DNA from: Luteimonas mephitis DSM 12574
Lineage (GTDB): Bacteria; Pseudomonadota; Gammaproteobacteria; Xanthomonadales; Xanthomonadaceae
DNA: 64,000 bases
Reading direction: 5' to 3'
Assembly: GCF_000422305.1 (NCBI RefSeq)
Contig: NZ_KE383816.1
Span: 608,566 to 672,565, forward strand
Part shown: piece after piece, positions 1 to 64,000 of the stretch
Position numbering within the stretch: position 1 is the stretch's first letter
Layout: each line of letters opens with the position of its first letter
The notes under the pieces: generated by a model
What the model saw: the letters and a program-made list of their open reading frames with translations, nothing else
Databases searched by the model: none
Told to the model about the DNA's origin: nothing
Position numbers and translations under genes: made by a program

Positions 1-56
1 AACACCGCGGCGCTCGCCTTGACCAGCTCCCAGCTGCGCGAGAATTTCTCGAACAT
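1..56 (-). CDS. DUF6159-like membrane protein, N-terminal fragment
   Basis: Only the first 18 codons are in the window; the gene runs off the left edge. The ATG at 56 opens a frame beginning MFEKFSRSWELVKAS. This resembles the start of DUF6159-family membrane proteins, whose role is not known. It is the last minus-strand gene after folK, from which it is separated by a palindromic repeat. The family call rests on a very short stretch and could be wrong. Confidence 0.45.
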   Translation of the reverse strand, partial: MFEKFSRSWELVKASAAV

Positions 57-160
57 GCCCTGCCTCCCCGGGTGACGGAACGATCTTGCGATGCATGCCT
101 CACGCACGCAAGCAGTGGAAGTGACCAATCCAGGACGGGCAGGCTCGGTGGATGTGACCC

Positions 161-226
161 GTAGGAGCGCCCCATGGGCGCGATGCATTACCGGTAAAGC
201 CCATCGCGCCCATGGGGCGCTCCTAC
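161..226. repeat. REP-like palindrome, GGAGCG family, copy 1
   Basis: Arms at 161-185 and 202-226 are near-perfect inverted copies (GTAGGAGCGCCCCATGGGCG and its complement) around a 16-base loop. The right arm contains the stop codon of folK (223-225). It is one of seven copies in the window. It could act as a transcript 3' stabiliser or weak terminator. Confidence 0.85.
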
Positions 227-717
227 GCGGCGTCGAAACCCGTCACCGCCTCCATCGCCACGTCGCGCTCCTGCGACGTCGCCCACAGCTGCGCCAGCGT
301 GCGCCCGCTGCGTGGCTCGACCGCGTCCGGGGCGATCTCCGCCAGCGGCCGCAGCACGAAGGCATGCCGCAGTTCGTCGCGCGGCACGCGCAGGTGGCCC
401 GGGCCTTCGACAACGCCTTCGTCGTACAGCACCAGGTCGACGTCGAGGGTGCGGTCGCCGAAGCGCGGCCCGCTGCGGTCGCGGCCGTGCGCGTCCTCCA
501 GCGCGTGCAGCCAGGCGTCGAGCGCTTCGGGTTCGAGGTCGGTTTCCACCACCGCCGCGGCGTTGAGGAAATCGTCGCCGTCGAAACCCACCGCGCGCGT
601 GCGGTAGACCTGCGACACCCGCACCTGTCCGAAGCGTGCGCGCAGCGCGGCGATCGCCGAACGCAGGTGGGCCTCGGGTTCGAGGTTGCTGCCCAGGCTC
701 AGGCAGGCGCGCGCCAT
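223..717 (-). CDS. folK: 2-amino-4-hydroxy-6-hydroxymethyldihydropteridine pyrophosphokinase
   Basis: This is HPPK (164 aa, normal length). It transfers pyrophosphate from ATP to 6-hydroxymethyl-dihydropterin in cytosolic folate synthesis. Visible marks are the N-terminal CLSLGSNLEP segment and the signature RFGDRTLDVDLVLYDE, which holds the Mg-binding aspartates, followed by VPRDELRHAFVLRPLAEIAP. The ATG at 717 follows a GAGGG-type ribosome site. It lies 7 bp after the mechanosensitive channel gene, in an operon with folB, the enzyme that makes its substrate. The stop codon lies inside a REP-like palindrome. Confidence 0.96.
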   Translation of the reverse strand: MARACLSLGSNLEPEAHLRSAIAALRARFGQVRVSQVYRTRAVGFDGDDFLNAAAVVETDLEPEALDAWLHALEDAHGRDRSGPRFGDRTLDVDLVLYDEGVVEGPGHLRVPRDELRHAFVLRPLAEIAPDAVEPRSGRTLAQLWATSQERDVAMEAVTGFDAA

Positions 718-724
718 CGCGCCC

Positions 725-1996
725 TCACTCTTCCGCCGCGACCGGCGCTGCGCGCAGGCCCGCCAGCGCGGTGCTCAGCTCGGCGCCGCTGGGCTGCTGG
801 AAGATCCGCAGCCCGAACTCGGGCAGCACCGCCAGCAGGTGGTCGAAGATGTCGCCGGCCAGGTTTTCGTACGGCACCCAGCGCACGTCGGCCGAGAAGC
901 AGTACACCTGCAGCGGCAGCCCGGTGGGCGTGGGGTCGAGCTGGCGCACCATCAGGGTCATGTCGTGCGCCACGCCCGGATGCGAACGCAGGTAGGCGGT
1001 CATGTAGGCGCGGAACGTGCCCAGGTTGGTCGCGCGGCGGTTGTTGACCGGATCCTTGCCGGCCGCCTCGAGCTTGGCGTTGTACTCGGCCAGCTCGGTC
1101 TTCTGCTTGTCCAGGTACTCGTCGATCAGCGCGATCCGGCGCAGGTGCTCGCGCTCGTCCGGCCGCAGGAAGCGCACCGACGTCTGGTCGATCAGCAGCG
1201 CGCGCTTTATCCGGCGGCCGCCGAATTCGCTCATCCCGCGCCAGTTGCGATAACTCTCGTTGATCAGCTTCCAGGTCGGGATGGTGCTGATCGTCTTGTC
1301 CCAGTTCTGCACCTTGACCGTGTGCAGGCTGATGTCGATCACGTCGCCATCGGCGTTCTGGCTGGGCATCTCGATCCAGTCGCCCACCCGCAGCATGTCG
1401 TTGCTCGACAGTTGCACCGAAGCCACCAGCGACAGGATGGTGTCCTTGAACACCAGCATCAGCACCGCGGTCATCGCGCCCAGGCCGGTCAGCAGCACCA
1501 GCGGCGAACGGCCGATCAGCGAGGCGATGATGAGCACGCCGGCGATGACGTAGATCGCGATCTTCAGCAGCTGCAGGTAACCCTTGATCGGGCGCCGCAC
1601 CGCGTGGCGGCTGGTCTGCTCGTAGATGTCGTTGAGCGCGTTGAGCAGGTTGCCGATCGCCATCGCCACGGTCAGCGCGACATAGGCCAGGGCGACGTTG
1701 CGCACCACCACGTCCAGCCATTCCGGCACCTCGGGCACCAGTGCGATGCCGCCGAGCACCACCAGCGCCGGCACCACGTTGGCCAGCCGCGCCAGCACCC
1801 GGCGGCCCATGATCGCGTCGTCCCACTTGCTCGGCGACGCCTTGGCGAGGCGACCGACCACGGCCAGCAGCACGCGCCGCGTCAGCCAGTTGGCGATCCA
1901 GGCGATCAGCGCCAGCGCCAGCAGGCCGGCCAGCGTGGATGCGAAGGGAACGCCGGCCAGCGGCCGCACGAGGTTGGATTCGATGAAGTCCTGCAT
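725..1996 (-). CDS. MscS-family mechanosensitive channel, YbdG type
   Basis: This is a 423-aa inner-membrane protein of the small-conductance mechanosensitive channel family, releasing solutes under osmotic downshock. Hydrophobic helices fill roughly residues 20-190. The MscS core runs through LTGLGAMTAVLMLVFKDTI and continues into the cytoplasmic beta domain (DMLRVGDWIEMPSQNADGDV). Length and the long C-terminal domain match YbdG/MscM rather than the about 290-aa MscS. It sits between folB and folK with gaps of 3 and 7 bp, so it is probably cotranscribed with folate genes although functionally unrelated. Confidence 0.9.
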   Translation of the reverse strand: MQDFIESNLVRPLAGVPFASTLAGLLALALIAWIANWLTRRVLLAVVGRLAKASPSKWDDAIMGRRVLARLANVVPALVVLGGIALVPEVPEWLDVVVRNVALAYVALTVAMAIGNLLNALNDIYEQTSRHAVRRPIKGYLQLLKIAIYVIAGVLIIASLIGRSPLVLLTGLGAMTAVLMLVFKDTILSLVASVQLSSNDMLRVGDWIEMPSQNADGDVIDISLHTVKVQNWDKTISTIPTWKLINESYRNWRGMSEFGGRRIKRALLIDQTSVRFLRPDEREHLRRIALIDEYLDKQKTELAEYNAKLEAAGKDPVNNRRATNLGTFRAYMTAYLRSHPGVAHDMTLMVRQLDPTPTGLPLQVYCFSADVRWVPYENLAGDIFDHLLAVLPEFGLRIFQQPSGAELSTALAGLRAAPVAAEE

Positions 1997-1999
1997 GCG

Positions 2000-2359
2000 C
2001 TACAGGGTAGCGGCTGTGCGCTCGATGGCCACCCCGACCGCGCGCGCACCGCGTACCGCGCCCGGCTTGCTCAGCTTCAGGCGCACGCGCGAAACGCCGA
2101 ACTCATCCAGGATGATCGCCGCCACGCGTTCGGCCAGCGTTTCCACCAGTCCGAAGCCCGACTGCGACACGTACTCGATCACCCGCTTGCTCACCGCCTT
2201 GTAGTTGAGCGTGTCGGCGATGTCGTCGCTGGCCGCGGGCACGCGGTTGTCGAAGTCCATCTCGATGTCGAACAGCAGCGGCTGGCGGATGCGCCGCTCC
2301 CAGTCGTAGATGCCGATGAGTGCCTCGACTTCGAGGGCTTCGATGAAGACGGTGTCCAT
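2000..2359 (-). CDS. folB: dihydroneopterin aldolase
   Basis: This 119-aa enzyme converts 7,8-dihydroneopterin to 6-hydroxymethyl-dihydropterin and glycolaldehyde, supplying FolK encoded downstream. It begins MDTVFIEALEVEALIGIYDWER and carries the T-fold pattern with LNYKAVSKRV and FGLVETLAERVA. The frame stays open upstream for about 23 codons of low-complexity Pro/Ser sequence derived from the heptad repeat, so the ATG at 2359 is chosen by alignment to the family start. No Shine-Dalgarno is visible: a C-rich repeat arm lies just upstream of the start. Confidence 0.94.
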   Translation of the reverse strand: MDTVFIEALEVEALIGIYDWERRIRQPLLFDIEMDFDNRVPAASDDIADTLNYKAVSKRVIEYVSQSGFGLVETLAERVAAIILDEFGVSRVRLKLSKPGAVRGARAVGVAIERTAATL

Positions 2360-2370
2360 GGGTTGGAGCC

Positions 2371-2491
2371 GGGATTCCGGATTGGGGAGTGGGGATTCGG
2401 GACTGGGGATTCGGGAAGGCAACGGCAACGACGCCAGCTTAGCGCGCTCGCCGTTCCTGCTTTTACGAATCCCCGCTCCCCACTCCCGAAC
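2371..2491 (-). repeat. polar heptad element A (tsaD-folB junction)
   Basis: On the coding (minus) strand a G-rich arm of GGGAGTGGGGAGCGGGGATT type (2491-2466) is followed by about 50 bp and then a C-rich arm of CCCGAATCCCCA type (2417-2371), ending 11 bases before the folB ATG. The G arm encodes the last residues of TsaD and the TAA stop lies directly after it. Three further copies with the same polarity occur at 22091, 23554 and 63086. Confidence 0.85.
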
Positions 2492-3527
2492 TCCGCGCAG
2501 CCGCCAGCGGCGGCAAGATCGCCATGTCCCAGCGCGGGGTCACGTGCACCTGCGCGTTGTCGCGCTGCCCGGCTTCGATGCGCAGTGCGCCGGCGAAGGC
2601 GATCATCGCGCCGTTGTCGGTGCACAGCGACGGACGCGGGAAGCAGGCGCGGCCGCCGCGGCGTTCGCACATCGCCTGCAGTTTGGCGCGCAGGCGCTTG
2701 TTGGCGCCGACGCCACCGGCCACCACCAGCACGTCGCAGCCGGCCGCATCCAGCGCGCGTTCGCACTTGATCGCCAGGGTGTCGACCACCGCGTCCTCGA
2801 AGCCGCGCGCGATGTCGGCGCGGGTCTGGTCGGCCCGGTCGCTGTTCTGCCAGGCCAGCAGCACCTGGGTCTTCAGGCCGCTGAAGCTGAAGTCGAGCCC
2901 GGGCCGGTCGGTCATCGGCCGCGAGAACCGGTAGCGTCCCGGCGTGCCGTCCTCGGCCAGCCGCGCCAGCTGCGGGCCGCCCGGGTACGGCAGGCCCATC
3001 ATCTTGGCGGTCTTGTCGAAGGCCTCGCCGGCGGCGTCGTCCAGGGTCTCGCCGAGCAGCCGGTAACTGCCGATCGCATCCACGGCGACCAGCTGGGTGT
3101 GGCCGCCGGACACCAGCAGGGCGACGAACGGGGGCTCCGGTGGGTCGTCCTCCATCAGCGGTGCCAGCAGGTGGCCCTCCATGTGGTGGACGCCCACGGC
3201 CGGCAGGTCCAGCGCCCAGGCCAGCGAGCGCGCCACCCCGGCGCCGACCAGCAGCGCCCCGACCAGGCCCGGACCGGCGGTATAGGCCACGCCGTCGAGG
3301 TCGCCTACCCCCAGCCCGGCTTCGGCCAGGGTCTGGCGGACCAGCGGCAGCAACTTGCGGACGTGGTCGCGGCTGGCCAGTTCCGGCACCACCCCGCCGT
3401 ACTCGGCATGCAGGGCGATCTGGCTGTACACGGCATGCGCCCGCAGGCCCTCGGCGCCGGGCAGCGCCGTGTCGTAGACAGCAACGCCGGTTTCATCGCA
3501 GCTGGATTCGATGCCGAGGATTTTCAT
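2463..3527 (-). CDS. tsaD: tRNA threonylcarbamoyladenosine transferase TsaD
   Basis: This is the catalytic subunit of the t6A37 tRNA modification complex (354 aa), which transfers the threonylcarbamoyl group made by TsaC. It begins [20 protein letters not shown]. The metal-binding HxxxH is H115/H119 in [10 protein letters not shown], and the ASKH-fold motifs TAGPGLVG and [10 protein letters not shown] are present. The ATG at 3527 is the family start; the open frame upstream is unrelated. The C-terminal GVGSGDS tail comes from a heptad repeat arm and is probably not functional. It is divergent from rpsU, as in E. coli, and heads the tsaD-folB-mscS-folK operon. Confidence 0.97.
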
Positions 3528-3601
3528 GGGGCTCGGGATGGCGGGCGGCTTGGGGGTCCAGCGGGTCCGGCTGGGCCGATCCGCGATCCTCCCGCCCGCG
3601 G

Positions 3602-3631
3602 TTGCACCGCTGCGGGGGCTCCCGTTATCAT
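3602..3631 (+). promoter_or_regulatory. candidate sigma-70 promoter for rpsU
   Basis: TTGCAC (3602-3607) and TATCAT (3626-3631) are separated by 18 bp, 94 bp before rpsU and 75 bp from the divergent tsaD start. It is a good match to the -35/-10 consensus in otherwise very GC-rich sequence. Confidence 0.55.
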
Positions 3632-3724
3632 ACGCGGCTCGCCGGAGGGATTCTGGCGACCTGCGAGTTCCTCGCACGAGTCCGCGCCCGCACAGGCCGG
3701 GCTTTCCAACCCACAGAGATTCCT

Positions 3725-3940
3725 ATGCCCAGCGTCAAAGTCCGCGAAAACGAGCCTTTCGAGTTTGCCCTGCGTCGCTTCAAGCGCACCTGCGAGAAGG
3801 CCGGCGTGCTCGCCGAAACCCGCAAGCGCGAGTACTACGAGAAGCCGACCCAGGAGCGCAAGCGCAAGGCCGCCGCCGCCGTGAAGCGCCAGGCGCGCCG
3901 CACCTCGCGCGACGTCACCAAGCGCCAGCGCCTGTGCTGA
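3725..3940 (+). CDS. rpsU: 30S ribosomal protein S21
   Basis: This 71-aa basic protein of the small ribosomal subunit is needed for binding the initiation region of mRNA. The sequence [20 protein letters not shown] followed by [20 protein letters not shown] is typical of the family, with the usual Lys/Arg-rich C-terminus. It starts the conserved rpsU-(yqeY)-dnaG cluster. A hairpin terminator follows 58 bp after the stop, so rpsU is probably made mostly as a short, strongly expressed transcript. Confidence 0.99.
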
Positions 3941-3997
3941 GGCAGGCGCGGATCCTTCCGCAGGCGCGCCCCGGCGCGCCGCAGCAGGATATCCTCG

Positions 3998-4029
3998 AAG
4001 CCGGCACGCGCAAGCGTCGCCGGCTTTTT
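3998..4029 (+). terminator. Rho-independent terminator after rpsU
   Basis: The stem AAGCCGGC (3998-4005) pairs with GCCGGCTT (4019-4026). An inner ACGC/GCGT stem closes on a GCAA tetraloop, and the hairpin runs into TTTTT. It separates rpsU from yqeY and dnaG, allowing different expression levels. Confidence 0.8.
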
Positions 4030-4061
4030 GTCTTGCAGCGACCCGGTGATCAGCGCGCCTT

Positions 4062-4138
4062 GTGGGAGCGGCTTCAGCCGGGAGCTTTCCGGCCCTGCAT
4101 GCGCCAGCGCGAAGGCTCGCGGCTTAAGCCGCTCCTGC
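4062..4138. repeat. REP-like palindrome, GGAGCG family, copy 2
   Basis: The arms GTGGGAGCGGCTTCAGCCG (4062-4080) and CGGCTTAAGCCGCTCCTGC (4120-4138) flank about 39 bp. This is a variant of the seven-copy family, between the rpsU terminator and yqeY. Confidence 0.75.
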
Positions 4139-4205
4139 GGATTTCCCAGAGCGCGTGCCGGCTGCAGCCTGGCGCCGCCACCCCAACTGCCCTACGGAGA
4201 GCCCC

Positions 4206-4655
4206 ATGACCCTCAAGCAGCAACTCGTCGACGACATGAAGGCCGCGATGAAATCCGGCGACAAGCAGCGCCTGGGCGTGATCCGCCTGGTCAACGCCGC
4301 GATCAAGCAACGCGAGGTGGACGAGCGCATCGAACTCGACGATGCCGCCGTGCTCGCCGTGCTGGAAAAGATGGTCAAGCAGCGCAAGGACTCGGTGAGC
4401 CAGTACGAAACCGCGCAGCGCGAGGACCTGGCCGAAATCGAGCGCGCCGAAATCGTGGTGATCGAGCACTACCTGCCCGAAAAGCTGGGCGACGCCGAGA
4501 TCCAGGCGGCCATCGAGGCGGCCATCGCGCAGACCGGCGCCACCGGCCCGGCCGACATGGGCAAGCTGATGGGCGTGCTCAAGCCGAAGCTTGCCGGGCT
4601 GGCCGACATGGGCCTGGTCTCGGCACTGGTGAAGAAGCGGCTCACCGCCGGCTGA
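4206..4655 (+). CDS. GatB/YqeY domain protein
   Basis: This 149-aa protein is related to the tail domain of GatB, the amidotransferase subunit that contacts tRNA. A free-standing YqeY is thought to act on tRNA-dependent amidation or tRNA binding, but its exact role is unproven. Family features are MTLKQQLVDDMKAAMKSGDK at the start, EIVVIEHYLPEKLGDAEI in the middle and ADMGKLMGVLKPKLAGLADM near the end. The ATG at 4206 follows a GGAG. It is located between rpsU and dnaG, as in many bacteria. Confidence 0.93.
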   Translation: MTLKQQLVDDMKAAMKSGDKQRLGVIRLVNAAIKQREVDERIELDDAAVLAVLEKMVKQRKDSVSQYETAQREDLAEIERAEIVVIEHYLPEKLGDAEIQAAIEAAIAQTGATGPADMGKLMGVLKPKLAGLADMGLVSALVKKRLTAG

Positions 4656-4703
4656 GCTGGCACGCCGGGCGTCGCGGCGACGCCCCGCCCCGCGTCGAAG
4701 TCC

Positions 4704-4762
4704 GTGGGAGCAGCATGGCCGCGATCCCGACCGGACTTCATCGCGGCGATGGCCGCTCCCAC
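4704..4762. repeat. REP-like palindrome, GGAGCG family, copy 3
   Basis: GTGGGAGCAGCATGGCCGCGAT (abridged; 4704-4725) is inverted at 4740-4762. It lies in the 280-bp gap between yqeY and yihY; the rest of the gap shows nothing else clear. Confidence 0.75.
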
Positions 4763-4922
4763 GAGGCCCGCGACCGAGCCAGCCCGCAGACCGGAAAGTC
4801 GTTCAGCAGCGGCTGGCGCAAGGCGCGCACCATCTCCGCCCCTCCCGGTTTGATCCGCGCACTCTTCCCGATCATGCCTGTCATGCGCGGGCCGGCTGGA
4901 CATTCCCTGCACGCTCGACCCC

Positions 4923-4928
4923 TATGCT
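4923..4928 (+). promoter_or_regulatory. candidate -10 box of yihY
   Basis: TATGCT ends 7 bases before the ATG at 4936. No Shine-Dalgarno precedes that ATG, so the arrangement fits a leaderless transcript. No convincing -35 was found. Confidence 0.3.
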
Positions 4929-4935
4929 CGGGCCC

Positions 4936-5814
4936 ATGCGAATGCCTGCCCGATTCCAGCCGCTCGTCGAGCGGCTGCAGCAAAGCCTCCCGGTCGCGCT
5001 CGCGCGCCGGTTCAGCGACGCCGACCTGCTGACCCACGCCGCGGCGCTGTCGTTCTACACCCTGCTCTCGCTGGCGCCGCTGCTGGTGCTGCTGCTGTGG
5101 CTGGCGGCCTCGCTGTATCCCTCGGCGCAGGATGCCCTGGTCGAACAGATGGCCGACCTCGCCGGCCGCGGGGCGCAGGACGTGGCGCAAACCGTGATCG
5201 CCAATGCCGAACGAGAACCCGACATTGGTTCGCTGGCCGGGATCTGGAGCACGGCGCTGCTGTTCGTGAGTGCGACGATCGTGTTCGCCCGGCTGCAGAC
5301 CGCGCTCAACCTGATCTTCCGCAGCGACTCGCGCGAGCTGCCCGGCGGACTGTGGGCGTGGCTGCGCAAGCGGGTGCTGTCGTTCGGCGTAGTGCTGGCG
5401 CTGGGCTTCCTGCTGCTGGTGTCGATGACCCTCAGCACGGTGATGCAGGTGGTGTTCGCGCGGCTGCCTTCGATCCTGCCGGTGATCGGCAACGTGACTT
5501 CGCTGGCGCTGTATTCGCTCGCCTTCGCCCTGCTCTACCACTTCCTCCCCGATCGCCGCGTGCACTGGCGCCAGGCGTTCGTGGGCGGTGTGCTCACCGC
5601 CGCGCTGTTCGTGCTCGGCCGCTGGGCAATCGGCCTGTACCTGGCCGAGGCTGCGCCGGGCAGCGCCTACGGCTCGATGGGCACCCTGGTGCTGCTGCTG
5701 GTGTGGATGTACTACGCCGCCGCGGTGTTCTTCATCGGCGCGCTGATCACTGCGGTGATCGACGAACGCATGTCCCGGGCCGACGCAGCGCCGACGGCGC
5801 CACCGGCGGGCTGA
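4936..5814 (+). CDS. YihY/BrkB family inner-membrane protein
   Basis: This is a 292-aa polytopic membrane protein of the YihY/virulence factor BrkB family (formerly called RNase BN, a role now assigned elsewhere). It begins with the cytoplasmic segment LLTHAAALSFYTLLSLAPLL and has about six hydrophobic helices. The conserved LFRSDSRELPGGLWAWLRKR-like loop and the terminal GSMGTLVLLLVWMYYAAAVF stretch are present. Possible starts are 4924, 4936 and 4942; 4936 is preferred because of the -10-like box upstream. Function in cells is not established. Here it interrupts the usual yqeY-dnaG adjacency. Confidence 0.88.
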   Translation: MRMPARFQPLVERLQQSLPVALARRFSDADLLTHAAALSFYTLLSLAPLLVLLLWLAASLYPSAQDALVEQMADLAGRGAQDVAQTVIANAEREPDIGSLAGIWSTALLFVSATIVFARLQTALNLIFRSDSRELPGGLWAWLRKRVLSFGVVLALGFLLLVSMTLSTVMQVVFARLPSILPVIGNVTSLALYSLAFALLYHFLPDRRVHWRQAFVGGVLTAALFVLGRWAIGLYLAEAAPGSAYGSMGTLVLLLVWMYYAAAVFFIGALITAVIDERMSRADAAPTAPPAG

Positions 5815-5992
5815 TCCGGCCGGCCGGATGCGGCCGGCAAATGCGATCATGGCGGCATGGCCCGCCTGTCCGCCGCCCTTGTCGTCGACCGCCCCCCCGC
5901 GAACGCGCGTCGCGGTGCGGGTGGACGCACCGCCGCGCGCAGGCGGGCCCGGGCGGCCGGCGCAACGACATCGCCATCGGAGGCCGGCTGAG

Positions 5993-7717
5993 ATGGCGCG
6001 GCTCTCCGATGCCTTCATCGACGACCTCCTGGCGCGGACGGACATCGTCGAGGTGATCAACGCGCGGGTGCCGTTGAAACGCCAGGGCAAGGAATACTCG
6101 GCGCGCTGCCCGTTCCACGACGAGCGCTCGCCGTCGTTCACGGTGTCGCCGACCAAGCAGTTCTACCACTGCTTCGGCTGCGGCGCGCACGGCACCGCGA
6201 TCTCGTTCCTGATGAACTACGACCGGCTCGAGTTCCTCGACGCGGTCGACGACCTCGCCCGCCGCGCCGGCATCGAGGTGCCGCGCGAGACCCGGCAGCA
6301 CAACGAGAATCCGGATGCGAAGGATCTGTTCGGCGCGCTCGAGGCCGCCGCGCATTTCTTCCGCAAGCAGCTGGCCGGCAGCGACAAGGCGCAGGCCTAC
6401 CTCGACCGGCGCGGCGTCGACGAACACATCCGCGCGCAGTTCGCGATCGGCTACGCGCCCGACGGCTTCTCCGTGCTGCGCGATGCGCTGGGCACCGACG
6501 CGCGGCGCATGGGCCTGCTCGAACGCGCCGGCCTGTTTTCGAAGAACGACAAGGGCCACGTCTACGACAAGTTCCGCGACCGGGTGATGTTCCCGATCCA
6601 CGATCGCCGTGGCCGGCCGATCGCCTTCGGCGGGCGCGTGCTCGACGCCGACGCGTCGCCCAAGTACCTCAACTCGCCCGAGACCGCGCTGTTCCACAAG
6701 GGCCGCGAGCTGTACGGCCTGTGGCAGGTGCGCCAGGCCAATTCGAGGATCGAGCGGCTGATCGTGGTCGAGGGTTACATGGACGTGGTCGCGCTGTTCC
6801 AGCACGGCGTGACCCAGGCGGTCGCCACGCTCGGCACCGCGACCACGCCCGACCACGCCGAGCTGCTGTTCCGCAACGCGCCCGACGTGTACTTCTGCTT
6901 CGACGGCGACAACGCCGGGCGCAAGGCCGCGACGCGCGCGATGGAGTCGGTGCTGCCGCGCATGCGCGACGGCCGCCAGGCGTTCTTCCTGTTCCTGCCC
7001 GAAGGCGAGGACCCGGATACGCTCGTGCGCAGCGAAGGCGCGCCCGGGCTGGACGCCCGCCTGCAGCACGCCACGCCGCTGTCGCAGTTCCTGTTCGACT
7101 CGCTGGCGGTCGACGTTAACCTGGCCACGCTCGACGGCAAGGCGCGGCTGGCCGAGCGGGCAAAGCCGATGCTGGCGCAGATCCCCGACGGCGCGTTCGG
7201 CGACCTGATGCGGCAGCGGCTGACTGAACTCACCGGCGTGGGTGCGCGCGACAGCGCGCCGGGCACGCACGTGGTGCAGCGGGTGCAGCGTTCGTCGACG
7301 GTAGCGGCGCCCAGGCGCAGCCTGGTGCGCAGCGCGATCGCCCTGCTGCTGCAGAAGCCGGCGCTGGCGCTGGAACTGCAGCCGCCGTATCGCTTCGTCG
7401 GCCTGCGCCAGCCCGGCGTGGACCTGCTCACCGAGCTGGTCGCGCTGGTCAGCGCGCGCCCGGACATCGCCACCGGCGCCTTGCTCGAGCATTTCGCGGA
7501 TCGCGACGAAGCCGCCGCGCTGCAGAAGCTCGCCAGCCACGCGATGCCCGGCGACGAGGCGCGCTGGCGCGACGAGTTCCTCGACACCATGGCCCAGATC
7601 GATCGCCAGGTCCTGCAGCAGCGCATCGACGAGCTGCAGGCCAAACAGCGCGACGGCGGGCTCGACGAAGCGGACAAGGCCGAGCTGCGCTCGCTGCTGA
7701 CGGCGGGCATGCGCTGA
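5993..7717 (+). CDS. dnaG: DNA primase
   Basis: This 574-aa enzyme synthesises RNA primers at replication forks and binds DnaB helicase. The CHC2 zinc domain uses C39, H42, C60 and C63 (CPFHDERSPSF, YHCFGCGAHG). The central TOPRIM domain shows VVEGYMDVVALFQHG and YFCFDGDNAGRKAA. The C-terminal helicase-interaction domain ends with a helical Glu/Leu-rich region. The ATG at 5993 has GGAGG about 10 bases upstream. In many gammaproteobacteria rpoD follows; here the next genes are ctaB/ctaA on the other strand. Confidence 0.98.
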   Translation: MARLSDAFIDDLLARTDIVEVINARVPLKRQGKEYSARCPFHDERSPSFTVSPTKQFYHCFGCGAHGTAISFLMNYDRLEFLDAVDDLARRAGIEVPRETRQHNENPDAKDLFGALEAAAHFFRKQLAGSDKAQAYLDRRGVDEHIRAQFAIGYAPDGFSVLRDALGTDARRMGLLERAGLFSKNDKGHVYDKFRDRVMFPIHDRRGRPIAFGGRVLDADASPKYLNSPETALFHKGRELYGLWQVRQANSRIERLIVVEGYMDVVALFQHGVTQAVATLGTATTPDHAELLFRNAPDVYFCFDGDNAGRKAATRAMESVLPRMRDGRQAFFLFLPEGEDPDTLVRSEGAPGLDARLQHATPLSQFLFDSLAVDVNLATLDGKARLAERAKPMLAQIPDGAFGDLMRQRLTELTGVGARDSAPGTHVVQRVQRSSTVAAPRRSLVRSAIALLLQKPALALELQPPYRFVGLRQPGVDLLTELVALVSARPDIATGALLEHFADRDEAAALQKLASHAMPGDEARWRDEFLDTMAQIDRQVLQQRIDELQAKQRDGGLDEADKAELRSLLTAGMR

Positions 7718-7851
7718 AGGCGACGCCGCACCGGCGCGTGCGGGCCGTGCCGCCCGGAGGCCATGGCTTCACTCGCGGGCGCTGGATCCTGTTCGCGGTA
7801 ACAGCCCGCGGCTGAAACCGCAGCCGCAAGGGCCGCGGCGGTCGCGGTGGT

Positions 7852-8769
7852 TCAGGCCGGCACGAACTGCAGCGCCGCCGCCGGCTGCAGCCACGGCATC
7901 AGCCAGTGGTCGACCAGCAGGAACGCGAACAGCGCCATCAGGTACACCACCGAATAGTTGAACACGCGCATGGCGAAGAACTCGTCCGGCGGGTCCATCA
8001 GCTTCCATGCGTACCAGAGGAACATCACCCCGAGCACGACCGCGCCACCGAGGTAGAACCATCCGCTCATGCCGGCGATCGTCGGCAGCATCGTCACCAC
8101 GAACAGCAGCACGGTGTAGAGCAGGATCTGCCAGCGCGTGTACTGCACGCCGTGGGTCACCGGCAGCATCGGCACCAGCGCGCGCGCGTAGTCGGCGCGG
8201 CGGAAGATCGCCAGCGCCCAGAAGTGCGGCGGCGTCCACACGAACACGATCAGCACCAGCAGCCAGGCGTAGGCCCAGTCCCACGGGCCCTGCATGTTGG
8301 TCACCGCGGCCCATCCCAGCAGCGGCGGCGCGGCGCCGGCGATGCCGCCGATCACGATGTTCTGTGGCGTCGCGCGCTTGAGGAAACCGGTGTAGATGAT
8401 CGCGTAGCCGATCAGCGAGGCAAACGTCAGCGCCGCGGTCAGCGGGTTGACCAGCGCGATCAGGATCGTCATCGACGCCGCGCCGAGGAACACCGCGAAC
8501 GCCAGCACCTGCGCCGGCTGCAGCGTACCGGTGGCCAGCGGCCGGTTGGCGGTGCGCACCATCACCTTGTCGATGCGCTGGTCGATCAGGTGGTTGATCG
8601 CCGCGGCCGACGCCGCGGCCAGCCAGATGCCGAGCAGCCCGAACACGCTCTCGCGCAGCGGCGGCAACCCGGGCCGGGCGAGGAACATCCCCACCACCGC
8701 GGTGAACACGATCAGCGACACCACCCGCGGCTTGGTCAGCTCCCAGTACTGGCCGGCGATCCCCTTCAT
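7852..8769 (-). CDS. ctaB: protoheme IX farnesyltransferase (heme O synthase)
   Basis: This is a 305-aa UbiA-superfamily membrane enzyme (CtaB/CyoE). It adds a farnesyl group to heme B, giving heme O, which CtaA converts to heme A. The prenyl-diphosphate binding motif [19 protein letters not shown] (D63, D67) and the second Asp-containing loop region are present, with about nine hydrophobic helices. The start overlaps the ctaA stop by one base (TGATG), so translation is coupled. It is the last gene of the surf1-ctaA-ctaB block. Confidence 0.96.
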
Positions 8770-9947
8770 CAGTCGATCGCCCGCAGCCGCGCCAGCAGCG
8801 ACACCAGCACGAACAGCAGCAGCACCGCGCCGGCGTTGTGCGCCACCGCCACGTCCAGCGGCAGCGACAGCTTGACGTTGGCGATGCCCAGCGCGACCTG
8901 GGTGCAGGCCAGTAGCGCAAGCAACACCGCCCAGCCGCGCAGGCCCGGCGTGCGCAGCAGCCGCAGGGCGAGCGCGACCAGCGCGGTGAACGCCACCACC
9001 GCCATCATCCGGTGCGCCATCTGGATCGCGATGCGCGACGCGCCGTCGAGCACGCCGCCCTCGTAGTCCACGCCGATCCCGCGCCAGAGCACGAAGCCTT
9101 CGCGGAAATCATGCGGCGGCCACCACTGGCCCACGCATTTGGGGAAGTCGTTGGCGCAGGCCAGCGCGGCGTAGTTGGCGCTGGTCCAGCCGCCGAGCGC
9201 GATCTGCGCCGCCAGCAGCACCAGTACCACCACCACCCAGCGCCGCAGCAGCAGCGCGTCGGCCAGCCGGATCGGCGAATGCGTCGCCCGCCACGCCATC
9301 CACGTCAGCAGCGCGAACGTGGTCAGCCCGCCCAGCAGATGCCCCATCACCACGATCGGCTTGAGCAGCCAGGTCACCGTCCACATGCCCAGCAATGCCT
9401 GGAAGATGATCACCGCCAGGGTCAGTACGGCGGTGCGCGCCAGGTCGATGTTCGACCAGCGCAGCGCGGCGACCAGCAGGATCGCCTCGCCCGCAACCGC
9501 CAGCGCCGAGGCCGCAACGTGCATGCCGCGCATGTACAGCGGGATTGCCAGCGCCACCAGCACCGCGGCCGCGGCCACCTGCAGCACGCCGTGCGGGCGC
9601 CTGCGCGCGGCCAGCAGCGCCAGCACCAGCACCAGCACGCCAAGCGCACCGGCGATCATGCGGTGCAGCTGTTCGCGCCAAGCCTTGTGGATCTCGACCG
9701 GACGGATCGCGGTCGCGGCGTGGTCGGCCACGCCCTGGCTCGCTGCGGTGGGCCACGAGGCGCGGCCGTAGCAGGTCGGCCAGTCGGGACAGCTCAGGCC
9801 GGCGTTGGACAGGCGCACGAACGCGCCGAACACGATCACGCCCAGCGCGAGCGCAACCGCCAGCCAGGCGATGCGGTGGAAGTGCCGATACACCGTCGGC
9901 CTGGCATGGCCGATCGCGGTGCCCGGGGATTTCGCGTCTGCGTTCAT
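8769..9947 (-). CDS. ctaA: heme A synthase, COX15/CtaA family
   Basis: This 392-aa, eight-helix membrane enzyme oxidises the C8 methyl of heme O to the formyl of heme A. Family signs are [21 protein letters not shown] near the N-terminus (first part shown), the helix-borne His in [34 protein letters not shown]-like sequence, and a late [12 protein letters not shown] His pair. The ATG at 9947 is preferred to a TTG six bases earlier. It sits 10 bp after the SCO-like gene and one base overlaps ctaB. Confidence 0.95.
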
Positions 9948-9957
9948 CGGCAAGCGA

Positions 9958-10521
9958 TCACATCAGTCTCAGCAGCTTCGCCACGTCAGCGCGCAGTCCA
10001 CCCGGGTCGAAGCCCGGAGCGTAGCGCAGAATGACGAAGCCGTTCGGATCGACCACGTAGACCGGAACGCCGGCAGGATCGTCGACCCGCGGCAGCTTCG
10101 CACGCAGTGCCGGGTCCATGCGCAGCACGCGCGTGGCCGCGTTGCGCGTCGCGTCGGCCGGCGGCGCGCCGAGCCAGAGGATGTCGAGTTCGTCGGCCTT
10201 GTTGCCGAACAGGCGCCAGACCAGGTCGAGTTCGCGCGCCAGCTCGCGGCACGGATCGCCGCAGCCGGGCGGCGGCGCGACCAGCACGCGCCAGCGGCGC
10301 TCGGCCGGCTTCCATGCGTACTCGCCGCCGGCATCGAGCCGGGGCGTGAAATCGCGCAGGTCGGTCGGCGGCTGCAGCAGCTCGCCGTGGTTCTTCATCC
10401 CCGAAGGCTGCCAGCCGGAGAAGCGCAGCGCGCCGGCAACCAGCATGCCGCCGAGGAAGATCGCGATGACCGCGAAGAACGTAAGCCGGTTGCGTTTGCC
10501 CGCGGTTGCGTCGTTGCTCAT
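9958..10521 (-). CDS. membrane-anchored SCO-like (thioredoxin-fold) protein
   Basis: This 187-aa protein has one N-terminal membrane anchor (FFAVIAIFLGGMLVAGALRF, residues about 15-35) and a periplasmic domain with C87-x3-C91 (PPGCGDPC). That CxxxC resembles the copper site of SCO1/SenC assembly factors. It lies between surf1 and ctaA, the position of an uncharacterised gene in Pseudomonas cox loci (PA0111-like). The conserved distal His of true SCO proteins is not evident, so copper delivery is inference. It overlaps surf1 by 4 bases (ATGA). Confidence 0.7.
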   Translation of the reverse strand: MSNDATAGKRNRLTFFAVIAIFLGGMLVAGALRFSGWQPSGMKNHGELLQPPTDLRDFTPRLDAGGEYAWKPAERRWRVLVAPPPGCGDPCRELARELDLVWRLFGNKADELDILWLGAPPADATRNAATRVLRMDPALRAKLPRVDDPAGVPVYVVDPNGFVILRYAPGFDPGGLRADVAKLLRLM

Positions 10522-11246
10522 GGCGTGGCCTTGTTCGTCTTGCGTTTGCGGAAAGTGAGCAGCAGCGCGATCACCAGCACCGCAGCGGCCAGTGCGAACC
10601 ACTGCACCGCGTAGCCCAGGTGGCGTTCGGGCGGCAGCGTGTTGGGCAGCACGTCGAGGTCGCGCGCGTAGCCCAGCGGCGCGGCGGGGTCGAGCTTGAG
10701 CACGCGCGGTGCCAGCCCGGGCTGGTGCAGCTGGTCACGCAGTCCAGCCGCATCAAGCCCGGTGGCCAGCACCTGCCCGCCGGACTGCGGCACGGCCACG
10801 GCGGCAAGGATGCCGTGCGACGGCGGCGGCGCCAGCAGGCCGGCGAGACGCAGCTCACCGGGCGGGCGCGACACCACCGGCAGCTTGCGGTCGCCGGGCA
10901 GCGGCAGCCACCCCAGCTCCACCAGCAGCGGCGCGGCGCCCGGCGCCGACGGCTGGAACACCCGGTAGGCGCGCACGCCGGGGCGGTCGTCGCGCTGCTG
11001 GTTGTCGAGCAGTACCGCCGGCGCATCGACGAAACGGCCGGCACCGGCCGCCCAGTCGTAGTCGCGTTCGCGCGCGATATCGCCGGCGACCGCCAGCGGG
11101 CGCGGCGTGCGCAGGTCCAGCACCTGCTGGACGGCGTCGAGCATCGCCTGCTTCTCATGCATGCGCCCGAGCTGCCAGGCGCCGAGCGAACACAGCCCGC
11201 CCGCCACCAGCACGGCCAGCAGCCACCAACCGACCATGTTGCGCAT
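10518..11246 (-). CDS. SURF1 family cytochrome oxidase assembly protein
   Basis: This 242-aa protein has the SURF1 layout: an N-terminal helix (GWWLLAVLVAGGLCSLGAWQ), a periplasmic domain and a C-terminal helix (VQWFALAAAVLVIALLLTF). Motifs include LGAWQLGR after the first helix and LVELGWLP. SURF1 helps heme A insertion into oxidase subunit I. The ATG at 11246 is preferred over an upstream GTG. It is the first gene of the block surf1 - SCO-like - ctaA - ctaB, divergent from DUF2909. Confidence 0.9.
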   Translation of the reverse strand: MRNMVGWWLLAVLVAGGLCSLGAWQLGRMHEKQAMLDAVQQVLDLRTPRPLAVAGDIARERDYDWAAGAGRFVDAPAVLLDNQQRDDRPGVRAYRVFQPSAPGAAPLLVELGWLPLPGDRKLPVVSRPPGELRLAGLLAPPPSHGILAAVAVPQSGGQVLATGLDAAGLRDQLHQPGLAPRVLKLDPAAPLGYARDLDVLPNTLPPERHLGYAVQWFALAAAVLVIALLLTFRKRKTNKATP

Positions 11247-11276
11247 GGCGCTCACGCGCACCGGCCCCGCGCCTGC

Positions 11277-11282
11277 GATAAT
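11277..11282 (+). promoter_or_regulatory. candidate -10 box for the DUF2909 transcript
   Basis: GATAAT lies 6 bases before an ATG at 11289 and 38 bases before the DUF2909 start, in the 74-bp divergent gap with surf1. No clear -35 is seen. Confidence 0.35.
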
Positions 11283-11288
11283 CCGTTC

Positions 11289-11324
11289 ATGCGCCCGCCG
11301 CGCCGATCCCGGAGACCGACATGA
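11289..11324 (+). CDS. possible 11-codon leader peptide
   Basis: An ATG six bases after GATAAT opens a frame reading MRPPRRSRRPT. Its TGA stop overlaps the DUF2909 start codon (ATGA). Such an overlap could couple translation. The Shine-Dalgarno of DUF2909 (GGAGA) is inside it. It may be chance; no homologue is claimed. Confidence 0.2.
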   Translation: MRPPRRSRRPT

Positions 11325-11539
11325 ACGATTCGCTGAAAACCCTGCTGATCGTTGCCTTCCTGCTGGTCATCCTGTGGAACCTCGGCGCGGGCCTGTATTA
11401 CATGCTGGTCGACAAGGGACAGACCAAGCGCACCGTGAACGCGCTGACCAGGCGCATTGCGCTGTCGGTCGCACTGATCCTGCTGGTCGTCCTGGCAATC
11501 TGGATGGGCTGGATCACGCCGCACGGCATCCAGGGCTGA
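11321..11539 (+). CDS. DUF2909 twin-transmembrane protein
   Basis: This 72-aa membrane protein has two hydrophobic helices (LLIVAFLLVILWNLGAGLYY and ALSVALILLVVLAIWMGWI) joined by a short basic loop with DKGQTKRTVNALTRRIALS. DUF2909 proteins are found next to cytochrome oxidase genes and are presumed small assembly or stability factors, without proof. GGAGA precedes the ATG. Here it is on the strand opposite to both flanking cox blocks. Confidence 0.85.
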   Translation: MNDSLKTLLIVAFLLVILWNLGAGLYYMLVDKGQTKRTVNALTRRIALSVALILLVVLAIWMGWITPHGIQG

Positions 11540-11566
11540 CAGCGTCGCCGCTGGCGCACCGGCGGG

Positions 11567-11690
11567 TTGGCGTTCCCTCCTTCCCCTTCAAGGGAAAGGC
11601 CGGGATGGGATCGGGTCTTGCCGGGGCATCCAGGGAAATCCATCCCCGCCCACGCCCTCCCCGTGAAAGGAAGGGGAACCGGAACGCGGC
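11567..11690. repeat. imperfect palindromic repeat between DUF2909 and coxC
   Basis: The convergent gap holds TTCCCCTTCAAGGGAA (11581-11596) and a related inverted block CCCTCCCCGTGAAAGGAAGGGG (abridged) at about 11657-11679. This resembles the CCCTCCCC palindrome at 39849-39869. It may serve as a bidirectional terminator, although there is no T tract. Confidence 0.5.
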
Positions 11691-11705
11691 TACGCCGCGC
11701 GCGCC

Positions 11706-12584
11706 TTACAGCACGTAGACGAACAGGAACAGGCCCAGCCACACCACGTCGACGAAGTGCCAGTACCACGCCACCGCTTCGAACGCGAAGTGGTCGTCCT
11801 TGCTGAAGTGGCCCTTGGCGCAGCGCAGCCAGATGATCGCCAGCATGATCGTGCCGAGGGTCACGTGCGCGCCATGGAAGCCGGTCAGCATGAAGAACGT
11901 CGAGCCGTAGATGCCCGAACCCAGGGTCAGGTTCAGCTCCGAATAGGCATGCATGTACTCCTCGACCTGGAAGAACAGGAACGTGCAGCCCAGCAGCACG
12001 GTCAGGCCCAGGAACACCAGCAGCTGCTTGCGATGGCCGGCCTTGAGCGCGTGGTGCGCGATGGTCACGGTCACGCCCGACGTCAGCAGGATCAGGGTGT
12101 TGAGCAGTGGCAGGCCCCAGGCCGGGATGGTCTGGAAGTGGCCGCCGACCTGCCCCGGGCCGCTGCTCGGCCATGCCGCGCTGAAGCCGTCCCAGAGCAG
12201 CGCATTGGTCATCACGCCGTCGCCGGCGCCGCCCAGCCACGGCAGCGCGTACTGGCGGGCGTAGAACAGCGCGCCGAAGAACGCGCCGAAGAACATCACC
12301 TCGGAGAAGATGAACCACACCATCCCCATCCGGAACGAGCCGTCGACCTGCTTGTTGTAGTAGCCGGACACCGACTCGAGGATCACGTCGGCAAACCACT
12401 TGAACAGGATCGCGATCAACCCGGCGATGCCGACGAAGAACATCGTCTTGCCGTAGCTGGCCTCATTGAACCAGCTGGCCAGCCCGTACATCGTGACGAA
12501 CAGGGCCACCGACGCGAACACCGGCCAGCGGCTGTGGTGCGGCACGAAGTAGGCGTTGGGATCGTAGGTCTGGGCTTGGGCCAT
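11706..12584 (-). CDS. coxC: cytochrome c oxidase subunit III
   Basis: This 292-aa membrane subunit of the aa3-type oxidase has seven predicted helices. Markers are the N-terminal YFVPHHSRWPVFASVALFVT, MVWFIFSEVMFFGAFFGALF and the lipid-site region with VEEYMHAYSELNLTLGSG and TGFHGAHVTLGTIML. An ACGGAAGA ribosome site precedes the ATG at 12584. It is last in the coxB-coxA-small-ctaG-coxC block, 27 bp after ctaG. Confidence 0.98.
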   Translation of the reverse strand: MAQAQTYDPNAYFVPHHSRWPVFASVALFVTMYGLASWFNEASYGKTMFFVGIAGLIAILFKWFADVILESVSGYYNKQVDGSFRMGMVWFIFSEVMFFGAFFGALFYARQYALPWLGGAGDGVMTNALLWDGFSAAWPSSGPGQVGGHFQTIPAWGLPLLNTLILLTSGVTVTIAHHALKAGHRKQLLVFLGLTVLLGCTFLFFQVEEYMHAYSELNLTLGSGIYGSTFFMLTGFHGAHVTLGTIMLAIIWLRCAKGHFSKDDHFAFEAVAWYWHFVDVVWLGLFLFVYVL

Positions 12585-12611
12585 GGTGGTCTTCCGTTGG
12601 AACCAGTGGTG

Positions 12612-13217
12612 TCAGGGTGCCGCGCGCGAGCCGACGGCCGAACCCGCCGGCGCCGCCTCGAGCTGCGCGGTCAACTCGTTGTTCTTGAAGAACGTGTAGG
12701 ACAGGGTGATGGTGTGGATGTTGTCGGGCAGGTCCGGCGCGACGATGAAGCGCACCGGCATGTCGCGCGCCTCGCCGGCGGCCAACGTCTGCGCGGTGAA
12801 GCAGAAGCATTCGGTCTTGCTGAAATAGCCCGACGCGCGCGCCGGCGCGATCGAGGGCACCGCGTTGCCGACGATGGCGCGCTGGCCGTCGTTGCGGGCA
12901 AAGAACATCGTGTCGTACTGCTGCCCGGGGCGCACCTGCATGGTCGCCTGCTCGGGACGGAACGACCACGGCAGCTTCGAGTTCACCCCGCCGTCGAACT
13001 GCACGGTGATCACGCGATCCGACTTGCGCGCCTCGAGGGCGGCGGCACGCTCGCCACCGATCGCGCCCTGCTCCACGCGGATGCCGAACACCTTCTCGCA
13101 GGCGATGCGGTACATCGGCACCAGCGAGAAGGTGAAGGCGAACGCGGCGAACGCCACGCCCACCATCTTGACCGTGCCGCGGCCGTTGCGCTTCTGCTTG
13201 TCGTCCGCCGCGCTCAC
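12612..13217 (-). CDS. ctaG: cytochrome c oxidase assembly protein CtaG/Cox11
   Basis: This 201-aa copper chaperone inserts CuB into subunit I. One N-terminal helix (VGVAFAAFAFTFSLVPMYRI) is followed by C39 and a periplasmic immunoglobulin-like domain bearing the copper motif KTECFCFTAQTL. The start is GTG at 13217 and overlaps the stop of the preceding 43-aa gene (GTGA), implying coupled translation. Confidence 0.96.
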   Translation of the reverse strand: MSAADDKQKRNGRGTVKMVGVAFAAFAFTFSLVPMYRIACEKVFGIRVEQGAIGGERAAALEARKSDRVITVQFDGGVNSKLPWSFRPEQATMQVRPGQQYDTMFFARNDGQRAIVGNAVPSIAPARASGYFSKTECFCFTAQTLAAGEARDMPVRFIVAPDLPDNIHTITLSYTFFKNNELTAQLEAAPAGSAVGSRAAP

Positions 13218-13345
13218 GTCGCCAGCACCCCGCTGAGGATGAAGCCGATGTAGATCACCGCCGCGATCGCCGCCACCACCAGCGCGGTGCGACGCACGCC
13301 GTGGCGGCGCGCGTTGTCCTCGCTGCGGTGGTCGGGGGACGTCAT
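13214..13345 (-). CDS. small single-pass membrane protein in cox operon
   Basis: This 43-aa frame starts MTSPDHRSEDNARRHGVRR. It has one helix (TALVVAAIAAVIYIGFILSG), with the basic side predicted cytoplasmic. It lies 23 bp after coxA and overlaps ctaG by 4 bases, so it is very likely translated. Similar unnamed small proteins occur between coxA and ctaG in related bacteria; a role in oxidase assembly is inferred from position only. Confidence 0.7.
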   Translation of the reverse strand: MTSPDHRSEDNARRHGVRRTALVVAAIAAVIYIGFILSGVLAT

Positions 13346-13368
13346 GGCCAGGTCGCTCGTCACGTCAC

Positions 13369-14994
13369 TCAGTGGGTGATGTCGCCGTGCGCCAGGTCGC
13401 CATCGCGGATCACCGGCGGCAAGGTGAAGGTGTGGTGCGGGGCCGGCGACGGCACCGTCCACTCCAGGCCCTTGGCGCCTTCCCAGACGCGCTCGGTGGC
13501 CTTGGCGCCATGGCGCTTGGAGTGCCACAGGATCGCGAACATCAGGAACGGGGTGATGAACATGCCGAACGCGCCGATCGAGCTGACCAGGTTCCAGTCC
13601 GCGAACACCACGTTGTAGTCGGGGATGCGGCGCGGCATGCCGGCCAGGCCCAGGAAGTGCTGCGGGAAGAACAGCAGGTTGACGAACACCAGCGTCCACC
13701 AGAAGTGGAACTTGCCCCAGAACTCGTTGTACATGCGGCCGGTCCACTTCGGCCACCAGTAGTAGATCGCGGCGATGATCGCGAACAGCGCGCCGGTGAC
13801 CAGCACGTAGTGGAAGTGCGCGACCACGAAGTAGGTGTCGTGGTACTGGAAGTCGGCCGGCACGATCGCCAGCATCAGGCCGGAGAAGCCGCCGATCGCG
13901 AACAGCACCACGAACGCCAGCGACCACAGCATCGGCGTCTCGAACGTCAGCGAGCCCTTCCACATGGTGCTGACCCAGTTGAAGATCTTCACGCCCGTGG
14001 GCACCGAGATCAGCATGGTCGCGAACATGAAGTAGATCTCGCCGCCCAGCGGCATGCCCACGGCGAACATGTGGTGGGCCCACACGATGAAGCTCAGGAA
14101 CGCGATGCAGGCCAGCGCGTAGACCATCGCCTGGTAGCCGAACAGCGGCTTGCGCGAGAACGTCGGGATGATCTCGCTGACGATGCCGAACGCCGGCAGG
14201 ATCATGATGTAGACCTCGGGGTGCCCGAAGAACCAGAAGATGTGCTGGTACATCACCGGGTCGCCGCCGCCGGCCGCGTTGAAGAACGAGGTGCCGAAGA
14301 ACTTGTCGGTGAGCAGCATCGTCACCGCGCCGGCCAGCACCGGCATCACCGCGATCAGCAGGAACGCGGTGATCAGCCAGCTCCAGGTGAACAGCGGCAT
14401 CTTCAGCAGGTCCATGCCCGGCGCGCGCATGTTCAGCACGGTGGCGATGATGTTGATCGCGCCCATGATCGAGCTGATGCCCATCATGTGCACCGCAAAG
14501 ATGGTGAACGCGACGTTGGCGCCGCCCTGCAGCATCAGCGGCGGGTACATGGTCCAGCCGCCGGCGGGCGCGCCGCCCGGCAGGAACAACGTACCCAGCA
14601 GCATGATGAAAGCGAACGGCAGGATCCAGAACGACCAGTTGTTCATGCGCGGCAGCGCCATGTCCGGCGCGCCGATCTGCAGCGGGATCATCCAGTTACC
14701 CAGGCCGACGAAGGCCGGCATGATCGCGCCGAAGATCATCACCAGCGCGTGCATGGTGGTCATCTGGTTGAAGAACTCGGGATCGACCAGCTGCAGGCCG
14801 GGGATCGCCAGCTCGCTGCGGATCACCACCGAGAACGCCGCGCCGATGATGGCCATCGTGAAGCTGAAGAGCAGGTAGAGCGTGCCGATGTCCTTGTGGT
14901 TGGTCGAGAAGAACCAACGGTCGACGAAACTCTGCTTGTGGCCGTGGTCGTCGTGGGCCTGGGAGCCGTCTGCGGCTGCGGGATACGTGGACAT
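13369..14994 (-). CDS. coxA: cytochrome c oxidase subunit I
   Basis: This 541-aa catalytic subunit of the aa3-type heme-copper oxidase holds heme a, heme a3 and CuB, and has twelve helices. Diagnostic stretches are the start of the core FSTNHKDIGTLYLLF, HALVMIFGAIMPAFVGLGNW, the CuB loop FWFFGHPEVYIMILPAFGI and VAHFHYVLVTGALFAII with the heme ligands. GAGGTAGG precedes the ATG. It lies 61 bp after coxB in the same direction. Confidence 0.99.
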   Translation of the reverse strand: MSTYPAAADGSQAHDDHGHKQSFVDRWFFSTNHKDIGTLYLLFSFTMAIIGAAFSVVIRSELAIPGLQLVDPEFFNQMTTMHALVMIFGAIMPAFVGLGNWMIPLQIGAPDMALPRMNNWSFWILPFAFIMLLGTLFLPGGAPAGGWTMYPPLMLQGGANVAFTIFAVHMMGISSIMGAINIIATVLNMRAPGMDLLKMPLFTWSWLITAFLLIAVMPVLAGAVTMLLTDKFFGTSFFNAAGGGDPVMYQHIFWFFGHPEVYIMILPAFGIVSEIIPTFSRKPLFGYQAMVYALACIAFLSFIVWAHHMFAVGMPLGGEIYFMFATMLISVPTGVKIFNWVSTMWKGSLTFETPMLWSLAFVVLFAIGGFSGLMLAIVPADFQYHDTYFVVAHFHYVLVTGALFAIIAAIYYWWPKWTGRMYNEFWGKFHFWWTLVFVNLLFFPQHFLGLAGMPRRIPDYNVVFADWNLVSSIGAFGMFITPFLMFAILWHSKRHGAKATERVWEGAKGLEWTVPSPAPHHTFTLPPVIRDGDLAHGDITH

Positions 14995-15055
14995 GTGCTG
15001 CCTACCTCGGGTGTGCTTGTCTGTCAGCGTGTGGTTGCGGCTGGCGTTCGGCCGG

Positions 15056-16030
15056 TCAGCCTGCCGGGGCGGCGGCGGGCTGCGGGATCACCTGCGCGGT
15101 CGCGGGGGCGGCTTCGGCCTGTTCGGGCGCAGCCTCGGCCGGGGCGGGCGCGGGCGCGGGCGCGGGCGCGGCGACCGGCGCCGGGGCGTTGCCCGCCTTC
15201 TGCGCTGCCAGCCACTGCCGGTATTCGGCCTTCGGCACGGCCTTGACCACGATCGGCATGAAGCCGTGGTCCTTGCCGCACAGCTCGGCGCACTGGCCGC
15301 GGTAGATGCCGGGCTTCTGGATGTCGGCCCAGGCCTCGTTGACGATGCCGGGGATCGCGTCCTGCTTCCAGCCCAGCGCCGGCACCCACCAGGAGTGGAT
15401 GACGTCGTCGGCGGTGATCACGAAGCGGACCTTGGTGTCGACCGGCAGCACCAGCATGTTGTCGACTTCGAGCAGGTAGTGCGGGGACTGCTCGATGGTC
15501 GGGCGCGCGCCGCTCTGGCGGATGCGGTCGCTGTCGCGGGCAAGGCGGCTGGTGAAGGCCACGTCCTCGCCCAGGTATTCGTACTTCCACATCCACTGGA
15601 AACCGGTGACCTTGACCGTCATCTCCGAATCGCGGGTGTCGTACATCTCGATCAGCTTGGTGGTGGCCGGCCAGGACATCCCGATCAGCAGCAGCACCGG
15701 GATGATCGTCCAGATCACCTCGGCGGTGGTGTTGTGGGTGAACGTGGCGGCGACCGCGCCCTTGGACTTGCGGAAGGCGAAGATCGCGTAGGCCATCGCC
15801 GCGAACACCAGCACGCCGATGCCGACGCAGATCCACAGCGCCAGCATGTGGGCGTCGTAGGCGTGCCCGGACAGCGTGGTCACGCCGCGGCCCATGTTGA
15901 GCTGCCATTCCACCGGGTCGGCGGACTGCGCGAACACGCTGGCGGACGATCCGAGCATGCCCAGGCCCATCGCGTATCGGGACAGGGCCCACGGCTTGGT
16001 GCGCATTTGTTTCAGCTGACCGGCTTGCAT
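15056..16030 (-). CDS. coxB: cytochrome c oxidase subunit II
   Basis: This 324-aa subunit receives electrons from cytochrome c through CuA. A signal peptide ends near SSASVFAQS, two membrane helices follow, and the periplasmic CuA site is complete (HSWWVPALG, then GQCAELCGKDHGFM). The C-terminus is a Pro/Ala-rich tail of about 40 residues instead of a fused cytochrome c domain. Starts at 16063, 16030 and 16006 are possible; 16030 has GGGG about 10 bases upstream. It is first in its block, divergent from putA. Confidence 0.95.
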   Translation of the reverse strand: MQAGQLKQMRTKPWALSRYAMGLGMLGSSASVFAQSADPVEWQLNMGRGVTTLSGHAYDAHMLALWICVGIGVLVFAAMAYAIFAFRKSKGAVAATFTHNTTAEVIWTIIPVLLLIGMSWPATTKLIEMYDTRDSEMTVKVTGFQWMWKYEYLGEDVAFTSRLARDSDRIRQSGARPTIEQSPHYLLEVDNMLVLPVDTKVRFVITADDVIHSWWVPALGWKQDAIPGIVNEAWADIQKPGIYRGQCAELCGKDHGFMPIVVKAVPKAEYRQWLAAQKAGNAPAPVAAPAPAPAPAPAEAAPEQAEAAPATAQVIPQPAAAPAG

Positions 16031-16283
16031 CACATCGAACCCCGAATGCCTCGTTGGCGTCATGGCTGGCGAGTACGCGACCGATCCCGCACGCGGCCCG
16101 GAGAGGGCCAGGAAACGTGCGCAGGGCCGGTGGCGGGCTGCGGATAACCTCCAAATGGTAGCTGCGACCGGCGTTTGCGGGCAAGCAATGGCGCGCGGCG
16201 GCGTGCCGGTCCACACAGCGTCCCGGCTGTTCGCACGCGCGCGCAAGGCCTAGAATCGCCGGCCTTACGTGCCCGGGTGCCCC

Positions 16284-19200
16284 GTGACCGCCATCCTGTC
16301 TCCAGAACTTCCGCCGCCGCCGGCTCCGCTGCGCGCGGCCATCACCGCGGCCTGGAGCCGCGATGAAGCTGAACATGTGCGCGAAATGCTGGCGCAGGCG
16401 CGCCAGCCGCATCCCGGATGGGGCGACGCCGACCGAGCGGCGATCCAGGCCACCGCCGCCGACCTGGTCGGCCGGGTCCGCGCCCGCGCCGCCGACCAGG
16501 GGGCGATCGAGGCCTTCATGCGCCAGTACGACCTGGGCAGCGAAGAAGGCGTGCTGCTGATGTGCGTGGCCGAGGCGCTGCTGCGCATTCCGGACCAGGG
16601 CACGGCCGACCGCCTGATCCGCGACAAGCTCGGCGAGGCCGACTGGAAGCGCCACATGGGCCAGTCCGACTCGGTGCTGGTCAACGCCTCCACCTGGGGC
16701 CTGATGCTGACCGGGCACCTGGTGGACCTGGCCGACGACACCCGCCGCGACGTCCACAACGCCTTCAAGCGGCTGGTCGGGCGGGTCGGCGAGCCGGTGA
16801 TCCGCCTCGCGGTGCGGCAGGCGATGAAGATCATGGGCCACCAGTTCGTGATGGGCCGCAGCATCGCCGAGGCGCTGGCGCGCGCGCGCAAGGGCGCCAA
16901 CGCCGCGTATCGCTATTCGTACGACATGCTCGGCGAAGCCGCGCTGACCCAGCACGACGCCGACCGCTACCTCGAGGCCTACGGCAGCGCGATCGACGCG
17001 ATCGGCCAGAGCGGGCAGTTCGCCGACGAGATCACCGCGCCGTCGATCTCGGTCAAGCTGTCCGCGCTGCATCCGCGCTACGAGCACGCCAAGCGCGCGC
17101 GGGTGCTGGCCGAACTCGCGCCGCGCCTGCTCGGCCTGGCCCAGCGCGCGAAGCGCTACCGCATCGGCATGACCATCGACGCCGAGGAAGCCGACCGCCT
17201 GGAACTGTCGCTGGACGTGATCGAGGCGGCGTGGTCGGATCCCTCGCTGGCAGGCTGGAACGGTTTCGGCATCGTCGTGCAGGCCTACCAGAAGCGCGCG
17301 CCGTACGTGATCGACTGGATCGCCGACCTCGCCCGCCGCCACGGCCGCCGGATCCCGGTGCGGCTGGTCAAGGGCGCGTACTGGGACAGCGAGATCAAGC
17401 GCGCCCAGGTCGACGGCGTGGGCGGCTACCCGGTGTTCACCCGCAAGCCCAACACCGACGTGTCCTACCAGGCCAACGCGCGCCGCATGCTCGCGGCCAC
17501 CGACGCGATCTACCCGATGTTCGCCACCCACAACGCGCAGACCATCGCCGCGATCCACCGCCTGGCGCGGGTGATGCTCGGCGGCGCGCGCGACGGCGAC
17601 GGCTTCCGCTACGAGTTCCAGAAGCTGCACGGCATGGGCGACGACCTGTATGCCGAGGTCATCCCGGCCGACCGCCTCGACGTGCCCTGCCGGGTCTACG
17701 CACCGGTCGGCTCGCACGAGGACCTGTTGCCGTACCTGGTCCGGCGCCTGCTGGAGAACGGCGCCAACTCCAGCTTCGTCAACCGCATCACCGACGAGGA
17801 CGTCGCCATCGACGACCTGATCCGCGACCCGGTCGAGACCGTGGCCGCGTTCGACGAAATCCCGCACCCCCGCATTCCGCTGCCGGCCGAGCTGTACCGC
17901 AGCGCAGGCTTCGAAAGGACCAATTCCATGGGCGCCAACCTTGCCAACGACGATCAACTGCGCGCGCTGGCCGAGCAGGTCAACGCCGCCGCCGCCACCG
18001 CGTGGCGCGCCACGCCGCTGGTGCCCGGCGCCAGCGTGTCCGGACCCGACATCGCGGTGACCAATCCTGCCGACCGTCGCCAGACCGTCGGCCAGTGGCA
18101 GGCCGCCGACGCGGCCACCGTGGAGAAGGCGCTGGCCAACGCGGTCGCCGCGCAGCCGGCCTGGGACCGCACGCCCGCGGCCTCGCGCGCGGCGATCCTC
18201 GAACACGCCGCCGACCTCATGGAACAGCGCATGCCGCAGTACATCGCGCTGTGCACGAAGGAAGCCGGCAAGACCATTCCCGACGGCGTCGCCGAGGTGC
18301 GCGAGGCGGTCGACTTCCTGCGCTACTACGCCGGGCAGGCGCGCCAGCAGTTCACGGTCGACGCGCTGCCGGGCCCGACCGGCGAATCCAACACCCTGCA
18401 GCTCGCCGGGCGCGGCGTGTTCGTCTGCATCAGCCCGTGGAACTTCCCGCTGGCGATCTTCAGCGGCCAGATCGCCGCCGCGCTCGCCGCCGGCAACGCG
18501 GTGGTCGCCAAGCCGGCCGAGCAGACCAACCTCGTCGGCTATTACGCGGTGAAGCTGCTGCACGAGGCCGGCGTGCCGGAAGCCGTGCTGCAGTTCGTCC
18601 CCGGCGACGGCGCCACCGTCGGCGCCGCGCTGACCGCCGACCCGCGCGTGGCCGGCGTCGCCTTCACCGGCTCCACCGACACCGCGCGCGCGATCAACCG
18701 CGCGCTGGCCGCGCGCGACGCCGCGATCGGCGTGCTGATCGCCGAAACCGGCGGCCAGAACGCGCTGATCGCCGACTCCTCGGCGCTGCCGGAACAGCTG
18801 GTCAAGGATGCGCTGGCCTCGGCCTTCACCTCCGCCGGCCAGCGCTGCTCCGCCGCGCGCGTGCTGTTCGTGCAGGACGACATCGCCGACAAGGTGATCG
18901 GCATGCTCGCCGGCGCGATGGCCGAACTGACCGTCGGCGATCCCGGCCTGCTGTCGACCGACGTCGGCCCGGTGATCGACACCGACGCACTCAAGCTGCT
19001 CGAGGCGCACGCGGCGAAGATGGAAGGCGTCGCCAGGCCGATCGCGACCGCGGCCATGCCCGGTGACGGCAGCGGCGACGCCGTCGCCCACGGCACCTTC
19101 TTCGCCCCGCGCGCATGGGAGCTGCAGTCGCTGTCGCAGCTGACCCGCGAGAACTTCGGCCCGGCGCTGCACGTGATCCGCTGGAAGGCCGACGAGATCG

Positions 19201-19499
19201 ACCAGGTCGTCGATGCGATCAACGCCACCGGCTACGGGCTGACCCTGGGCATCCACTCGCGCATCGACGAGACCATCGAACGCATCGTCGCGCGCGCCAA
19301 CGTCGGCAACGTCTACGTCAACCGCAACCAGATCGGCGCGGTGGTCGGGGTGCAGCCGTTCGGCGGCCAGAAGCTGTCCGGCACCGGCCCCAAGGCCGGC
19401 GGCCCGCACTACCTGCCGCGCTTCGCCACCGAGAAGACCGTGTCGGTCAACACCACCGCCGCCGGCGGCAACGCCTCGCTGCTCACGCTCGGCGAGTAA
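16284..19499 (+). CDS. putA: bifunctional proline dehydrogenase / P5C dehydrogenase
   Basis: This 1071-aa enzyme oxidises proline to glutamate, passing electrons from FAD to quinone and then to NAD. The PRODH barrel occupies about 100-500 (AYRYSYDMLGEAALT, FAD site). The aldehyde dehydrogenase domain follows, with GSTDTARAINR, E821 in AETGGQNA and catalytic C855 in SAGQRCSAARV. It lacks the N-terminal ribbon-helix-helix of the about 1320-aa E. coli protein, so it cannot self-repress. Start is GTG 16284 (GTG 16269 also possible); a TAGAAT box at 16251 supports 16284. Confidence 0.97.
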   Translation: MTAILSPELPPPPAPLRAAITAAWSRDEAEHVREMLAQARQPHPGWGDADRAAIQATAADLVGRVRARAADQGAIEAFMRQYDLGSEEGVLLMCVAEALLRIPDQGTADRLIRDKLGEADWKRHMGQSDSVLVNASTWGLMLTGHLVDLADDTRRDVHNAFKRLVGRVGEPVIRLAVRQAMKIMGHQFVMGRSIAEALARARKGANAAYRYSYDMLGEAALTQHDADRYLEAYGSAIDAIGQSGQFADEITAPSISVKLSALHPRYEHAKRARVLAELAPRLLGLAQRAKRYRIGMTIDAEEADRLELSLDVIEAAWSDPSLAGWNGFGIVVQAYQKRAPYVIDWIADLARRHGRRIPVRLVKGAYWDSEIKRAQVDGVGGYPVFTRKPNTDVSYQANARRMLAATDAIYPMFATHNAQTIAAIHRLARVMLGGARDGDGFRYEFQKLHGMGDDLYAEVIPADRLDVPCRVYAPVGSHEDLLPYLVRRLLENGANSSFVNRITDEDVAIDDLIRDPVETVAAFDEIPHPRIPLPAELYRSAGFERTNSMGANLANDDQLRALAEQVNAAAATAWRATPLVPGASVSGPDIAVTNPADRRQTVGQWQAADAATVEKALANAVAAQPAWDRTPAASRAAILEHAADLMEQRMPQYIALCTKEAGKTIPDGVAEVREAVDFLRYYAGQARQQFTVDALPGPTGESNTLQLAGRGVFVCISPWNFPLAIFSGQIAAALAAGNAVVAKPAEQTNLVGYYAVKLLHEAGVPEAVLQFVPGDGATVGAALTADPRVAGVAFTGSTDTARAINRALAARDAAIGVLIAETGGQNALIADSSALPEQLVKDALASAFTSAGQRCSAARVLFVQDDIADKVIGMLAGAMAELTVGDPGLLSTDVGPVIDTDALKLLEAHAAKMEGVARPIATAAMPGDGSGDAVAHGTFFAPRAWELQSLSQLTRENFGPALHVIRWKADEIDQVVDAINATGYGLTLGIHSRIDETIERIVARANVGNVYVNRNQIGAVVGVQPFGGQKLSGTGPKAGGPHYLPRFATEKTVSVNTTAAGGNASLLTLGE

Positions 19500-19561
19500 G
19501 CGGCTCGCGACGCATCACGTCGTCGCATGCGGACGGACGCCCGCCACGCTGCAGCGGGCCC

Positions 19562-19624
19562 GCAGGAGCGCCCCATGGGCGCGACAGATGTTCCGAAAAG
19601 CGATCGCGCCCATGGGCGCTCCTA
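19562..19624. repeat. REP-like palindrome, GGAGCG family, copy 4
   Basis: GCAGGAGCGCCCCATGGGCG at 19562-19581 is inverted at about 19600-19624. It lies between the convergent putA and porin genes. Confidence 0.85.
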
Positions 19625-19658
19625 CCGCGGGGCGGGTTTGATCCCGATGGCGACGGCG

Positions 19659-19730
19659 CAGGTCGGGGCTACGCCCCCGACGCCTTGGCCCCATATGGCG
19701 TAAAGCCGTCGGGGGCGTAGCCCCGACCTG
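19659..19730. repeat. perfect 24-bp inverted repeat, GTCGGGG family
   Basis: Positions 19659-19682 and 19707-19730 are exact inverted copies (CAGGTCGGGGCTACGCCCCC...) around a 24-bp spacer. Each arm can also fold on itself. Partial copies occur at 31912 and 39758. Confidence 0.9.
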
Positions 19731-19741
19731 CGGCAAGCCAC

Positions 19742-19772
19742 AAAAAAACCCCGCCGAAGCGGGGCTTTTTGT
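19742..19772. terminator. bidirectional Rho-independent terminator
   Basis: A-tract, CCCCGC-CGAA-GCGGGG stem-loop, T-tract: it works in both directions. It ends the porin transcript (stop at 19791) and, less directly, putA. Confidence 0.88.
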
Positions 19773-19790
19773 TGTTGCGTGAAGCGCGGA

Positions 19791-21173
19791 TCAGAAGCGG
19801 TACTGCGCCGAGATGCCGTAGTTGTCCGCGCCGCCGTCGTACTTGCCGCTGATGTACGAGCCGCTCGACGAGGCGATGCCGATGACCGGGGTATCGGCCA
19901 GCTGGATCCGCGAGTAGCTGGCGGTGATGTCCAAGCTGTCGCTCACCGCCCAGGTTGCGCCCAGCGAGTACCACATGCGGTCCTGGTCGGGCATGCGCGG
20001 GGTGCGGTGCGGCAGGCTGACCGGCGAGTCGTCGCGGGCGACGCCGCCGCGCACGGTCCAGCGCTCGTTCAACTTGTACTCGGCGCCGACCGAGTAGAAC
20101 CAGCTGTCCTTCCAGCTGTAGTCCTCGGCCGCGTCGGGCTGCACCGGGTTGTCGAACTCGATGCGGATTTCCTTCAGCGAATCCCAGCCGGCCAAGGTGG
20201 CTTCGGCCATCAGGGTCAGCTTGTCGGTGGCATCCCAGGTGGCACTGAAGGTGTCGGTGCTGGGCAGCGTGAGCTTGGCGCCTGCCGGTCCGCTGGTGTA
20301 CGCGCCGCCGGCGGTGATGAACGCGGCGGTGCCGGGCACGGTGAAGGTCGCGGTGCCACGGACTTCATGGTCGACCTCGGAACGGTGCGAATAGCCGAAC
20401 GACAGGCTGTCGGTCGGACGCCAGTTCATGCCGAGGATCCAGCCGAAGGTGTTGTCGGTACCGTTCACCGACACCTTGCCGTCCTGCTTCTGCGGGCCGT
20501 ACGGGCCGGTCACCGGGTTGGGCATGAAGCACAGCGGCTGGGTCTGCGGATTGGCGCAGATGCCGCTGCCGAAGTCGATGGCGTTGGACAGGGTCACGTC
20601 GGAGTGCTCGTAGATCAGCCCGGCGCCGACCGAGAAGCGGTCGCTCAGGTCGAGCGAGGCGGCCAGGGTCAGGTCGATGATCTTCACGTCCGACTTGATC
20701 GCGTGGTAGCGGCCGACCCAGTTGTCGTCGTACTCGGTCTTCAGGCCGAACGGCGCGCTGATCATGGCGCCGAGGGTCACGTATTCGAACTGGCCGCTGA
20801 GCGGCATGATGAACGACATGGCCGGAACCGCGTTGAGGCCGCCGGCGTCGCCGCCGTTGCCACCGGTCAGCGGCTGCGCAAGCGGCGAACCCGCCGCGGC
20901 CTGGCCACCACCGGTGAACTTGAACGACAGGTCGATCGCGGTCATGTCGGCCTGGAAGGTGTTCTTGTCGAACGTCGACATGACCGCCGGGTTGTTGGCG
21001 ACCACCGAGGCATCGCCCTTCGCGGACGCGGCGCCGGCCATCGAGCGGCCCTGGGCCTTGACGCTGTTTTCCTTCAGCAGGAAGGCGGCGGCGTGGGCCT
21101 GGGTGAAGGCCATGGCGCCGGCAATGCCGAGCGCAAGGGCGGTGATCTGGATGAGGCGGGGATGGGTCTGCAT
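19791..21173 (-). CDS. FadL/OmpP1-family outer-membrane transporter
   Basis: This 460-aa beta-barrel imports long-chain fatty acids or other hydrophobic compounds. The signal peptide ends AQAHA before AAFLLKENSVKAQGRSMAG, the FadL plug start, with ANNPAVMSTF just after. Strand-like alternating segments follow, and the last residue is the aromatic Phe expected for barrel insertion (ISAQYRF). The ATG at 21173 follows GGAGAGAG. A monocistronic unit with its own terminator. Substrate cannot be told from sequence. Confidence 0.92.
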   Translation of the reverse strand: MQTHPRLIQITALALGIAGAMAFTQAHAAAFLLKENSVKAQGRSMAGAASAKGDASVVANNPAVMSTFDKNTFQADMTAIDLSFKFTGGGQAAAGSPLAQPLTGGNGGDAGGLNAVPAMSFIMPLSGQFEYVTLGAMISAPFGLKTEYDDNWVGRYHAIKSDVKIIDLTLAASLDLSDRFSVGAGLIYEHSDVTLSNAIDFGSGICANPQTQPLCFMPNPVTGPYGPQKQDGKVSVNGTDNTFGWILGMNWRPTDSLSFGYSHRSEVDHEVRGTATFTVPGTAAFITAGGAYTSGPAGAKLTLPSTDTFSATWDATDKLTLMAEATLAGWDSLKEIRIEFDNPVQPDAAEDYSWKDSWFYSVGAEYKLNERWTVRGGVARDDSPVSLPHRTPRMPDQDRMWYSLGATWAVSDSLDITASYSRIQLADTPVIGIASSSGSYISGKYDGGADNYGISAQYRF

Positions 21174-21388
21174 TGCTGGGTCTCTCTCCGTAGACAGGTT
21201 TCGGGTACGCCGCGTGGCATGGGCGATGTCCCCCGCCCTGGCCAGCCCTGCCGGAAGCCCCCTCCCGACCGACGACGCGGGGGCACTATACCGTGGCGTG
21301 TGGACGCGTGCGCAAGCGTCCACGTCAAGTGTGGCGCACTCCGGCCAACCGGGTATCTTGGCCCCGGCTGCCGCTACCGAACCTGCAG

Positions 21389-22081
21389 ATGTTCGTCTCC
21401 ATTCCCACCCGCCAGCGCCAGCAGTTGCGCTGGGCCACGCCGACCCTGGTGGCCATGCTGTGGCTGGCCTTCCTGTGGGCCAGCACCCGGCCGGGCGGGC
21501 AACAGCGGGCCCTGCTGCTCGAATGGGGGGCGCTGAGCGGCGGCCAGCTGCCGGCGGACATCCTGCGCTCGTGGGCGGATGGCGAGCACTGGCTGCGCCT
21601 GTTCACGGCCCTGTTCCTGCACGCCGACTGGGCCCACCTGCTGGGCAACCTGGTGTTCCTGCTGATCTTCGGCCTGCCCGCCGAGCGGGTAATGGGGCCG
21701 TGGCGGTTCCTGCTGCTGTTCCTGGTCGGCGGCTGCCTGGCCAATTTCGTCGCGGTGCTGGCGATCGGCAGCCCGGATCGCCTGATCATCGGCGCCAGCG
21801 GCGCGGTCTCGGCGGTGATCGGCGCGTACCTGGCGCTGTTCCCCAATGCGCGCCTGGGCGTGGTGCTGCCGCTGGGATTGTTCCTCGAGTTCGTGCGCGC
21901 GCCGGCCTCGCTGCTGATCGGGATCTGGGCGCTGCTGCAGGTGGTCTTCGCCTACATCGGCCCGGCCTTCGGCGCCGTGGCCTGGGCGGCGCACATCTCC
22001 GGCTTCGCGTTCGGCATCGTGTTCGCGCTGCTGGCGCGCAGGGGCATCGCGCGGCGGCTGCGGAAGCTGAAGGGGTATTGA
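21389..22081 (+). CDS. rhomboid family intramembrane serine protease
   Basis: This 230-aa protein has about six membrane helices. The catalytic dyad is S137 in IIGASGAVSAVIG and H202 in WAAHISGFAFG; H78, H83 and N87 (FLHADWAHLLGNLVF) form the usual oxyanion region. It cleaves membrane helices of unknown substrates. The ATG at 21389 is chosen because the rhomboid-like sequence begins just after it. A heptad element separates it from the DUF1820 gene on the same strand. Confidence 0.92.
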   Translation: MFVSIPTRQRQQLRWATPTLVAMLWLAFLWASTRPGGQQRALLLEWGALSGGQLPADILRSWADGEHWLRLFTALFLHADWAHLLGNLVFLLIFGLPAERVMGPWRFLLLFLVGGCLANFVAVLAIGSPDRLIIGASGAVSAVIGAYLALFPNARLGVVLPLGLFLEFVRAPASLLIGIWALLQVVFAYIGPAFGAVAWAAHISGFAFGIVFALLARRGIARRLRKLKGY

Positions 22082-22090
22082 GGAAGAGTC

Positions 22091-22182
22091 GGGATTGGGG
22101 ATTGGGGATTGGGGATTGGGAAAAGTCGCAATCGGACCGAGTTGTGCGACGAACCGTTCTTGCGAATCCCGAATCCCGAATA
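22091..22182 (+). repeat. polar heptad element C (rhomboid-DUF1820 junction)
   Basis: The G arm (22091-22120), four and a half tandem GGGATTG heptads, starts 9 bases after the rhomboid stop. The C arm (22164-22182), GAATCCCGAATCCCGAAT, ends 21 bases before the next ATG. Arms pair at six of every seven positions. Orientation relative to transcription is the same as in the other three copies. Confidence 0.88.
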
Positions 22183-22191
22183 CCGGCGCCT

Positions 22192-22197
22192 TATAAT
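22192..22197 (+). promoter_or_regulatory. -10 box of DUF1820 gene, leaderless type
   Basis: A perfect TATAAT ends 6 bases before the ATG at 22204, so transcription would begin at or within a base of the start codon. No ribosome-binding site is present. No -35 match was seen; the heptad C arm occupies that region. Confidence 0.5.
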
Positions 22198-22203
22198 CCC
22201 GCT

Positions 22204-22524
22204 ATGTCCAGGTCCCTGTACAAAATCGTCTTCCACAACCACGGCAAGGTCTACGAGCTGTATGCACGGCACGTGGCCGCGAGCGGGATCTGGGGTTTCA
22301 CCGAAGTCGGCGAGCTGGTGTTCGACGTGCACGGCGGCGTGGTGGTCGACCCTACCGAGGAGCGGCTGCAGGCCGAGTTCGGCAACACCCGCGTGCTGCA
22401 CCTGCCGCTGCAGAGCATCGTGCGCGTGGAGGAAGTCGAGAAGAAAGGGCAGTCGGCGATCCGCGACGCCGAATCCGGCGAGCGCGTGGTGACCCCCTTC
22501 CCGCTGCCGTCCAAGCCGCGCTGA
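22204..22524 (+). CDS. DUF1820 family protein
   Basis: This 106-aa soluble protein starts MSRSLYKIVFHNHGKVYELY. The mid-region GFTEVGELVFD and VDPTEERLQAEFGNTRVLHL match DUF1820, a short gammaproteobacterial family of unknown function. It has no membrane segment or signal. It is likely leaderless, with a perfect TATAAT six bases upstream. Confidence 0.85.
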   Translation: MSRSLYKIVFHNHGKVYELYARHVAASGIWGFTEVGELVFDVHGGVVVDPTEERLQAEFGNTRVLHLPLQSIVRVEEVEKKGQSAIRDAESGERVVTPFPLPSKPR

Positions 22525-22626
22525 CGCCGCAACCGGCTTTGGTCGCAATCGTGGCGATCCGCGGAAAATCGCGGCTTGCAGGAACCAGCACCACCATCCC
22601 CGCATTCGGGCCGGGCGCGGGCCGGC

Positions 22627-23547
22627 CTAGGACCGCTGCAAGTCGCGCCGCGCGTTGAGGAAATCCGCGGCGGTAATCGCCTTGCCGCCCTCGCGCTGCA
22701 GCGTGCGGATGCGCAGCGCGCCTTGGCCGCAGGCGACATCCAGGCCATCGCGGCCGGCGGCCAGCAGGCTCCCGGGCGCGGCGCCGTGGTCAAGCGCCAG
22801 CGCGGTCGCGGCATGGATGCGCAGGCGCTCGCCTGCCACCATCGCCTCGGCCATCGGCCACGGGTTGAAGGCGCGCACCTTGTTCGCCAGCACTGCTGCC
22901 GGCTGCGACCAGTCCAGCTTTGCTTCGGCCTTGTCGAGCTTGTGCGCATAGGTCACGCCCTCGGCGGGCTGCGGCCGCGGCACCGGGCGCATGCCCGCGC
23001 GCAGCAGGCCGAGGCCGTCGGCCAGCGTCTGCGCGCCGAGCGCGGCGAGGCGGTCATGGAGCTGGCCGCCGTTTTCATCGGCGCCGATGGCCAGCGACTG
23101 CGACAGCAGCACCGGCCCGGTGTCCAGGCCGGCTTCCATCTGCATCAGGCACACACCGGTCTGCGCATCGCCGGCTTCGATCGCGCGCTGGATCGGCGCC
23201 GCGCCGCGCCAGCGCGGCAGCAGGGATGCGTGCACGTTCCAGCAGCCGAACTTCGGGATCGCGAGGATCTTCGGCGGCAGGATCAAACCGTAGGCGACCA
23301 CCACCAGCAGGTCCGGCTGCAGCGCGGCCAGCGCGTCGCGGGAGATCTGCGACTTCAGCGATTCGGGTTGCAGCACCGGGATGCCCCGTTCGATTGCGGC
23401 GCGCTTGACCGGCGACGGCGCCAGCACCCGGCCGCGGCCGGCGGGGCGGTCGGGCTGGGTATAGACGGCCACCACTTCCTGGCGGCTGGCGGCGGCGATC
23501 AGCGAAGGTACGGCGAATTCGGGCGTACCGGCGAAGACGAGTCTCAT
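22627..23547 (-). CDS. fmt: methionyl-tRNA formyltransferase
   Basis: This 306-aa enzyme formylates initiator Met-tRNA using 10-formyl-THF. It begins [16 protein letters not shown]. The catalytic loop [20 protein letters not shown] follows NVHA, and the C-terminal OB-like domain is complete. It is downstream of def on the same strand, the usual functional pair: Def removes the formyl that Fmt adds. Its start is separated from def by a heptad element and has no Shine-Dalgarno. Confidence 0.98.
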
Positions 23548-23553
23548 GGGTGT

Positions 23554-23732
23554 CGGGATCAGGGATTGGGGATTGGGGATTCGGAAAAGCGGGTGGGACT
23601 CACGCCATTGGCGTCACTGGCGACGAACGGGGTTCTCGAACGGGCAATCCGCGCAAACGACACTCCCGGGCGCGGCAGGCATCGCATCGCGCGGGCGCTC
23701 TTCCGAATCCCCAATCCCTAATTCCTAATCCC
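23554..23732 (-). repeat. polar heptad element B (def-fmt junction)
   Basis: The outer heptads include a perfect 18-bp inverted repeat (23701-23718 against 23569-23586: TTCCGAATCCCCAATCCC). On the minus strand the G arm supplies the last codons and TAG stop of def, and the C arm ends 6 bases before the fmt ATG. About 115 bp between them is unique. Confidence 0.9.
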
Positions 23733-24240
23733 GGCTTTTCCGCAGCTTGTCGTACTTCTTCAACGCCCGGTCGCGCTTGAGCGGCGACAGGTAGTCGATG
23801 AACAGCTTGCCGTCGAGATGGTCGACCTCGTGCTGCACGCAGGTCGCCAGCAGGTCGTCGACTTCGAGCACGAACGTCTTGCCGTGGCGGTCCAGCGCCT
23901 CGACCTCGATGCCGTCGGCGCGGGTCACGTCGGCATAGATGCCGGGGATCGACAGGCAGCCTTCCTGGTGCTCGCGCAGCTGCTCGGTGCGGCGGCGGAT
24001 CACCGGGTTGATGAACACCAGCGGCTGGTCGCGGCCTTCGCTGACGTCGATGACCATGAAGCGCTCGTGCACGTCGACCTGGGTCGCGGCCAGGCCGATG
24101 CCGGGCGCGATGTACATGGTCTCGAACATGTCGTCGAGCAGGCGCTGGAACTGGGGAGTGGCGATGCGCTCGACATCCAGGGCGCCGGCGACGTTGCGCA
24201 GGCGCGGATGCGGCAGTTCGAGGATCGGAAGCAGGGGCAT
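23725..24240 (-). CDS. def: peptide deformylase
   Basis: This 171-aa metalloenzyme removes the N-formyl group from new proteins. The three motifs are present: [18 protein letters not shown] (metal ligand C95) and QHEVDHLDG (H137, E138, H141). The ATG at 24240 fits the family start [15 protein letters not shown]. The final Asp codon and TAG stop come from a heptad repeat arm. It is divergent from the LysM-dprA gene row, as in Pseudomonas and Xanthomonas. Confidence 0.98.
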
Positions 24241-24381
24241 TGGGTGGCGTTCTGGAGGTGTGTACGGTGGGTTCGGTCGGGTCCGGGACCGGCGGAACGA
24301 GTCCGACGCCGATCATCGAAGCCCAAAGGGTGGCATCGGTCACAACCGCGAGCCAGAGCTTGAATTGTAGCCCTCGCAGGC

Positions 24382-24412
24382 TTGCGTGGGGCCGGGTTTT
24401 GTAGGCTATAGT
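24382..24412 (+). promoter_or_regulatory. candidate promoter of the LysM gene
   Basis: TTGCGT (24382-24387) and TATAGT (24407-24412) are spaced 19 bp, with the start codon 50 bp further. The spacing is slightly long but it is the best match in the 222-bp divergent gap with def. Confidence 0.4.
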
Positions 24413-24462
24413 GCCCCGGCTGGAATGGGGAAATTCCGGAAATTTCCAAGGGGAGCAAGTAG

Positions 24463-25650
24463 ATGGCCGGCATCCTTCAGCGTTGCTTCAAGCAGCGCTT
24501 CACTCAGGGGCTCCGCACGGGTCTTGCAACCGCACTGCTGATGGTGGCGGGCTACGCCATGGCGCAGGGCGTCCGTGGCGATCATCCCGACACCTATGTC
24601 GTCGTGCGCGGCGACACCCTGTGGGACATCGCAGGCAAGTTCCTGCAGCATCCCTGGCTGTGGCCGGAGATCTGGCAGGCCAACCCGCAGATCCGCAATC
24701 CGCACCTGATCTATCCGGGCGACGTGATCAGCCTCGCCTACCTCGACCGGGTCACCCTGCAGCAGGGCCCGCGGACCGATGCGCAGCCGATCAACGCGAT
24801 CCCGCTGTCGGAGATCGAGCCGTTCCTCAAGGACCTGCGCGTGGTCGACCAGTTCGAGCAGCTGCCCTACGTGGTCGGCCTCGAGGAAGACCGCCTGCGC
24901 GGCAGCAAGGACCAGGTGGTGTACGTGCGCGGGCTGTCCGCCGCCACGCCCGGCCAGCGCTACCTGGTGGTGCGCCCGACCGTGCGCTACACCCGCCTCG
25001 AGCGCGCCGGCATGTGCTGCGACCTGCTCGAGAAGGACGACCTCGACTATCGCGGCCGTCGCGACGTCGACTTCGGCAAGTACTGGAACCACGTCGTGTT
25101 CCCGGACAAGGGCGGCGAGACGCTGGGCTACGAGCTGATGCGCGTGAACATCGGCACCGTGACCCGCGGCGAAGTCGGCGGCATCGAGGCCAGCACCGTG
25201 CTGCTCGACGAGGCCGGCCGCGAAGTGCGCATCGGCGACCGCCTGATCGCGGTCGACGCGCAGCCTTACGACCTGCAGTTCTTCCCGCATCCGCCGAAGC
25301 AGCAGATGGAATACGGCCGGGCCCGCGTGCTTGCGGTCACCGACAACCTGTCCTACGGCGGTCCGCGCGACGTGGTGGCGCTGTCGGTCGGCCGCCAGGA
25401 CGGCGTCGACAACGGCACCGTGTTCTCGGTCTGGCGCGAAGGCAGCAACGTCGTCGATCGCGTCGAGCACAGCGCCGACTATCCGGCCGGCGCGGTCAGC
25501 TTCAACGACAAGGTGCGCCTGCCCGACGAGTACAGCGGCCACGTGATCGTGTTCCGCACTTACGACAAGGTCAGCTACGGCCTGATCATGGACGGCGTCA
25601 AGCCGACCGCGATCGGCTACCACCTCAAGCATCCGGACGCGCCGTACTGA
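24463..25650 (+). CDS. secreted LysM-domain protein
   Basis: This 395-aa protein has a signal peptide ending near GYAMA and a LysM domain at about 44-90 (YVVVRGDTLWDIAGKFLQHP ... HLIYPGDVISL) that binds peptidoglycan. A long C-terminal part rich in RVxxGD-like beta segments has no assigned enzyme fold. GGGGAGC precedes the ATG. Its place beside def/fmt and dprA is conserved in gammaproteobacteria (PA0020-like). The cellular role, perhaps envelope or pilus-related, is not known. A hairpin follows the stop. Confidence 0.85.
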   Translation: MAGILQRCFKQRFTQGLRTGLATALLMVAGYAMAQGVRGDHPDTYVVVRGDTLWDIAGKFLQHPWLWPEIWQANPQIRNPHLIYPGDVISLAYLDRVTLQQGPRTDAQPINAIPLSEIEPFLKDLRVVDQFEQLPYVVGLEEDRLRGSKDQVVYVRGLSAATPGQRYLVVRPTVRYTRLERAGMCCDLLEKDDLDYRGRRDVDFGKYWNHVVFPDKGGETLGYELMRVNIGTVTRGEVGGIEASTVLLDEAGREVRIGDRLIAVDAQPYDLQFFPHPPKQQMEYGRARVLAVTDNLSYGGPRDVVALSVGRQDGVDNGTVFSVWREGSNVVDRVEHSADYPAGAVSFNDKVRLPDEYSGHVIVFRTYDKVSYGLIMDGVKPTAIGYHLKHPDAPY

Positions 25651-25690
25651 GGTTCGGGCTGGAAATCAGGGTTTCCTGACCCAGCAACGC

Positions 25691-25720
25691 GACGGCGCCC
25701 GAGGGCGCCGTCGTCGTTTC
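25691..25720 (+). terminator. strong hairpin after LysM gene
   Basis: The 9-bp perfect stem GACGGCGCC (25691-25699) / GGCGCCGTC (25704-25712) has a CGAG loop and is followed by GTCGTTT. The T tract is weak. It lies 40 bp after the LysM stop and 18 bp before dprA. Confidence 0.6.
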
Positions 25721-25737
25721 CGCATTACGCTGGCGCA

Positions 25738-26925
25738 ATGACCGAAACCAGACACGACGCGCTGCTGCGCCTGATCGAGGCCGGCGGCAGTTCCGCTGCG
25801 CGCCGCACCCTGCTCGACGCCCACCGCGACCCGGTCGCGGTCTTGGCCGCGGGACCGCGGGCATGGCGCGAAGCCGGCTGCGACGAGGTGCAGGTCCGGG
25901 CGATCGCCGACACCGCCAGGCCTTCGGCGAATCGCGACCTCGCCCACGCGTGGCTGGCCGAACCCGGCCACCACCTGCTCGGCTGGCACGACCCCGACTA
26001 TCCCGCGCTGCTGCGCCGCGCCGCCAATCCGCCGCTGGCGCTGTTCGTGGCCGGCGACCCGGGGCTGCTCTGGCATCCGGCCGTCGCCGTCGTCGGCAGC
26101 CGCTCGCCCACCGCCGGCGGGCGCGACAACGCCCGCGACTTCGCCCGCGCCATCGCCGCGACCGGCCTGGGCGTCACCAGCGGCCTGGCCGCCGGCATCG
26201 ACACCGCCGCGCACGAGGCCGCGCTCGCCGTTGGCGGCATCACCGTGGCGGTGCTGGGCAGCGGCATCGACGTGCCCTACCCGCGCGCCAACGCCGGCCT
26301 ACATGCGCGCATCGCCGAGCGTGGCGCGGTGGTCAGCGAATACCCGCCCGGCACCCCGTCCCAGCGCGGCTTCTTCCCCGCCCGCAACCGGATCATCGCC
26401 GGGCTGGCACTGGGCGTCCTGGTGGTCGAGGCGGCCGAGCGCTCCGGCGCGCTGATCACCGCGCGCCTGGCCAGCGACGCCGGGCGCGACGTGTTCGCCG
26501 TGCCCGGTTCGATCCACAACCCGATGGCGCGCGGCTGCCACCGCCTGATCCGCGACGGCGCCGGACTGGTCGAGGCCGCCAGCGAAGTGACGGCCGCCGT
26601 CGCGCCGCTGGCGGCCGAACTCGGCGACGCCTTGCGCCAGCGCCTGGCCGCCCCCAGCTCAGGGCCCGGGACGCCTTCCGCCGGTGCCACACGCGCCGAT
26701 GTGATGGACGATCCCGACTACAACCGCTTGTGGCAGGCCCTCGGGCATGACCCAACCGGTATGGATCGGCTGGTCGAACGCACCGGATTGACGACCGCCG
26801 AACTGTCATCCATGCTGCTTGTCATGGAACTGGAGGGACGCGTCGCCGTGGCTCACGGCCGCTACGCCCGAAGGCGCCATGACACCGCGAACACCGCGCC
26901 TCCAGGCGCAGGCCGGGGGAAATGA
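25738..26925 (+). CDS. dprA: DNA-processing protein DprA
   Basis: This 395-aa protein loads RecA onto single-stranded DNA taken up in transformation. The Rossmann-like core shows [56 protein letters not shown] and [17 protein letters not shown]; a winged-helix domain occupies the C-terminus ([20 protein letters not shown]). The ATG is at 25738, with a weak TACGCT six bases before. Overlaps smg by 4 bases. Confidence 0.96.
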
Positions 26926-27395
26926 AAGAGAGCATCCTGGACGTCCTGCTCTATCTGTTCGAGCACTACTTCACCGAAGACGCGGACCTCGTCCGCGACC
27001 GCGACTCCCTCCAGGCAGGCCTGCTCCAGGCCGGATTCAGCCCCGCCGAGATCAGCAAGGCCTTCGACTGGCTCGATGCCCTGGCCGAACAGCGCCCGAG
27101 CGCGGCGATCCCGCGCACCGACGGCCCGACCCGCGTGTACTTCGGCCCGGAGCTCGACAAGCTCGACGTCGAATGCCGCGGCTTCCTGCTGTTCCTCGAG
27201 CAGCACGGCATCCTCGACGCCGACCAGCGCGAGCTGGTGCTCGACCGCGCGATGGCGTTGGACCAGGACGAGCTCGACCTCGACGACCTGAAGTGGGTCG
27301 TGCTGATGGTGCTGTTCAACCAGCCCGGCTCCGAGGCCGCGTATGCGTGGATGGAAACGCAGATGTTCGTCGACGAGCCGGAACCGGTGCACTAG
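26922..27395 (+). CDS. smg: Smg family protein (DUF494)
   Basis: This 157-aa acidic protein starts [20 protein letters not shown] and contains [22 protein letters not shown] (abridged), typical of Smg. The function is unknown, but the gene is constantly found next to dprA and topA. The start overlaps the dprA stop (ATGA), so the two are translationally coupled. Confidence 0.93.
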
Positions 27396-27491
27396 CAACC
27401 ACTTGATTTCGACGGCCGCGCCGGGGAGGCGCGGACCGTTCCAGGGATGGCATCCGGCCACGCCGGGCGCGACGGGGACACAGGGGATCAG

Positions 27492-28238
27492 ATGACCGAT
27501 TGGTACTACCACGACCCGGCCCAGGGCCGCGTCGGCCCGCTGTCGGCGGAGCAACTGCGGGCGCGCTACGTCGACCGCCGCATCCAGCGCGACACCCTCG
27601 CCTGGCACGCCGGTGCGCGCGAATGGCAGCCGCTGGACCGCTTCTCCGAGGAACTGCAGCTCGACACGGTCATCCCGGACGCGTCGTTGCCGCCGCCGCT
27701 GCCGCCCGCGGCATCGCCGGTCCAGCCAGCGCCGGCCACGGCGCGCACGCCGATGGGACGGCCGTTGCAGCGCGGCGCGATGCCAACGCCGAAGCGGGGC
27801 CTGTCGGGCTGCGCGATCGTGGCGATCGTGGGCGCGGTGCTGGCAGTGCCGGTGCTGGCGATCCTGGCCGCCATCGCGATCCCCGCCTACCAGGACTACA
27901 CGATCCGCGCGCAGGCCACCGCCGGCCTCATCGGCGCTGCCCCGGCGATGCAGCGCGCGGTCGAGGAGTTTCGCGACGCCCACGACCGCTGCCCCGGCAA
28001 CGACGACTTCGCGCCGCTGCTGCGGCAGTTCTCGGCGATCGAGAAGACCACCACGCTGCGCTTCGGCGCGCTGGCCAGCGGCAACTGCGCATTCGAGTTC
28101 ACCCTGCACGGCAACAGCGCCATCGAGGGCAAGACCTGGGTGTTCGAAGCCCACGACGACGGCGACCTGGGCGGCTGGGACTGCACGGGCGGCGACCTGC
28201 CCGCCCGCTATCGCCCGCAGCACTGCCGCGCCGGCTGA
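27492..28238 (+). CDS. GYF_2 domain protein fused to a pilin-like segment
   Basis: In this 248-aa protein the N-terminus (MTDWYYHDPAQGRVGPLSAE) is a GYF_2/DUF4339 domain (about 1-50). A Pro-rich linker follows, then a membrane helix at about 106-130 running into AIPAYQDYTIRAQ, the conserved start of type IV pilin-like proteins. The remaining 105 residues contain C167, C199, C231 and C245, perhaps two disulfides. Since the pilin motif is internal, no prepilin-peptidase processing is expected. GGGGATC precedes the ATG. Function unknown. Confidence 0.75.
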   Translation: MTDWYYHDPAQGRVGPLSAEQLRARYVDRRIQRDTLAWHAGAREWQPLDRFSEELQLDTVIPDASLPPPLPPAASPVQPAPATARTPMGRPLQRGAMPTPKRGLSGCAIVAIVGAVLAVPVLAILAAIAIPAYQDYTIRAQATAGLIGAAPAMQRAVEEFRDAHDRCPGNDDFAPLLRQFSAIEKTTTLRFGALASGNCAFEFTLHGNSAIEGKTWVFEAHDDGDLGGWDCTGGDLPARYRPQHCRAG

Positions 28239-28285
28239 CCGGCGCGCGCCCGATCTCCCGACGACCCAAGCACGGAACCCCGGCC

Positions 28286-29203
28286 ATGGCCCAGTGGTAC
28301 TACAGCGATTACGAGCGCAACCGCCACGGCCCGGTGAGCGCCGCCGACCTGGCGATGCTGCACGCCAACGGCCAGCTGGCAGGCGACACCCTGGTCTGGC
28401 GCGAAGGCCTGGCCCAGTGGCAGCCGTGGCACAGCATGATCGACGAAGTGGTCGCCGCCACCCCGGCGGCGCCCGCACCGGCCCGGGCGAGCTTTGCGAC
28501 GGCCGCGGCCGACGCACCCGAGGACGCCTTCTCCAGCCCCTACACGATGGCCGAACCACGCTCGCCCTACGCCCCGCCGCGGGCGCCGGTGCAGCGCGTG
28601 GAAGACGTGTACCTGGACGGCCAGGTGGTCTATGCGGGGTTCTGGAAACGGGTCGCGGCCTACCTGATCGACAGCGTGATCATCGGCGTGATCGCGATGG
28701 TGGTCGGCGCCGCGATCGGTGGCCTGATGGGCGCGGCCTTTGGCCTGGGCGGCGGCCTCGACAACGGCGGCGCGCTCGCCATCCAGGGCGTCGTGCAGCT
28801 GGTCTCGCTGGTGCTGACCGCCTGCTATTACGGCTGGTTCTACGCCTCCGTGCAGCAGGCCACCCCGGGCAAGATGGCGATCGGCATCAAGGTGGTCCGC
28901 GGCGACGGCGAGGGCTGCGGTTTCTGGCGCGGTTTCGCGCGCTATTTCGCCATGATCCTGAGCGGCCTGGTCCTCGGCATCGGCTTCCTGATGGCGGCCT
29001 TCACCGCCCGCAAGCAGTGCCTGCACGACATGATCTGCGATACCGTGGTGGTCGACAAATGGGCGTTCACCGCCTATCCGGACCAGCAGCGCGAGGAACT
29101 GGGCACCCTGGCCGTGGTGGTGCTGGTGCTCGGCGGGTTGCTGTTCGTGGGGCTGATCATGGTGGTGGCGGGCCTGGCCGCAATGGCCGGGGCCGGCCGT
29201 TGA
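28286..29203 (+). CDS. GYF_2 and RDD domain membrane protein
   Basis: In this 305-aa protein residues 1-52 form a GYF_2 domain (MAQWYYSDYERNRHGPVSAA) resembling that of the preceding gene. After a low-complexity linker comes an RDD domain from about 116 (YAGFWKRVAAYLIDSVIIG, then TPGKMAIGIKVV and KQCLHDM) with three or more helices, plus a final helix. RDD proteins are poorly known; some act in ion or solute transport. The tandem GYF pair suggests a shared partner with Pro-rich tails. Confidence 0.82.
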   Translation: MAQWYYSDYERNRHGPVSAADLAMLHANGQLAGDTLVWREGLAQWQPWHSMIDEVVAATPAAPAPARASFATAAADAPEDAFSSPYTMAEPRSPYAPPRAPVQRVEDVYLDGQVVYAGFWKRVAAYLIDSVIIGVIAMVVGAAIGGLMGAAFGLGGGLDNGGALAIQGVVQLVSLVLTACYYGWFYASVQQATPGKMAIGIKVVRGDGEGCGFWRGFARYFAMILSGLVLGIGFLMAAFTARKQCLHDMICDTVVVDKWAFTAYPDQQREELGTLAVVVLVLGGLLFVGLIMVVAGLAAMAGAGR

Positions 29204-29370
29204 CCCGCCGGGCAGGCCCGGGCGCTTGACAACGCCTGCCATGGCGTGATTCCACTATAAATAGGTGCAAACCTGAACGCCCGTGGCCAAGGCTGCGGGC
29301 GTCGTCTTCTCCAAACCCCTATATTGCCGCGGCCCCACGCCACGCACCGCAAGGACAGGCTCCACCACCC

Positions 29371-31899
<2,529 letters not shown>

Positions 31900-31911
31900 C
31901 ACACCCTGTCG

Positions 31912-31938
31912 CAGGTCGGGGGCGTAGCCCCGACCTAC
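31912..31938. repeat. hairpin of the GTCGGGG family
   Basis: AGGTCGGGG-GCGTAG-CCCCGACCT folds as a 9-bp perfect hairpin 13 bp after the topA stop. It matches one arm of the 19659-19730 element. It may end the topA transcript, but no T tract follows. Confidence 0.75.
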
Positions 31939-31942
31939 GGCC

Positions 31943-31948
31943 TACAAT
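31943..31948 (+). promoter_or_regulatory. -10 box of tsaC, leaderless type
   Basis: TACAAT ends 6 bases before the tsaC ATG (31955), which has no Shine-Dalgarno. Same geometry as the DUF1820 gene. Confidence 0.4.
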
Positions 31949-31954
31949 CACGCC

Positions 31955-32515
31955 ATGTCCCAGCTGTCCGCCGCCGAAGCCGCCGCCGCCCTGCGCACGA
32001 GCGGCGTCATCGCCTATCCCACCGAAGCGGTGTGGGGCCTGGGCTGCGATCCCTTCGACGAGGCCGCCGTGCTGCGCCTGCTGGCGATCAAGCAGCGTCC
32101 GGTCGACAAGGGCCTGATCCTGATCGCCGCATCGACCGCGCAGCTCGACGGCCTGGTCGACTGGGACGCCCTGCCGCGCGAACGCCGCGACGAAGTGCTT
32201 GCGTCATGGCCCGGCCCGCACACGTGGATCATGCCGGCCACCGCGCGCGTGCCGCGCTGGATCACCGGCGCCCATGCCGGCGTCGCGATGCGGGTCAGCG
32301 CGCATCCTGTCGTGGTTGCGCTGTGCGAAGCCTTCGGCGGCGTGCTGGTCTCCACCAGCGCCAATCCGGCCGGCGCCGCGCCGCCGCGCACGCGCGCGTC
32401 GATCGACCCCGCCCTGCTCGCCGCCATCGACGGCTGCGTGTCCGGCGACACCGGCGACCTGGCCCGCCCGACCCCGATCCGCGACGCCCGCAGCGGCGCC
32501 GAAATCCGCGCCTGA
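31955..32515 (+). CDS. tsaC: threonylcarbamoyl-AMP synthase TsaC
   Basis: This 186-aa Sua5/YciO/YrdC protein makes threonylcarbamoyl-adenylate from Thr, bicarbonate and ATP, used by TsaD (also in this window) for tRNA t6A. Signature segments are GVIAYPTEAVWGLGCDPFDE, RLLAIKQRPVDKGLILIAA, the Pro-Gly block WPGPHTWIMPA and VLVSTSANPAGAAPPRT. Short form without the Sua5 C-terminal domain. Confidence 0.96.
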   Translation: MSQLSAAEAAAALRTSGVIAYPTEAVWGLGCDPFDEAAVLRLLAIKQRPVDKGLILIAASTAQLDGLVDWDALPRERRDEVLASWPGPHTWIMPATARVPRWITGAHAGVAMRVSAHPVVVALCEAFGGVLVSTSANPAGAAPPRTRASIDPALLAAIDGCVSGDTGDLARPTPIRDARSGAEIRA

Positions 32516-32879
32516 ATCGCTGCCGCGTCGCGACATGTGCCGCCCCGCGGACGGGTCCAGTCTCGACGGCGCCTACGCCCCGGCGACGAAGGCTTGCACC
32601 ATCACCGGCGGAGACGGCCGACCCGACGGCCAGCGGCGCGCGGATACCCGGCCGTGAAACCCTGCGCGTCGTCGATGCCGACCACCGCGCGACGGAGACG
32701 TTCGAATCACGCGACGGCAGGGCAATCCGCGCCATGCGGATCGAATACGCGAACGAGAAGTGGATCGCGCCACCAGCGCATGCCGCGTGGATGAGCGCGG
32801 CATGAACCCGCCCGCGCGGGAGCCGGGATCGGCGACGCCTGCCCTTTCCCTGCGCAGGATCTGCGCGCACTATCGGGCG
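32516..32879 (+). other. 364-bp gap without a recognised gene
   Basis: Only short Arg-rich frames with no family resemblance are open here, as is normal for chance frames at this GC content. An ATG at 32802 is in frame with the following secreted protein but would bury its signal peptide. No hairpin, repeat or promoter stands out. Confidence 0.5.
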
Positions 32880-33683
32880 ATGGCCACTCGCCTGCCCTGC
32901 CTGCTGGTGCTGCTGTCGGCGCCGTTGTTCGCCGCCAGCGCGATCGCGCAGGACGGCGACATCACCATCTATCGCTGCACCGATGCCGGCGGCCACCTGA
33001 CCGTGCAGGATTCGCCGTGCGCACGCGACCAGTCGCAGCGGGTGCGGAAGATGATCCAGCCCGCCGACCCGCCGCCGCGCGCGGGATCCGCCGCGCCGGC
33101 GGTTCTGCAGCCCGCGCCGGAACCGTCGACGCCAGCGGTGGTCGCGCGGCACGCGCCGCGGGTGATGTACGAATGCGTGCGCGACGACGGCAGCCGCTAC
33201 ACCAGCGACGACGACGAGGGCAACCCGCGCTGGATTCCCTACGATGACTGGTCGTACCACGACGCCGCGCCGCTGCTCGCACCGGGCATTGTCCCCAGCC
33301 GCGGACAGGCCGCGCCGGCCCGGCCGATATGGCTTGCCAGCGCGAGCGGCCCCCAGAGCGGCGGCGACGGGCAGCCAAGGCCGCGCTTCCGCACCACCGA
33401 TTCCACGGCTCCTCCACCTCCGCCGCCTCCGCCCGACCACGGGCATGGGCATGGGCATGGCCACGGCCACCACCACGGCCATGGCATCGGCTACGGCGGC
33501 GGCCGCTGGGTGCGCGATACCTGCCATGCCTTGCCGCAGGCCGAAACCTGCGCCCGCCTGCGCGACCGGCGCGAAACCATCCGCACGCGCAGGTTCAATG
33601 CCCAGGCCAACGAGCGTGCGACACTGGCCGAAGAAGAGCGCGGCATCAACGCGCGCCTGTCGGAAGATTGCGGAGGAACCTGA
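32880..33683 (+). CDS. secreted DUF4124-like protein with His-Gly tract
   Basis: This 267-aa protein has a signal peptide (MATRLPCLLVLLSAPLFAAS) ending near AIAQ. Next comes a DUF4124-like module, IYRCTDAGGHLTVQDSPC, then a Pro/Ala-rich stretch. After a run of eight prolines comes a tract of HG dipeptides, about 11 His in 20 residues (33435-33487). The C-terminus has four Cys and an Arg/Glu helix. The His tract suggests metal binding in the periplasm, as inference. The ATG at 32880 is chosen for the signal peptide. Overlaps its paralogue by one base. Confidence 0.7.
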   Translation: MATRLPCLLVLLSAPLFAASAIAQDGDITIYRCTDAGGHLTVQDSPCARDQSQRVRKMIQPADPPPRAGSAAPAVLQPAPEPSTPAVVARHAPRVMYECVRDDGSRYTSDDDEGNPRWIPYDDWSYHDAAPLLAPGIVPSRGQAAPARPIWLASASGPQSGGDGQPRPRFRTTDSTAPPPPPPPPDHGHGHGHGHGHHHGHGIGYGGGRWVRDTCHALPQAETCARLRDRRETIRTRRFNAQANERATLAEEERGINARLSEDCGGT

Positions 33684-34318
33684 TGCGTCGTGTGGTGTTT
33701 TCGGCCGTGCTGCTGGCAGCGGCCACGCTGGCTCCTGCGCAGGAAACACGCCAGGACACCATTTACCGCTGCACCGATGCGCTCGGCGCACTGACCATCC
33801 AGAACGGTACGCCGTGCCCGAAGGGCAGCAGGCAGGAAGTGCAGGTGGTCGAATCCCCGATGGTGATCCCGCGCTTCGAGGCGCCGCCGCCGGTCGTCAC
33901 CGCGGCCCCGGAACCCGAGCCGGTGCCCGCGCCCGCGGAACCCGAGCGCCCGCAGGCGCCGCCGCCGGCCAAACTGGCCGATGCGCAACGCCTGCCGCCG
34001 CCACCGCTGTACCAGTGCAGCACTTGGGACAACGACCGGTACCTCAGCGAAGACCCGGAACCCAAGCCGCGCTGCGTGGCGCTGCAGACCACCGGCCTGG
34101 CCGGCGATCCGAACCGCGCCGGCGGCCAGGCCTGCGAGATGAAATACGACCTGTGCGCGCGCGTGCCGGACGGCGCGGCGTGCGAGGGCTGGAAACAGCG
34201 CCAGCGCGAGATCGAATCGACCTGGCGCTACGCGCCCGGCGCCGACAAGCCGCGGCTGCAGGACGAGTTCGCACGGGTCACGAAGATCCTCAACGACACC
34301 ACCTGCGGCGCACCCTGA
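33683..34318 (+). CDS. secreted DUF4124-like protein
   Basis: This 211-aa paralogue of the gene before it shares a signal peptide (MRRVVFSAVLLAAATLAPAQ), IYRCTDALGALTIQNGTPC and a Pro-rich linker, then a Cys-containing C-terminal domain (CEMKYDLCARVPDGAACEGW). It lacks the His-Gly tract. Start overlaps the upstream stop (TGATG) and is preceded by GGAGGA. The pair probably arose by duplication and is made together in the periplasm; function unknown. Confidence 0.72.
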   Translation: MRRVVFSAVLLAAATLAPAQETRQDTIYRCTDALGALTIQNGTPCPKGSRQEVQVVESPMVIPRFEAPPPVVTAAPEPEPVPAPAEPERPQAPPPAKLADAQRLPPPPLYQCSTWDNDRYLSEDPEPKPRCVALQTTGLAGDPNRAGGQACEMKYDLCARVPDGAACEGWKQRQREIESTWRYAPGADKPRLQDEFARVTKILNDTTCGAP

Positions 34319-34337
34319 CGCGTTGATGTCCGCGCCC

Positions 34338-34406
34338 GCAGGAGCGCCCCACGGGCGCGCTCGGACTTCAGCGGGAATGCCGATCGCGCCCATGGGGCGC
34401 TCCTGC
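34338..34406. repeat. REP-like palindrome, GGAGCG family, copy 5
   Basis: GCAGGAGCGCCCCACGGGCG at 34338 is inverted at 34382-34406. It lies between convergent genes (DUF4124-like and alkB). Confidence 0.82.
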
Positions 34407-34418
34407 GTGAAACCGGCG

Positions 34419-35081
34419 TCAACCCGCGCGCCGGAACGTCAGGTTGATCCGCCGCGCACCGAGCAGCGGATGGCTGCCTTCGGCCAGCGGCAGCACGCCG
34501 TGGTGGAACAGGCGCGATGCGCCGCCCCAGGCCACCACGTCGCCGTGGCGCAATGACAGCCGCTGCACGCGGTCGCCACGCGCCGCGCCGCCGAACACGA
34601 ACGTCGCCGGCAGGCCCAGCGACACCGACACGATCGGCGCCGCGAAATCGCGTTCGTCGCGATCCTGGTGCAGCGACAGCCGCGTGCCGGGTTCGTAACG
34701 GTTGACCAGGCACGCATCCGGCTTGAAGCCGTCGAATCCCGCCGCACGCGCGGCCTGTGCCGCCAGTCGCGCGAACACCGCCGGCATCGGCGGCCACGGT
34801 TGCCCATCGAGCGGGTCACGGGCCGCATAGCGATAGCCGCGACGGTCGCTGACCCAGCCGAGCGCACCGCAGTTGCTCATCGCCACCGACATGCGCAGCC
34901 CGCGCCGCGTTTCCATGTGCCGGAACGGCGCCTGCGCGGTGATCGCATCGATCGCCTCCAGCAGCGCCGCCGCGCGATCCAGGGCGAAGCCGCGCAGCAG
35001 CCACGCATCTTCGGCGAACTGCGTCGCGCTGCCCGCATCCGCTCCGGCGGCGTCGAACAGGTCGTGCATCGGCGCGTGCAT
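34419..35081 (-). CDS. alkB: AlkB-type DNA oxidative demethylase
   Basis: This 220-aa Fe(II)/2-oxoglutarate dioxygenase removes methyl groups from 1-methyladenine and 3-methylcytosine. The iron triad is H138 and D140 (RLSLHQDRDE) and H194 (SRLFHHGVLP); arginines in RRINLTFRRAG bind 2OG. Length and motifs are close to E. coli AlkB (216 aa). Start at 35081, with a second ATG at 35069. Third gene of the ada operon. Confidence 0.96.
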   Translation of the reverse strand: MHAPMHDLFDAAGADAGSATQFAEDAWLLRGFALDRAAALLEAIDAITAQAPFRHMETRRGLRMSVAMSNCGALGWVSDRRGYRYAARDPLDGQPWPPMPAVFARLAAQAARAAGFDGFKPDACLVNRYEPGTRLSLHQDRDERDFAAPIVSVSLGLPATFVFGGAARGDRVQRLSLRHGDVVAWGGASRLFHHGVLPLAEGSHPLLGARRINLTFRRAG

Positions 35082-35097
35082 GTCGGTGCCGGCGGCC

Positions 35098-35883
35098 TCA
35101 GGCCGCGTCGTGGAAGATCACGCCGAGCGCGTGCCGTCGCCCGCGCCGCAGCCGGCTGACGCCATGGCGCATGTTCACCCGGTAGTTGCCGCGCGCGCCC
35201 GGCAACGGCCGCTGGCGGACGGCGAACACCACCGCGTCGCCCTGCTGCAGCGGCACCACTTCCGTGCGCGACTGCATCCGCGGCCGCTGCTCGGTGAGCA
35301 CGAACTCGCCGCCTTCGAAATCGCCGCCGTCGCATTCGCGCCCCGGCTGCGACAGCAGCACCGCGACCTGCAGCGGGAACACGTGTTCGCCGTACAGGTC
35401 CTGGTGCAGGCAGTTGTAGTCGCCCTCGCCATACCTGAGCAGCAGCGGCGTCGGTCGCGACTGGCCCGCGGCGTGGCAGCGGTCGATGAAATCCGCGTGC
35501 GCGCCGGGATACGCCACGTGGACCTTCATCGCCAGGTTCCAGCGGTTGGCCACCGGCACCAGGCACGGGTACAGCGATTCGCGCAGCGCCTGCACGGGCG
35601 CAGGCAGCGGGTAGCGGAAGTACCGGTACTCGCCGCGGCCGAACCCGTGCCGCGCCATCACCACGCGGCTGCGGTGCCGCGCCTCGTCGTCGTACAGCGC
35701 GGCCAGCGCGTCGCACTGGTCGCGCGACAGCAGGCCCGGCAGGCGCGCGTTGCCATGGGCATCGAGTTGCGTCGCGATGTCGCTCCAGTCGAACCCCTCG
35801 ACGCGTCCGGCGATGCGTCCGCAGCTGTCCCCGGGCTGCGCGGGATGCGCGGACACCACTTTCCCCGCGGTCCGCGCGTTCAC
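35098..35883 (-). CDS. 2OG-Fe(II) oxygenase (DUF2086/Oxygenase-NA type)
   Basis: This 261-aa protein belongs to the DUF2086 group, annotated as oxygenases acting on damaged nucleic acid. The double-stranded beta-helix iron ligands are H160 and D162 (NCLHQDLYGEHVFPLQ) and H240 (VNMRHGVSRL), with R250 as likely 2OG ligand. The start is GTG at 35883, overlapping the ada stop (GTGA); 16 bp separate it from alkB. Placement between ada and alkB supports an alkylation-repair role, but no substrate is proven. Confidence 0.85.
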   Translation of the reverse strand: MNARTAGKVVSAHPAQPGDSCGRIAGRVEGFDWSDIATQLDAHGNARLPGLLSRDQCDALAALYDDEARHRSRVVMARHGFGRGEYRYFRYPLPAPVQALRESLYPCLVPVANRWNLAMKVHVAYPGAHADFIDRCHAAGQSRPTPLLLRYGEGDYNCLHQDLYGEHVFPLQVAVLLSQPGRECDGGDFEGGEFVLTEQRPRMQSRTEVVPLQQGDAVVFAVRQRPLPGARGNYRVNMRHGVSRLRRGRRHALGVIFHDAA

Positions 35884-36959
35884 TTGCGCGCCTCGCGTTC
35901 GAGCAGCGCGCGCTTGCGTTCCACGCCCCAGCGATAACCCGACAGGCCGCCGTCGTTGCGCACCACGCGGTGGCAGGGGATCGCCACCGCGATCGGGTTC
36001 GATGCACAGGCACCGGCCACCGCGCGGGTGGCCTTCGGCGCGCCGATCGCGCGCGCGATCTCGCTGTAACTCGCCGTTGCACCGGCCGGGATCGCGCGCA
36101 GTGCCTGCCACACGCGCTGCTGGAACGCGGTGCCGCGCACGTCCAGCGGCAGGTCGAGGCCGATCCGCGGCGCCTCGACGAACCCCACCACCTGCGCGAC
36201 CAGCCGTTCGAAGCCCGCGTCGCCGCCGATCAGTTCGGCCTCGCCGAACTGGTCCTGCAGCTCGCGCGCAAGCGCATCCGGGTCGTCGCCGATCGTGATC
36301 GCGCAGATGCCGCGCCCGCTGGCCGCGACCAGGATCGCGCCCAGCGAGCATTCCCCGATCGCGAAGCGGATCGCGGTGTTGGCCCCGCCAGCGCGAAACT
36401 CGCCCGGGCGCATGCCCAGCATCGCGCCGGCCTGCGCGTAGAAGCGGCCGCTGGCGTTGTAGCCGGCGTCGTACACCGCGGCGGTCACCGAATCGCTGCG
36501 CGCCAGTTCACTGCGGACGCGACGGGCGCGATGTGCGGACGCATAGGCCTTCGGCGTCACGCCGGTGACCGCCTTGAAGACGCGATGGAAGTGGAACTGA
36601 CTCAGTCCCGCGAGCGCCGCCAGCGTGGCCAGGCCGGGCGCCTGTTCGGCGCTCTCGATCAGGCGGCAGGCGTCGGCCACCATCGCCGCCTGCCGCGCGT
36701 GCAGGCCGGGCTGGTCCGGGCGACAGCGCTTGCAGGGCCGGAAGCCGGCGCGCTCGGCGTCGGCGCAACTGGCGTGGAAGCGCACGTTCTCCGGCCGCGC
36801 GCGGCGCGACGCGCAGGACGGGCGGCAGTACACGCCGGTGGACGCCACCGAGTACCAGAAGCGGCCGTCGGCGCGCGAGTCACGGGCCAGCACCGCGGCC
36901 CAGCGCGGGTCGCGCTCGGTGTCGCTGGCGAAACCGGTCTTGTCCATGATGGCGTGCAT
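35880..36959 (-). CDS. ada: bifunctional Ada methyltransferase and transcription activator
   Basis: This 359-aa protein senses and repairs alkylated DNA. The N-terminal zinc domain has C45, C49, C76 and C79 (GVYCRPSCASR, FRPCKRCRPD), C45 being the methylphosphotriester acceptor. An AraC-type helix-turn-helix follows (about 90-190), then the O6-methylguanine transferase domain with C329 in AIPCHRVVRNDGG. The full three-domain layout fits E. coli Ada (354 aa). First gene of an ada-oxygenase-alkB operon with an Ada-box-like site upstream. Confidence 0.97.
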   Translation of the reverse strand: MHAIMDKTGFASDTERDPRWAAVLARDSRADGRFWYSVASTGVYCRPSCASRRARPENVRFHASCADAERAGFRPCKRCRPDQPGLHARQAAMVADACRLIESAEQAPGLATLAALAGLSQFHFHRVFKAVTGVTPKAYASAHRARRVRSELARSDSVTAAVYDAGYNASGRFYAQAGAMLGMRPGEFRAGGANTAIRFAIGECSLGAILVAASGRGICAITIGDDPDALARELQDQFGEAELIGGDAGFERLVAQVVGFVEAPRIGLDLPLDVRGTAFQQRVWQALRAIPAGATASYSEIARAIGAPKATRAVAGACASNPIAVAIPCHRVVRNDGGLSGYRWGVERKRALLEREARK

Positions 36960-37025
36960 TGTGCGCTCCCGTTCGTGTGCAGGAAGCCAGTCTGGGGATG
37001 CCGGCGCGCGGCCGATATCCGGGTC

Positions 37026-37038
37026 TTGCGGTTGAATT
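37026..37038 (-). promoter_or_regulatory. Ada-box-like operator
   Basis: On the minus strand AAT-TCAACC-GCAA starts 79 bases before the ada ATG. This matches the AAT-N6-GCAA pattern of the E. coli ada promoter, including the GA that follows. It is in the 82-bp gap after the YciI-like gene. A good -35/-10 was not identified. Confidence 0.5.
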
Positions 37039-37041
37039 CGA

Positions 37042-37437
37042 TCAGCTGCGCGCCGGCGGCGTCTCGTTGCTCGCCACCCAGGCGCTGGCGCGCTCCGGAT
37101 CGATCGGCCGGACTTCGAACGACAGCCCGCAGGCCAGCGTCGGATTCTGCGCCATGAGCGCCGCGGCCTCGTCTAGGCTGCGGGCGAGGACGTGCCAGTA
37201 GCCGCCGATGAGCTCCTTGCTCTCGCCGAACGGCCCGTCGGTCACCGCTTGCCTCGACACCCGCCGGCCCTCGCGCGCCAGCCGCTGCCCGGCCCGCATC
37301 CGGCCTTCGTCCACGAGCCGCCCGTGCCAGGCGTAGAACGCGTCGATCGCAGCCTGGATCTCCTCAGGCGACAGGTGTTCGTCCCACTGGCCTCGCGAGA
37401 GTACGAGATATTCGGACGAAGGAAGTGTCTTGTGCAT
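37042..37437 (-). CDS. YCII-related (DGPF domain) protein
   Basis: This 131-aa soluble protein of the YciI-like/DGPF family has the naming motif AVTDGPFGESKELIGGYW. Family members have a ferredoxin-like fold, and some sit next to ECF sigma factors or bind small ligands; no enzyme activity is assured. The ATG at 37437 matches the family start MHKTLPSSEYLVLSRG. Upstream of ada on the same strand, but the Ada-box site between them suggests separate transcription. Confidence 0.82.
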   Translation of the reverse strand: MHKTLPSSEYLVLSRGQWDEHLSPEEIQAAIDAFYAWHGRLVDEGRMRAGQRLAREGRRVSRQAVTDGPFGESKELIGGYWHVLARSLDEAAALMAQNPTLACGLSFEVRPIDPERASAWVASNETPPARS

Positions 37438-37696
37438 CGCGGTTTCCTGGGGAAGTGGGCGGCCGCCGGGAGATTCCGAGGGCGTGGGAAACACGGGTCC
37501 TGCCGCGCCGTGCCCCACGCGCGGCCAGAATACCCTCCCGGCCGCATGGCAAGCGGCGGCCGCCCGCGACGAACGCCGGCGGCTTTACGAACGGCTCTTC
37601 CCGCGATGCTCCGCGCGCAACCGCGGCGCGGCGAACTTCCGCGAAGTGCGACGACACTGCAGGCCACCGCACCGCGCCGGGACTGGCACCCGCAGC

Positions 37697-38140
37697 TCAG
37701 GCGGACGCTTTCCGCGCCTCGATCATTTTCCACCCGTTGCCAGAGGGATCGCGGAAATTCGCATCCACGCTGCCGTAGCGTTCGGTCGGCTCCTGGGTGA
37801 ATTCCACCCCCCGCGCGCGCAGGCGCTCATACGCGGCCCGGCAGTCGTCGACGACCAGGACCAGCGGCGGCATCGCGCCCTTGGCGACGGCTTCGCGCAG
37901 GGTTTTGGCGGTGTACTCGTCCACGGTCGGCGGCTGCGGGGCAAACAGGCCGAGCTGGAACGCGGGCTGGTCCGGGTGCTGCACGGTCAGCCAGCGGTAG
38001 TCGCCGTTGCGGGCGTCCGTATGGACGCGGAAGCCGAGCTTGCCGACGTAGAAGTCGTGGGCTTCATCCTGGTCGTGCACGTACAGGCCGATGACCAGGC
38101 CGGTGACCGCGATGTCGTTTGCCAGTGCGCTGTGGTTCAT
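37697..38140 (-). CDS. VOC family (glyoxalase-like) protein
   Basis: This 147-aa protein has two beta-alpha-beta-beta-beta halves: VIGLYVHDQDEAHDFYVGKL and LVLVVDDCRAAYERLRARGV, ending FRDPSGNGWKMIEA. VOC proteins include glyoxalases, dioxygenases and resistance proteins; metal ligands cannot be set with certainty. Its start overlaps the AraC gene by 4 bases, so it is likely that regulator's cotranscribed partner. Confidence 0.85.
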   Translation of the reverse strand: MNHSALANDIAVTGLVIGLYVHDQDEAHDFYVGKLGFRVHTDARNGDYRWLTVQHPDQPAFQLGLFAPQPPTVDEYTAKTLREAVAKGAMPPLVLVVDDCRAAYERLRARGVEFTQEPTERYGSVDANFRDPSGNGWKMIEARKASA

Positions 38141-38628
38141 GGGCTTTCCTTCTTGTTGGGGGCGACCACCGTATCGCCCGCCTCCCGCCGCCGCTTCTCC
38201 GAAACTGCGATGGTGAGGCCGGGCCGTTGCGCGGCACTGACGAAGCAGCCGGGGACCTGGTCGAGTGCATGCGCGGCGGATTGCGCGCGCGCGCGCAGTT
38301 CGCGCGGGCTCTCGCCGGTGACGTCGCGAAAGGTGCGGCCGAACGTGCCCAGGCTGTTCCATCCGGTCTGCAGGGCGATGTCGAGGATCGGCTGGTCGGT
38401 GTCGCGCAGCAGCGCGCTGGCGCGTTCGATCCGGCGCGTGAGCAGGTAGCGGTGCGGCGGCATGCCGAAGGCATCCTTGAACGCGCGCGCGAAGTGGGCC
38501 GGGGACACGTGGCTCACGCGCGCCAGCCGCTGCACAGGCCAGGCCTCGTGCGAAGCGGCGTCCATCCGGTCTTTCGCGCGCAGCAGGCGGCGCAGCAGTT
38601 CGGGTGCGTGGCGGGTCCGATCGCTCAT
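38137..38628 (-). CDS. AraC-family transcription regulator, short form
   Basis: At 163 aa this is little more than the double helix-turn-helix: VQRLARVSHVSPAHFARAFK and ILDIALQTGWNSLGTFGRTF with the family RDVTGESPRELR. No ligand-binding domain is present. The C-terminal half has an extra tail of about 45 residues. The ATG at 38628 is chosen over upstream frames. Coupled to the VOC gene. Confidence 0.85.
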   Translation of the reverse strand: MSDRTRHAPELLRRLLRAKDRMDAASHEAWPVQRLARVSHVSPAHFARAFKDAFGMPPHRYLLTRRIERASALLRDTDQPILDIALQTGWNSLGTFGRTFRDVTGESPRELRARAQSAAHALDQVPGCFVSAAQRPGLTIAVSEKRRREAGDTVVAPNKKESP

Positions 38629-38644
38629 GCCATGTGCGGGGCGC

Positions 38645-39421
38645 TCAGAATCCGTAACGCAGGAACCCGCCGTCCACCGCGATGCATTCACCGGTGATGT
38701 AGGCGGCCGCGGGCAGGCACAGGAACGCCACCGCCGCGGCGACTTCCTCGGGTTCGCCGACGCGGCCCATCGGCGTGCGCAGCAGGACTTCGTCGAGATA
38801 GTCCGGGTCGGAGAGTTTTTCCGAGGTGCGGCGGGTGCGGATGTACCACGGCGCGACGGCGTTGACGCGCACGCCGTCCTCGGCCCATTCGACCGCGAGG
38901 TTGCGGGTCATCTGGTGCATCGCCGCCTTGGTCATGCCGTAGGGCGCGCCGCTGCGCACGTGGGTCTCGCCGGAGACGCTGCCGACATTCACCACGCTCG
39001 ACACGGCATGCCTGGTCAGCAGCGGATAGGCGTAACGGGTCAGTTCGAAGGCGCTGAACAGGTTGATCTCGAAGATCTCGCGCCACTCGTCCTCGGTGTA
39101 GTCCACCGCGCCCTTGCTGAGGTTGCCGCCGGCGTTGTTGACCAGGATGTTGAGGCCGTTGCCCTGGTCCTCGACCCAGTCGAGCAGCTCGCGGCGCTGC
39201 TCGTCGTCGGCGACGTCGGCGATCAGCGCGCGCACGTCGCCGTCGGGGAATTCGTCGGCCAGTTCGTCGCGCGCGGTTTCGAGCAGGTCGCCGTTGCGCG
39301 CGGTCATCAGCACGCTGGCGCCGAAGCCGAGCAGCTCGCGCGCGATCGCGCGGCCGATGCCGGCGCTGCCGCCGGTTACCAGCGCCAGTTGCCCGTCGAG
39401 TCGCCAGCGATGCGGATCCAT
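38645..39421 (-). CDS. SDR family NAD(P)-dependent oxidoreductase
   Basis: This 258-aa classical short-chain dehydrogenase starts [20 protein letters not shown]. The cofactor loop is [15 protein letters not shown] is present, and the catalytic residues are the Ser in NVGSVSG and YGMTK. The TARNG segment after the second strand favours NADP. Closest in pattern to tropinone-reductase-like SDRs, but the substrate is unknown. Ends 16 bp before the AraC start. Confidence 0.9.
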
Positions 39422-39480
39422 GTACGCGTTCCGGGATGGGGTGGGGGTAGCATAGCGCCGGGCCCCTCGAGGAAGCCGCC

Positions 39481-39720
39481 ATGTCGATTCCATCCGCACC
39501 CGGCACGACGCTCGCGTGCGCGCTGCTGCTGGCGCTGTCGTGCGCGGCGTGCACGCGGCCGCCGCCACCGCCGCCGGAAAAGCGGCCCGAACCGCAGGCG
39601 GACACGCGGCTGCGCAACGCGATCCAGGCGCCGATCGAGAAAGCGAAGGCGGTCGAGGGCGCGGTGCAGGACGCGGCGGACACGCAGAAGGCGGCGATCG
39701 ACGCGGCCGCCGGCGGCTGA
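39481..39720 (+). CDS. small putative lipoprotein
   Basis: This 79-aa protein has a hydrophobic signal ([19 protein letters not shown]) with a lipobox-like cysteine, then a Pro run and a mostly Ala/Lys/Asp helix. It would be lipid-anchored in the envelope. The exact modified Cys (ALSC or CAAC) is unclear. GAGGAAG precedes the ATG. Divergent from the SDR gene. No family recognised. Confidence 0.6.
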
Positions 39721-39757
39721 GGCGCGGAGTCGGGGCGTTGTTCGCCATCCAGATCAC

Positions 39758-39869
39758 GTAGGTCGGGGCAACGCCCCCGGCACCCCGCGACCCATCAAGC
39801 GTGAAGGATCGATGCGCGGCGGCGGCGGGGAAACCCATGCCCACCCAACCCTCCCCTTGGAGGGGAGGG
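39758..39869. repeat. two intergenic palindromes before sppA end
   Basis: GTAGGTCGGGGCAACGCCCCC at 39758 (one base omitted at the end) resembles the GTCGGGG family. CCCTCCCCT-TGG-AGGGGAGGG (39849-39869) is a 9-bp perfect hairpin. Both lie in the convergent gap between the lipoprotein and sppA, where they may end transcripts. Confidence 0.6.
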
Positions 39870-39896
39870 CTTCAAGCCGTGAGCGCAGGCGTGACC

Positions 39897-41801
39897 TCAG
39901 AACCCGCAGAGGCAATACGCCAGCGCCTTGACCGGCTGCCCGGGACGGGCGATCGCCGCGTCGAGGAACTGCAGGTCGCGCCGCGCCTGCGGCACCGCGT
40001 TGGCGAGCACCGCCACGCCGGCCATCTCGCGCGCGAACTCCGAATGCCGCAGCCATGCGCCGCCGATGCGACTGCCGGCGAAGCCGCTGAACAAGCGCTG
40101 GAAGGGTGTGGCCATCTTTTCGATGTAGCGCACGCGGTAATCGCCTTCCTTGCCGAGCTTGGCGCGCGCGGCGGCATCGTCGATCGCGTCGCGCAGGCCG
40201 CCGAAGGCATCGACCAGGCCGCGCTCCTTCGCCTGCGCCCCGCTCCACACGCGGCCGCGCGCCACCTCGTCGACCTGTTCCACCGTGCGCTTGCGCGCCT
40301 GTGCGACGCGGCCGGTGAAATCGCGATAACCCTTGTCGATCACCGACTGCACCACCCGCCCGACTTCCGGATCCAGCGGCCGGGTGATGTCGAACGCCCC
40401 GGCGAACCTGGTGGTGCCGACGCCATCGGTATGCACGCCGATCTTCTCCAGCGTGCGCGGGATGGTCGGGATCATGCCGAAGATGCCGATCGAGCCGGTG
40501 ATCGTCGACGGGTCGGCGTAGATGCGGTCGGCGTTCATGCTGATCCAGTAGCCGCCGGACGCGGCCAGGTCGCCCATCGACACCACCACGGGCTTGCCGG
40601 CCTTCTGCAGCGCCACCACTTCGCGGCGGATCTGCTCCGAGGCGTAGACCTCGCCGCCGGGCGAGTCGACGCGCAGGACCACCGCCTTGACGTCATCGTC
40701 GTCGCGCGCGCCGCGCAGCAGCGCGGCGGTGGACTCGCCACCGATGCTGCCCGCGGGCTGCTCGCCGCCGGCAATCGCGCCCTCGGCGACCACCACCGCC
40801 ACCTGCGGGCGTTCGTCCACCGGCGACAGGGTGCGGTCCAGGTGCTGCAGGTAGCCATCGAGCGAGACCTGGCGGAAGCCACCGTCGGCATCGGCGTCGG
40901 CGACGCCGCGCTCGACCAGCAGATCTTCCACTTCCTCGCGCGTCTTTAGGCCGTCGACCAGCTTCTGCTGCAGCGCGTACTTCGCCAGGTCGCCACCGAC
41001 GCCCTCGATCCGGGCCGGCAGGCTGTCGATGTCGGCCGCCAGCTGCGCGGGCGTGAGCTTGCGCGCCTTGGCGATGTCGCCCAGGTAGCGCTGCCAGACG
41101 TCGTTCATCCAGTACAGGTCGGCTTCCTTGGCCTCCGGCGACGCGGCGTCGAGGATGTACGGCTCGACCGCCGACTTGTATTCGCCCACCTTGAACACGT
41201 GCACGTCGACGCCGAGCTTGTCCTGCAGGCCCTCGCGATAAAACTGGTGGTAGCGGCCGAGGCCTTCGAGCAGCAGCCCGCCCATCGGGTCGAGGTACAC
41301 CTCGTCGGCCTGCGCGGCCAGCAGGTACTGCATCTGGTCGAGGTTCTCGCCGAACGCGACCACCTGCTTGCCCGACGCGCGCAACTTCGCCAGCGCCGCG
41401 GCGACCTCGCGGATCGAGGCGTAGCCGGAGAACGCCAGGCGGTCCACCCGCAGCAGCACGCGCTCGATGTGCTTGTCGGTGCGCGCCGCGTCGATCGCGC
41501 GCAGCAGGTCGCGCAGCTGCACCTCGCGCGCGCCGTTGCCGCTGATCGCGTTGAACGCGCGCATGCCCGGATCGATGCTGTACTGCTCGACCAGCGCGCC
41601 TTCCGGCGCGATCACCAGGGTGGTCTTGTCCTGCAGCGGCGCGATACGCCCGGCCGCCGCCATCGCGAACAGCAGCACCAGCAGCAGGCCGAAGAAGAGG
41701 ATGTTGAACGCCAGCCGCCGGACGAAGTTCATCGCGTCCCAGACGAAGACGAAGAACGCGGCGACGGGGCCGTGGCGGTTGCCCTGGGGGGGCTGGTTCA
41801 T
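39897..41801 (-). CDS. sppA: signal peptide peptidase SppA, 67-kDa type
   Basis: This 634-aa inner-membrane serine protease degrades cleaved signal peptides. One N-terminal helix (FNILFFGLLLVLLFAMAAAG) is followed by tandem ClpP-like domains. The Lys/Ser dyad is split between them: K209 in VGEYKSAVEP and S415 in DLAASGGYW. Length matches E. coli SppA (618 aa). The ATG at 41801 follows GGAG; a TTG lies six bases upstream. Confidence 0.96.
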   Translation of the reverse strand: MNQPPQGNRHGPVAAFFVFVWDAMNFVRRLAFNILFFGLLLVLLFAMAAAGRIAPLQDKTTLVIAPEGALVEQYSIDPGMRAFNAISGNGAREVQLRDLLRAIDAARTDKHIERVLLRVDRLAFSGYASIREVAAALAKLRASGKQVVAFGENLDQMQYLLAAQADEVYLDPMGGLLLEGLGRYHQFYREGLQDKLGVDVHVFKVGEYKSAVEPYILDAASPEAKEADLYWMNDVWQRYLGDIAKARKLTPAQLAADIDSLPARIEGVGGDLAKYALQQKLVDGLKTREEVEDLLVERGVADADADGGFRQVSLDGYLQHLDRTLSPVDERPQVAVVVAEGAIAGGEQPAGSIGGESTAALLRGARDDDDVKAVVLRVDSPGGEVYASEQIRREVVALQKAGKPVVVSMGDLAASGGYWISMNADRIYADPSTITGSIGIFGMIPTIPRTLEKIGVHTDGVGTTRFAGAFDITRPLDPEVGRVVQSVIDKGYRDFTGRVAQARKRTVEQVDEVARGRVWSGAQAKERGLVDAFGGLRDAIDDAAARAKLGKEGDYRVRYIEKMATPFQRLFSGFAGSRIGGAWLRHSEFAREMAGVAVLANAVPQARRDLQFLDAAIARPGQPVKALAYCLCGF

Positions 41802-41840
41802 GCTCAAGACTCCAGGTGGTTCCGAAGGCCGATGTTCCCG

Positions 41841-41905
41841 CAGGAGCGCCCCATGGGCGCGATGGCTTTCCCGGTCATGCCATCGCGCCCATGGGGCGCT
41901 CCTAC
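41841..41905. repeat. REP-like palindrome, GGAGCG family, copy 6
   Basis: GCAGGAGCGCCCCATGGGCG at 41841 is inverted at about 41881-41905, between the MATE gene and sppA on the same strand. Confidence 0.85.
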
Positions 41906-41956
41906 CGGGTGGAATGCCGGCCGATGCGGCAGGATAGCCTGCCGGCGATCACGGTT

Positions 41957-43348
41957 TCATGCGCCATCGGTCACCGTGACCACGTGCGTATCGCGCGACG
42001 ACCGCAGGAACCGCGTGCCCAGCAGGATCGAGGCAACGACAAGCCCGGCGATCAGGCCGATCCACATCCCGCGCGGCCCCCAGCCCAGGCCCAGTCCGAG
42101 CCCGGCGCCCAGCGGCATGCCGACGCCCCAGTAGGCGCAGGCCGCCAGCAGCATCGGCACCCGCGTGTCCTTGAGCCCGCGCAGCGCGCCGGCCGACAGC
42201 ACCTGGATGCCGTCGGGAAACTGGAACGCCGCGGCGTACAGCAGCAGCGACGACGCCAGCGCCGCCACCACCGCGTCGCGGGTGTACAGCGCGACGATGT
42301 GGTCGTGGCCGAGCAGCAGGATCGTGCCGCCGGTGAGCTGGGTGGCCAGGACCAGCACGCCGCCGGCGAACGCCGCCTGGCGCACGCCGTGGCTGCCGCG
42401 GCCCTGCCCCACCGCATGCCCGACCCGCACCGTGGTCGCCTCGGCCAGGCCGAACGGGACCATGAAGCACAGGCTGGCGACGTTGATCGCGATCTGGTGC
42501 GCGGCCGCGGGCACGTCGCCCAGTCGGCCGATCAGCAGCGCGGTGACGATGAACAACCCGCCTTCCATCAGCACCGTCACCCCGATCGGCAGGCCGGTGG
42601 CGAGCAGGCCGCGGATCGGCGCCCAGCGCGGCCGGTTGGACAGGGTGAAGAAGCGCACGAACAACCCCAGCGACGCGAAACGCTTCGACCGCGCGAGATA
42701 CGCGGCGAACGCCAGCATCTGTGCCCACAGCATGATCGCCGAGGCGATGCCGAGGCCGCCGGCGCCCATCTCGGGAAACCCGAACTCGCCGAACGTCAGT
42801 ACCCAGCCCAGCGGCAGCAGCACCAGCAGCCCGCCGAAGCCGAGCACCATCGTCGGCAGCGTCCAGTGCATGCCGTCGCTGAGGTAGCGCATGCAGTAGT
42901 ACAGGGTCAGCGCCGGCACGCCCCAGCGGATGCCGCGCAGGAAGTCGGCGGCGCCGGGGCGGATCTCGGGCGCGATGCCCATCGGCTCCAGCGCGAACAC
43001 CGCCAGGCTCATGAACGCGAACAGCAGCAGGCCCAGCCCGGCGCCCAGCCACAGCGACTGCCGGAACAGCGGCCCGATCTCGCCATGTCGCCCGGCGCCG
43101 GCGAGCTGCGACACCGATGGCGGCAGCGCCATCAGCGTGCCCATCGGGATCATCATCGGCAGCCAGAACAGCGCCGTGCCGACCGACACCGCGGCCAGCG
43201 TGGTGGTGCCGTGGTGGCCGGCGAGCACGGCGTCGACGAACCCGATCAGGCCGGTGGAGACGTGGCCGACGACCAGCGGCGCGGCGAGCACCGCGGTGGT
43301 GCGCACCTCGCCACGGAAGCGCGCGGGACTGTCGATGAGCAGGGACAT
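41957..43348 (-). CDS. MATE family efflux transporter
   Basis: This 463-aa protein has twelve hydrophobic helices in two similar halves, as in NorM-type multidrug/cation antiporters. Typical segments are GLIGFVDAVLAGHHGTTTLA near the N-terminus and AAAHQIAINVASLCFMVPFG in the second half, where the family's conserved acidic and Gly residues lie. Substrate and coupling ion (Na or H) cannot be told. Start ATG at 43348. Confidence 0.94.
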   Translation of the reverse strand: MSLLIDSPARFRGEVRTTAVLAAPLVVGHVSTGLIGFVDAVLAGHHGTTTLAAVSVGTALFWLPMMIPMGTLMALPPSVSQLAGAGRHGEIGPLFRQSLWLGAGLGLLLFAFMSLAVFALEPMGIAPEIRPGAADFLRGIRWGVPALTLYYCMRYLSDGMHWTLPTMVLGFGGLLVLLPLGWVLTFGEFGFPEMGAGGLGIASAIMLWAQMLAFAAYLARSKRFASLGLFVRFFTLSNRPRWAPIRGLLATGLPIGVTVLMEGGLFIVTALLIGRLGDVPAAAHQIAINVASLCFMVPFGLAEATTVRVGHAVGQGRGSHGVRQAAFAGGVLVLATQLTGGTILLLGHDHIVALYTRDAVVAALASSLLLYAAAFQFPDGIQVLSAGALRGLKDTRVPMLLAACAYWGVGMPLGAGLGLGLGWGPRGMWIGLIAGLVVASILLGTRFLRSSRDTHVVTVTDGA

Positions 43349-43490
43349 GGGGGAAACGTGCGTGTCGCGCGACTGCGGCCGCGCGCCGATCAGCTGTCGG
43401 ACGCTGGCGCCGGGTTGCGGCAGGCGGCTATGTTACCGGGCTTCGGGGGAAGACCTGCGCGCCGCGATGGCAGCGCCAAAGGATCATCAC

Positions 43491-44885
43491 ATGCACGAGA
43501 ACGACCACACGCCCGGCGCTGCGACGCCGACGCCGACGTCGACGCCGGCACCACCGCCGCTGCCCGCTTCGCAGGGACGCGGCAACTGCGGCAATTGCGG
43601 CTCGCCGCTGCTGGGCGAGTACTGCTATGCCTGCGGCCAGCCGATCAAGGGCCTGGTGCGCCACTTCTCCAGCATCGCCGGCGATTTCGCCGACACCGTG
43701 CTCAACTGGGATGCGCGGCTGCCGCGCACGCTGGGGCCGCTGCTGCTGCGGCCGGCCTTCCTCACCCGCGAGTACTTCTCCGGCCGCCGGGTGCGCTATG
43801 TCAGTCCGGTGCGGCTGTTCGTGACCCTGGCGATCGTCACCTTCTTCGTCGCGCAGCTGATGCTGAGCTTCGGCGACATCAACCTGGACGATGACAAGGG
43901 CCCGACCGACGCAAGCTTCTCGCAGGTGCAGACGGTCGACGAAGTCATCCGCCAGCGCGACAAGGCGCTTGCCGAACTGGCGCAGGCGCGCAACCCGGAT
44001 GCCGAAGGCGTTCCGGGGGTCGATGTCGGATTCGGGATCGCCGAGAAGGCGATCCGCAACAGCGCCGAGGCGCGCATCCGCAAGCTCGAACGCCGCGCGG
44101 CGAAGGCAGCCGAGAAGGCCGCGCGGAAAGCGGCGACGCAGGCGCCGGCCTCCACCTCGCCGGTTTCCCCGTCGCCGGATGCGGCCGCAGCGGCCAGCGG
44201 ATCGGCGCAGCGCGACGACGCCTCGACGCCGCCTCCCGCCGCCGCCGATGCCGCCTCGGCCCCAGCCGCGGGTGCAGATGCTGGCGCCGGTGCAAACACC
44301 GGGGCTGGCGCCGACAACGAAACCACCCTGTCCTTCAACGGCAGGGAGTGGGACCCGAAGACCAACCCGCTCACCGTGTCCTGGTGGCCGGACTTCGCCA
44401 ACGACTGGCTCAATGCCCAGGTCGGGCGCGCGAGGACCAACATCATCCGCCTGCGCACCGACCAGGAGTTCCTCAAGGACAGCTTCCTCGGCGCGGTGCC
44501 GTCGACGCTGTTCATCCTGCTGCCGCTGTTCGCGCTGATGCTGAAGGTCGCCTACGTGTTCAAGCGACGGCTGTACATGGAACACCTGCTGGTGGCGCTG
44601 CACAGCCACGCCTTCATGTGCCTGGCGGTGCTGCTGATCTTCGCGACGATGGCACTGCAGCGCTGGCTGGCACCGGATCCGGGCGTACTGCACGGCCTGT
44701 TCAGCTGGATCGAAGGCTTGCTGTGGGCGTGGATGCCGCTGTACCTGCTGCTGATGCAGAAGCGAATCTACGGACAGGGCTGGACGATGACGCTGCTGAA
44801 ATACTCGGTGCTCGGCTTCTGCTACGTGATGCTGCTGGGCTTCGGCGCCGCGTTCACCGCGATGTTCGCCGTGGTCTACGGGTAG
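43491..44885 (+). CDS. DUF3667-like zinc-ribbon membrane protein
   Basis: This 464-aa protein has a zinc ribbon near the N-terminus (CGNCGSPLLGEYCYACGQ) followed by the DUF3667 pattern (LVRHFSSIAGDF, LLLRPAFLTREYFSGRRVRY). There is one helix after residue 100, then about 190 residues rich in Ala, Lys and Pro, then four helices. AAGGA lies 7 bases before the ATG at 43491; an in-frame ATG at 43467 is less likely. Function unknown. The low-complexity insert between the membrane parts is long for the family. Confidence 0.8.
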   Translation: MHENDHTPGAATPTPTSTPAPPPLPASQGRGNCGNCGSPLLGEYCYACGQPIKGLVRHFSSIAGDFADTVLNWDARLPRTLGPLLLRPAFLTREYFSGRRVRYVSPVRLFVTLAIVTFFVAQLMLSFGDINLDDDKGPTDASFSQVQTVDEVIRQRDKALAELAQARNPDAEGVPGVDVGFGIAEKAIRNSAEARIRKLERRAAKAAEKAARKAATQAPASTSPVSPSPDAAAAASGSAQRDDASTPPPAAADAASAPAAGADAGAGANTGAGADNETTLSFNGREWDPKTNPLTVSWWPDFANDWLNAQVGRARTNIIRLRTDQEFLKDSFLGAVPSTLFILLPLFALMLKVAYVFKRRLYMEHLLVALHSHAFMCLAVLLIFATMALQRWLAPDPGVLHGLFSWIEGLLWAWMPLYLLLMQKRIYGQGWTMTLLKYSVLGFCYVMLLGFGAAFTAMFAVVYG

Positions 44886-45074
44886 CCGCGGCAATGCCCT
44901 GCGCTTGACGCGCAGGCGTCATCGCGTGCGCAGCTTCGCCCGCGCGTTCTCCCGGCGACGCGGGCGGCATCCCGGGACAAGCTCGCGGCCGAGACCGCGC
45001 CTGCGGCGGCATGGACGATGCAGTGCGCGCGCGGCGCAACCGGGCCTGCGCTCCGGGTAACCGCAGGCGCCGAC

Positions 45075-45713
45075 CTACTGGCGCAAGCGGGCGCGCAGCC
45101 AGGCATCGCGCTGCGGCGCAGGCTGCGCCAGAAGCTCCGTGCGCAGGGCGTCGCGCGCCTGCGGCGGCGTGCGCTGCGCCAGCACCGCCAGGTCCGCGCG
45201 ACCTTCCGGCGACAGCGCGCGCAGCGCTTCGAGCAGCGCCTCGCGCTGCGCGGGCGGTACCTGCGCGACCAGCGCGTGCAGCTTCGGGTAGATGGTTCCC
45301 AGGACCGGCCCGAGCAGCCAGCCGCGGCGCTCGCTGCCGTCCAGCGCGTCGTACTGCGTCCGCAGCGTCTGCTGCTGGTCCGGCGGCATCGCCGAAAATG
45401 CCGCCGCGGCGGCGCGCAACTGCTGGCGTTCGGCCTCGGGCAGCGCGCGCCACGCCTGCCAGGCTTCCCGCCGCTCGCGCTGCGCGGCCGGAACCTGGGC
45501 GTCCCACTGCGCGACCCGCTGTTCGAACGCCGCGCGCTGCGCCGGCGTCATCGCCGCCAGCACCGCGGCATGCCGCCTGAGTTCATCGCCGGTCGGCGCC
45601 GGCAGCGCCTGTGCTTTTTCAAGCAGGGCCGGCGGCAACGACTGGGCGACCGCGCCGGGCGCCAACACCAGTGCCAGCGCAAGGCATGCGCTGCGGAGGA
45701 AGTCAGAACACAT
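45075..45713 (-). CDS. DUF3106 domain protein, exported
   Basis: This 212-aa protein has a signal peptide ending near GAVAQS and the repeated DUF3106 pattern of short helices (MTPAQRAAFEQRVAQW, LPEAERQQLRAAAAAF, LSPEGRADLAVLA). Such repeats resemble Spy/CpxP-like periplasmic helix proteins; the role is unknown. Its ATG lies inside the end of the upstream sigma-like gene (11-base overlap), so the two are made together. Confidence 0.8.
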   Translation of the reverse strand: MCSDFLRSACLALALVLAPGAVAQSLPPALLEKAQALPAPTGDELRRHAAVLAAMTPAQRAAFEQRVAQWDAQVPAAQRERREAWQAWRALPEAERQQLRAAAAAFSAMPPDQQQTLRTQYDALDGSERRGWLLGPVLGTIYPKLHALVAQVPPAQREALLEALRALSPEGRADLAVLAQRTPPQARDALRTELLAQPAPQRDAWLRARLRQ

Positions 45714-46677
45714 CTTCGGTTTCCGTGGGTGCCTCGGCGTCCACCGGCGCGTCCGGCGCCGGGGTCGCGTCGTAGTCGGCGCCTTCCGTCGCCGTGGGCC
45801 CCTTGGCGCCCGCGGCAAGCCATGCGTAGAAGCCGGGATCGCGTGCGGCCGCTTCGTCGGTCGCATCGGCGAGCAGGTCGAAATCCGGATGGGTGAGCAG
45901 GGCGGCACGGGCGTCGAAGGTGGATTCGGGCGCCTGCGCGGGCGGCAGCGGGACGATCTCGATCCGCGACGTCGGTGAGCCATCGGCCTGGCCGTCGAAC
46001 ATCGGCAGGAAGGTGGCCGCGAACGCCAGCAGGCAGGCCGCGGCAGCCGCGACCATCGCCGGCCCCCGCCACGGCGCGGGTGCGTCGGGATCGCGCTTGC
46101 GTGCGGCGGCCGCCGGCAGGTCGAGGCGGCGGCCGTGCGCCGCGGCCTCGCGCATCCGCGCCAGCTGTGCCATGCGTTCGGCCGACAGGTCGCGCACCGC
46201 GTGCCGCGCCGCTTCGCCCAGCATCCGCCAGCCCGGCATGTCGGGCTGGCCGTCGTCGCCGTGCGGGAGCGCGCGCTGCAGTGCCAGCCGGTACGTCGGC
46301 CGGGCCACGCCGAGCACCGTCGCGGCCTCGGCCTCGGGCAGGCCGGCCACCAGCCGCAGCAGCAGCGCGGCGCGCGGGCCGCGGCCGATCCCGGCGAGAT
46401 GGCCGAAACCGCTGCCCCAGGCGGGTGCCGCCGGCTGTTCGCGCAGCTCCGGCGTGGCCAGCAGCAGGGTCCAGAACTGGCGCGGCCAGTCCGACAGCGG
46501 GATCCTCGCCGCGGGCAGCCGGAACGCCCGCATCGCGGCGACCAGGGCGCGGTCGCCGGTCGCGGCGTCGCCGACCTGGAGCTGGGCGAAGACCGCGCCG
46601 CGGCGCTCGACGCCACGCAGGAAAGCCGTCAGGGCGGCCGGTGCCGAAGCGGCTTCGTGGACAGTGCGCGGCATCAT
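45703..46677 (-). CDS. membrane protein with sigma-region-4-like helix-turn-helix
   Basis: This is a 324-aa protein. Residues about 102-135 (PRAALLLRLVAGLPEAEAAT, then VLGVARPTYRLALQRAL) look like region 4 of ECF sigma factors, but region 2 is not apparent. A single membrane helix lies at about 208-226, followed by an acidic Pro/Ala-rich tail, predicted periplasmic. It might be a degenerate sigma factor fused to an anti-sigma-like anchor. Starts at 46677 or 46674 (or 46701) are possible. Coupled to DUF3106. Confidence 0.55.
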   Translation of the reverse strand: MMPRTVHEAASAPAALTAFLRGVERRGAVFAQLQVGDAATGDRALVAAMRAFRLPAARIPLSDWPRQFWTLLLATPELREQPAAPAWGSGFGHLAGIGRGPRAALLLRLVAGLPEAEAATVLGVARPTYRLALQRALPHGDDGQPDMPGWRMLGEAARHAVRDLSAERMAQLARMREAAAHGRRLDLPAAAARKRDPDAPAPWRGPAMVAAAAACLLAFAATFLPMFDGQADGSPTSRIEIVPLPPAQAPESTFDARAALLTHPDFDLLADATDEAAARDPGFYAWLAAGAKGPTATEGADYDATPAPDAPVDAEAPTETEDVF

Positions 46678-46779
46678 GGGCTCGGTGTGATCGCCCCGCA
46701 TCATAGCCGCCGCGCCGGCGCACCTGCCCCTTGACGAAACGGGAAAAATCGCCAAGGGCACGGCTATCGGCGAAATCGG

Positions 46780-46993
46780 TTGTGCACAGCGGTCATGGAC
46801 TCGTCACAAAGCTTGACGGCGCCGCAACCCGTTCCCGCATGCATCGGTTGTTTCACGGGCAAGTCATTGATTTTACTAAAGGACTTCGGTTTGGCACTTT
46901 TTTGACCAAGTCGCCGATCCGGCTTGTTTTACCGTGCCGTTTGCCCCCAACCGGAACGCGATGCACAGACTTATCCACACGCGATGTGGATAA
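46780..46993. promoter_or_regulatory. cluster of DnaA-box-like sites
   Basis: Two exact boxes form an inverted pair, TTATCCACA (46971-46979), CGCGA, TGTGGATAA (46985-46993). Weaker sites are TTGTGCACA (46780-46788, 8 of 9) and CGATGCACA (46960-46968, 7 of 9). DnaA could control priA or be titrated here. Confidence 0.55.
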
Positions 46994-47097
46994 GGGGAAA
47001 ACCCTATGTCCCGCGGCAACTTGCAGGGCATTGGTGGGAACGAACCGAGCTATCGCACGCAAACGCGCATCGGGAAGTGGCGGGCAGCGGCGACCGC

Positions 47098-47103
47098 TAG
47101 ACT
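47098..47103 (+). promoter_or_regulatory. candidate -10 box of priA, leaderless type
   Basis: TAGACT ends 6 bases before the priA ATG, which lacks a Shine-Dalgarno. No -35 match was seen. Confidence 0.3.
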
Positions 47104-47109
47104 TCCACG

Positions 47110-49398
47110 ATGCCCGCCGATGTTTCCGCCCTGCAGGTCGCCCTGCCGCTGCCGCTGCCGCGCCTGTTCGACTACCGCTCGCCAGAGGGGGTGGCGGCCA
47201 CGCCGGCGCTGGCCGGATGCCGCGTGCGGGTGCCGTTCGGGCCGCGCGAGCTGGTCGGCGTGGTGGCCGGCGTGGCCGCGCCGGCCGGTGACGGGGCCGC
47301 CGGTGGCATGCCTGAACTGCGCGAGGCGCTCGCCTGCCTCGACGCCGAGCCGCTGCTGCGCGGCGAACTGTTCGATTCACTGCGCTGGCTGGCGCGCTAC
47401 ACCCATGCGCCGCTGGGCGAAGTGCTGGCCACTGCCCTGCCCGCCTCCCTGCGCCGAGGCGAGCCGCTGCCCGACACCCACGCCTGGGCGTGGCGGCTGA
47501 CCGAAGCCGGCGCCACCAGCCTGCCTGGCCTGCGCGCCGGCAGCCGGCCGCGGCGGCTGGCCGAGCTGCTGCACGAAGCCGCGCGCGACGAAGATGCGCT
47601 CGACGGCCTGATGGACGACTGGCGCGCCGCGGCGCGCGCGCTGGCCAAGCGCGCGCTGGCCGAACGCATCGCCATCCCCGCCTCGCAGCTGGCACCCGCG
47701 CCGCAGCCCGGCCCCGAGCCCAACGACGAACAGGCCGAAGCCATCGCGACGCTCCGCGATACCGAGGGCTTCGCCGCGTTGCTGCTCGACGGCGTCACCG
47801 GCAGCGGCAAGACCGAGGTCTACCTGCAGGCCATCGCCGATTGCCTGGCGCGCGGCAGGCAGGCGCTGGTGCTGGTGCCTGAGATCGGCCTGACCCCCCA
47901 GCTGCTGTCACGCTTCCGCGCGCGCCTGGGCGTACCGGTGCACGCAACGCACTCGGGCTTGAACGACGGCGAACGCGCGCGCACTTGGGCCGCGGCGCTG
48001 CGCGGCGAGGCGCGGGTGGTGGTCGGCACGCGCTCGGCGGTGTTCACGCCGCTGCCCGAGGCCGGCCTGATCGTGATCGACGAAGAACACGACGGCAGCT
48101 ACAAGCAGCAGGACGGCATCCGCTACCACGCGCGCGACTTCGCCCTGGTGCGCGGCAAGGCGCTGGGCGTGCCGGTGCTGCTGGGCAGCGCCACGCCGTC
48201 GCTCGAATCGCTGCACAACGCACGCGCCGGCCGCTACGCGCACCTGCGCCTGAGCCGCCGCGCGGGCGAGGCGAAGCCGCCGCGGGTGCGGGTGCTGGAC
48301 GTGCGCAAGCGACCGCTCGACGCCGGCCTATCGGCGGAACTGCTCGACGCGGCCGGCAAGGCGCTCGATGCCGGCGGCCAGGTGCTGGTGTTCAAGAACC
48401 GCCGCGGCTACGCGCCGGTGCTGCTGTGCCACGACTGCGGCTGGAGCGCGCAGTGCAGGCGCTGCAGCACGCCGCTGCAGGGCACGCCGATGACGGTGCA
48501 TGCCGGCGGCCGCCGCCTGCAGTGCCACCACTGCGGTGCGCGCCAACCGGTGCCGCTGGCCTGCCCCGACTGCGCGAGCCTGGCGCTGCAGCCGCAGGGC
48601 ATCGGCACTGAGCGCATCGAGGAACTGCTGGCGCAGCGCTTCAATGCGGTGCCGGTGCTGCGCATCGACCGCGGCAGCACGCGCGGCAAGGACGCGCTGG
48701 GCAAGCACCTCGACGCCTTCGGCGCACGCGCCGGCGTGCTGATCGGCACCCAGATGCTGGCCAAGGGCCACGACCTGCCGAACCTCACGCTGGTGTGCGT
48801 GGTGGGGATCGACGAAGGCCTGTTCTCGGCTGATTTCCGCGCCGGCGAGAAACTCGCGCAGCTGCTGATCCAGGTCGCCGGTCGCGCCGGCCGCGCCGAC
48901 AAACCCGGCGAGGTCCTGCTGCAGACCCACCACCCCGGGCATCCGCTGCTGCAGACGCTGATCGCCGGCGGCTACCACGCGTTTGCGGAAGAAGAGCTCG
49001 CCCAGCGCGAGGCCGCAGGCTTTCCGCCGTTCGCGCACCTGGCGCTGCTGCGCGCGGAGGCCAAGCACGCCGACGCGCCGATGCAGTTCCTGCAAGCGGC
49101 GAAGAACCTGCTGCTGCCTTTTGCGGCAGCACGGGAAAGGCTTGCCTCCCGCGCGGCACCGGACGACGCGCAGCCCTCACCCGACAACAGCAGGGAGACG
49201 TTGCTGGAACTGCACGGCCCGCTGTCCGCACCAATGCCGCGGCGCGCAGGCATGCATCGCGCGCAGCTGCTGGTGTCGGCCGCGAACCGTCGCGCGCTGC
49301 ATGGCGCGCTCGATGCGGTGGTGCCTGCGCTGCACGCCCTGCCCGACGCACGCAAGGTGCGCTGGTCGCTGGACGTGGATCCGGTGGATCTGTATTAG
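47110..49398 (+). CDS. priA: primosomal replication protein N' (PriA helicase)
   Basis: This 762-aa helicase restarts stalled replication forks. It has an N-terminal DNA-binding domain (LPLPRLFDYRSPEG), Walker A LLLDGVTGSGKTEVYLQAI, the DEEH box (IVIDEEHDGSYKQQ) and GSATPSLES. Zinc cysteines follow (CHDCGWSAQCRRC, CHHCGARQ, CPDC), then the helicase motifs GTQMLAKGHDLPNL and QVAGRAGRADKPG. Full length for the family. Regulated perhaps by DnaA via the upstream boxes. Confidence 0.98.
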   Translation: MPADVSALQVALPLPLPRLFDYRSPEGVAATPALAGCRVRVPFGPRELVGVVAGVAAPAGDGAAGGMPELREALACLDAEPLLRGELFDSLRWLARYTHAPLGEVLATALPASLRRGEPLPDTHAWAWRLTEAGATSLPGLRAGSRPRRLAELLHEAARDEDALDGLMDDWRAAARALAKRALAERIAIPASQLAPAPQPGPEPNDEQAEAIATLRDTEGFAALLLDGVTGSGKTEVYLQAIADCLARGRQALVLVPEIGLTPQLLSRFRARLGVPVHATHSGLNDGERARTWAAALRGEARVVVGTRSAVFTPLPEAGLIVIDEEHDGSYKQQDGIRYHARDFALVRGKALGVPVLLGSATPSLESLHNARAGRYAHLRLSRRAGEAKPPRVRVLDVRKRPLDAGLSAELLDAAGKALDAGGQVLVFKNRRGYAPVLLCHDCGWSAQCRRCSTPLQGTPMTVHAGGRRLQCHHCGARQPVPLACPDCASLALQPQGIGTERIEELLAQRFNAVPVLRIDRGSTRGKDALGKHLDAFGARAGVLIGTQMLAKGHDLPNLTLVCVVGIDEGLFSADFRAGEKLAQLLIQVAGRAGRADKPGEVLLQTHHPGHPLLQTLIAGGYHAFAEEELAQREAAGFPPFAHLALLRAEAKHADAPMQFLQAAKNLLLPFAAARERLASRAAPDDAQPSPDNSRETLLELHGPLSAPMPRRAGMHRAQLLVSAANRRALHGALDAVVPALHALPDARKVRWSLDVDPVDLY

Positions 49399-49418
49399 CC
49401 GCGAACGCTGCGTTTCCT

Positions 49419-50183
49419 TCAGCCGGCCGCCTTCTTGCCCGCCCGCTTGCGCGGTGGCGCCGTCTTCTTCGCCCGCACCGACAGCGACTGCCCGTTCTTC
49501 TGCACCTCGAACAGCCCGGTCGCCTCGATCAGGTCGCTGAGCTTGCGGTAGCCGTAGTTGCGCGAATCGAACGAGCCCTGGTTGCTGATGTGGCTGCCGA
49601 CCGCGCCCAGGTGCGACCAGCCGTCGTCGCCCTGCGCGGCGTCGACCGCGTTGCGCAGGATGCGCGCCAATGCGGCGTCGCCTTGCAGCTCGCGCGTGCT
49701 GCGCGCGCGTGGATTGGCGGCGCTGGCATCGCGCGTTCCTTCCGGCGCGCCGAGTTTCTCCAGGTACAGGAACACCGAGCACGCCTTGACGAAGGGCTCG
49801 GGCGTCTTTTCCTCGCCGAAACCGTAGACGGCCACGCCGTCGTTGCGCAGGCGCATCACCAGCGGGGTGAAGTCGGCGTCGCTGGAGACGATCGCGAAAC
49901 CGTCCAGGTTGCGCGCGTACAGCAGGTCCATCGCGTCGATCACCATCGCCATGTCCGACGCGTTCTTGCCGGTGGAGTACGCGAACTGCTGGATCGGCCG
50001 GATCGCGTAGGTGTGCAGCACCTTCTCCCAGCCGTTCAAGTGCTGGCTCTTCCAGTTGCCGTAGGCGCGGCGCACGTTGGCCACGCCGTGGCGCGCGACT
50101 TCGGCGAGGATGACGTCGATCTTCGACGCCGGCGCGTTGTCGGCGTCGATCAGCAGCGCGATGCGTTTCTCGTTGTCGGGCAT
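49419..50183 (-). CDS. NYN domain ribonuclease-like protein with LOTUS domain
   Basis: In this 254-aa protein residues 1-145 form a NYN/LabA-like PIN-type domain with conserved acids in ALLIDADNAP, KNASDMAMVIDAMDLL and IVSSDADFTP, suggesting metal-dependent RNA cleavage. Residues about 180-235 (WSHLGAVGSHISNQGSFDSR, YGYRKLSDLIEATGLFEV) match an OST-HTH/LOTUS RNA-binding domain. The basic tail is rich in Lys/Arg. Convergent with priA. Target RNAs unknown. Confidence 0.88.
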   Translation of the reverse strand: MPDNEKRIALLIDADNAPASKIDVILAEVARHGVANVRRAYGNWKSQHLNGWEKVLHTYAIRPIQQFAYSTGKNASDMAMVIDAMDLLYARNLDGFAIVSSDADFTPLVMRLRNDGVAVYGFGEEKTPEPFVKACSVFLYLEKLGAPEGTRDASAANPRARSTRELQGDAALARILRNAVDAAQGDDGWSHLGAVGSHISNQGSFDSRNYGYRKLSDLIEATGLFEVQKNGQSLSVRAKKTAPPRKRAGKKAAG

Positions 50184-50389
50184 GGCCTGGTTCCAGCGGG
50201 CGGCGATGCGCCAAAGCCTAGCGCAACCGGCCCTGCGGTATCGCGAAGATGCCGCACAGGCGTCGACGGCATGGCAGGTGATCGACGGCGCCCGCTCGCG
50301 GCGGGCGGAACGCGCGCGCCGCCGCCACTGCATGCACCGTGACGCACGAAGCGTCATCATTCGCATGTTTCCCGCGACCACGAGGCCAC

Positions 50390-51664
50390 ATGGACAGTTC
50401 CCGGAGCCCGGGCGGCGACGCGCGCCCGCACGTCGTCGTCATCGGCGGCGGCTTCGCCGGCCTGTGGGCCACCCGCGCGCTGGCGAAGGCGCCGGTGCGC
50501 ATCACCCTGGTCGACCGCGGCAACCACCACCTGTTCCAGCCGCTGCTGTACCAGGTCGCCACCGCCGGGCTGTCGGCGCCGGACATCGCCGCGCCGCTGC
50601 GCCACATCCTGCAGTGGCAGCGCAACGTCACCGTACTGATGGAAACGGTGGCCGGCATCGACACCGGTGCGCGCGAGGTGCGGCTCGAACGCGGCGAACC
50701 GCTGCGCTATGACATCCTGCTGCTGGCCAGCGGCGCCACCCACGCCTATTTCGGCCACGACGAGTGGGCCGCGCACGCGCCGGGACTGAAGACGCTCGAC
50801 GACGCGCTGCACATCCGTCGCCGCATCCTGTCGGCGTTCGAGCGCGCGGAAGCGGAAACCGACCCGGCGGCGAAGCGCGCGCTGCTGACCTTCGCCATCG
50901 TCGGCGGCGGACCGACCGGCGTGGAGCTGGCCGGCACGCTCGCGGAGATCGCGCGGCACACGCTGAAGCGCGAGTTCCGCAACATCGAACCGCGCGACGC
51001 GCGCGTGATGCTGCTCGAAGCCGGGCCGCGGGTGCTGTCGACGTTCCCCGAATCACTGTCGGAGAAGGCGCGCCGGCAACTGCAGCAGCTTGGCGTGGAA
51101 GTCCGCACCGGCGTACCCGTGAACGCGATCGATGCCGATGGCGTGCTGCTCGGCGACGAGCGCATCGCCGCGCGCACCGTGCTGTGGGCCGCGGGCGTGG
51201 CCGCATCGCCGCTGGCGCGCGCGCTCGGCGTACCGCTCGACCGCGCCGGCCGCGTGCCGGTGGAAGCGGATCTGTCCGTGCCGGGCCTGCCGGACGTGTT
51301 CGTCGCCGGCGACCTCGCTTCGGTGCAACAAGGCGGCAAGCCGGTGCCCGGCGTTGCGCCCGCGGCCAAGCAGATGGGCCGCCACGTCGCCGCCGCGATC
51401 CGCGCGCGCATCGAAGGCAAGCCGGCACCGCCGTTCCGCTATCGCGACTACGGCAACCTCGCCACCATCGGCCGCATGGCCGCGGTGGTGCATCTGGGAA
51501 AACTGAAAATTTCCGGCGCGCTGGCGTGGTGGTTCTGGCTCACCGCGCACATCTTCTTCCTGATCGGATTCCGCAACCGGCTGGTGGTGATGCTCAACTG
51601 GACCTGGGCGTACTGGAGCTACCAGCGCGCGGCGCGGATCATCCTGGGCCGCGACGCGGATTGA
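50390..51664 (+). CDS. ndh: type II NADH:quinone oxidoreductase (NDH-2)
   Basis: This 424-aa FAD enzyme on the inner face of the membrane passes electrons from NADH to quinone without pumping protons. The FAD fold begins VVVIGGGFAGLWATRAL and the NADH fold TFAIVGGGPTGVELAGTLAE. Further marks are VFVAGDLASV and PAAKQMGRHVA. The C-terminus has a hydrophobic membrane-anchoring segment (WWFWLTAHIFFLIGF). GAGG precedes the ATG. It feeds the oxidase encoded at 7.8-16 kb. Confidence 0.95.
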   Translation: MDSSRSPGGDARPHVVVIGGGFAGLWATRALAKAPVRITLVDRGNHHLFQPLLYQVATAGLSAPDIAAPLRHILQWQRNVTVLMETVAGIDTGAREVRLERGEPLRYDILLLASGATHAYFGHDEWAAHAPGLKTLDDALHIRRRILSAFERAEAETDPAAKRALLTFAIVGGGPTGVELAGTLAEIARHTLKREFRNIEPRDARVMLLEAGPRVLSTFPESLSEKARRQLQQLGVEVRTGVPVNAIDADGVLLGDERIAARTVLWAAGVAASPLARALGVPLDRAGRVPVEADLSVPGLPDVFVAGDLASVQQGGKPVPGVAPAAKQMGRHVAAAIRARIEGKPAPPFRYRDYGNLATIGRMAAVVHLGKLKISGALAWWFWLTAHIFFLIGFRNRLVVMLNWTWAYWSYQRAARIILGRDAD

Positions 51665-51680
51665 GGGATACATCGATCCC

Positions 51681-51750
51681 GTAGGAGCGGCCCATGGCCG
51701 CGTGCTTTCGCGACGAACACCAGGAGCACGCGGCCATGGGCCGCTCCTGC
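51681..51750. repeat. REP-like palindrome, GGAGCG family, copy 7
   Basis: GTAGGAGCGGCCCATGGCCG at 51681 is inverted at 51726-51750. It lies between convergent ndh and rpoH. Confidence 0.82.
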
Positions 51751-51780
51751 GGGACAGCGCGCCTGGGCAGGATCGATTAC

Positions 51781-51808
51781 AAAAGAAGCGGCCCGGTTGC
51801 CCGGGCCG
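51781..51808 (-). terminator. terminator of rpoH
   Basis: On the minus strand the stem CGGCCCGG-GCAA-CCGGGCCG (51808-51789) is followed by CTTCTTTT, 30 bp after the rpoH stop. Confidence 0.7.
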
Positions 51809-51838
51809 TTTCGAATCAGCAGTCACCAGCCAGTGCAC

Positions 51839-52726
51839 TCAGGCGGCAAACAGCGCCTTCATCTTCTTCAGCGCGTTGGCCTCGACCTGGCGGATGCGTT
51901 CGGCGGACACGCCGTACTCGTCGGCCAGTTCCTGCAGGGTGATCTTGTTCTCGTCGTCCAGCCAGCGGCGCTTGATGATGTCGCGCGAGCGTTCGTCCAG
52001 CTGGCCCAGCCCTTCGCGCAGCAGCTGTAGCTGGTGGTCTTCGCTGTCCATGCGCTCGTAGGCCTGCGAGGGGTCTTCCTCGCTGGTCATCAGGTACGCG
52101 GCCGGCGACGGCGGGGCGTGGTCGTCGTCCTCGTCGGCGGGAGCGTCGAAACCGATGTCGCGGCCGGACAGGCGCGACTCCATCTCCAGCACTTCACGCT
52201 CGGAAACATTGAGGTCGTTGGCCACGGCGGTGACTTCGGCGGCGTTCAACCAGCCCAGGCGGGTCTTGCTCTTGCGCAGGTTGAAGAACAGCTTACGCTG
52301 CGCCTTGGTGGTGGCGACCTTGACGATGCGCCAGTTCTTGAGGATGTACTCGTGCATCTCGGCGCGGATCCAGTGCACGGCAAAGCTCACCAGGCGCACG
52401 CCCACTTCGGGGTCGAAGCGCTTCACCGCCTTCATCAAGCCGATGTTGCCTTCCTGGATCAGGTCGCCGAGCGGCAGGCCGTAGCCGTTGTAGCCGCGCG
52501 CGACGTGCACGACGAAGCGCAAGTGCGAGTGCACCAGTTCGCGGGCCGCGTCGAGATCGTCTTCGTTGCGGAAGCGGTGCGCCAACGCCTGTTCGTCCTC
52601 GACGGAGAGCACCGGGATCTGGTGCACCGCGCCGATATAGGCATCCAGCGAGCCGATCGCGCTGGGCACGGGCAGATTGTTGGGGACGAGGGCCTGGTTG
52701 AGTGTGGTTGCGGTCATGGTCGTCAT
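51839..52726 (-). CDS. rpoH: RNA polymerase heat-shock sigma factor (sigma-32)
   Basis: This 295-aa sigma factor directs heat-shock transcription. Region 2 shows [40 protein letters not shown] and [20 protein letters not shown]; the RpoH box [20 protein letters not shown] is diagnostic; region 4 ends [20 protein letters not shown]. ATGs at 52741, 52726 and 52717 are in frame. The first lies at or before the predicted transcription start, inside the CIRCE-like site, so 52726 is preferred. Confidence 0.96.
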
Positions 52727-52727
52727 T

Positions 52728-52754
52728 TTAGCAGTGTCCATATGTGACTGCTAA
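52728..52754 (-). promoter_or_regulatory. CIRCE-like HrcA operator at rpoH
   Basis: On the sense strand it reads TTAGCAGTC-N9-CACTGCTAA, 15 of 18 arm positions matching CIRCE (TTAGCACTC-N9-GAGTGCTAA) with the exact 9-base spacer. It overlaps the -10 box and predicted start of the rpoH transcript. Confidence 0.5.
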
Positions 52755-52770
52755 CTCGCGGGGAAGTTCC
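52743..52770 (-). promoter_or_regulatory. sigma-E-like promoter of rpoH
   Basis: GGAACTT (52770-52764), 16 bp, then TCACA (52747-52743) on the minus strand. This matches the extracytoplasmic sigma-E pattern GGAACTT-N16-TCnAA at most positions. E. coli rpoH also has a sigma-E promoter. Confidence 0.55.
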
Positions 52771-52960
52771 CAGCATTCCATTCATGGAACACGAACGCGG
52801 GTTGCCGTGGTTCTGGATCGGTGAAACGCGGATTCAGGCCGCTTCGGGACGGGAATCTGCCAGAACGAGCGTCCCGGACCTGTGAGCGCAGGGCCCGAGA
52901 GGTCCGCTCCGAAGCCGCATTCGACCTGCAGCCGGGCACAAGGTTCCCCGCCCCGCCGGC

Positions 52961-52986
52961 AAAAAGAACCCCGGGCGGACCCGGGG
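52961..52986 (-). terminator. terminator of the autotransporter gene
   Basis: On the minus strand CCCCGGG-TCCG-CCCGGGG is followed by TTCTTTTT, 111 bp after the adhesin stop codon. Confidence 0.8.
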
Positions 52987-53096
52987 CGAAGGAAAACGGA
53001 ACGTGGCCCGCGTCGCCGGTGGCCATGCCGGGAGAGGGCTGGCCGGACCGGCAGCGTGCGTCGCGCCGCCGGAAGGCGACGCGGGCCACGCAGGCG

Positions 53097-56000
53097 CTAC
53101 AGGTCGATGCCGAAGCCGATGCCGGCCGAGGTGTCATCGCTGCTGAATGCACCGCCGATCGAGAACGACGCGCGTTCGCCGATCTGCTTCGAGTACCCCA
53201 CCGACAGCGCGCTCTCGCCGTTCTGCCAGCCAGCGCCCACCGCCACCCGGCCGCGTTCGCTGCGGCCACCGGCGGCGTTCATCGCCATGTTCATCATCGC
53301 CGAGCTCATCGCCCCCATCCGGTCGATCCGCTTGTCCTGCTGGTTCAGCCGGTTGCCCAGGTTGTCGCTGAGCTGCTGGAACTGGTCGTCCAGCGCGGTG
53401 AACTTGCTGTCGGTGTAGGCATTGGCCGACGCCAGCGTCCTGGTCGCGGTGGTGTCGGTGTAGGCGTTGGCCGAATCGAGCGTCTCCTGGTCAAGCGCCG
53501 CCGGGTTGGGCGCCTGGGCCACGGGCGCCGCCTGGCCGCCGGTGGACGGACCGCCGGTGGACCGCGACGGGGTGCCGGTGGGTTCGGCGTCGCCGGCCGG
53601 GCCGGTATGTGCGTCATTGCCGGCGTCATTGCCTGCAACGCGGTCGTCGACCTGCCGGGCGCTGCCGCTGGAGGCGGTGGCCGGGGCCGACCCCGTTCCC
53701 GCATCGCCTTCCAGCGACCCGACACGGCCATCGATCTCGGTCACTTTGGCGTCCAGCGCGCTGAGCGCCGAGCCGACGTCGCCATAGCTGCCGCCCTGGA
53801 TGACGTAGGTCGGTGCGGTGAACACGCCACCAGAGAAACCGGCCCCGCCGCCGAGCGCGGAGGCCGCGGCGCCGAGCTGGCCCATGTTCGCCACATCGGT
53901 CGCCTGCGTGCCAGCCGCCACGTTGACGATCTGGCGCTCGGCCCCCGCCGCGCCCACCGAGACGCTGTTGTCCCGGTCGGCCAACGACTGTGCACCGATG
54001 GCGATGCTGTTCCCGGCCGAGGCGTAGGCGCCGTAGCCGATCGCGGTGGATGCCGCGCCGGAGGCCCGGCTGCTGAAGCCGGCCGCAGTTGCGTAGTCAC
54101 CGCTGGCCACGCTCTTGGCGCCGGTTGCCGTGCCACGGGTGCCGGTGGCTTGGGCGCTGTAGCCGGTCGCCGTCCCCGATACGCCGCTGGCCAGACTGCC
54201 CGCGCCGAGCGCGACCGCATTGGCCCCGCTGGCCGTTGCGCCCGCGCCGGCCGCCACCGCCCGGAGATCACCGACCGTGGCCGCGCCCGAACCGCTGGCC
54301 TTGAACGACTGCGCGGTCGCGCCGGCCGCTTCGGCCACCGCGTTGAGCTGGTCCAGGTTCACGGCATCCGTGCCCTCGGTGCCCGCGGCGACGTTGGTGA
54401 TCTGGCGCGTGAGGCCGCGTTGCGCCGATCCCACCGACACCGCGTTGGCGCGGGTGGCGTCGGACAGCGCGCCCAGCGCGACCGAATTGTCCGCCGCCGC
54501 GGACGCTTCCGGCCCGAGCGCCAGGCTCGATGCGCCGGTGGCGAAGCTCAGCGTGCCGAGCGCGACCGCGTGGTCGCCGATCGCGAAGCCACCGCCGACC
54601 GCGATCGCGTAGGCACCCTGCGCCTTGGCGCCGGCGCCGATCGCGGTCGCGGTCTGCCCGGACGCCTCCGCGCCCTTGCCGATCGCGGTGCCGTAACTGC
54701 CGGCGAAGGTGTTGCGGCCGACCGCGGTGGCGCTGTCGCCAAGGGCATTGCCGCCCACCGACACCGCCATCTCGCCACCGGCGTAGGCGCTGCTGCCCAC
54801 CGCCACCGAGGCGTATTCGAGCGCGTTGGCGCCGTTGCCGATCGCAGTGCTCTCCTGCCCGGCGGCGATGGTGGCGAACCGCTCCAGCTCGCCGGTATTG
54901 CCGTTCCACACGTAGGCGTAGCCGCCCAGCGCGGTCGAGCCCGCGCCCGTCGCCTGGCTGCCGGCACCGTACGCGGTTGCGTCGGCGGCGCTCGCGAGGC
55001 TGTCCAGGCCGGTCGCCGTGGTGTACTCGGCGAGTGCGTTGGCACCGCTGCCGAAGGCCGACGCGCCGTAGCCGATCGCGCTGGCCGCTTCGCCGGCCGC
55101 CGTGGCGTTGGCGCCTTCGACATACGCTCCGACGCTGTCGGCGTCCGGGTCGTCGCTGGCCTTGAAGAAGTAGTCGGTATTGTCCGCGGTCTTGGCCACC
55201 TCCTGCAGCTGCGCGAGGTTCACCGCGTCGGTGTCCTCGGTGCCGGCGGCGACGTTGGTGATCTGGCGGTCGAACGGCGCCACGCCGCTGGTCGGGTCGA
55301 CGACCGAGCTGCCGACCGAGACCGTGTTGGCGCGGTCGGCCACCGACCAGGCGCCGAGCGCGACGCTGTTCTCGGCGAGCGCGTCGCTCTCGTAGCCAAG
55401 GCCGGTGGCGTAGTCGACGCGGGCGCGCGCCTGGCGGCCGAACGCGCTCGCGCCCCAGCCGGCGGTGCCGGACATCTGCCCGACCGCGGTGTTCTCGTCG
55501 CCGTAGGCGATGCCACCCACCGAGACGCTGCGCGCGCCGTCGGCCTCGGCCCAGGTGCCGATCACGGTGCTGAACACACCGCGTGCCCGCGCCTGCTGGC
55601 CGATCGCCACGCTCCAGTCGCCGCGCGCGGTGCTGGCCGCACCGATCGCCACCGAGCTTTCGCCGCTGGCCTCGGACACCGCGCCCACCGCGACCGAGCC
55701 ATAGCTGGTCGCGCGCGCGGCCACGCCGATCGCAGTCGACTCCTGCCCCGAGGCTTCGGTCGACCAGACCTGCTCTTCACCGGTCTGGCCGTCGTACACG
55801 ATCATCTGCCCGCCGATCGCGGTCGCACTCTGGCCGGTGGCCTGGCTGCCGACGCCGTAGGCCGTGGCCCACTGCGCGCTGGCGAGGCTGCCGTAGCCGC
55901 CGGCGGTCGCCATGTCGGCAAGTGCCATGGCGCTGCTGCCCAGCGCCGAGGCGCCGCTGCCGATCGCGCTGGCCGCCTCGCCGGCCGCGGTGGCGTTGAT

Positions 56001-58328
56001 TCCTTCGACATAGGCGCCCGCGCCGTCGCTGTCCGGGTCGTCGCTGGCCTTGAAGAAGTGATCGGTGTTGTCCGCCGTCTTCGCGACCTCCTGCAGCTGC
56101 GCGAGGTTCACCGCGTCGGTGTCCTCGGTGCCCGCCGCGACGTGGGTGATCTGGCGTTCGCGGCCTGCACCGCCAATCGAGACGCTATTGGCGCGATCAG
56201 CCAGGGAGCCCGCGCCGAGGGCGATGCTGTCTTCGGCTTCCACCCGGCTGCCCACGCCGAGCGCGACTCCGCTGTTGCCGACGACGGCCGAACCGGTGCC
56301 GATGGCGACGCCGTGAGTGGCGGTCACGCTGGTCGCGTAGCCGAGCGCAACGCCGTAGTCGCCGTCGACCACGCTGCGGCTGCCGATCGCGGTTGCGTAG
56401 TCCGCGCCAACCACGCTGATCGCCCCCAGCGCCATCGCCATGTGGCCTTCCACGGCCGCGCCCGCGCCCAGCGCGGTGGTCAGCGCGCCGTTGGCGTAGG
56501 CAGCCGGGCCGAAGGCGCTCGCGCCCAGGCCCGCCGCCGTGGTGCCGGTGAGATAACCGCTCGGGAATGCGCCGCCGCTCTGGAACAGCACGATGTCGCC
56601 GGGACTGCCGACTGCGACCGAATAGTCGCCGCTGGTGTTGCTGCCGTAGCCGTAGGCGGATGAACCCACGCCCGCGGCCTGCGCATAGCCGCCGCTGGCG
56701 GTGCCCAGGTCGCCGGCGCTGCTGCGGTAGCCCGCCGCCGTGGCTTGCACGCCGGTAGCGGCGGATTCGACGCCGAACGCGCTGGCGTACTCGCCGCTCG
56801 CCGACGCGCCTGCGCCGGCGGCGATGGTCCAGGTGCCGGTCGCGCTGGCGCCGGCGCCCACGGCGGTGGCGTCCTCGCCGGAAGCGAGCGTGCGGCTTTC
56901 GACGACGTTGCCGTTCCCGTCGTCGGCGCTGCGCGTGCCCCCCAGGGCCACGCTCGATTCGCCGCTGGCCTCGGCACTGCTGCCGTAGGCGGACGCATCG
57001 ACGCCACTGGCCACGGCGCCGTAGCCGCTGGCGGTGGCGAATTCGCCAACCGCGACCGCGCCGCTGCCCAGCGCCGAGGCGCCCATGCCCAGCGCGCTGC
57101 TGCTGGCGCCGATGGCGGTGGTGTAGTCGCCTTCGGCGAGCGCGTCCGAGCCCAGCGACGTGCTGTCCTCGCCCAGGGCCGCGCTCTGGAAGCCGCTGGC
57201 GGTGCTGCCCGCGCCGTCGGCGACGCTCAGCGCGCCGCTGGCGGTGGCGTGCTCGCCGTTGGCCTGCGTGCCGGCACCCACGGCGGTGGCGCCCTCGCCG
57301 TCCGCCACGGTCCTGACCAGTTCGTTTGTCGCCGGGTCTAGGAAGTAGGCGCCGCCGAGCGCGGTGCCGTTGGCACCGTTGACCTGGCTGCCCGCACCCA
57401 GCGCAGTGGCTCCCCGCGCGGCCGCGCCGGCATTGGTGCCGATCGCGATGGCGTAATCGGCAAGTGCCGCCGACTGGTCGCCGATGGCGACGCTCTCGAT
57501 GCCGGCCGCTTCGCTGATGAAGCCCAGCGCGACCGCCAATTCGCCGCTGGCGGTGGCGCCGATCCCGCCGGCCAGTGTGTTGGTGCCGACGGCAGCGGCG
57601 CTGGTTCCGAGCGCGGTGCCGCCGCTGCCGGAGGCCAGCGACAGATTGCCGATCGCGGTGGCATCGGAGGCGGTGGCGCGTGCGGTGGGGCCGACCGCGG
57701 TGGCGAACTCGCCGCTGCCCTTGGCGCCGGCGCCGACCGCAACGGCCTGGGTCCCGGAGGCGACGGTCTTTTCGAACCGCGCGAACCCGTTGTAGGCGCC
57801 GCCGATGGCAACGCTGCTGCTGCCGGTGGCTTCGGCCATGCCGCCCACCGCGACCGCGGCGAAGTCCGAGGCGATGCTCTGCTGGCCGATCGCGACGCCC
57901 CACTCGCCGCTCGCGGCGGCCTGCACGCCGGCGGCGAGCGCGCGCGAACCGGCGGCGACGCTGTCCGAGCCGATCGCCACGGCGCCGCCGGCGGTCGCCT
58001 GCGCGTCCTCGCCGATGACGTCATCGACGTTGGCTGCGAAGAAATGGTCGGCATCGCCGGCGGCACGGCGCGGCGGCAGCTTGCTGCCGCGATCCGGGAG
58101 CGGTTCGATCGTCGCCGTGGCGCAGTCGTCGCGGGCCGGCTGGCTGGCGTCCCGGCGAATCTCCTGGCGGTTGTCGGCTTGCGCCGCGCGGCAGGCGTCT
58201 TCGGCGGGCGCGGGCGCAGCGGGCAGCGAAGGCGGTGTCGCGCGGGTTGCCTGCGACGCGGGGGATTGGGCCAGGACAGGCTGCGACAGGACCAACAGCA
58301 GTGCGGCGTACAGCGGCGTACGGATCAT
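53097..58328 (-). CDS. trimeric autotransporter adhesin (YadA-like)
   Basis: This is a 1743-aa secreted adhesin. The signal peptide ends PVLAQS; an N-terminal region with two Cys is followed by long arrays of head repeats of the AIGxxAxAxGxxAxALG type. Four neck motifs of the form RQITNVAAGTEDTDAVNLAQ lie near residues 722, 1019, 1304 and 1463. A short coiled stalk (LDDQFQQLSDNLGNRLNQQD) leads to the four-strand YadA anchor. The last residue is Leu (GIGFGIDL), not the usual aromatic. GAGGGAAGA precedes the ATG. Lies downstream of a CadC-like regulator. Confidence 0.95.
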   Translation of the reverse strand: MIRTPLYAALLLVLSQPVLAQSPASQATRATPPSLPAAPAPAEDACRAAQADNRQEIRRDASQPARDDCATATIEPLPDRGSKLPPRRAAGDADHFFAANVDDVIGEDAQATAGGAVAIGSDSVAAGSRALAAGVQAAASGEWGVAIGQQSIASDFAAVAVGGMAEATGSSSVAIGGAYNGFARFEKTVASGTQAVAVGAGAKGSGEFATAVGPTARATASDATAIGNLSLASGSGGTALGTSAAAVGTNTLAGGIGATASGELAVALGFISEAAGIESVAIGDQSAALADYAIAIGTNAGAAARGATALGAGSQVNGANGTALGGAYFLDPATNELVRTVADGEGATAVGAGTQANGEHATASGALSVADGAGSTASGFQSAALGEDSTSLGSDALAEGDYTTAIGASSSALGMGASALGSGAVAVGEFATASGYGAVASGVDASAYGSSAEASGESSVALGGTRSADDGNGNVVESRTLASGEDATAVGAGASATGTWTIAAGAGASASGEYASAFGVESAATGVQATAAGYRSSAGDLGTASGGYAQAAGVGSSAYGYGSNTSGDYSVAVGSPGDIVLFQSGGAFPSGYLTGTTAAGLGASAFGPAAYANGALTTALGAGAAVEGHMAMALGAISVVGADYATAIGSRSVVDGDYGVALGYATSVTATHGVAIGTGSAVVGNSGVALGVGSRVEAEDSIALGAGSLADRANSVSIGGAGRERQITHVAAGTEDTDAVNLAQLQEVAKTADNTDHFFKASDDPDSDGAGAYVEGINATAAGEAASAIGSGASALGSSAMALADMATAGGYGSLASAQWATAYGVGSQATGQSATAIGGQMIVYDGQTGEEQVWSTEASGQESTAIGVAARATSYGSVAVGAVSEASGESSVAIGAASTARGDWSVAIGQQARARGVFSTVIGTWAEADGARSVSVGGIAYGDENTAVGQMSGTAGWGASAFGRQARARVDYATGLGYESDALAENSVALGAWSVADRANTVSVGSSVVDPTSGVAPFDRQITNVAAGTEDTDAVNLAQLQEVAKTADNTDYFFKASDDPDADSVGAYVEGANATAAGEAASAIGYGASAFGSGANALAEYTTATGLDSLASAADATAYGAGSQATGAGSTALGGYAYVWNGNTGELERFATIAAGQESTAIGNGANALEYASVAVGSSAYAGGEMAVSVGGNALGDSATAVGRNTFAGSYGTAIGKGAEASGQTATAIGAGAKAQGAYAIAVGGGFAIGDHAVALGTLSFATGASSLALGPEASAAADNSVALGALSDATRANAVSVGSAQRGLTRQITNVAAGTEGTDAVNLDQLNAVAEAAGATAQSFKASGSGAATVGDLRAVAAGAGATASGANAVALGAGSLASGVSGTATGYSAQATGTRGTATGAKSVASGDYATAAGFSSRASGAASTAIGYGAYASAGNSIAIGAQSLADRDNSVSVGAAGAERQIVNVAAGTQATDVANMGQLGAAASALGGGAGFSGGVFTAPTYVIQGGSYGDVGSALSALDAKVTEIDGRVGSLEGDAGTGSAPATASSGSARQVDDRVAGNDAGNDAHTGPAGDAEPTGTPSRSTGGPSTGGQAAPVAQAPNPAALDQETLDSANAYTDTTATRTLASANAYTDSKFTALDDQFQQLSDNLGNRLNQQDKRIDRMGAMSSAMMNMAMNAAGGRSERGRVAVGAGWQNGESALSVGYSKQIGERASFSIGGAFSSDDTSAGIGFGIDL
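55146..56160 (-). repeat. 888-bp internal duplication in the adhesin
   Basis: The segment around 56035-56160 (neck plus TADNTDHFFKASDDPD) recurs at about 55147-55271, offset by exactly 888 bp (296 codons), with only scattered base changes. Flanking head repeats look less similar. It indicates domain duplication within the gene. Confidence 0.75.
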
Positions 58329-58484
58329 CGTGTCTTCCCTCGAAGTGGAACGTCAGGGGCCTGCGGGGGCAGGCGGGCTGGAAATGCATGACAGCCAGCG
58401 GAGGCTGGGCGGCGCCTGGCGCGCTGTCATTCCAGTTGTTTGACGATCCTGTTTCCGGGAGATTTCCTCAGCTCGATCAGCTGC

Positions 58485-60950
58485 TTACAGGGCAGCGGCC
58501 GGGTCGGGCGGCAGCGGCGCGAGCAGTTCGGGCGGGATCGGCCGCTCGCCGGCCAGCGTCCGTGCACGCGCCACGGCCGCCTCCCACTGCCCGTGCTGGC
58601 CGAGTTGGGCGTACAGCGCCACCTGCAGCAGCGCCAGCCCGAAGTCCTGCTCGGCCCAGGGCGTGGCGCGTCCGGCGAGGCCGCCGGCCTCCGCGATCTG
58701 GCCGCGTGCCAGCCGCCAGCGGGCGTACGCCTCGACGGCCGCGGCGATCTCCACCGGGATTGCGCGCTGCTCGGCCAGTGCGAGCGCGGCCCGATAGTCC
58801 GGTTCGCCGGCAGCGCCGGCCTGCAGCGCGCGCAGCAGCCGCAGCGGAACGACGGCGCCGGCCCGCGCGGCATCGGCCGGCAGCGCGTCGGCGGGCATCG
58901 CGTCGACGAGTCGCAGGTCGAGCGCCTGCGCGGACTGCGCGCGCCGCAGTTGCATCCAGGCGCGCAGGTGCGGGCGGCGGGCCGGCGGCCAGTCGGCGAG
59001 CGCGGCATCGGCGATCCGCACCACCGCGCGCGGGTCGCCGGCCTGGCGCGCCAGCTCCATGCGCAGGTAGTCGCGGCGCTTGTAGTCGCCGGGGACCACG
59101 CGCGCGGCCTCGGGCATCGCCAGCAGCTTGCCGGCCTCGGCCAGCCGGCCGACGGCCAGCAGCGCCTCGGCGCGGCCGAGCAGGATGTTGGCGCGCTGGG
59201 CCGGGTCGCGGACCCGCGGCAGCAGCGCCCAGGCGCGGTCGCTTTCGGCCAGCGCGGCCTCGGGCTTGAGCAGCTGCAGCCGCGCGGTGAGCAGCATGCC
59301 GCTGATCCCGGCCAGCTCGTTGACCGCGCCCATCGATTCGAAATCGCGCGCGGCCTTCTCGAAGTAGCCCACCGCCTGCACCGGGCGCTCGCGGTCCATT
59401 TCCAGGTTGCCGAGATTGGCGTCCACCCGCGCCACCGCGAGCGCATCACCCGCGCGCAGCAGTTGCACCCGCGCGCGGCCGAGGTCGGCCAGCGCCTGCT
59501 CGAAGCGCCCCTGCGAGGAACGCGTCACTCCGCGGCCGTTGAGCGCGCGGCCCAGTTCGGCCGGCGCGGCGGCGCGTTCGAGCAGGGCGATCGCTTGGTC
59601 GTAGCTGCGCTCGGCCTCGGCGTAGCGGTCGAGGCGGATCAGCATCGCGCCGTGCGAACTGAGCAGGCGCGCGCGGAACATCGGGTCGGCACGCGCGGCC
59701 TGGCTGCCGAGCAGTTCGTCCAAAGTGGCCAGCCCGCGCTGGTACTCGCCAGCGCGGAAGTCCACCTGCGCCAGCCGGTAACGCAGCTGCGGGCGCGCGC
59801 GCTGCAGTTCCGGCGCGTCGTTGAGGATCCTGCGCGCGGTGTCGAGTTCGTTGGCCAGCATCGCCGACTGGGCGCGCTGCAGGCGTTCGTCCAGGCCGGG
59901 TTCGGGCTCACCCGCGGCGACGACCGCATCGCCGCCGAGCGCCGCCAGCAGCCGGTCACCGGCAACGCGGGTGGCTTCGAGCAGGTCGCCGGCCTGCGCC
60001 TGGCCGCGCTGCACCAGGCCGTGGCGATCGGTCGCGAGCAGGCGCACGGTCCAGCGGCCGTCGTCGCCGCTGGCCCGGCTTTCGACGATCCAGTCCACGC
60101 GCGCGGCGCGGCGCAGCTGCTGCACGTCGGGCGCCTGCGCGGCGTCACCGGCGTCGCGCAGGAGGCTGAGCGTGGTGTCGCTCGACAGCGCCGGCAGGCC
60201 GCCACGGCGGATCCGGTCGGCGAGGTAGTCCATCAGCCCGAGCCGCGCCCAGGCCACGTTGCCCGGCCCTTCGACGCGCGTGGGCAACACCATGATCGCG
60301 CGCTGCGCCGTCGCGCCGGCCACCGCCGGGGCGGGCGCGGGCAGCGTGCGCCGCTGCCAGGCGAACGTCGCGACCACGGCCGTTAGCACCAGCGCCGCGA
60401 CGGCCAGCATCGCGAACGACCGGTGGCGGGCCAGGCGCGGCGCGGGCGCGGCGAAGGAAGCGGCCGGCGCGACGTGCGCGCCCTGCGGCGCAGCGGCCAG
60501 CGGCGACGTGGACGACGGCATCGGCGTTGCCGGCGCCGCGGGTTGCCCCTGGATCGCGGCGGCATCGACGACCGGCATCGTGGGGACCGACGGGGAATCC
60601 GCCTCCGGCGCGGCGGGCACTGCCGGCGCGTGCTCGACCGTGGTCTGCGCGACCCAGCGGAAGCCGAAGCGCGGCACCGTGCGGATCATCCGCTGTTCGT
60701 GGCCGTCGTCGCCGATCGCGCGCCGGCTGCGCAGGATGATCTGGGCGAGCTGCGCATCGGACACATCGCTGCGCGAGAACACCGCGCCGGCGAGCTCGTC
60801 GCGATCGACGGCGCGCTCGCGGTGCTCGATCAGGTGCACCAGGCACTCGAACACCCGCGCCGGCAGCGCCACCGCGGCATCGTCGTGCAGCAACTCGCGC
60901 TTGGCCAGGTCCAGCACGTGGCGGCCGAAGCGATAACGCACGTTCGTCAT
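58485..60950 (-). CDS. CadC-like membrane transcription regulator with TPR domain
   Basis: This is an 821-aa protein. Residues 1-100 are an OmpR/PhoB-type winged helix (RVFECLVHLIEHRERAVDRD, ending TVPRFGFRWVA). A Pro/Ala linker leads to one membrane helix at 179-197 (FAMLAVAALVLTAVVATFAW), then a large periplasmic part: a small alpha/beta domain followed by many TPR-like helix pairs (DRYAEAERSYDQAIALLERA). A membrane-bound sensor-regulator design as in CadC. It is 156 bp upstream of the adhesin on the same strand and may control it. Confidence 0.88.
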   Translation of the reverse strand: MTNVRYRFGRHVLDLAKRELLHDDAAVALPARVFECLVHLIEHRERAVDRDELAGAVFSRSDVSDAQLAQIILRSRRAIGDDGHEQRMIRTVPRFGFRWVAQTTVEHAPAVPAAPEADSPSVPTMPVVDAAAIQGQPAAPATPMPSSTSPLAAAPQGAHVAPAASFAAPAPRLARHRSFAMLAVAALVLTAVVATFAWQRRTLPAPAPAVAGATAQRAIMVLPTRVEGPGNVAWARLGLMDYLADRIRRGGLPALSSDTTLSLLRDAGDAAQAPDVQQLRRAARVDWIVESRASGDDGRWTVRLLATDRHGLVQRGQAQAGDLLEATRVAGDRLLAALGGDAVVAAGEPEPGLDERLQRAQSAMLANELDTARRILNDAPELQRARPQLRYRLAQVDFRAGEYQRGLATLDELLGSQAARADPMFRARLLSSHGAMLIRLDRYAEAERSYDQAIALLERAAAPAELGRALNGRGVTRSSQGRFEQALADLGRARVQLLRAGDALAVARVDANLGNLEMDRERPVQAVGYFEKAARDFESMGAVNELAGISGMLLTARLQLLKPEAALAESDRAWALLPRVRDPAQRANILLGRAEALLAVGRLAEAGKLLAMPEAARVVPGDYKRRDYLRMELARQAGDPRAVVRIADAALADWPPARRPHLRAWMQLRRAQSAQALDLRLVDAMPADALPADAARAGAVVPLRLLRALQAGAAGEPDYRAALALAEQRAIPVEIAAAVEAYARWRLARGQIAEAGGLAGRATPWAEQDFGLALLQVALYAQLGQHGQWEAAVARARTLAGERPIPPELLAPLPPDPAAAL

Positions 60951-61219
60951 GGGATCAGGATGCGGGATCTGGCCAGCGCGCGCATGGGCCGGACATCATG
61001 CAGGAGCCGGCGCCGGGCGTGGAATCGGCCTGCCCGGGGTTCCGTCCGTCGCGCGGGCGGCGGGATTCGCCGGTGTTCGCGCACACCGGCCGGGAACAGC
61101 CGGGACAGCGCTCGTTTCGAGCACGGCGATGCGCTCTTCCCGACGGCGGAACTGACTGTTCCATGCAGCCGGCCATGCCGGCGTGCGCCGCGGTGTCCGG
61201 CCTCACGGGCCGGCGTTGC

Positions 61220-61627
61220 TCAGGGGTTTCCTGTTCCGTTTCCGGCCACCCGCACCATTCGATCGAGCAGCCCGTCGAGGACCGCCGCCGGATCGGCGCT
61301 GCGCCCGGTGTGCACGGGCGACATCTGGATGATCGAACTGCGCCGTGCAGTGAGCCAGTGGAAGCGCGCGCGCGGCGGCAGCGCGCCGATCGGGCCGCTG
61401 CCGGGGCCGCCGCGGCAGATGATGGCGATCGCTTCGAGGTGGGCGCGCAGGGTGTCGAGGTCGATGCGCGGGTCGAGTGCGCGCACCCGTGCGGCGTCCA
61501 GTTCGATCCCGGCTTCGAGCAGGCCGGTCGTCTGGCACGACACCACCACGCCGACGTTGACGAACTCCTCGCGCTCGACCCGCGGCACCACGCGGATCAC
61601 CGCATAGTCATAGATGGCCGTGGGCAC
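61220..61627 (-). CDS. DUF3037 domain protein
   Basis: This 135-aa protein starts at a [38 protein letters not shown] and the segment LRAHLEAIAIICRGGPGSGP fit DUF3037, a family of unknown function often encoded with HipA-like kinases. The start lies inside the kinase gene (20-base overlap), so they are coupled. The 269 bp between it and the regulator gene hold nothing clear. Confidence 0.8.
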   Translation of the reverse strand: MPTAIYDYAVIRVVPRVEREEFVNVGVVVSCQTTGLLEAGIELDAARVRALDPRIDLDTLRAHLEAIAIICRGGPGSGPIGALPPRARFHWLTARRSSIIQMSPVHTGRSADPAAVLDGLLDRMVRVAGNGTGNP

Positions 61628-62381
61628 GCAGCGCCTCCCCGAGGAATGCCTCGCGCTGCCGCAGCCGCGCGCAGAAGTGTTCGACGTAGGCGCGGCGATG
61701 CGCACCGGCGTCGGCGAACGCGGGCTCGCCGGCCAGCCATGCGTCGGGCACCAGCGCGACGATGCGTTCGATGTCGTCGTCGCCGATGCGCGTCGACAGC
61801 GCGGCATCGGCCTCGCGCAGGCGGCTGGCCAGCGGCAGCAGCACGTGCTGGGCGATGTGGGTGAACGGCGACGCGGCCGCCTGCGCGGCGCTGGCCCAGT
61901 CGTGGTGGAAGTACAGCGCGGCGCCGTGGTCGATCAGGTGCAGCTTGCGGTGCCACATCAGCAGGTTGGTGTTGCGCGCGGTGCGGTCGACGTTGCTGGT
62001 GAAGGCGTCGAACCACACGATCGACGAGGCGAGCAGCGCATCGGGCTGCTCGACCAGCGGATCGAAGTTGATCGCACCGGGCAGGTAGTCGAGGCCGACG
62101 TTGAGCCCGCCGCTGGCGCGGATCAGGTCCTGGATCTCGGGGTCGGGCTCGGTGCGGGCGAGGTCGGGGTCGAGATCGAGCAGCACGATTTCCGGGATCG
62201 GCAGGCCGAGCAGGCGCGCGAGTTCCCCGGCGATCACTTCCGCGACCAGCGCCTTCGCGCCCTGCCCGGCACCACGGAACTTCATCACGTACATGCCGTC
62301 GTCGTCGGCCTCCACCACCGCCGGCAGCGAGCCGCCCTCGCGCAGCGGGGTGACGTAGCGGGTGGCAGCGACCGTCCTCAT
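61608..62381 (-). CDS. HipA-like kinase domain protein
   Basis: This 257-aa protein resembles the HipA-like kinase family that pairs with DUF3037 rather than classical 440-aa HipA toxins. Kinase-like marks are [20 protein letters not shown] (nucleotide-binding lysine), [20 protein letters not shown] (catalytic Asp/Asn) and [15 protein letters not shown] (metal Asp). There is no HipB-type DNA-binding partner. The start overlaps the ung stop by 4 bases. Substrate unknown. Confidence 0.8.
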
Positions 62382-63085
62382 GCGGCATCCAGCTGCGCGC
62401 GCGGCGGCAGCGACCAGTCGATCGGCGTCTTGCCGTTGCGCGACAGGTAGTCGTTGGCGGCGGAAAAATGCCCGCTGCCGAGGAAGCCGCGATGCGCCGA
62501 CAGCGGCGAGGGATGCGTGGTCCTGAGCACACGATGGCGACGCGTGTCGATCACCTTGCCCTTGGCCTGAGCGTAGGCGCCCCAGAGCAGGAACACCAGG
62601 CCTTCGCGTTCGCGGTTGAGGCTGTCGACGACGTGGTCGGTGAATCCTTCCCAGCCCTTGCCCTGGTGCGAACCGGCGCGGCCTTCCTCGACCGTGAGCA
62701 CCGAGTTGAGCAGCAGCACGCCGCGCCGCGCCCAGGGCACCAGGTAGCCGTGGTCGGGGCGGGCAATGCCAAGGTCGCGCTGGATTTCCTTGAACATGTT
62801 GTCCAGCGACGGCGGCACCGGCACGCCGGGCAGCACCGAGAAGCACAGCCCGTGCGCCTGGCCGGCGCCGTGGTAAGGGTCCTGGCCGAGGATCACGACA
62901 TCCACTGCGTCGAACGGCGTGGCATCGAACGCGGCGAAGATCTGCCGCGCCGGCGGGAAGATCCGCGCGCCGGCGGCATGCCGCTCGCGCAGGAACCGCG
63001 ACAGCGCCTGCATGTCGTCGCGCTGCAGGTACTCGCCGACGCGCGCCTTCCAGGAGGCTTCGAGCTTGATGTGGTCGTCGGGCAT
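62378..63085 (-). CDS. ung: uracil-DNA glycosylase
   Basis: This 235-aa family 1 enzyme removes uracil from DNA. The catalytic D69 lies in [38 protein letters not shown] has the second active-site loop, and [12 protein letters not shown] is present. The ATG at 63085 gives the normal length. In-frame sequence upstream is only heptad-repeat translation (DSRFPIP units), so it is excluded. No Shine-Dalgarno: the repeat arm directly abuts the start codon. Confidence 0.97.
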
Positions 63086-63379
63086 GGGAATCGGGAATCG
63101 GGAATCGGGAATCGGGAATCGGGAATCGGGAAGAGCATGCGGCCCCTGCTCTTTCATGTCATCCCCGGCGCGGCGCGGAACGCTTGCGGTTCTTCTCCCG
63201 ACTGTGGGGAGGCAGGCCCACGGCAATGCGCCTGCCACCTTTTGCACGGCGACTGCGGCGACCCGTTGGCTCCCGCCTCCGCTTCGCGTGGTCGAAGGCC
63301 CGGTGGAAGCGGCCGGCCGCGTGGCGGCAACGAAGTCGCGGCGCCCTAGCGGCTCCCGCTTCCCGCTTCCCGATTTCCG
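63086..63379 (-). repeat. polar heptad element D (response regulator-ung junction)
   Basis: On the minus strand the G arm (63379-63351; GGGAAGCGGGAAGCGGGAGC) encodes the last residues of the response regulator. After about 218 bp the C arm of six CCCGATT heptads (63133-63086) ends exactly at the ung start. This is the longest of the four copies. Confidence 0.85.
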
Positions 63380-64000
63380 TCATGCAGTCCCGCCAACCGC
63401 AGCTGGAACAGCGTCTTGGTCACCAGCAGCCGCTCTTCGATCGGCTTGAGCACCAGGTCGTTGGCGCCCTCGCGCAGCAGGGTGGACTGGTTGACGCGGT
63501 TGAAGTCGCCGGTCATCACCAGCACCGGCAAACGGCGCTTGCCGTACCCGAATTCATTGCGGATCGCGGCCAGCAGGTCATGCCCGCTCAGCTCGCCCTT
63601 CAGGTAGACGTCGGTCAGCACCAGGTCGGCACCCGGCGCATCGTCCGTGGCGGCGTGCGCATGCAGGAACTCCAGCGCGTCCTCCACGCTGGGCACGTGC
63701 GTCACCCGCAGCTGCTGGGCCTGCAGCATGCGCGTGGTGGCGATCGCCACGGTGCGGCTGTCCTCGACGTACAGGACGTGCGCTCCGGGAATGGATTCGG
63801 GCTGCACGTATCCACGGATGAACGCGGCCAGCGCCTGGTGGCCGTGTGCCTTGTCGAAATAATCGGTGACGTCCTCGGTGAAGCGGCGCGCTTCCAGGTG
63901 CGCCTGCGCGTCGCCCGACACCACGATCACCGGCACGTAGCGCTGGCCGGTGGCCTGGCGCACCGATTGCGCCAGCTGCAGGCCATCGCCGTCTGGCAGC
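63346..64000 (-). CDS. response regulator with two receiver domains, C-terminal part
   Basis: At least 217 codons; the 5' end is outside the window. The visible part starts [20 protein letters not shown], from the first receiver domain after its phospho-acceptor. A second receiver follows, with acidic pair VEDS, likely acceptor Asp in [14 protein letters not shown], Thr in VLVMTGD and Lys in [11 protein letters not shown]. No output domain follows; the tail REAGSGSR comes from a heptad repeat arm. It could belong to a chemotaxis or hybrid phosphorelay protein. Confidence 0.85.

Follow-up and report, generated by a model that had tools for sequence, protein, structure and literature searches.

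Facing heptad-repeat arms at gene junctions of Luteimonas mephitis DSM 12574 and their possible reading as intercistronic hairpins

Known heptad repeats and the junctions of the window

The GGGAATC heptads of Xanthomonas are the closest described counterparts of the repeats analyzed in this work. According to the account of Rehm et al. (2015, PMC4692102), they are mostly intergenic, mainly located between aligned ORFs, and follow a fixed strand rule near ORF ends, with the G on the coding strand just after stops and on the non-coding strand just before starts; convergent (inverted) pairs number 70 in Xcc and 75 in Xac and are rare between divergent ORFs. The same account describes G-quadruplex (G4) formation in vitro, leaves the function open, and identifies the repeats in Xanthomonas and not in other gammaproteobacteria.

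The window, i.e., the whole stretch of 64,000 nucleotides of L. mephitis DSM 12574 analyzed here, carries heptad arms of this known kind at four junctions (Table 1), those of tsaD/folB, rhomboid/DUF1820, def/fmt, and a response-regulator gene/a gene of the uracil-DNA-glycosylase (UDG) superfamily. A sequence-only reading had described tandem heptads with a complementary arm at tsaD-folB and at three further junctions, and our analysis confirms this, the second arm of the last junction being degenerate. The flanking genes are co-directional in all four cases (one on the + strand, three on the - strand). At least two tandem heptads including one GGGAATC, as in the Xanthomonas repeats, are found at 63085-63132; GGGAATC units are absent from the other three copies, whose units are GGGATTS-like.

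Table 1. Heptad arms and promoter-like motifs at the four junctions (window coordinates).
Feature	Position	Strand	Remark
folB-side heptad arm	2365..2417	+	adjoins folB start; G-rich on +, C-rich in folB mRNA
tsaD-side partner arm	2466..2495	-	overlaps tsaD 3' end; G-rich in tsaD mRNA
TAAGCTG promoter-like motif between the arms	2435..2441	-	recurs in 12/23 armless relatives
Heptad arm after rhomboid gene stop codon	22086..22120	+	
Partner arm upstream of DUF1820	22163..22186	-	
TATAAT (promoter-like)	22192..22197	+	between right arm and DUF1820 start codon; outside the pair
Heptad arm adjoining fmt start	23553..23597	+	
Partner arm overlapping def 3' end	23703..23734	-	
Perfect GGGAATC array	63085..63132	+	adjoins start of UDG-superfamily gene
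Degenerate partner arm	63350..63379	-	overlaps 3' end of response-regulator gene

At the first junction, tsaD was correctly seen to terminate inside its arm, with the tail GVGSGDS, and the distance of 11 bases read between the C arm and the folB ATG (at 2359) holds if counted from the first strict heptad, the arm as called by the fuzzy finder lying 5 bp away. Two other statements of the same reading stand only in part. A Shine-Dalgarno sequence (GGAG, GAGG, AGGA or AAGG at -18..-4, searched in 17 armed and 23 armless tsaD-folB junctions) is indeed missing from the armed junctions (0/17), but this is not a special feature of theirs, only 4 of the 23 armless ones having one. Likewise, the in-frame Pro/Ser extension of folB exists as an open frame and nothing more: in 49/49 junctions of the genus the start codon at the homology-found FolB N terminus is followed by GAC or GAT (47 ATGGAC, one GTGGAC and one ATGGAT).

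TAAGCTG between the tsaD-folB arms and TATAAT upstream of DUF1820 may be regarded as promoter-like; a sigma-70 scan returned no promoter at the tsaD-folB junction. The arms were also scanned, within 1-20000, 21000-25000 and 61000-64000, for intrinsic terminators oriented like the genes (a short hairpin rich in G+C with a T run behind it), and no such site was found on them; Rfam gave 0 gathering-score matches in the window. Among the named relatives of TsaD are those of Stenotrophomonas (89% identity), Luteimonas terricola (87%) and Xanthomonas sp. (86%). Def is 87% identical to its counterparts in genomes G003 and G022 and at most 82% to those in the other genomes listed, a pattern not shared by TsaD, which hints that the two genes might have had different histories.

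Orientation and pairing of the arms

In the 3.4-Mb genome (hereafter G000), the exact pattern GGGRWTSGGGRWTSGGG gave 125 forward and 85 reverse, i.e., 210 overlapping matches, and its reversed control gave 0. The reversed-sequence control of the fuzzy arm finder was not clean (8 vs 4 in the window at threshold 13; 14 of 43 tsaD-folB segments), and significance therefore rests on the exact pattern. The G000 sample of pairs was drawn from the first 100 listed of the 210 matches, excluding one false reverse arm (L148), one GGGGGCT tract (L167) and two GGGGCTG tracts (L152), with genes called by our own codon-usage script; its arm consensus, read by eye, is GAGCC-GGGATTS x3-4-GGAARAGC. The tracts differ in length and reach up to 150 bp. 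Two very long single arrays adjoining a start codon were observed, one of about 150 bp at L148 (C1:311884), in which the units pass from GGGATTG to GGGAATC, and one of about 94 bp at L151 (C1:416167). A hairpin motif resembling REP sequences, GACCAGCC-...-GGCTGTTGAAC or a near form, is common to the interiors of L145, L154 and L163.

The arms obey a simple rule: each begins at an ORF edge, with the G strand heading away from the gene, and the pairs therefore face inward. Such inward pairs are 26/26 in the G000 sample, each within one intergenic gap and accompanied by 14 single arms, and 17/17 in the relatives G046 and G049, where stretches around every close neighbour pair among the matches listed (150 rows) were taken; position lists of G010, G013, G018 and G019 add 27/27 inward close pairs. 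At least three close neighbours in the G046/G049 listing are not inward (two outward, one same-strand), and a short gene separates the members of each such couple (L348, L349, L350). The arms are intergenic near ORF ends, with the G strand leading away from the gene, and in 60/66 of them the outer end is no more than 50 bp from the edge of a called ORF; four of the six exceptions (L145, L167 and two arms of L146) border on gaps of 659-1824 bp lacking a called gene, in which genes may have been overlooked.

The polarity with the G arm first noticed in the sequence-only reading needs rewording. The non-random inward orientation stands; whichever strand is read, the G arm of an inverted pair comes first, so that "G arm first" means that the arms face inward and no more, and the pair has no direction relative to the co-directional genes. 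As for the neighbours, the G000 pairs lie between 25 co-directional, one convergent and no divergent couples of genes, to be read against a baseline of 22 co-directional, 7 convergent and 7 divergent gaps of at least 40 bp in the window, and those of G046/G049 between 14, two and one, respectively (gene calls as read). Thus, neither random orientation nor frequent copies between divergent genes, named beforehand as what would refute a fixed polarity, was found (0/26 divergent in G000, 1/17 in the relatives). The overall figures for the 43 pairs (39 co-directional, 3 convergent, 1 divergent) imply that nearly every pair is located downstream of some gene.

All 43 pairs form at least 15 inter-arm base pairs on folding (median 30), which is expected, since inverted arms fold by construction; at two window junctions the stems are accompanied by z-scores of -4.71 and -2.87. 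The partner arms, taken alone, resemble each other more than shuffled partners do (0/20000 permutations over the 43 pairs). By genome, 0, 48 and 1868 of 20000 permutations reached the observed likeness in G000, G046 and G049, respectively, the last being not significant. Similarly, the partner duplexes are stronger than shuffled ones in G000 (5/20000 as stable) and G046 (60/20000) and not significantly so in G049 (1472/20000). When 10-base flanks are included the effect in G000 weakens (43/20000 vs 0/20000 on the arms alone), with the true partner ranking anywhere from 1 to 25 of 26. The RNA hairpin suggested by the sequence-only reading thus gains support, partners beating shuffled ones in two of the three genomes.

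The agreement between partners concerns the heptad type and not the single units. Indeed, the seventh letters are not in register (67/150 vs a non-partner mean of 0.398; 206/2000 permutations as high), and hence the pairing of the arms has not been perfected and exact palindrome copying from one arm to the other can be rejected. At L348, two neighbouring junctions have different heptad types, with partners of like type inside each pair; at L361 the two arms are mismatched.

Heptad types and erosion among relatives

Within the genus, 25/52 genomes match the GGG pattern, 16/52 the GTGATTS pattern GTGATTNGTGATTNGTGATT, and 29/52 at least one of the two. The GTGATTS arms, which have no GGG tract, occupy the same junctions with the same facing, both arms being of this type at several of them, and several types occur side by side in one genome. 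GTGATTC tracts were observed at the ends of contigs C2, C4 and C5 of G046, as if the arrays had broken the assembly. In a sample of the class, 18/369 genomes match, each with at most two matches apart from G000, from G418, which is of the same order and has 22, and from G385, which is of another family and has 138. At one locus of the distant gammaproteobacterium G385 (L248), two co-directional genes enclose an inward pair.

The tsaD-folB junction was recovered from 49/52 genomes (not from G011, G013 and G038), and after six were dropped for spacing, 43 were usable: 17 have both arms, two only the right one, one only the left one, and 23 none. Arm presence is patchy among close relatives, also at housekeeping genes. 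Of the 17 armed junctions, 9 carry TAAGCTG, or a near form of it, between their arms; the motif also occurs in 12 of the 23 junctions without arms. In the best 30 loci compared for each of rhomboid-DUF1820 and def-fmt, the right arm at rhomboid-DUF1820 of G000, G019 and G046 ends before a TATAAT adjoining the start codon. As the motif is inside the pair at folB and outside it at DUF1820, there is no fixed relation between the arms and the downstream promoter-like motif, but both always fall within the RNA that reads through from an upstream gene of the same direction. Another palindromic repeat (CTTGTCATCCCGAGCGCAGCGAGGGATCT ... with its complement) was seen between the tsaD-folB arms of G026, G019 and G049 (L033, L042, L043) and after a weak left arm at rhomboid-DUF1820 of G041 (L197).

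On the TsaD+FolB tree, arm-rich and arm-poor genomes interleave: G028 has 71 matches and forms one group, supported at 100/99, with G007, G036 and G042, which have 0 to 2. When six G028 junctions were aligned with these relatives, five were roughly colinear with one or both, and some of the sister sequences look, by eye, like GTGATTS arms that have eroded, L284 being the clearest case; at L283 the stretch lying between the genes shows no similarity. Moreover, G010/G025, G032/G044 and G026/G049 group together yet differ in heptad type at tsaD-folB, a difference that either switching in place or independent gain would produce, both being compatible with these data.

Possible readings and comparison with known systems

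The layout, the inward rule, the match of partner type and the ability to fold are computed observations, and the reading that in our opinion accommodates them best, although we hold it tentatively and somewhat short of an even chance, is that of an intercistronic RNA hairpin at transcript boundaries. The two arms, starting at the edges of neighbouring genes and facing inward, would pair in the read-through RNA of the upstream gene into a stem of about 30 bp closing off the intergenic stretch. Such a stem might set two transcripts apart, by blocking 3' exonucleases and/or by offering RNase III a place to cut, and might in this way loosen the coupling of adjacent genes. These genes can do without the arms, given that relatives have none or lose them. 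This idea fits both the match between partners and the finding that hardly any pair lies between divergent genes. In the published RNA-seq of Xac, transcript starts and stops are commoner at G4-capable repeats than at short or mutated ones (PMC4692102), a contrast that confounds G4 capacity with repeat length. The single arms, the patchy presence, the lack of a significant partner effect in G049, that of in-register seventh letters and that of terminator-like sites on the arms in the stretches scanned count against the boundary hairpin. In addition, the inward rule does not follow from folding by itself, because C-first pairs would fold equally well.

The absence of C-first pairs is as yet accounted for neither by the boundary hairpin nor by its main competitor, according to which the arms are selfish or neutral sequences that some recombination or copying activity has spread and made uniform, ORF edges being the only places where they are tolerated; their facing layout would then stem from how they are copied (through a single-stranded hairpin of the kind put forward for REPINs) rather than from any advantage to the genes. 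We consider this possible, some way below probable. The patchy presence, the interleaving of rich and poor genomes, the change of type between sisters at the same junction, the eroded-looking arms near G028 and the coexistence of types within one genome all speak for it. On the other hand, no carrier was found: PF01797 (RAYT) is found in 37/57 genomes yet not in the rich G041 and G044, arms occur in 0/17 stretches around its matches, and RVT_1 is present in 16/57 genomes and absent from G000. Neither family clearly tracks the heptads, and both were rejected as drivers. Besides, the arms at tsaD-folB bracket a shared motif, so the pair was not delivered there as one unit.

A lineage-specific trans-acting system that writes and rewrites facing arms at ORF edges and unifies the heptad type per junction is a rather unlikely, more speculative idea. 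If true, it would be telomere-like, the G strand always leading away from the gene, and species without the writing system would let their arms erode in place.

A G-quadruplex switch, in DNA or RNA, regulating the neighbouring genes seems to us very unlikely. GGGAATC and GGGGATT oligonucleotides do form G4 in vitro according to PMC4692102, and four units are frequent in the arms, but the GTGATTS arrays of 16/52 genus genomes keep the same layout without a GGG tract, which weakens the G-rich structure put forward in the sequence-only reading, a two-tetrad structure in these arms being possible. Even less credit can be given to plain polymerase slippage of a heptad microsatellite excluded from coding sequence by selection: it would agree with the variable tract length and with the use of such heptads as VNTR markers reported for X. 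euvesicatoria (PMC8002079), and leaves the inward rule, the same-type partners and the shared ends beyond the heptads unexplained. Finally, a MITE-like element with the arms as terminal repeats, inserted as one unit at gene junctions in line with the mobile element that had been proposed, is the least credible reading, since, in spite of the inverted ends and the many dispersed copies, armless relatives share the promoter-like motif bracketed at tsaD-folB and the interiors of the G000 sample, read by eye, form no single family; single arms may nevertheless be mobile, or conversion may be at work.

Different known systems resemble the facing pairs in part. A MITE should have a shared interior and be wholly absent at empty sites, and the motif inside the tsaD-folB arms departs from this. 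Correia/nemis elements are also inverted repeats between genes, which, according to PMC2649163, RNase III binds and may cut; they possess a conserved core and move as whole units, whereas no common core was seen here and cutting of the heptad stem by RNase III would be an extrapolation. REPINs/BIMEs with their RAYT transposases, as presented in PMC3116915, are likewise dispersed, extragenic, hairpin-capable inverted doublets that also occur as singlets; in our case the arm is a heptad array and not a REP palindrome, and no RAYT linkage was found (none of the 17 stretches around PF01797 matches contains an arm). The GGGGA(C/T)T heptads of Nostoc PCC7120 share the heptad unit and the strand rule near ORF ends, and differ in their few inverted pairs (PMC4692102).

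The likeness to the Xanthomonas repeats is the closest, including the period of 7, the G-richness, the intergenic location, the strand rule, the facing pairs and their rarity between divergent ORFs, and the differences are that three of the four window copies lack GGGAATC and that relatives use GTGATTS without GGG. A literature search, judged mostly from titles and the openings of abstracts, returned no paper visibly dealing with GTGATTS arms or partner matching, and the consulted portion of the account by Rehm et al. (PMC4692102) does not present partner matching, a bracketed motif or erosion in relatives. The GTGATTS types, the match of partner type, the bracketed motif and the apparent decay in close relatives are thus what is added to this known kind. 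The published heptad repeats were framed in that account as G-quadruplexes without a known role (PMC4692102); in the light of the GTGATTS types in relatives, of partners that match and of the motif enclosed by the arms, it would rather be the facing pair with its hairpin that is the relevant unit, and the patchy presence in close relatives offers a direct comparative route for seeking the responsible gene.
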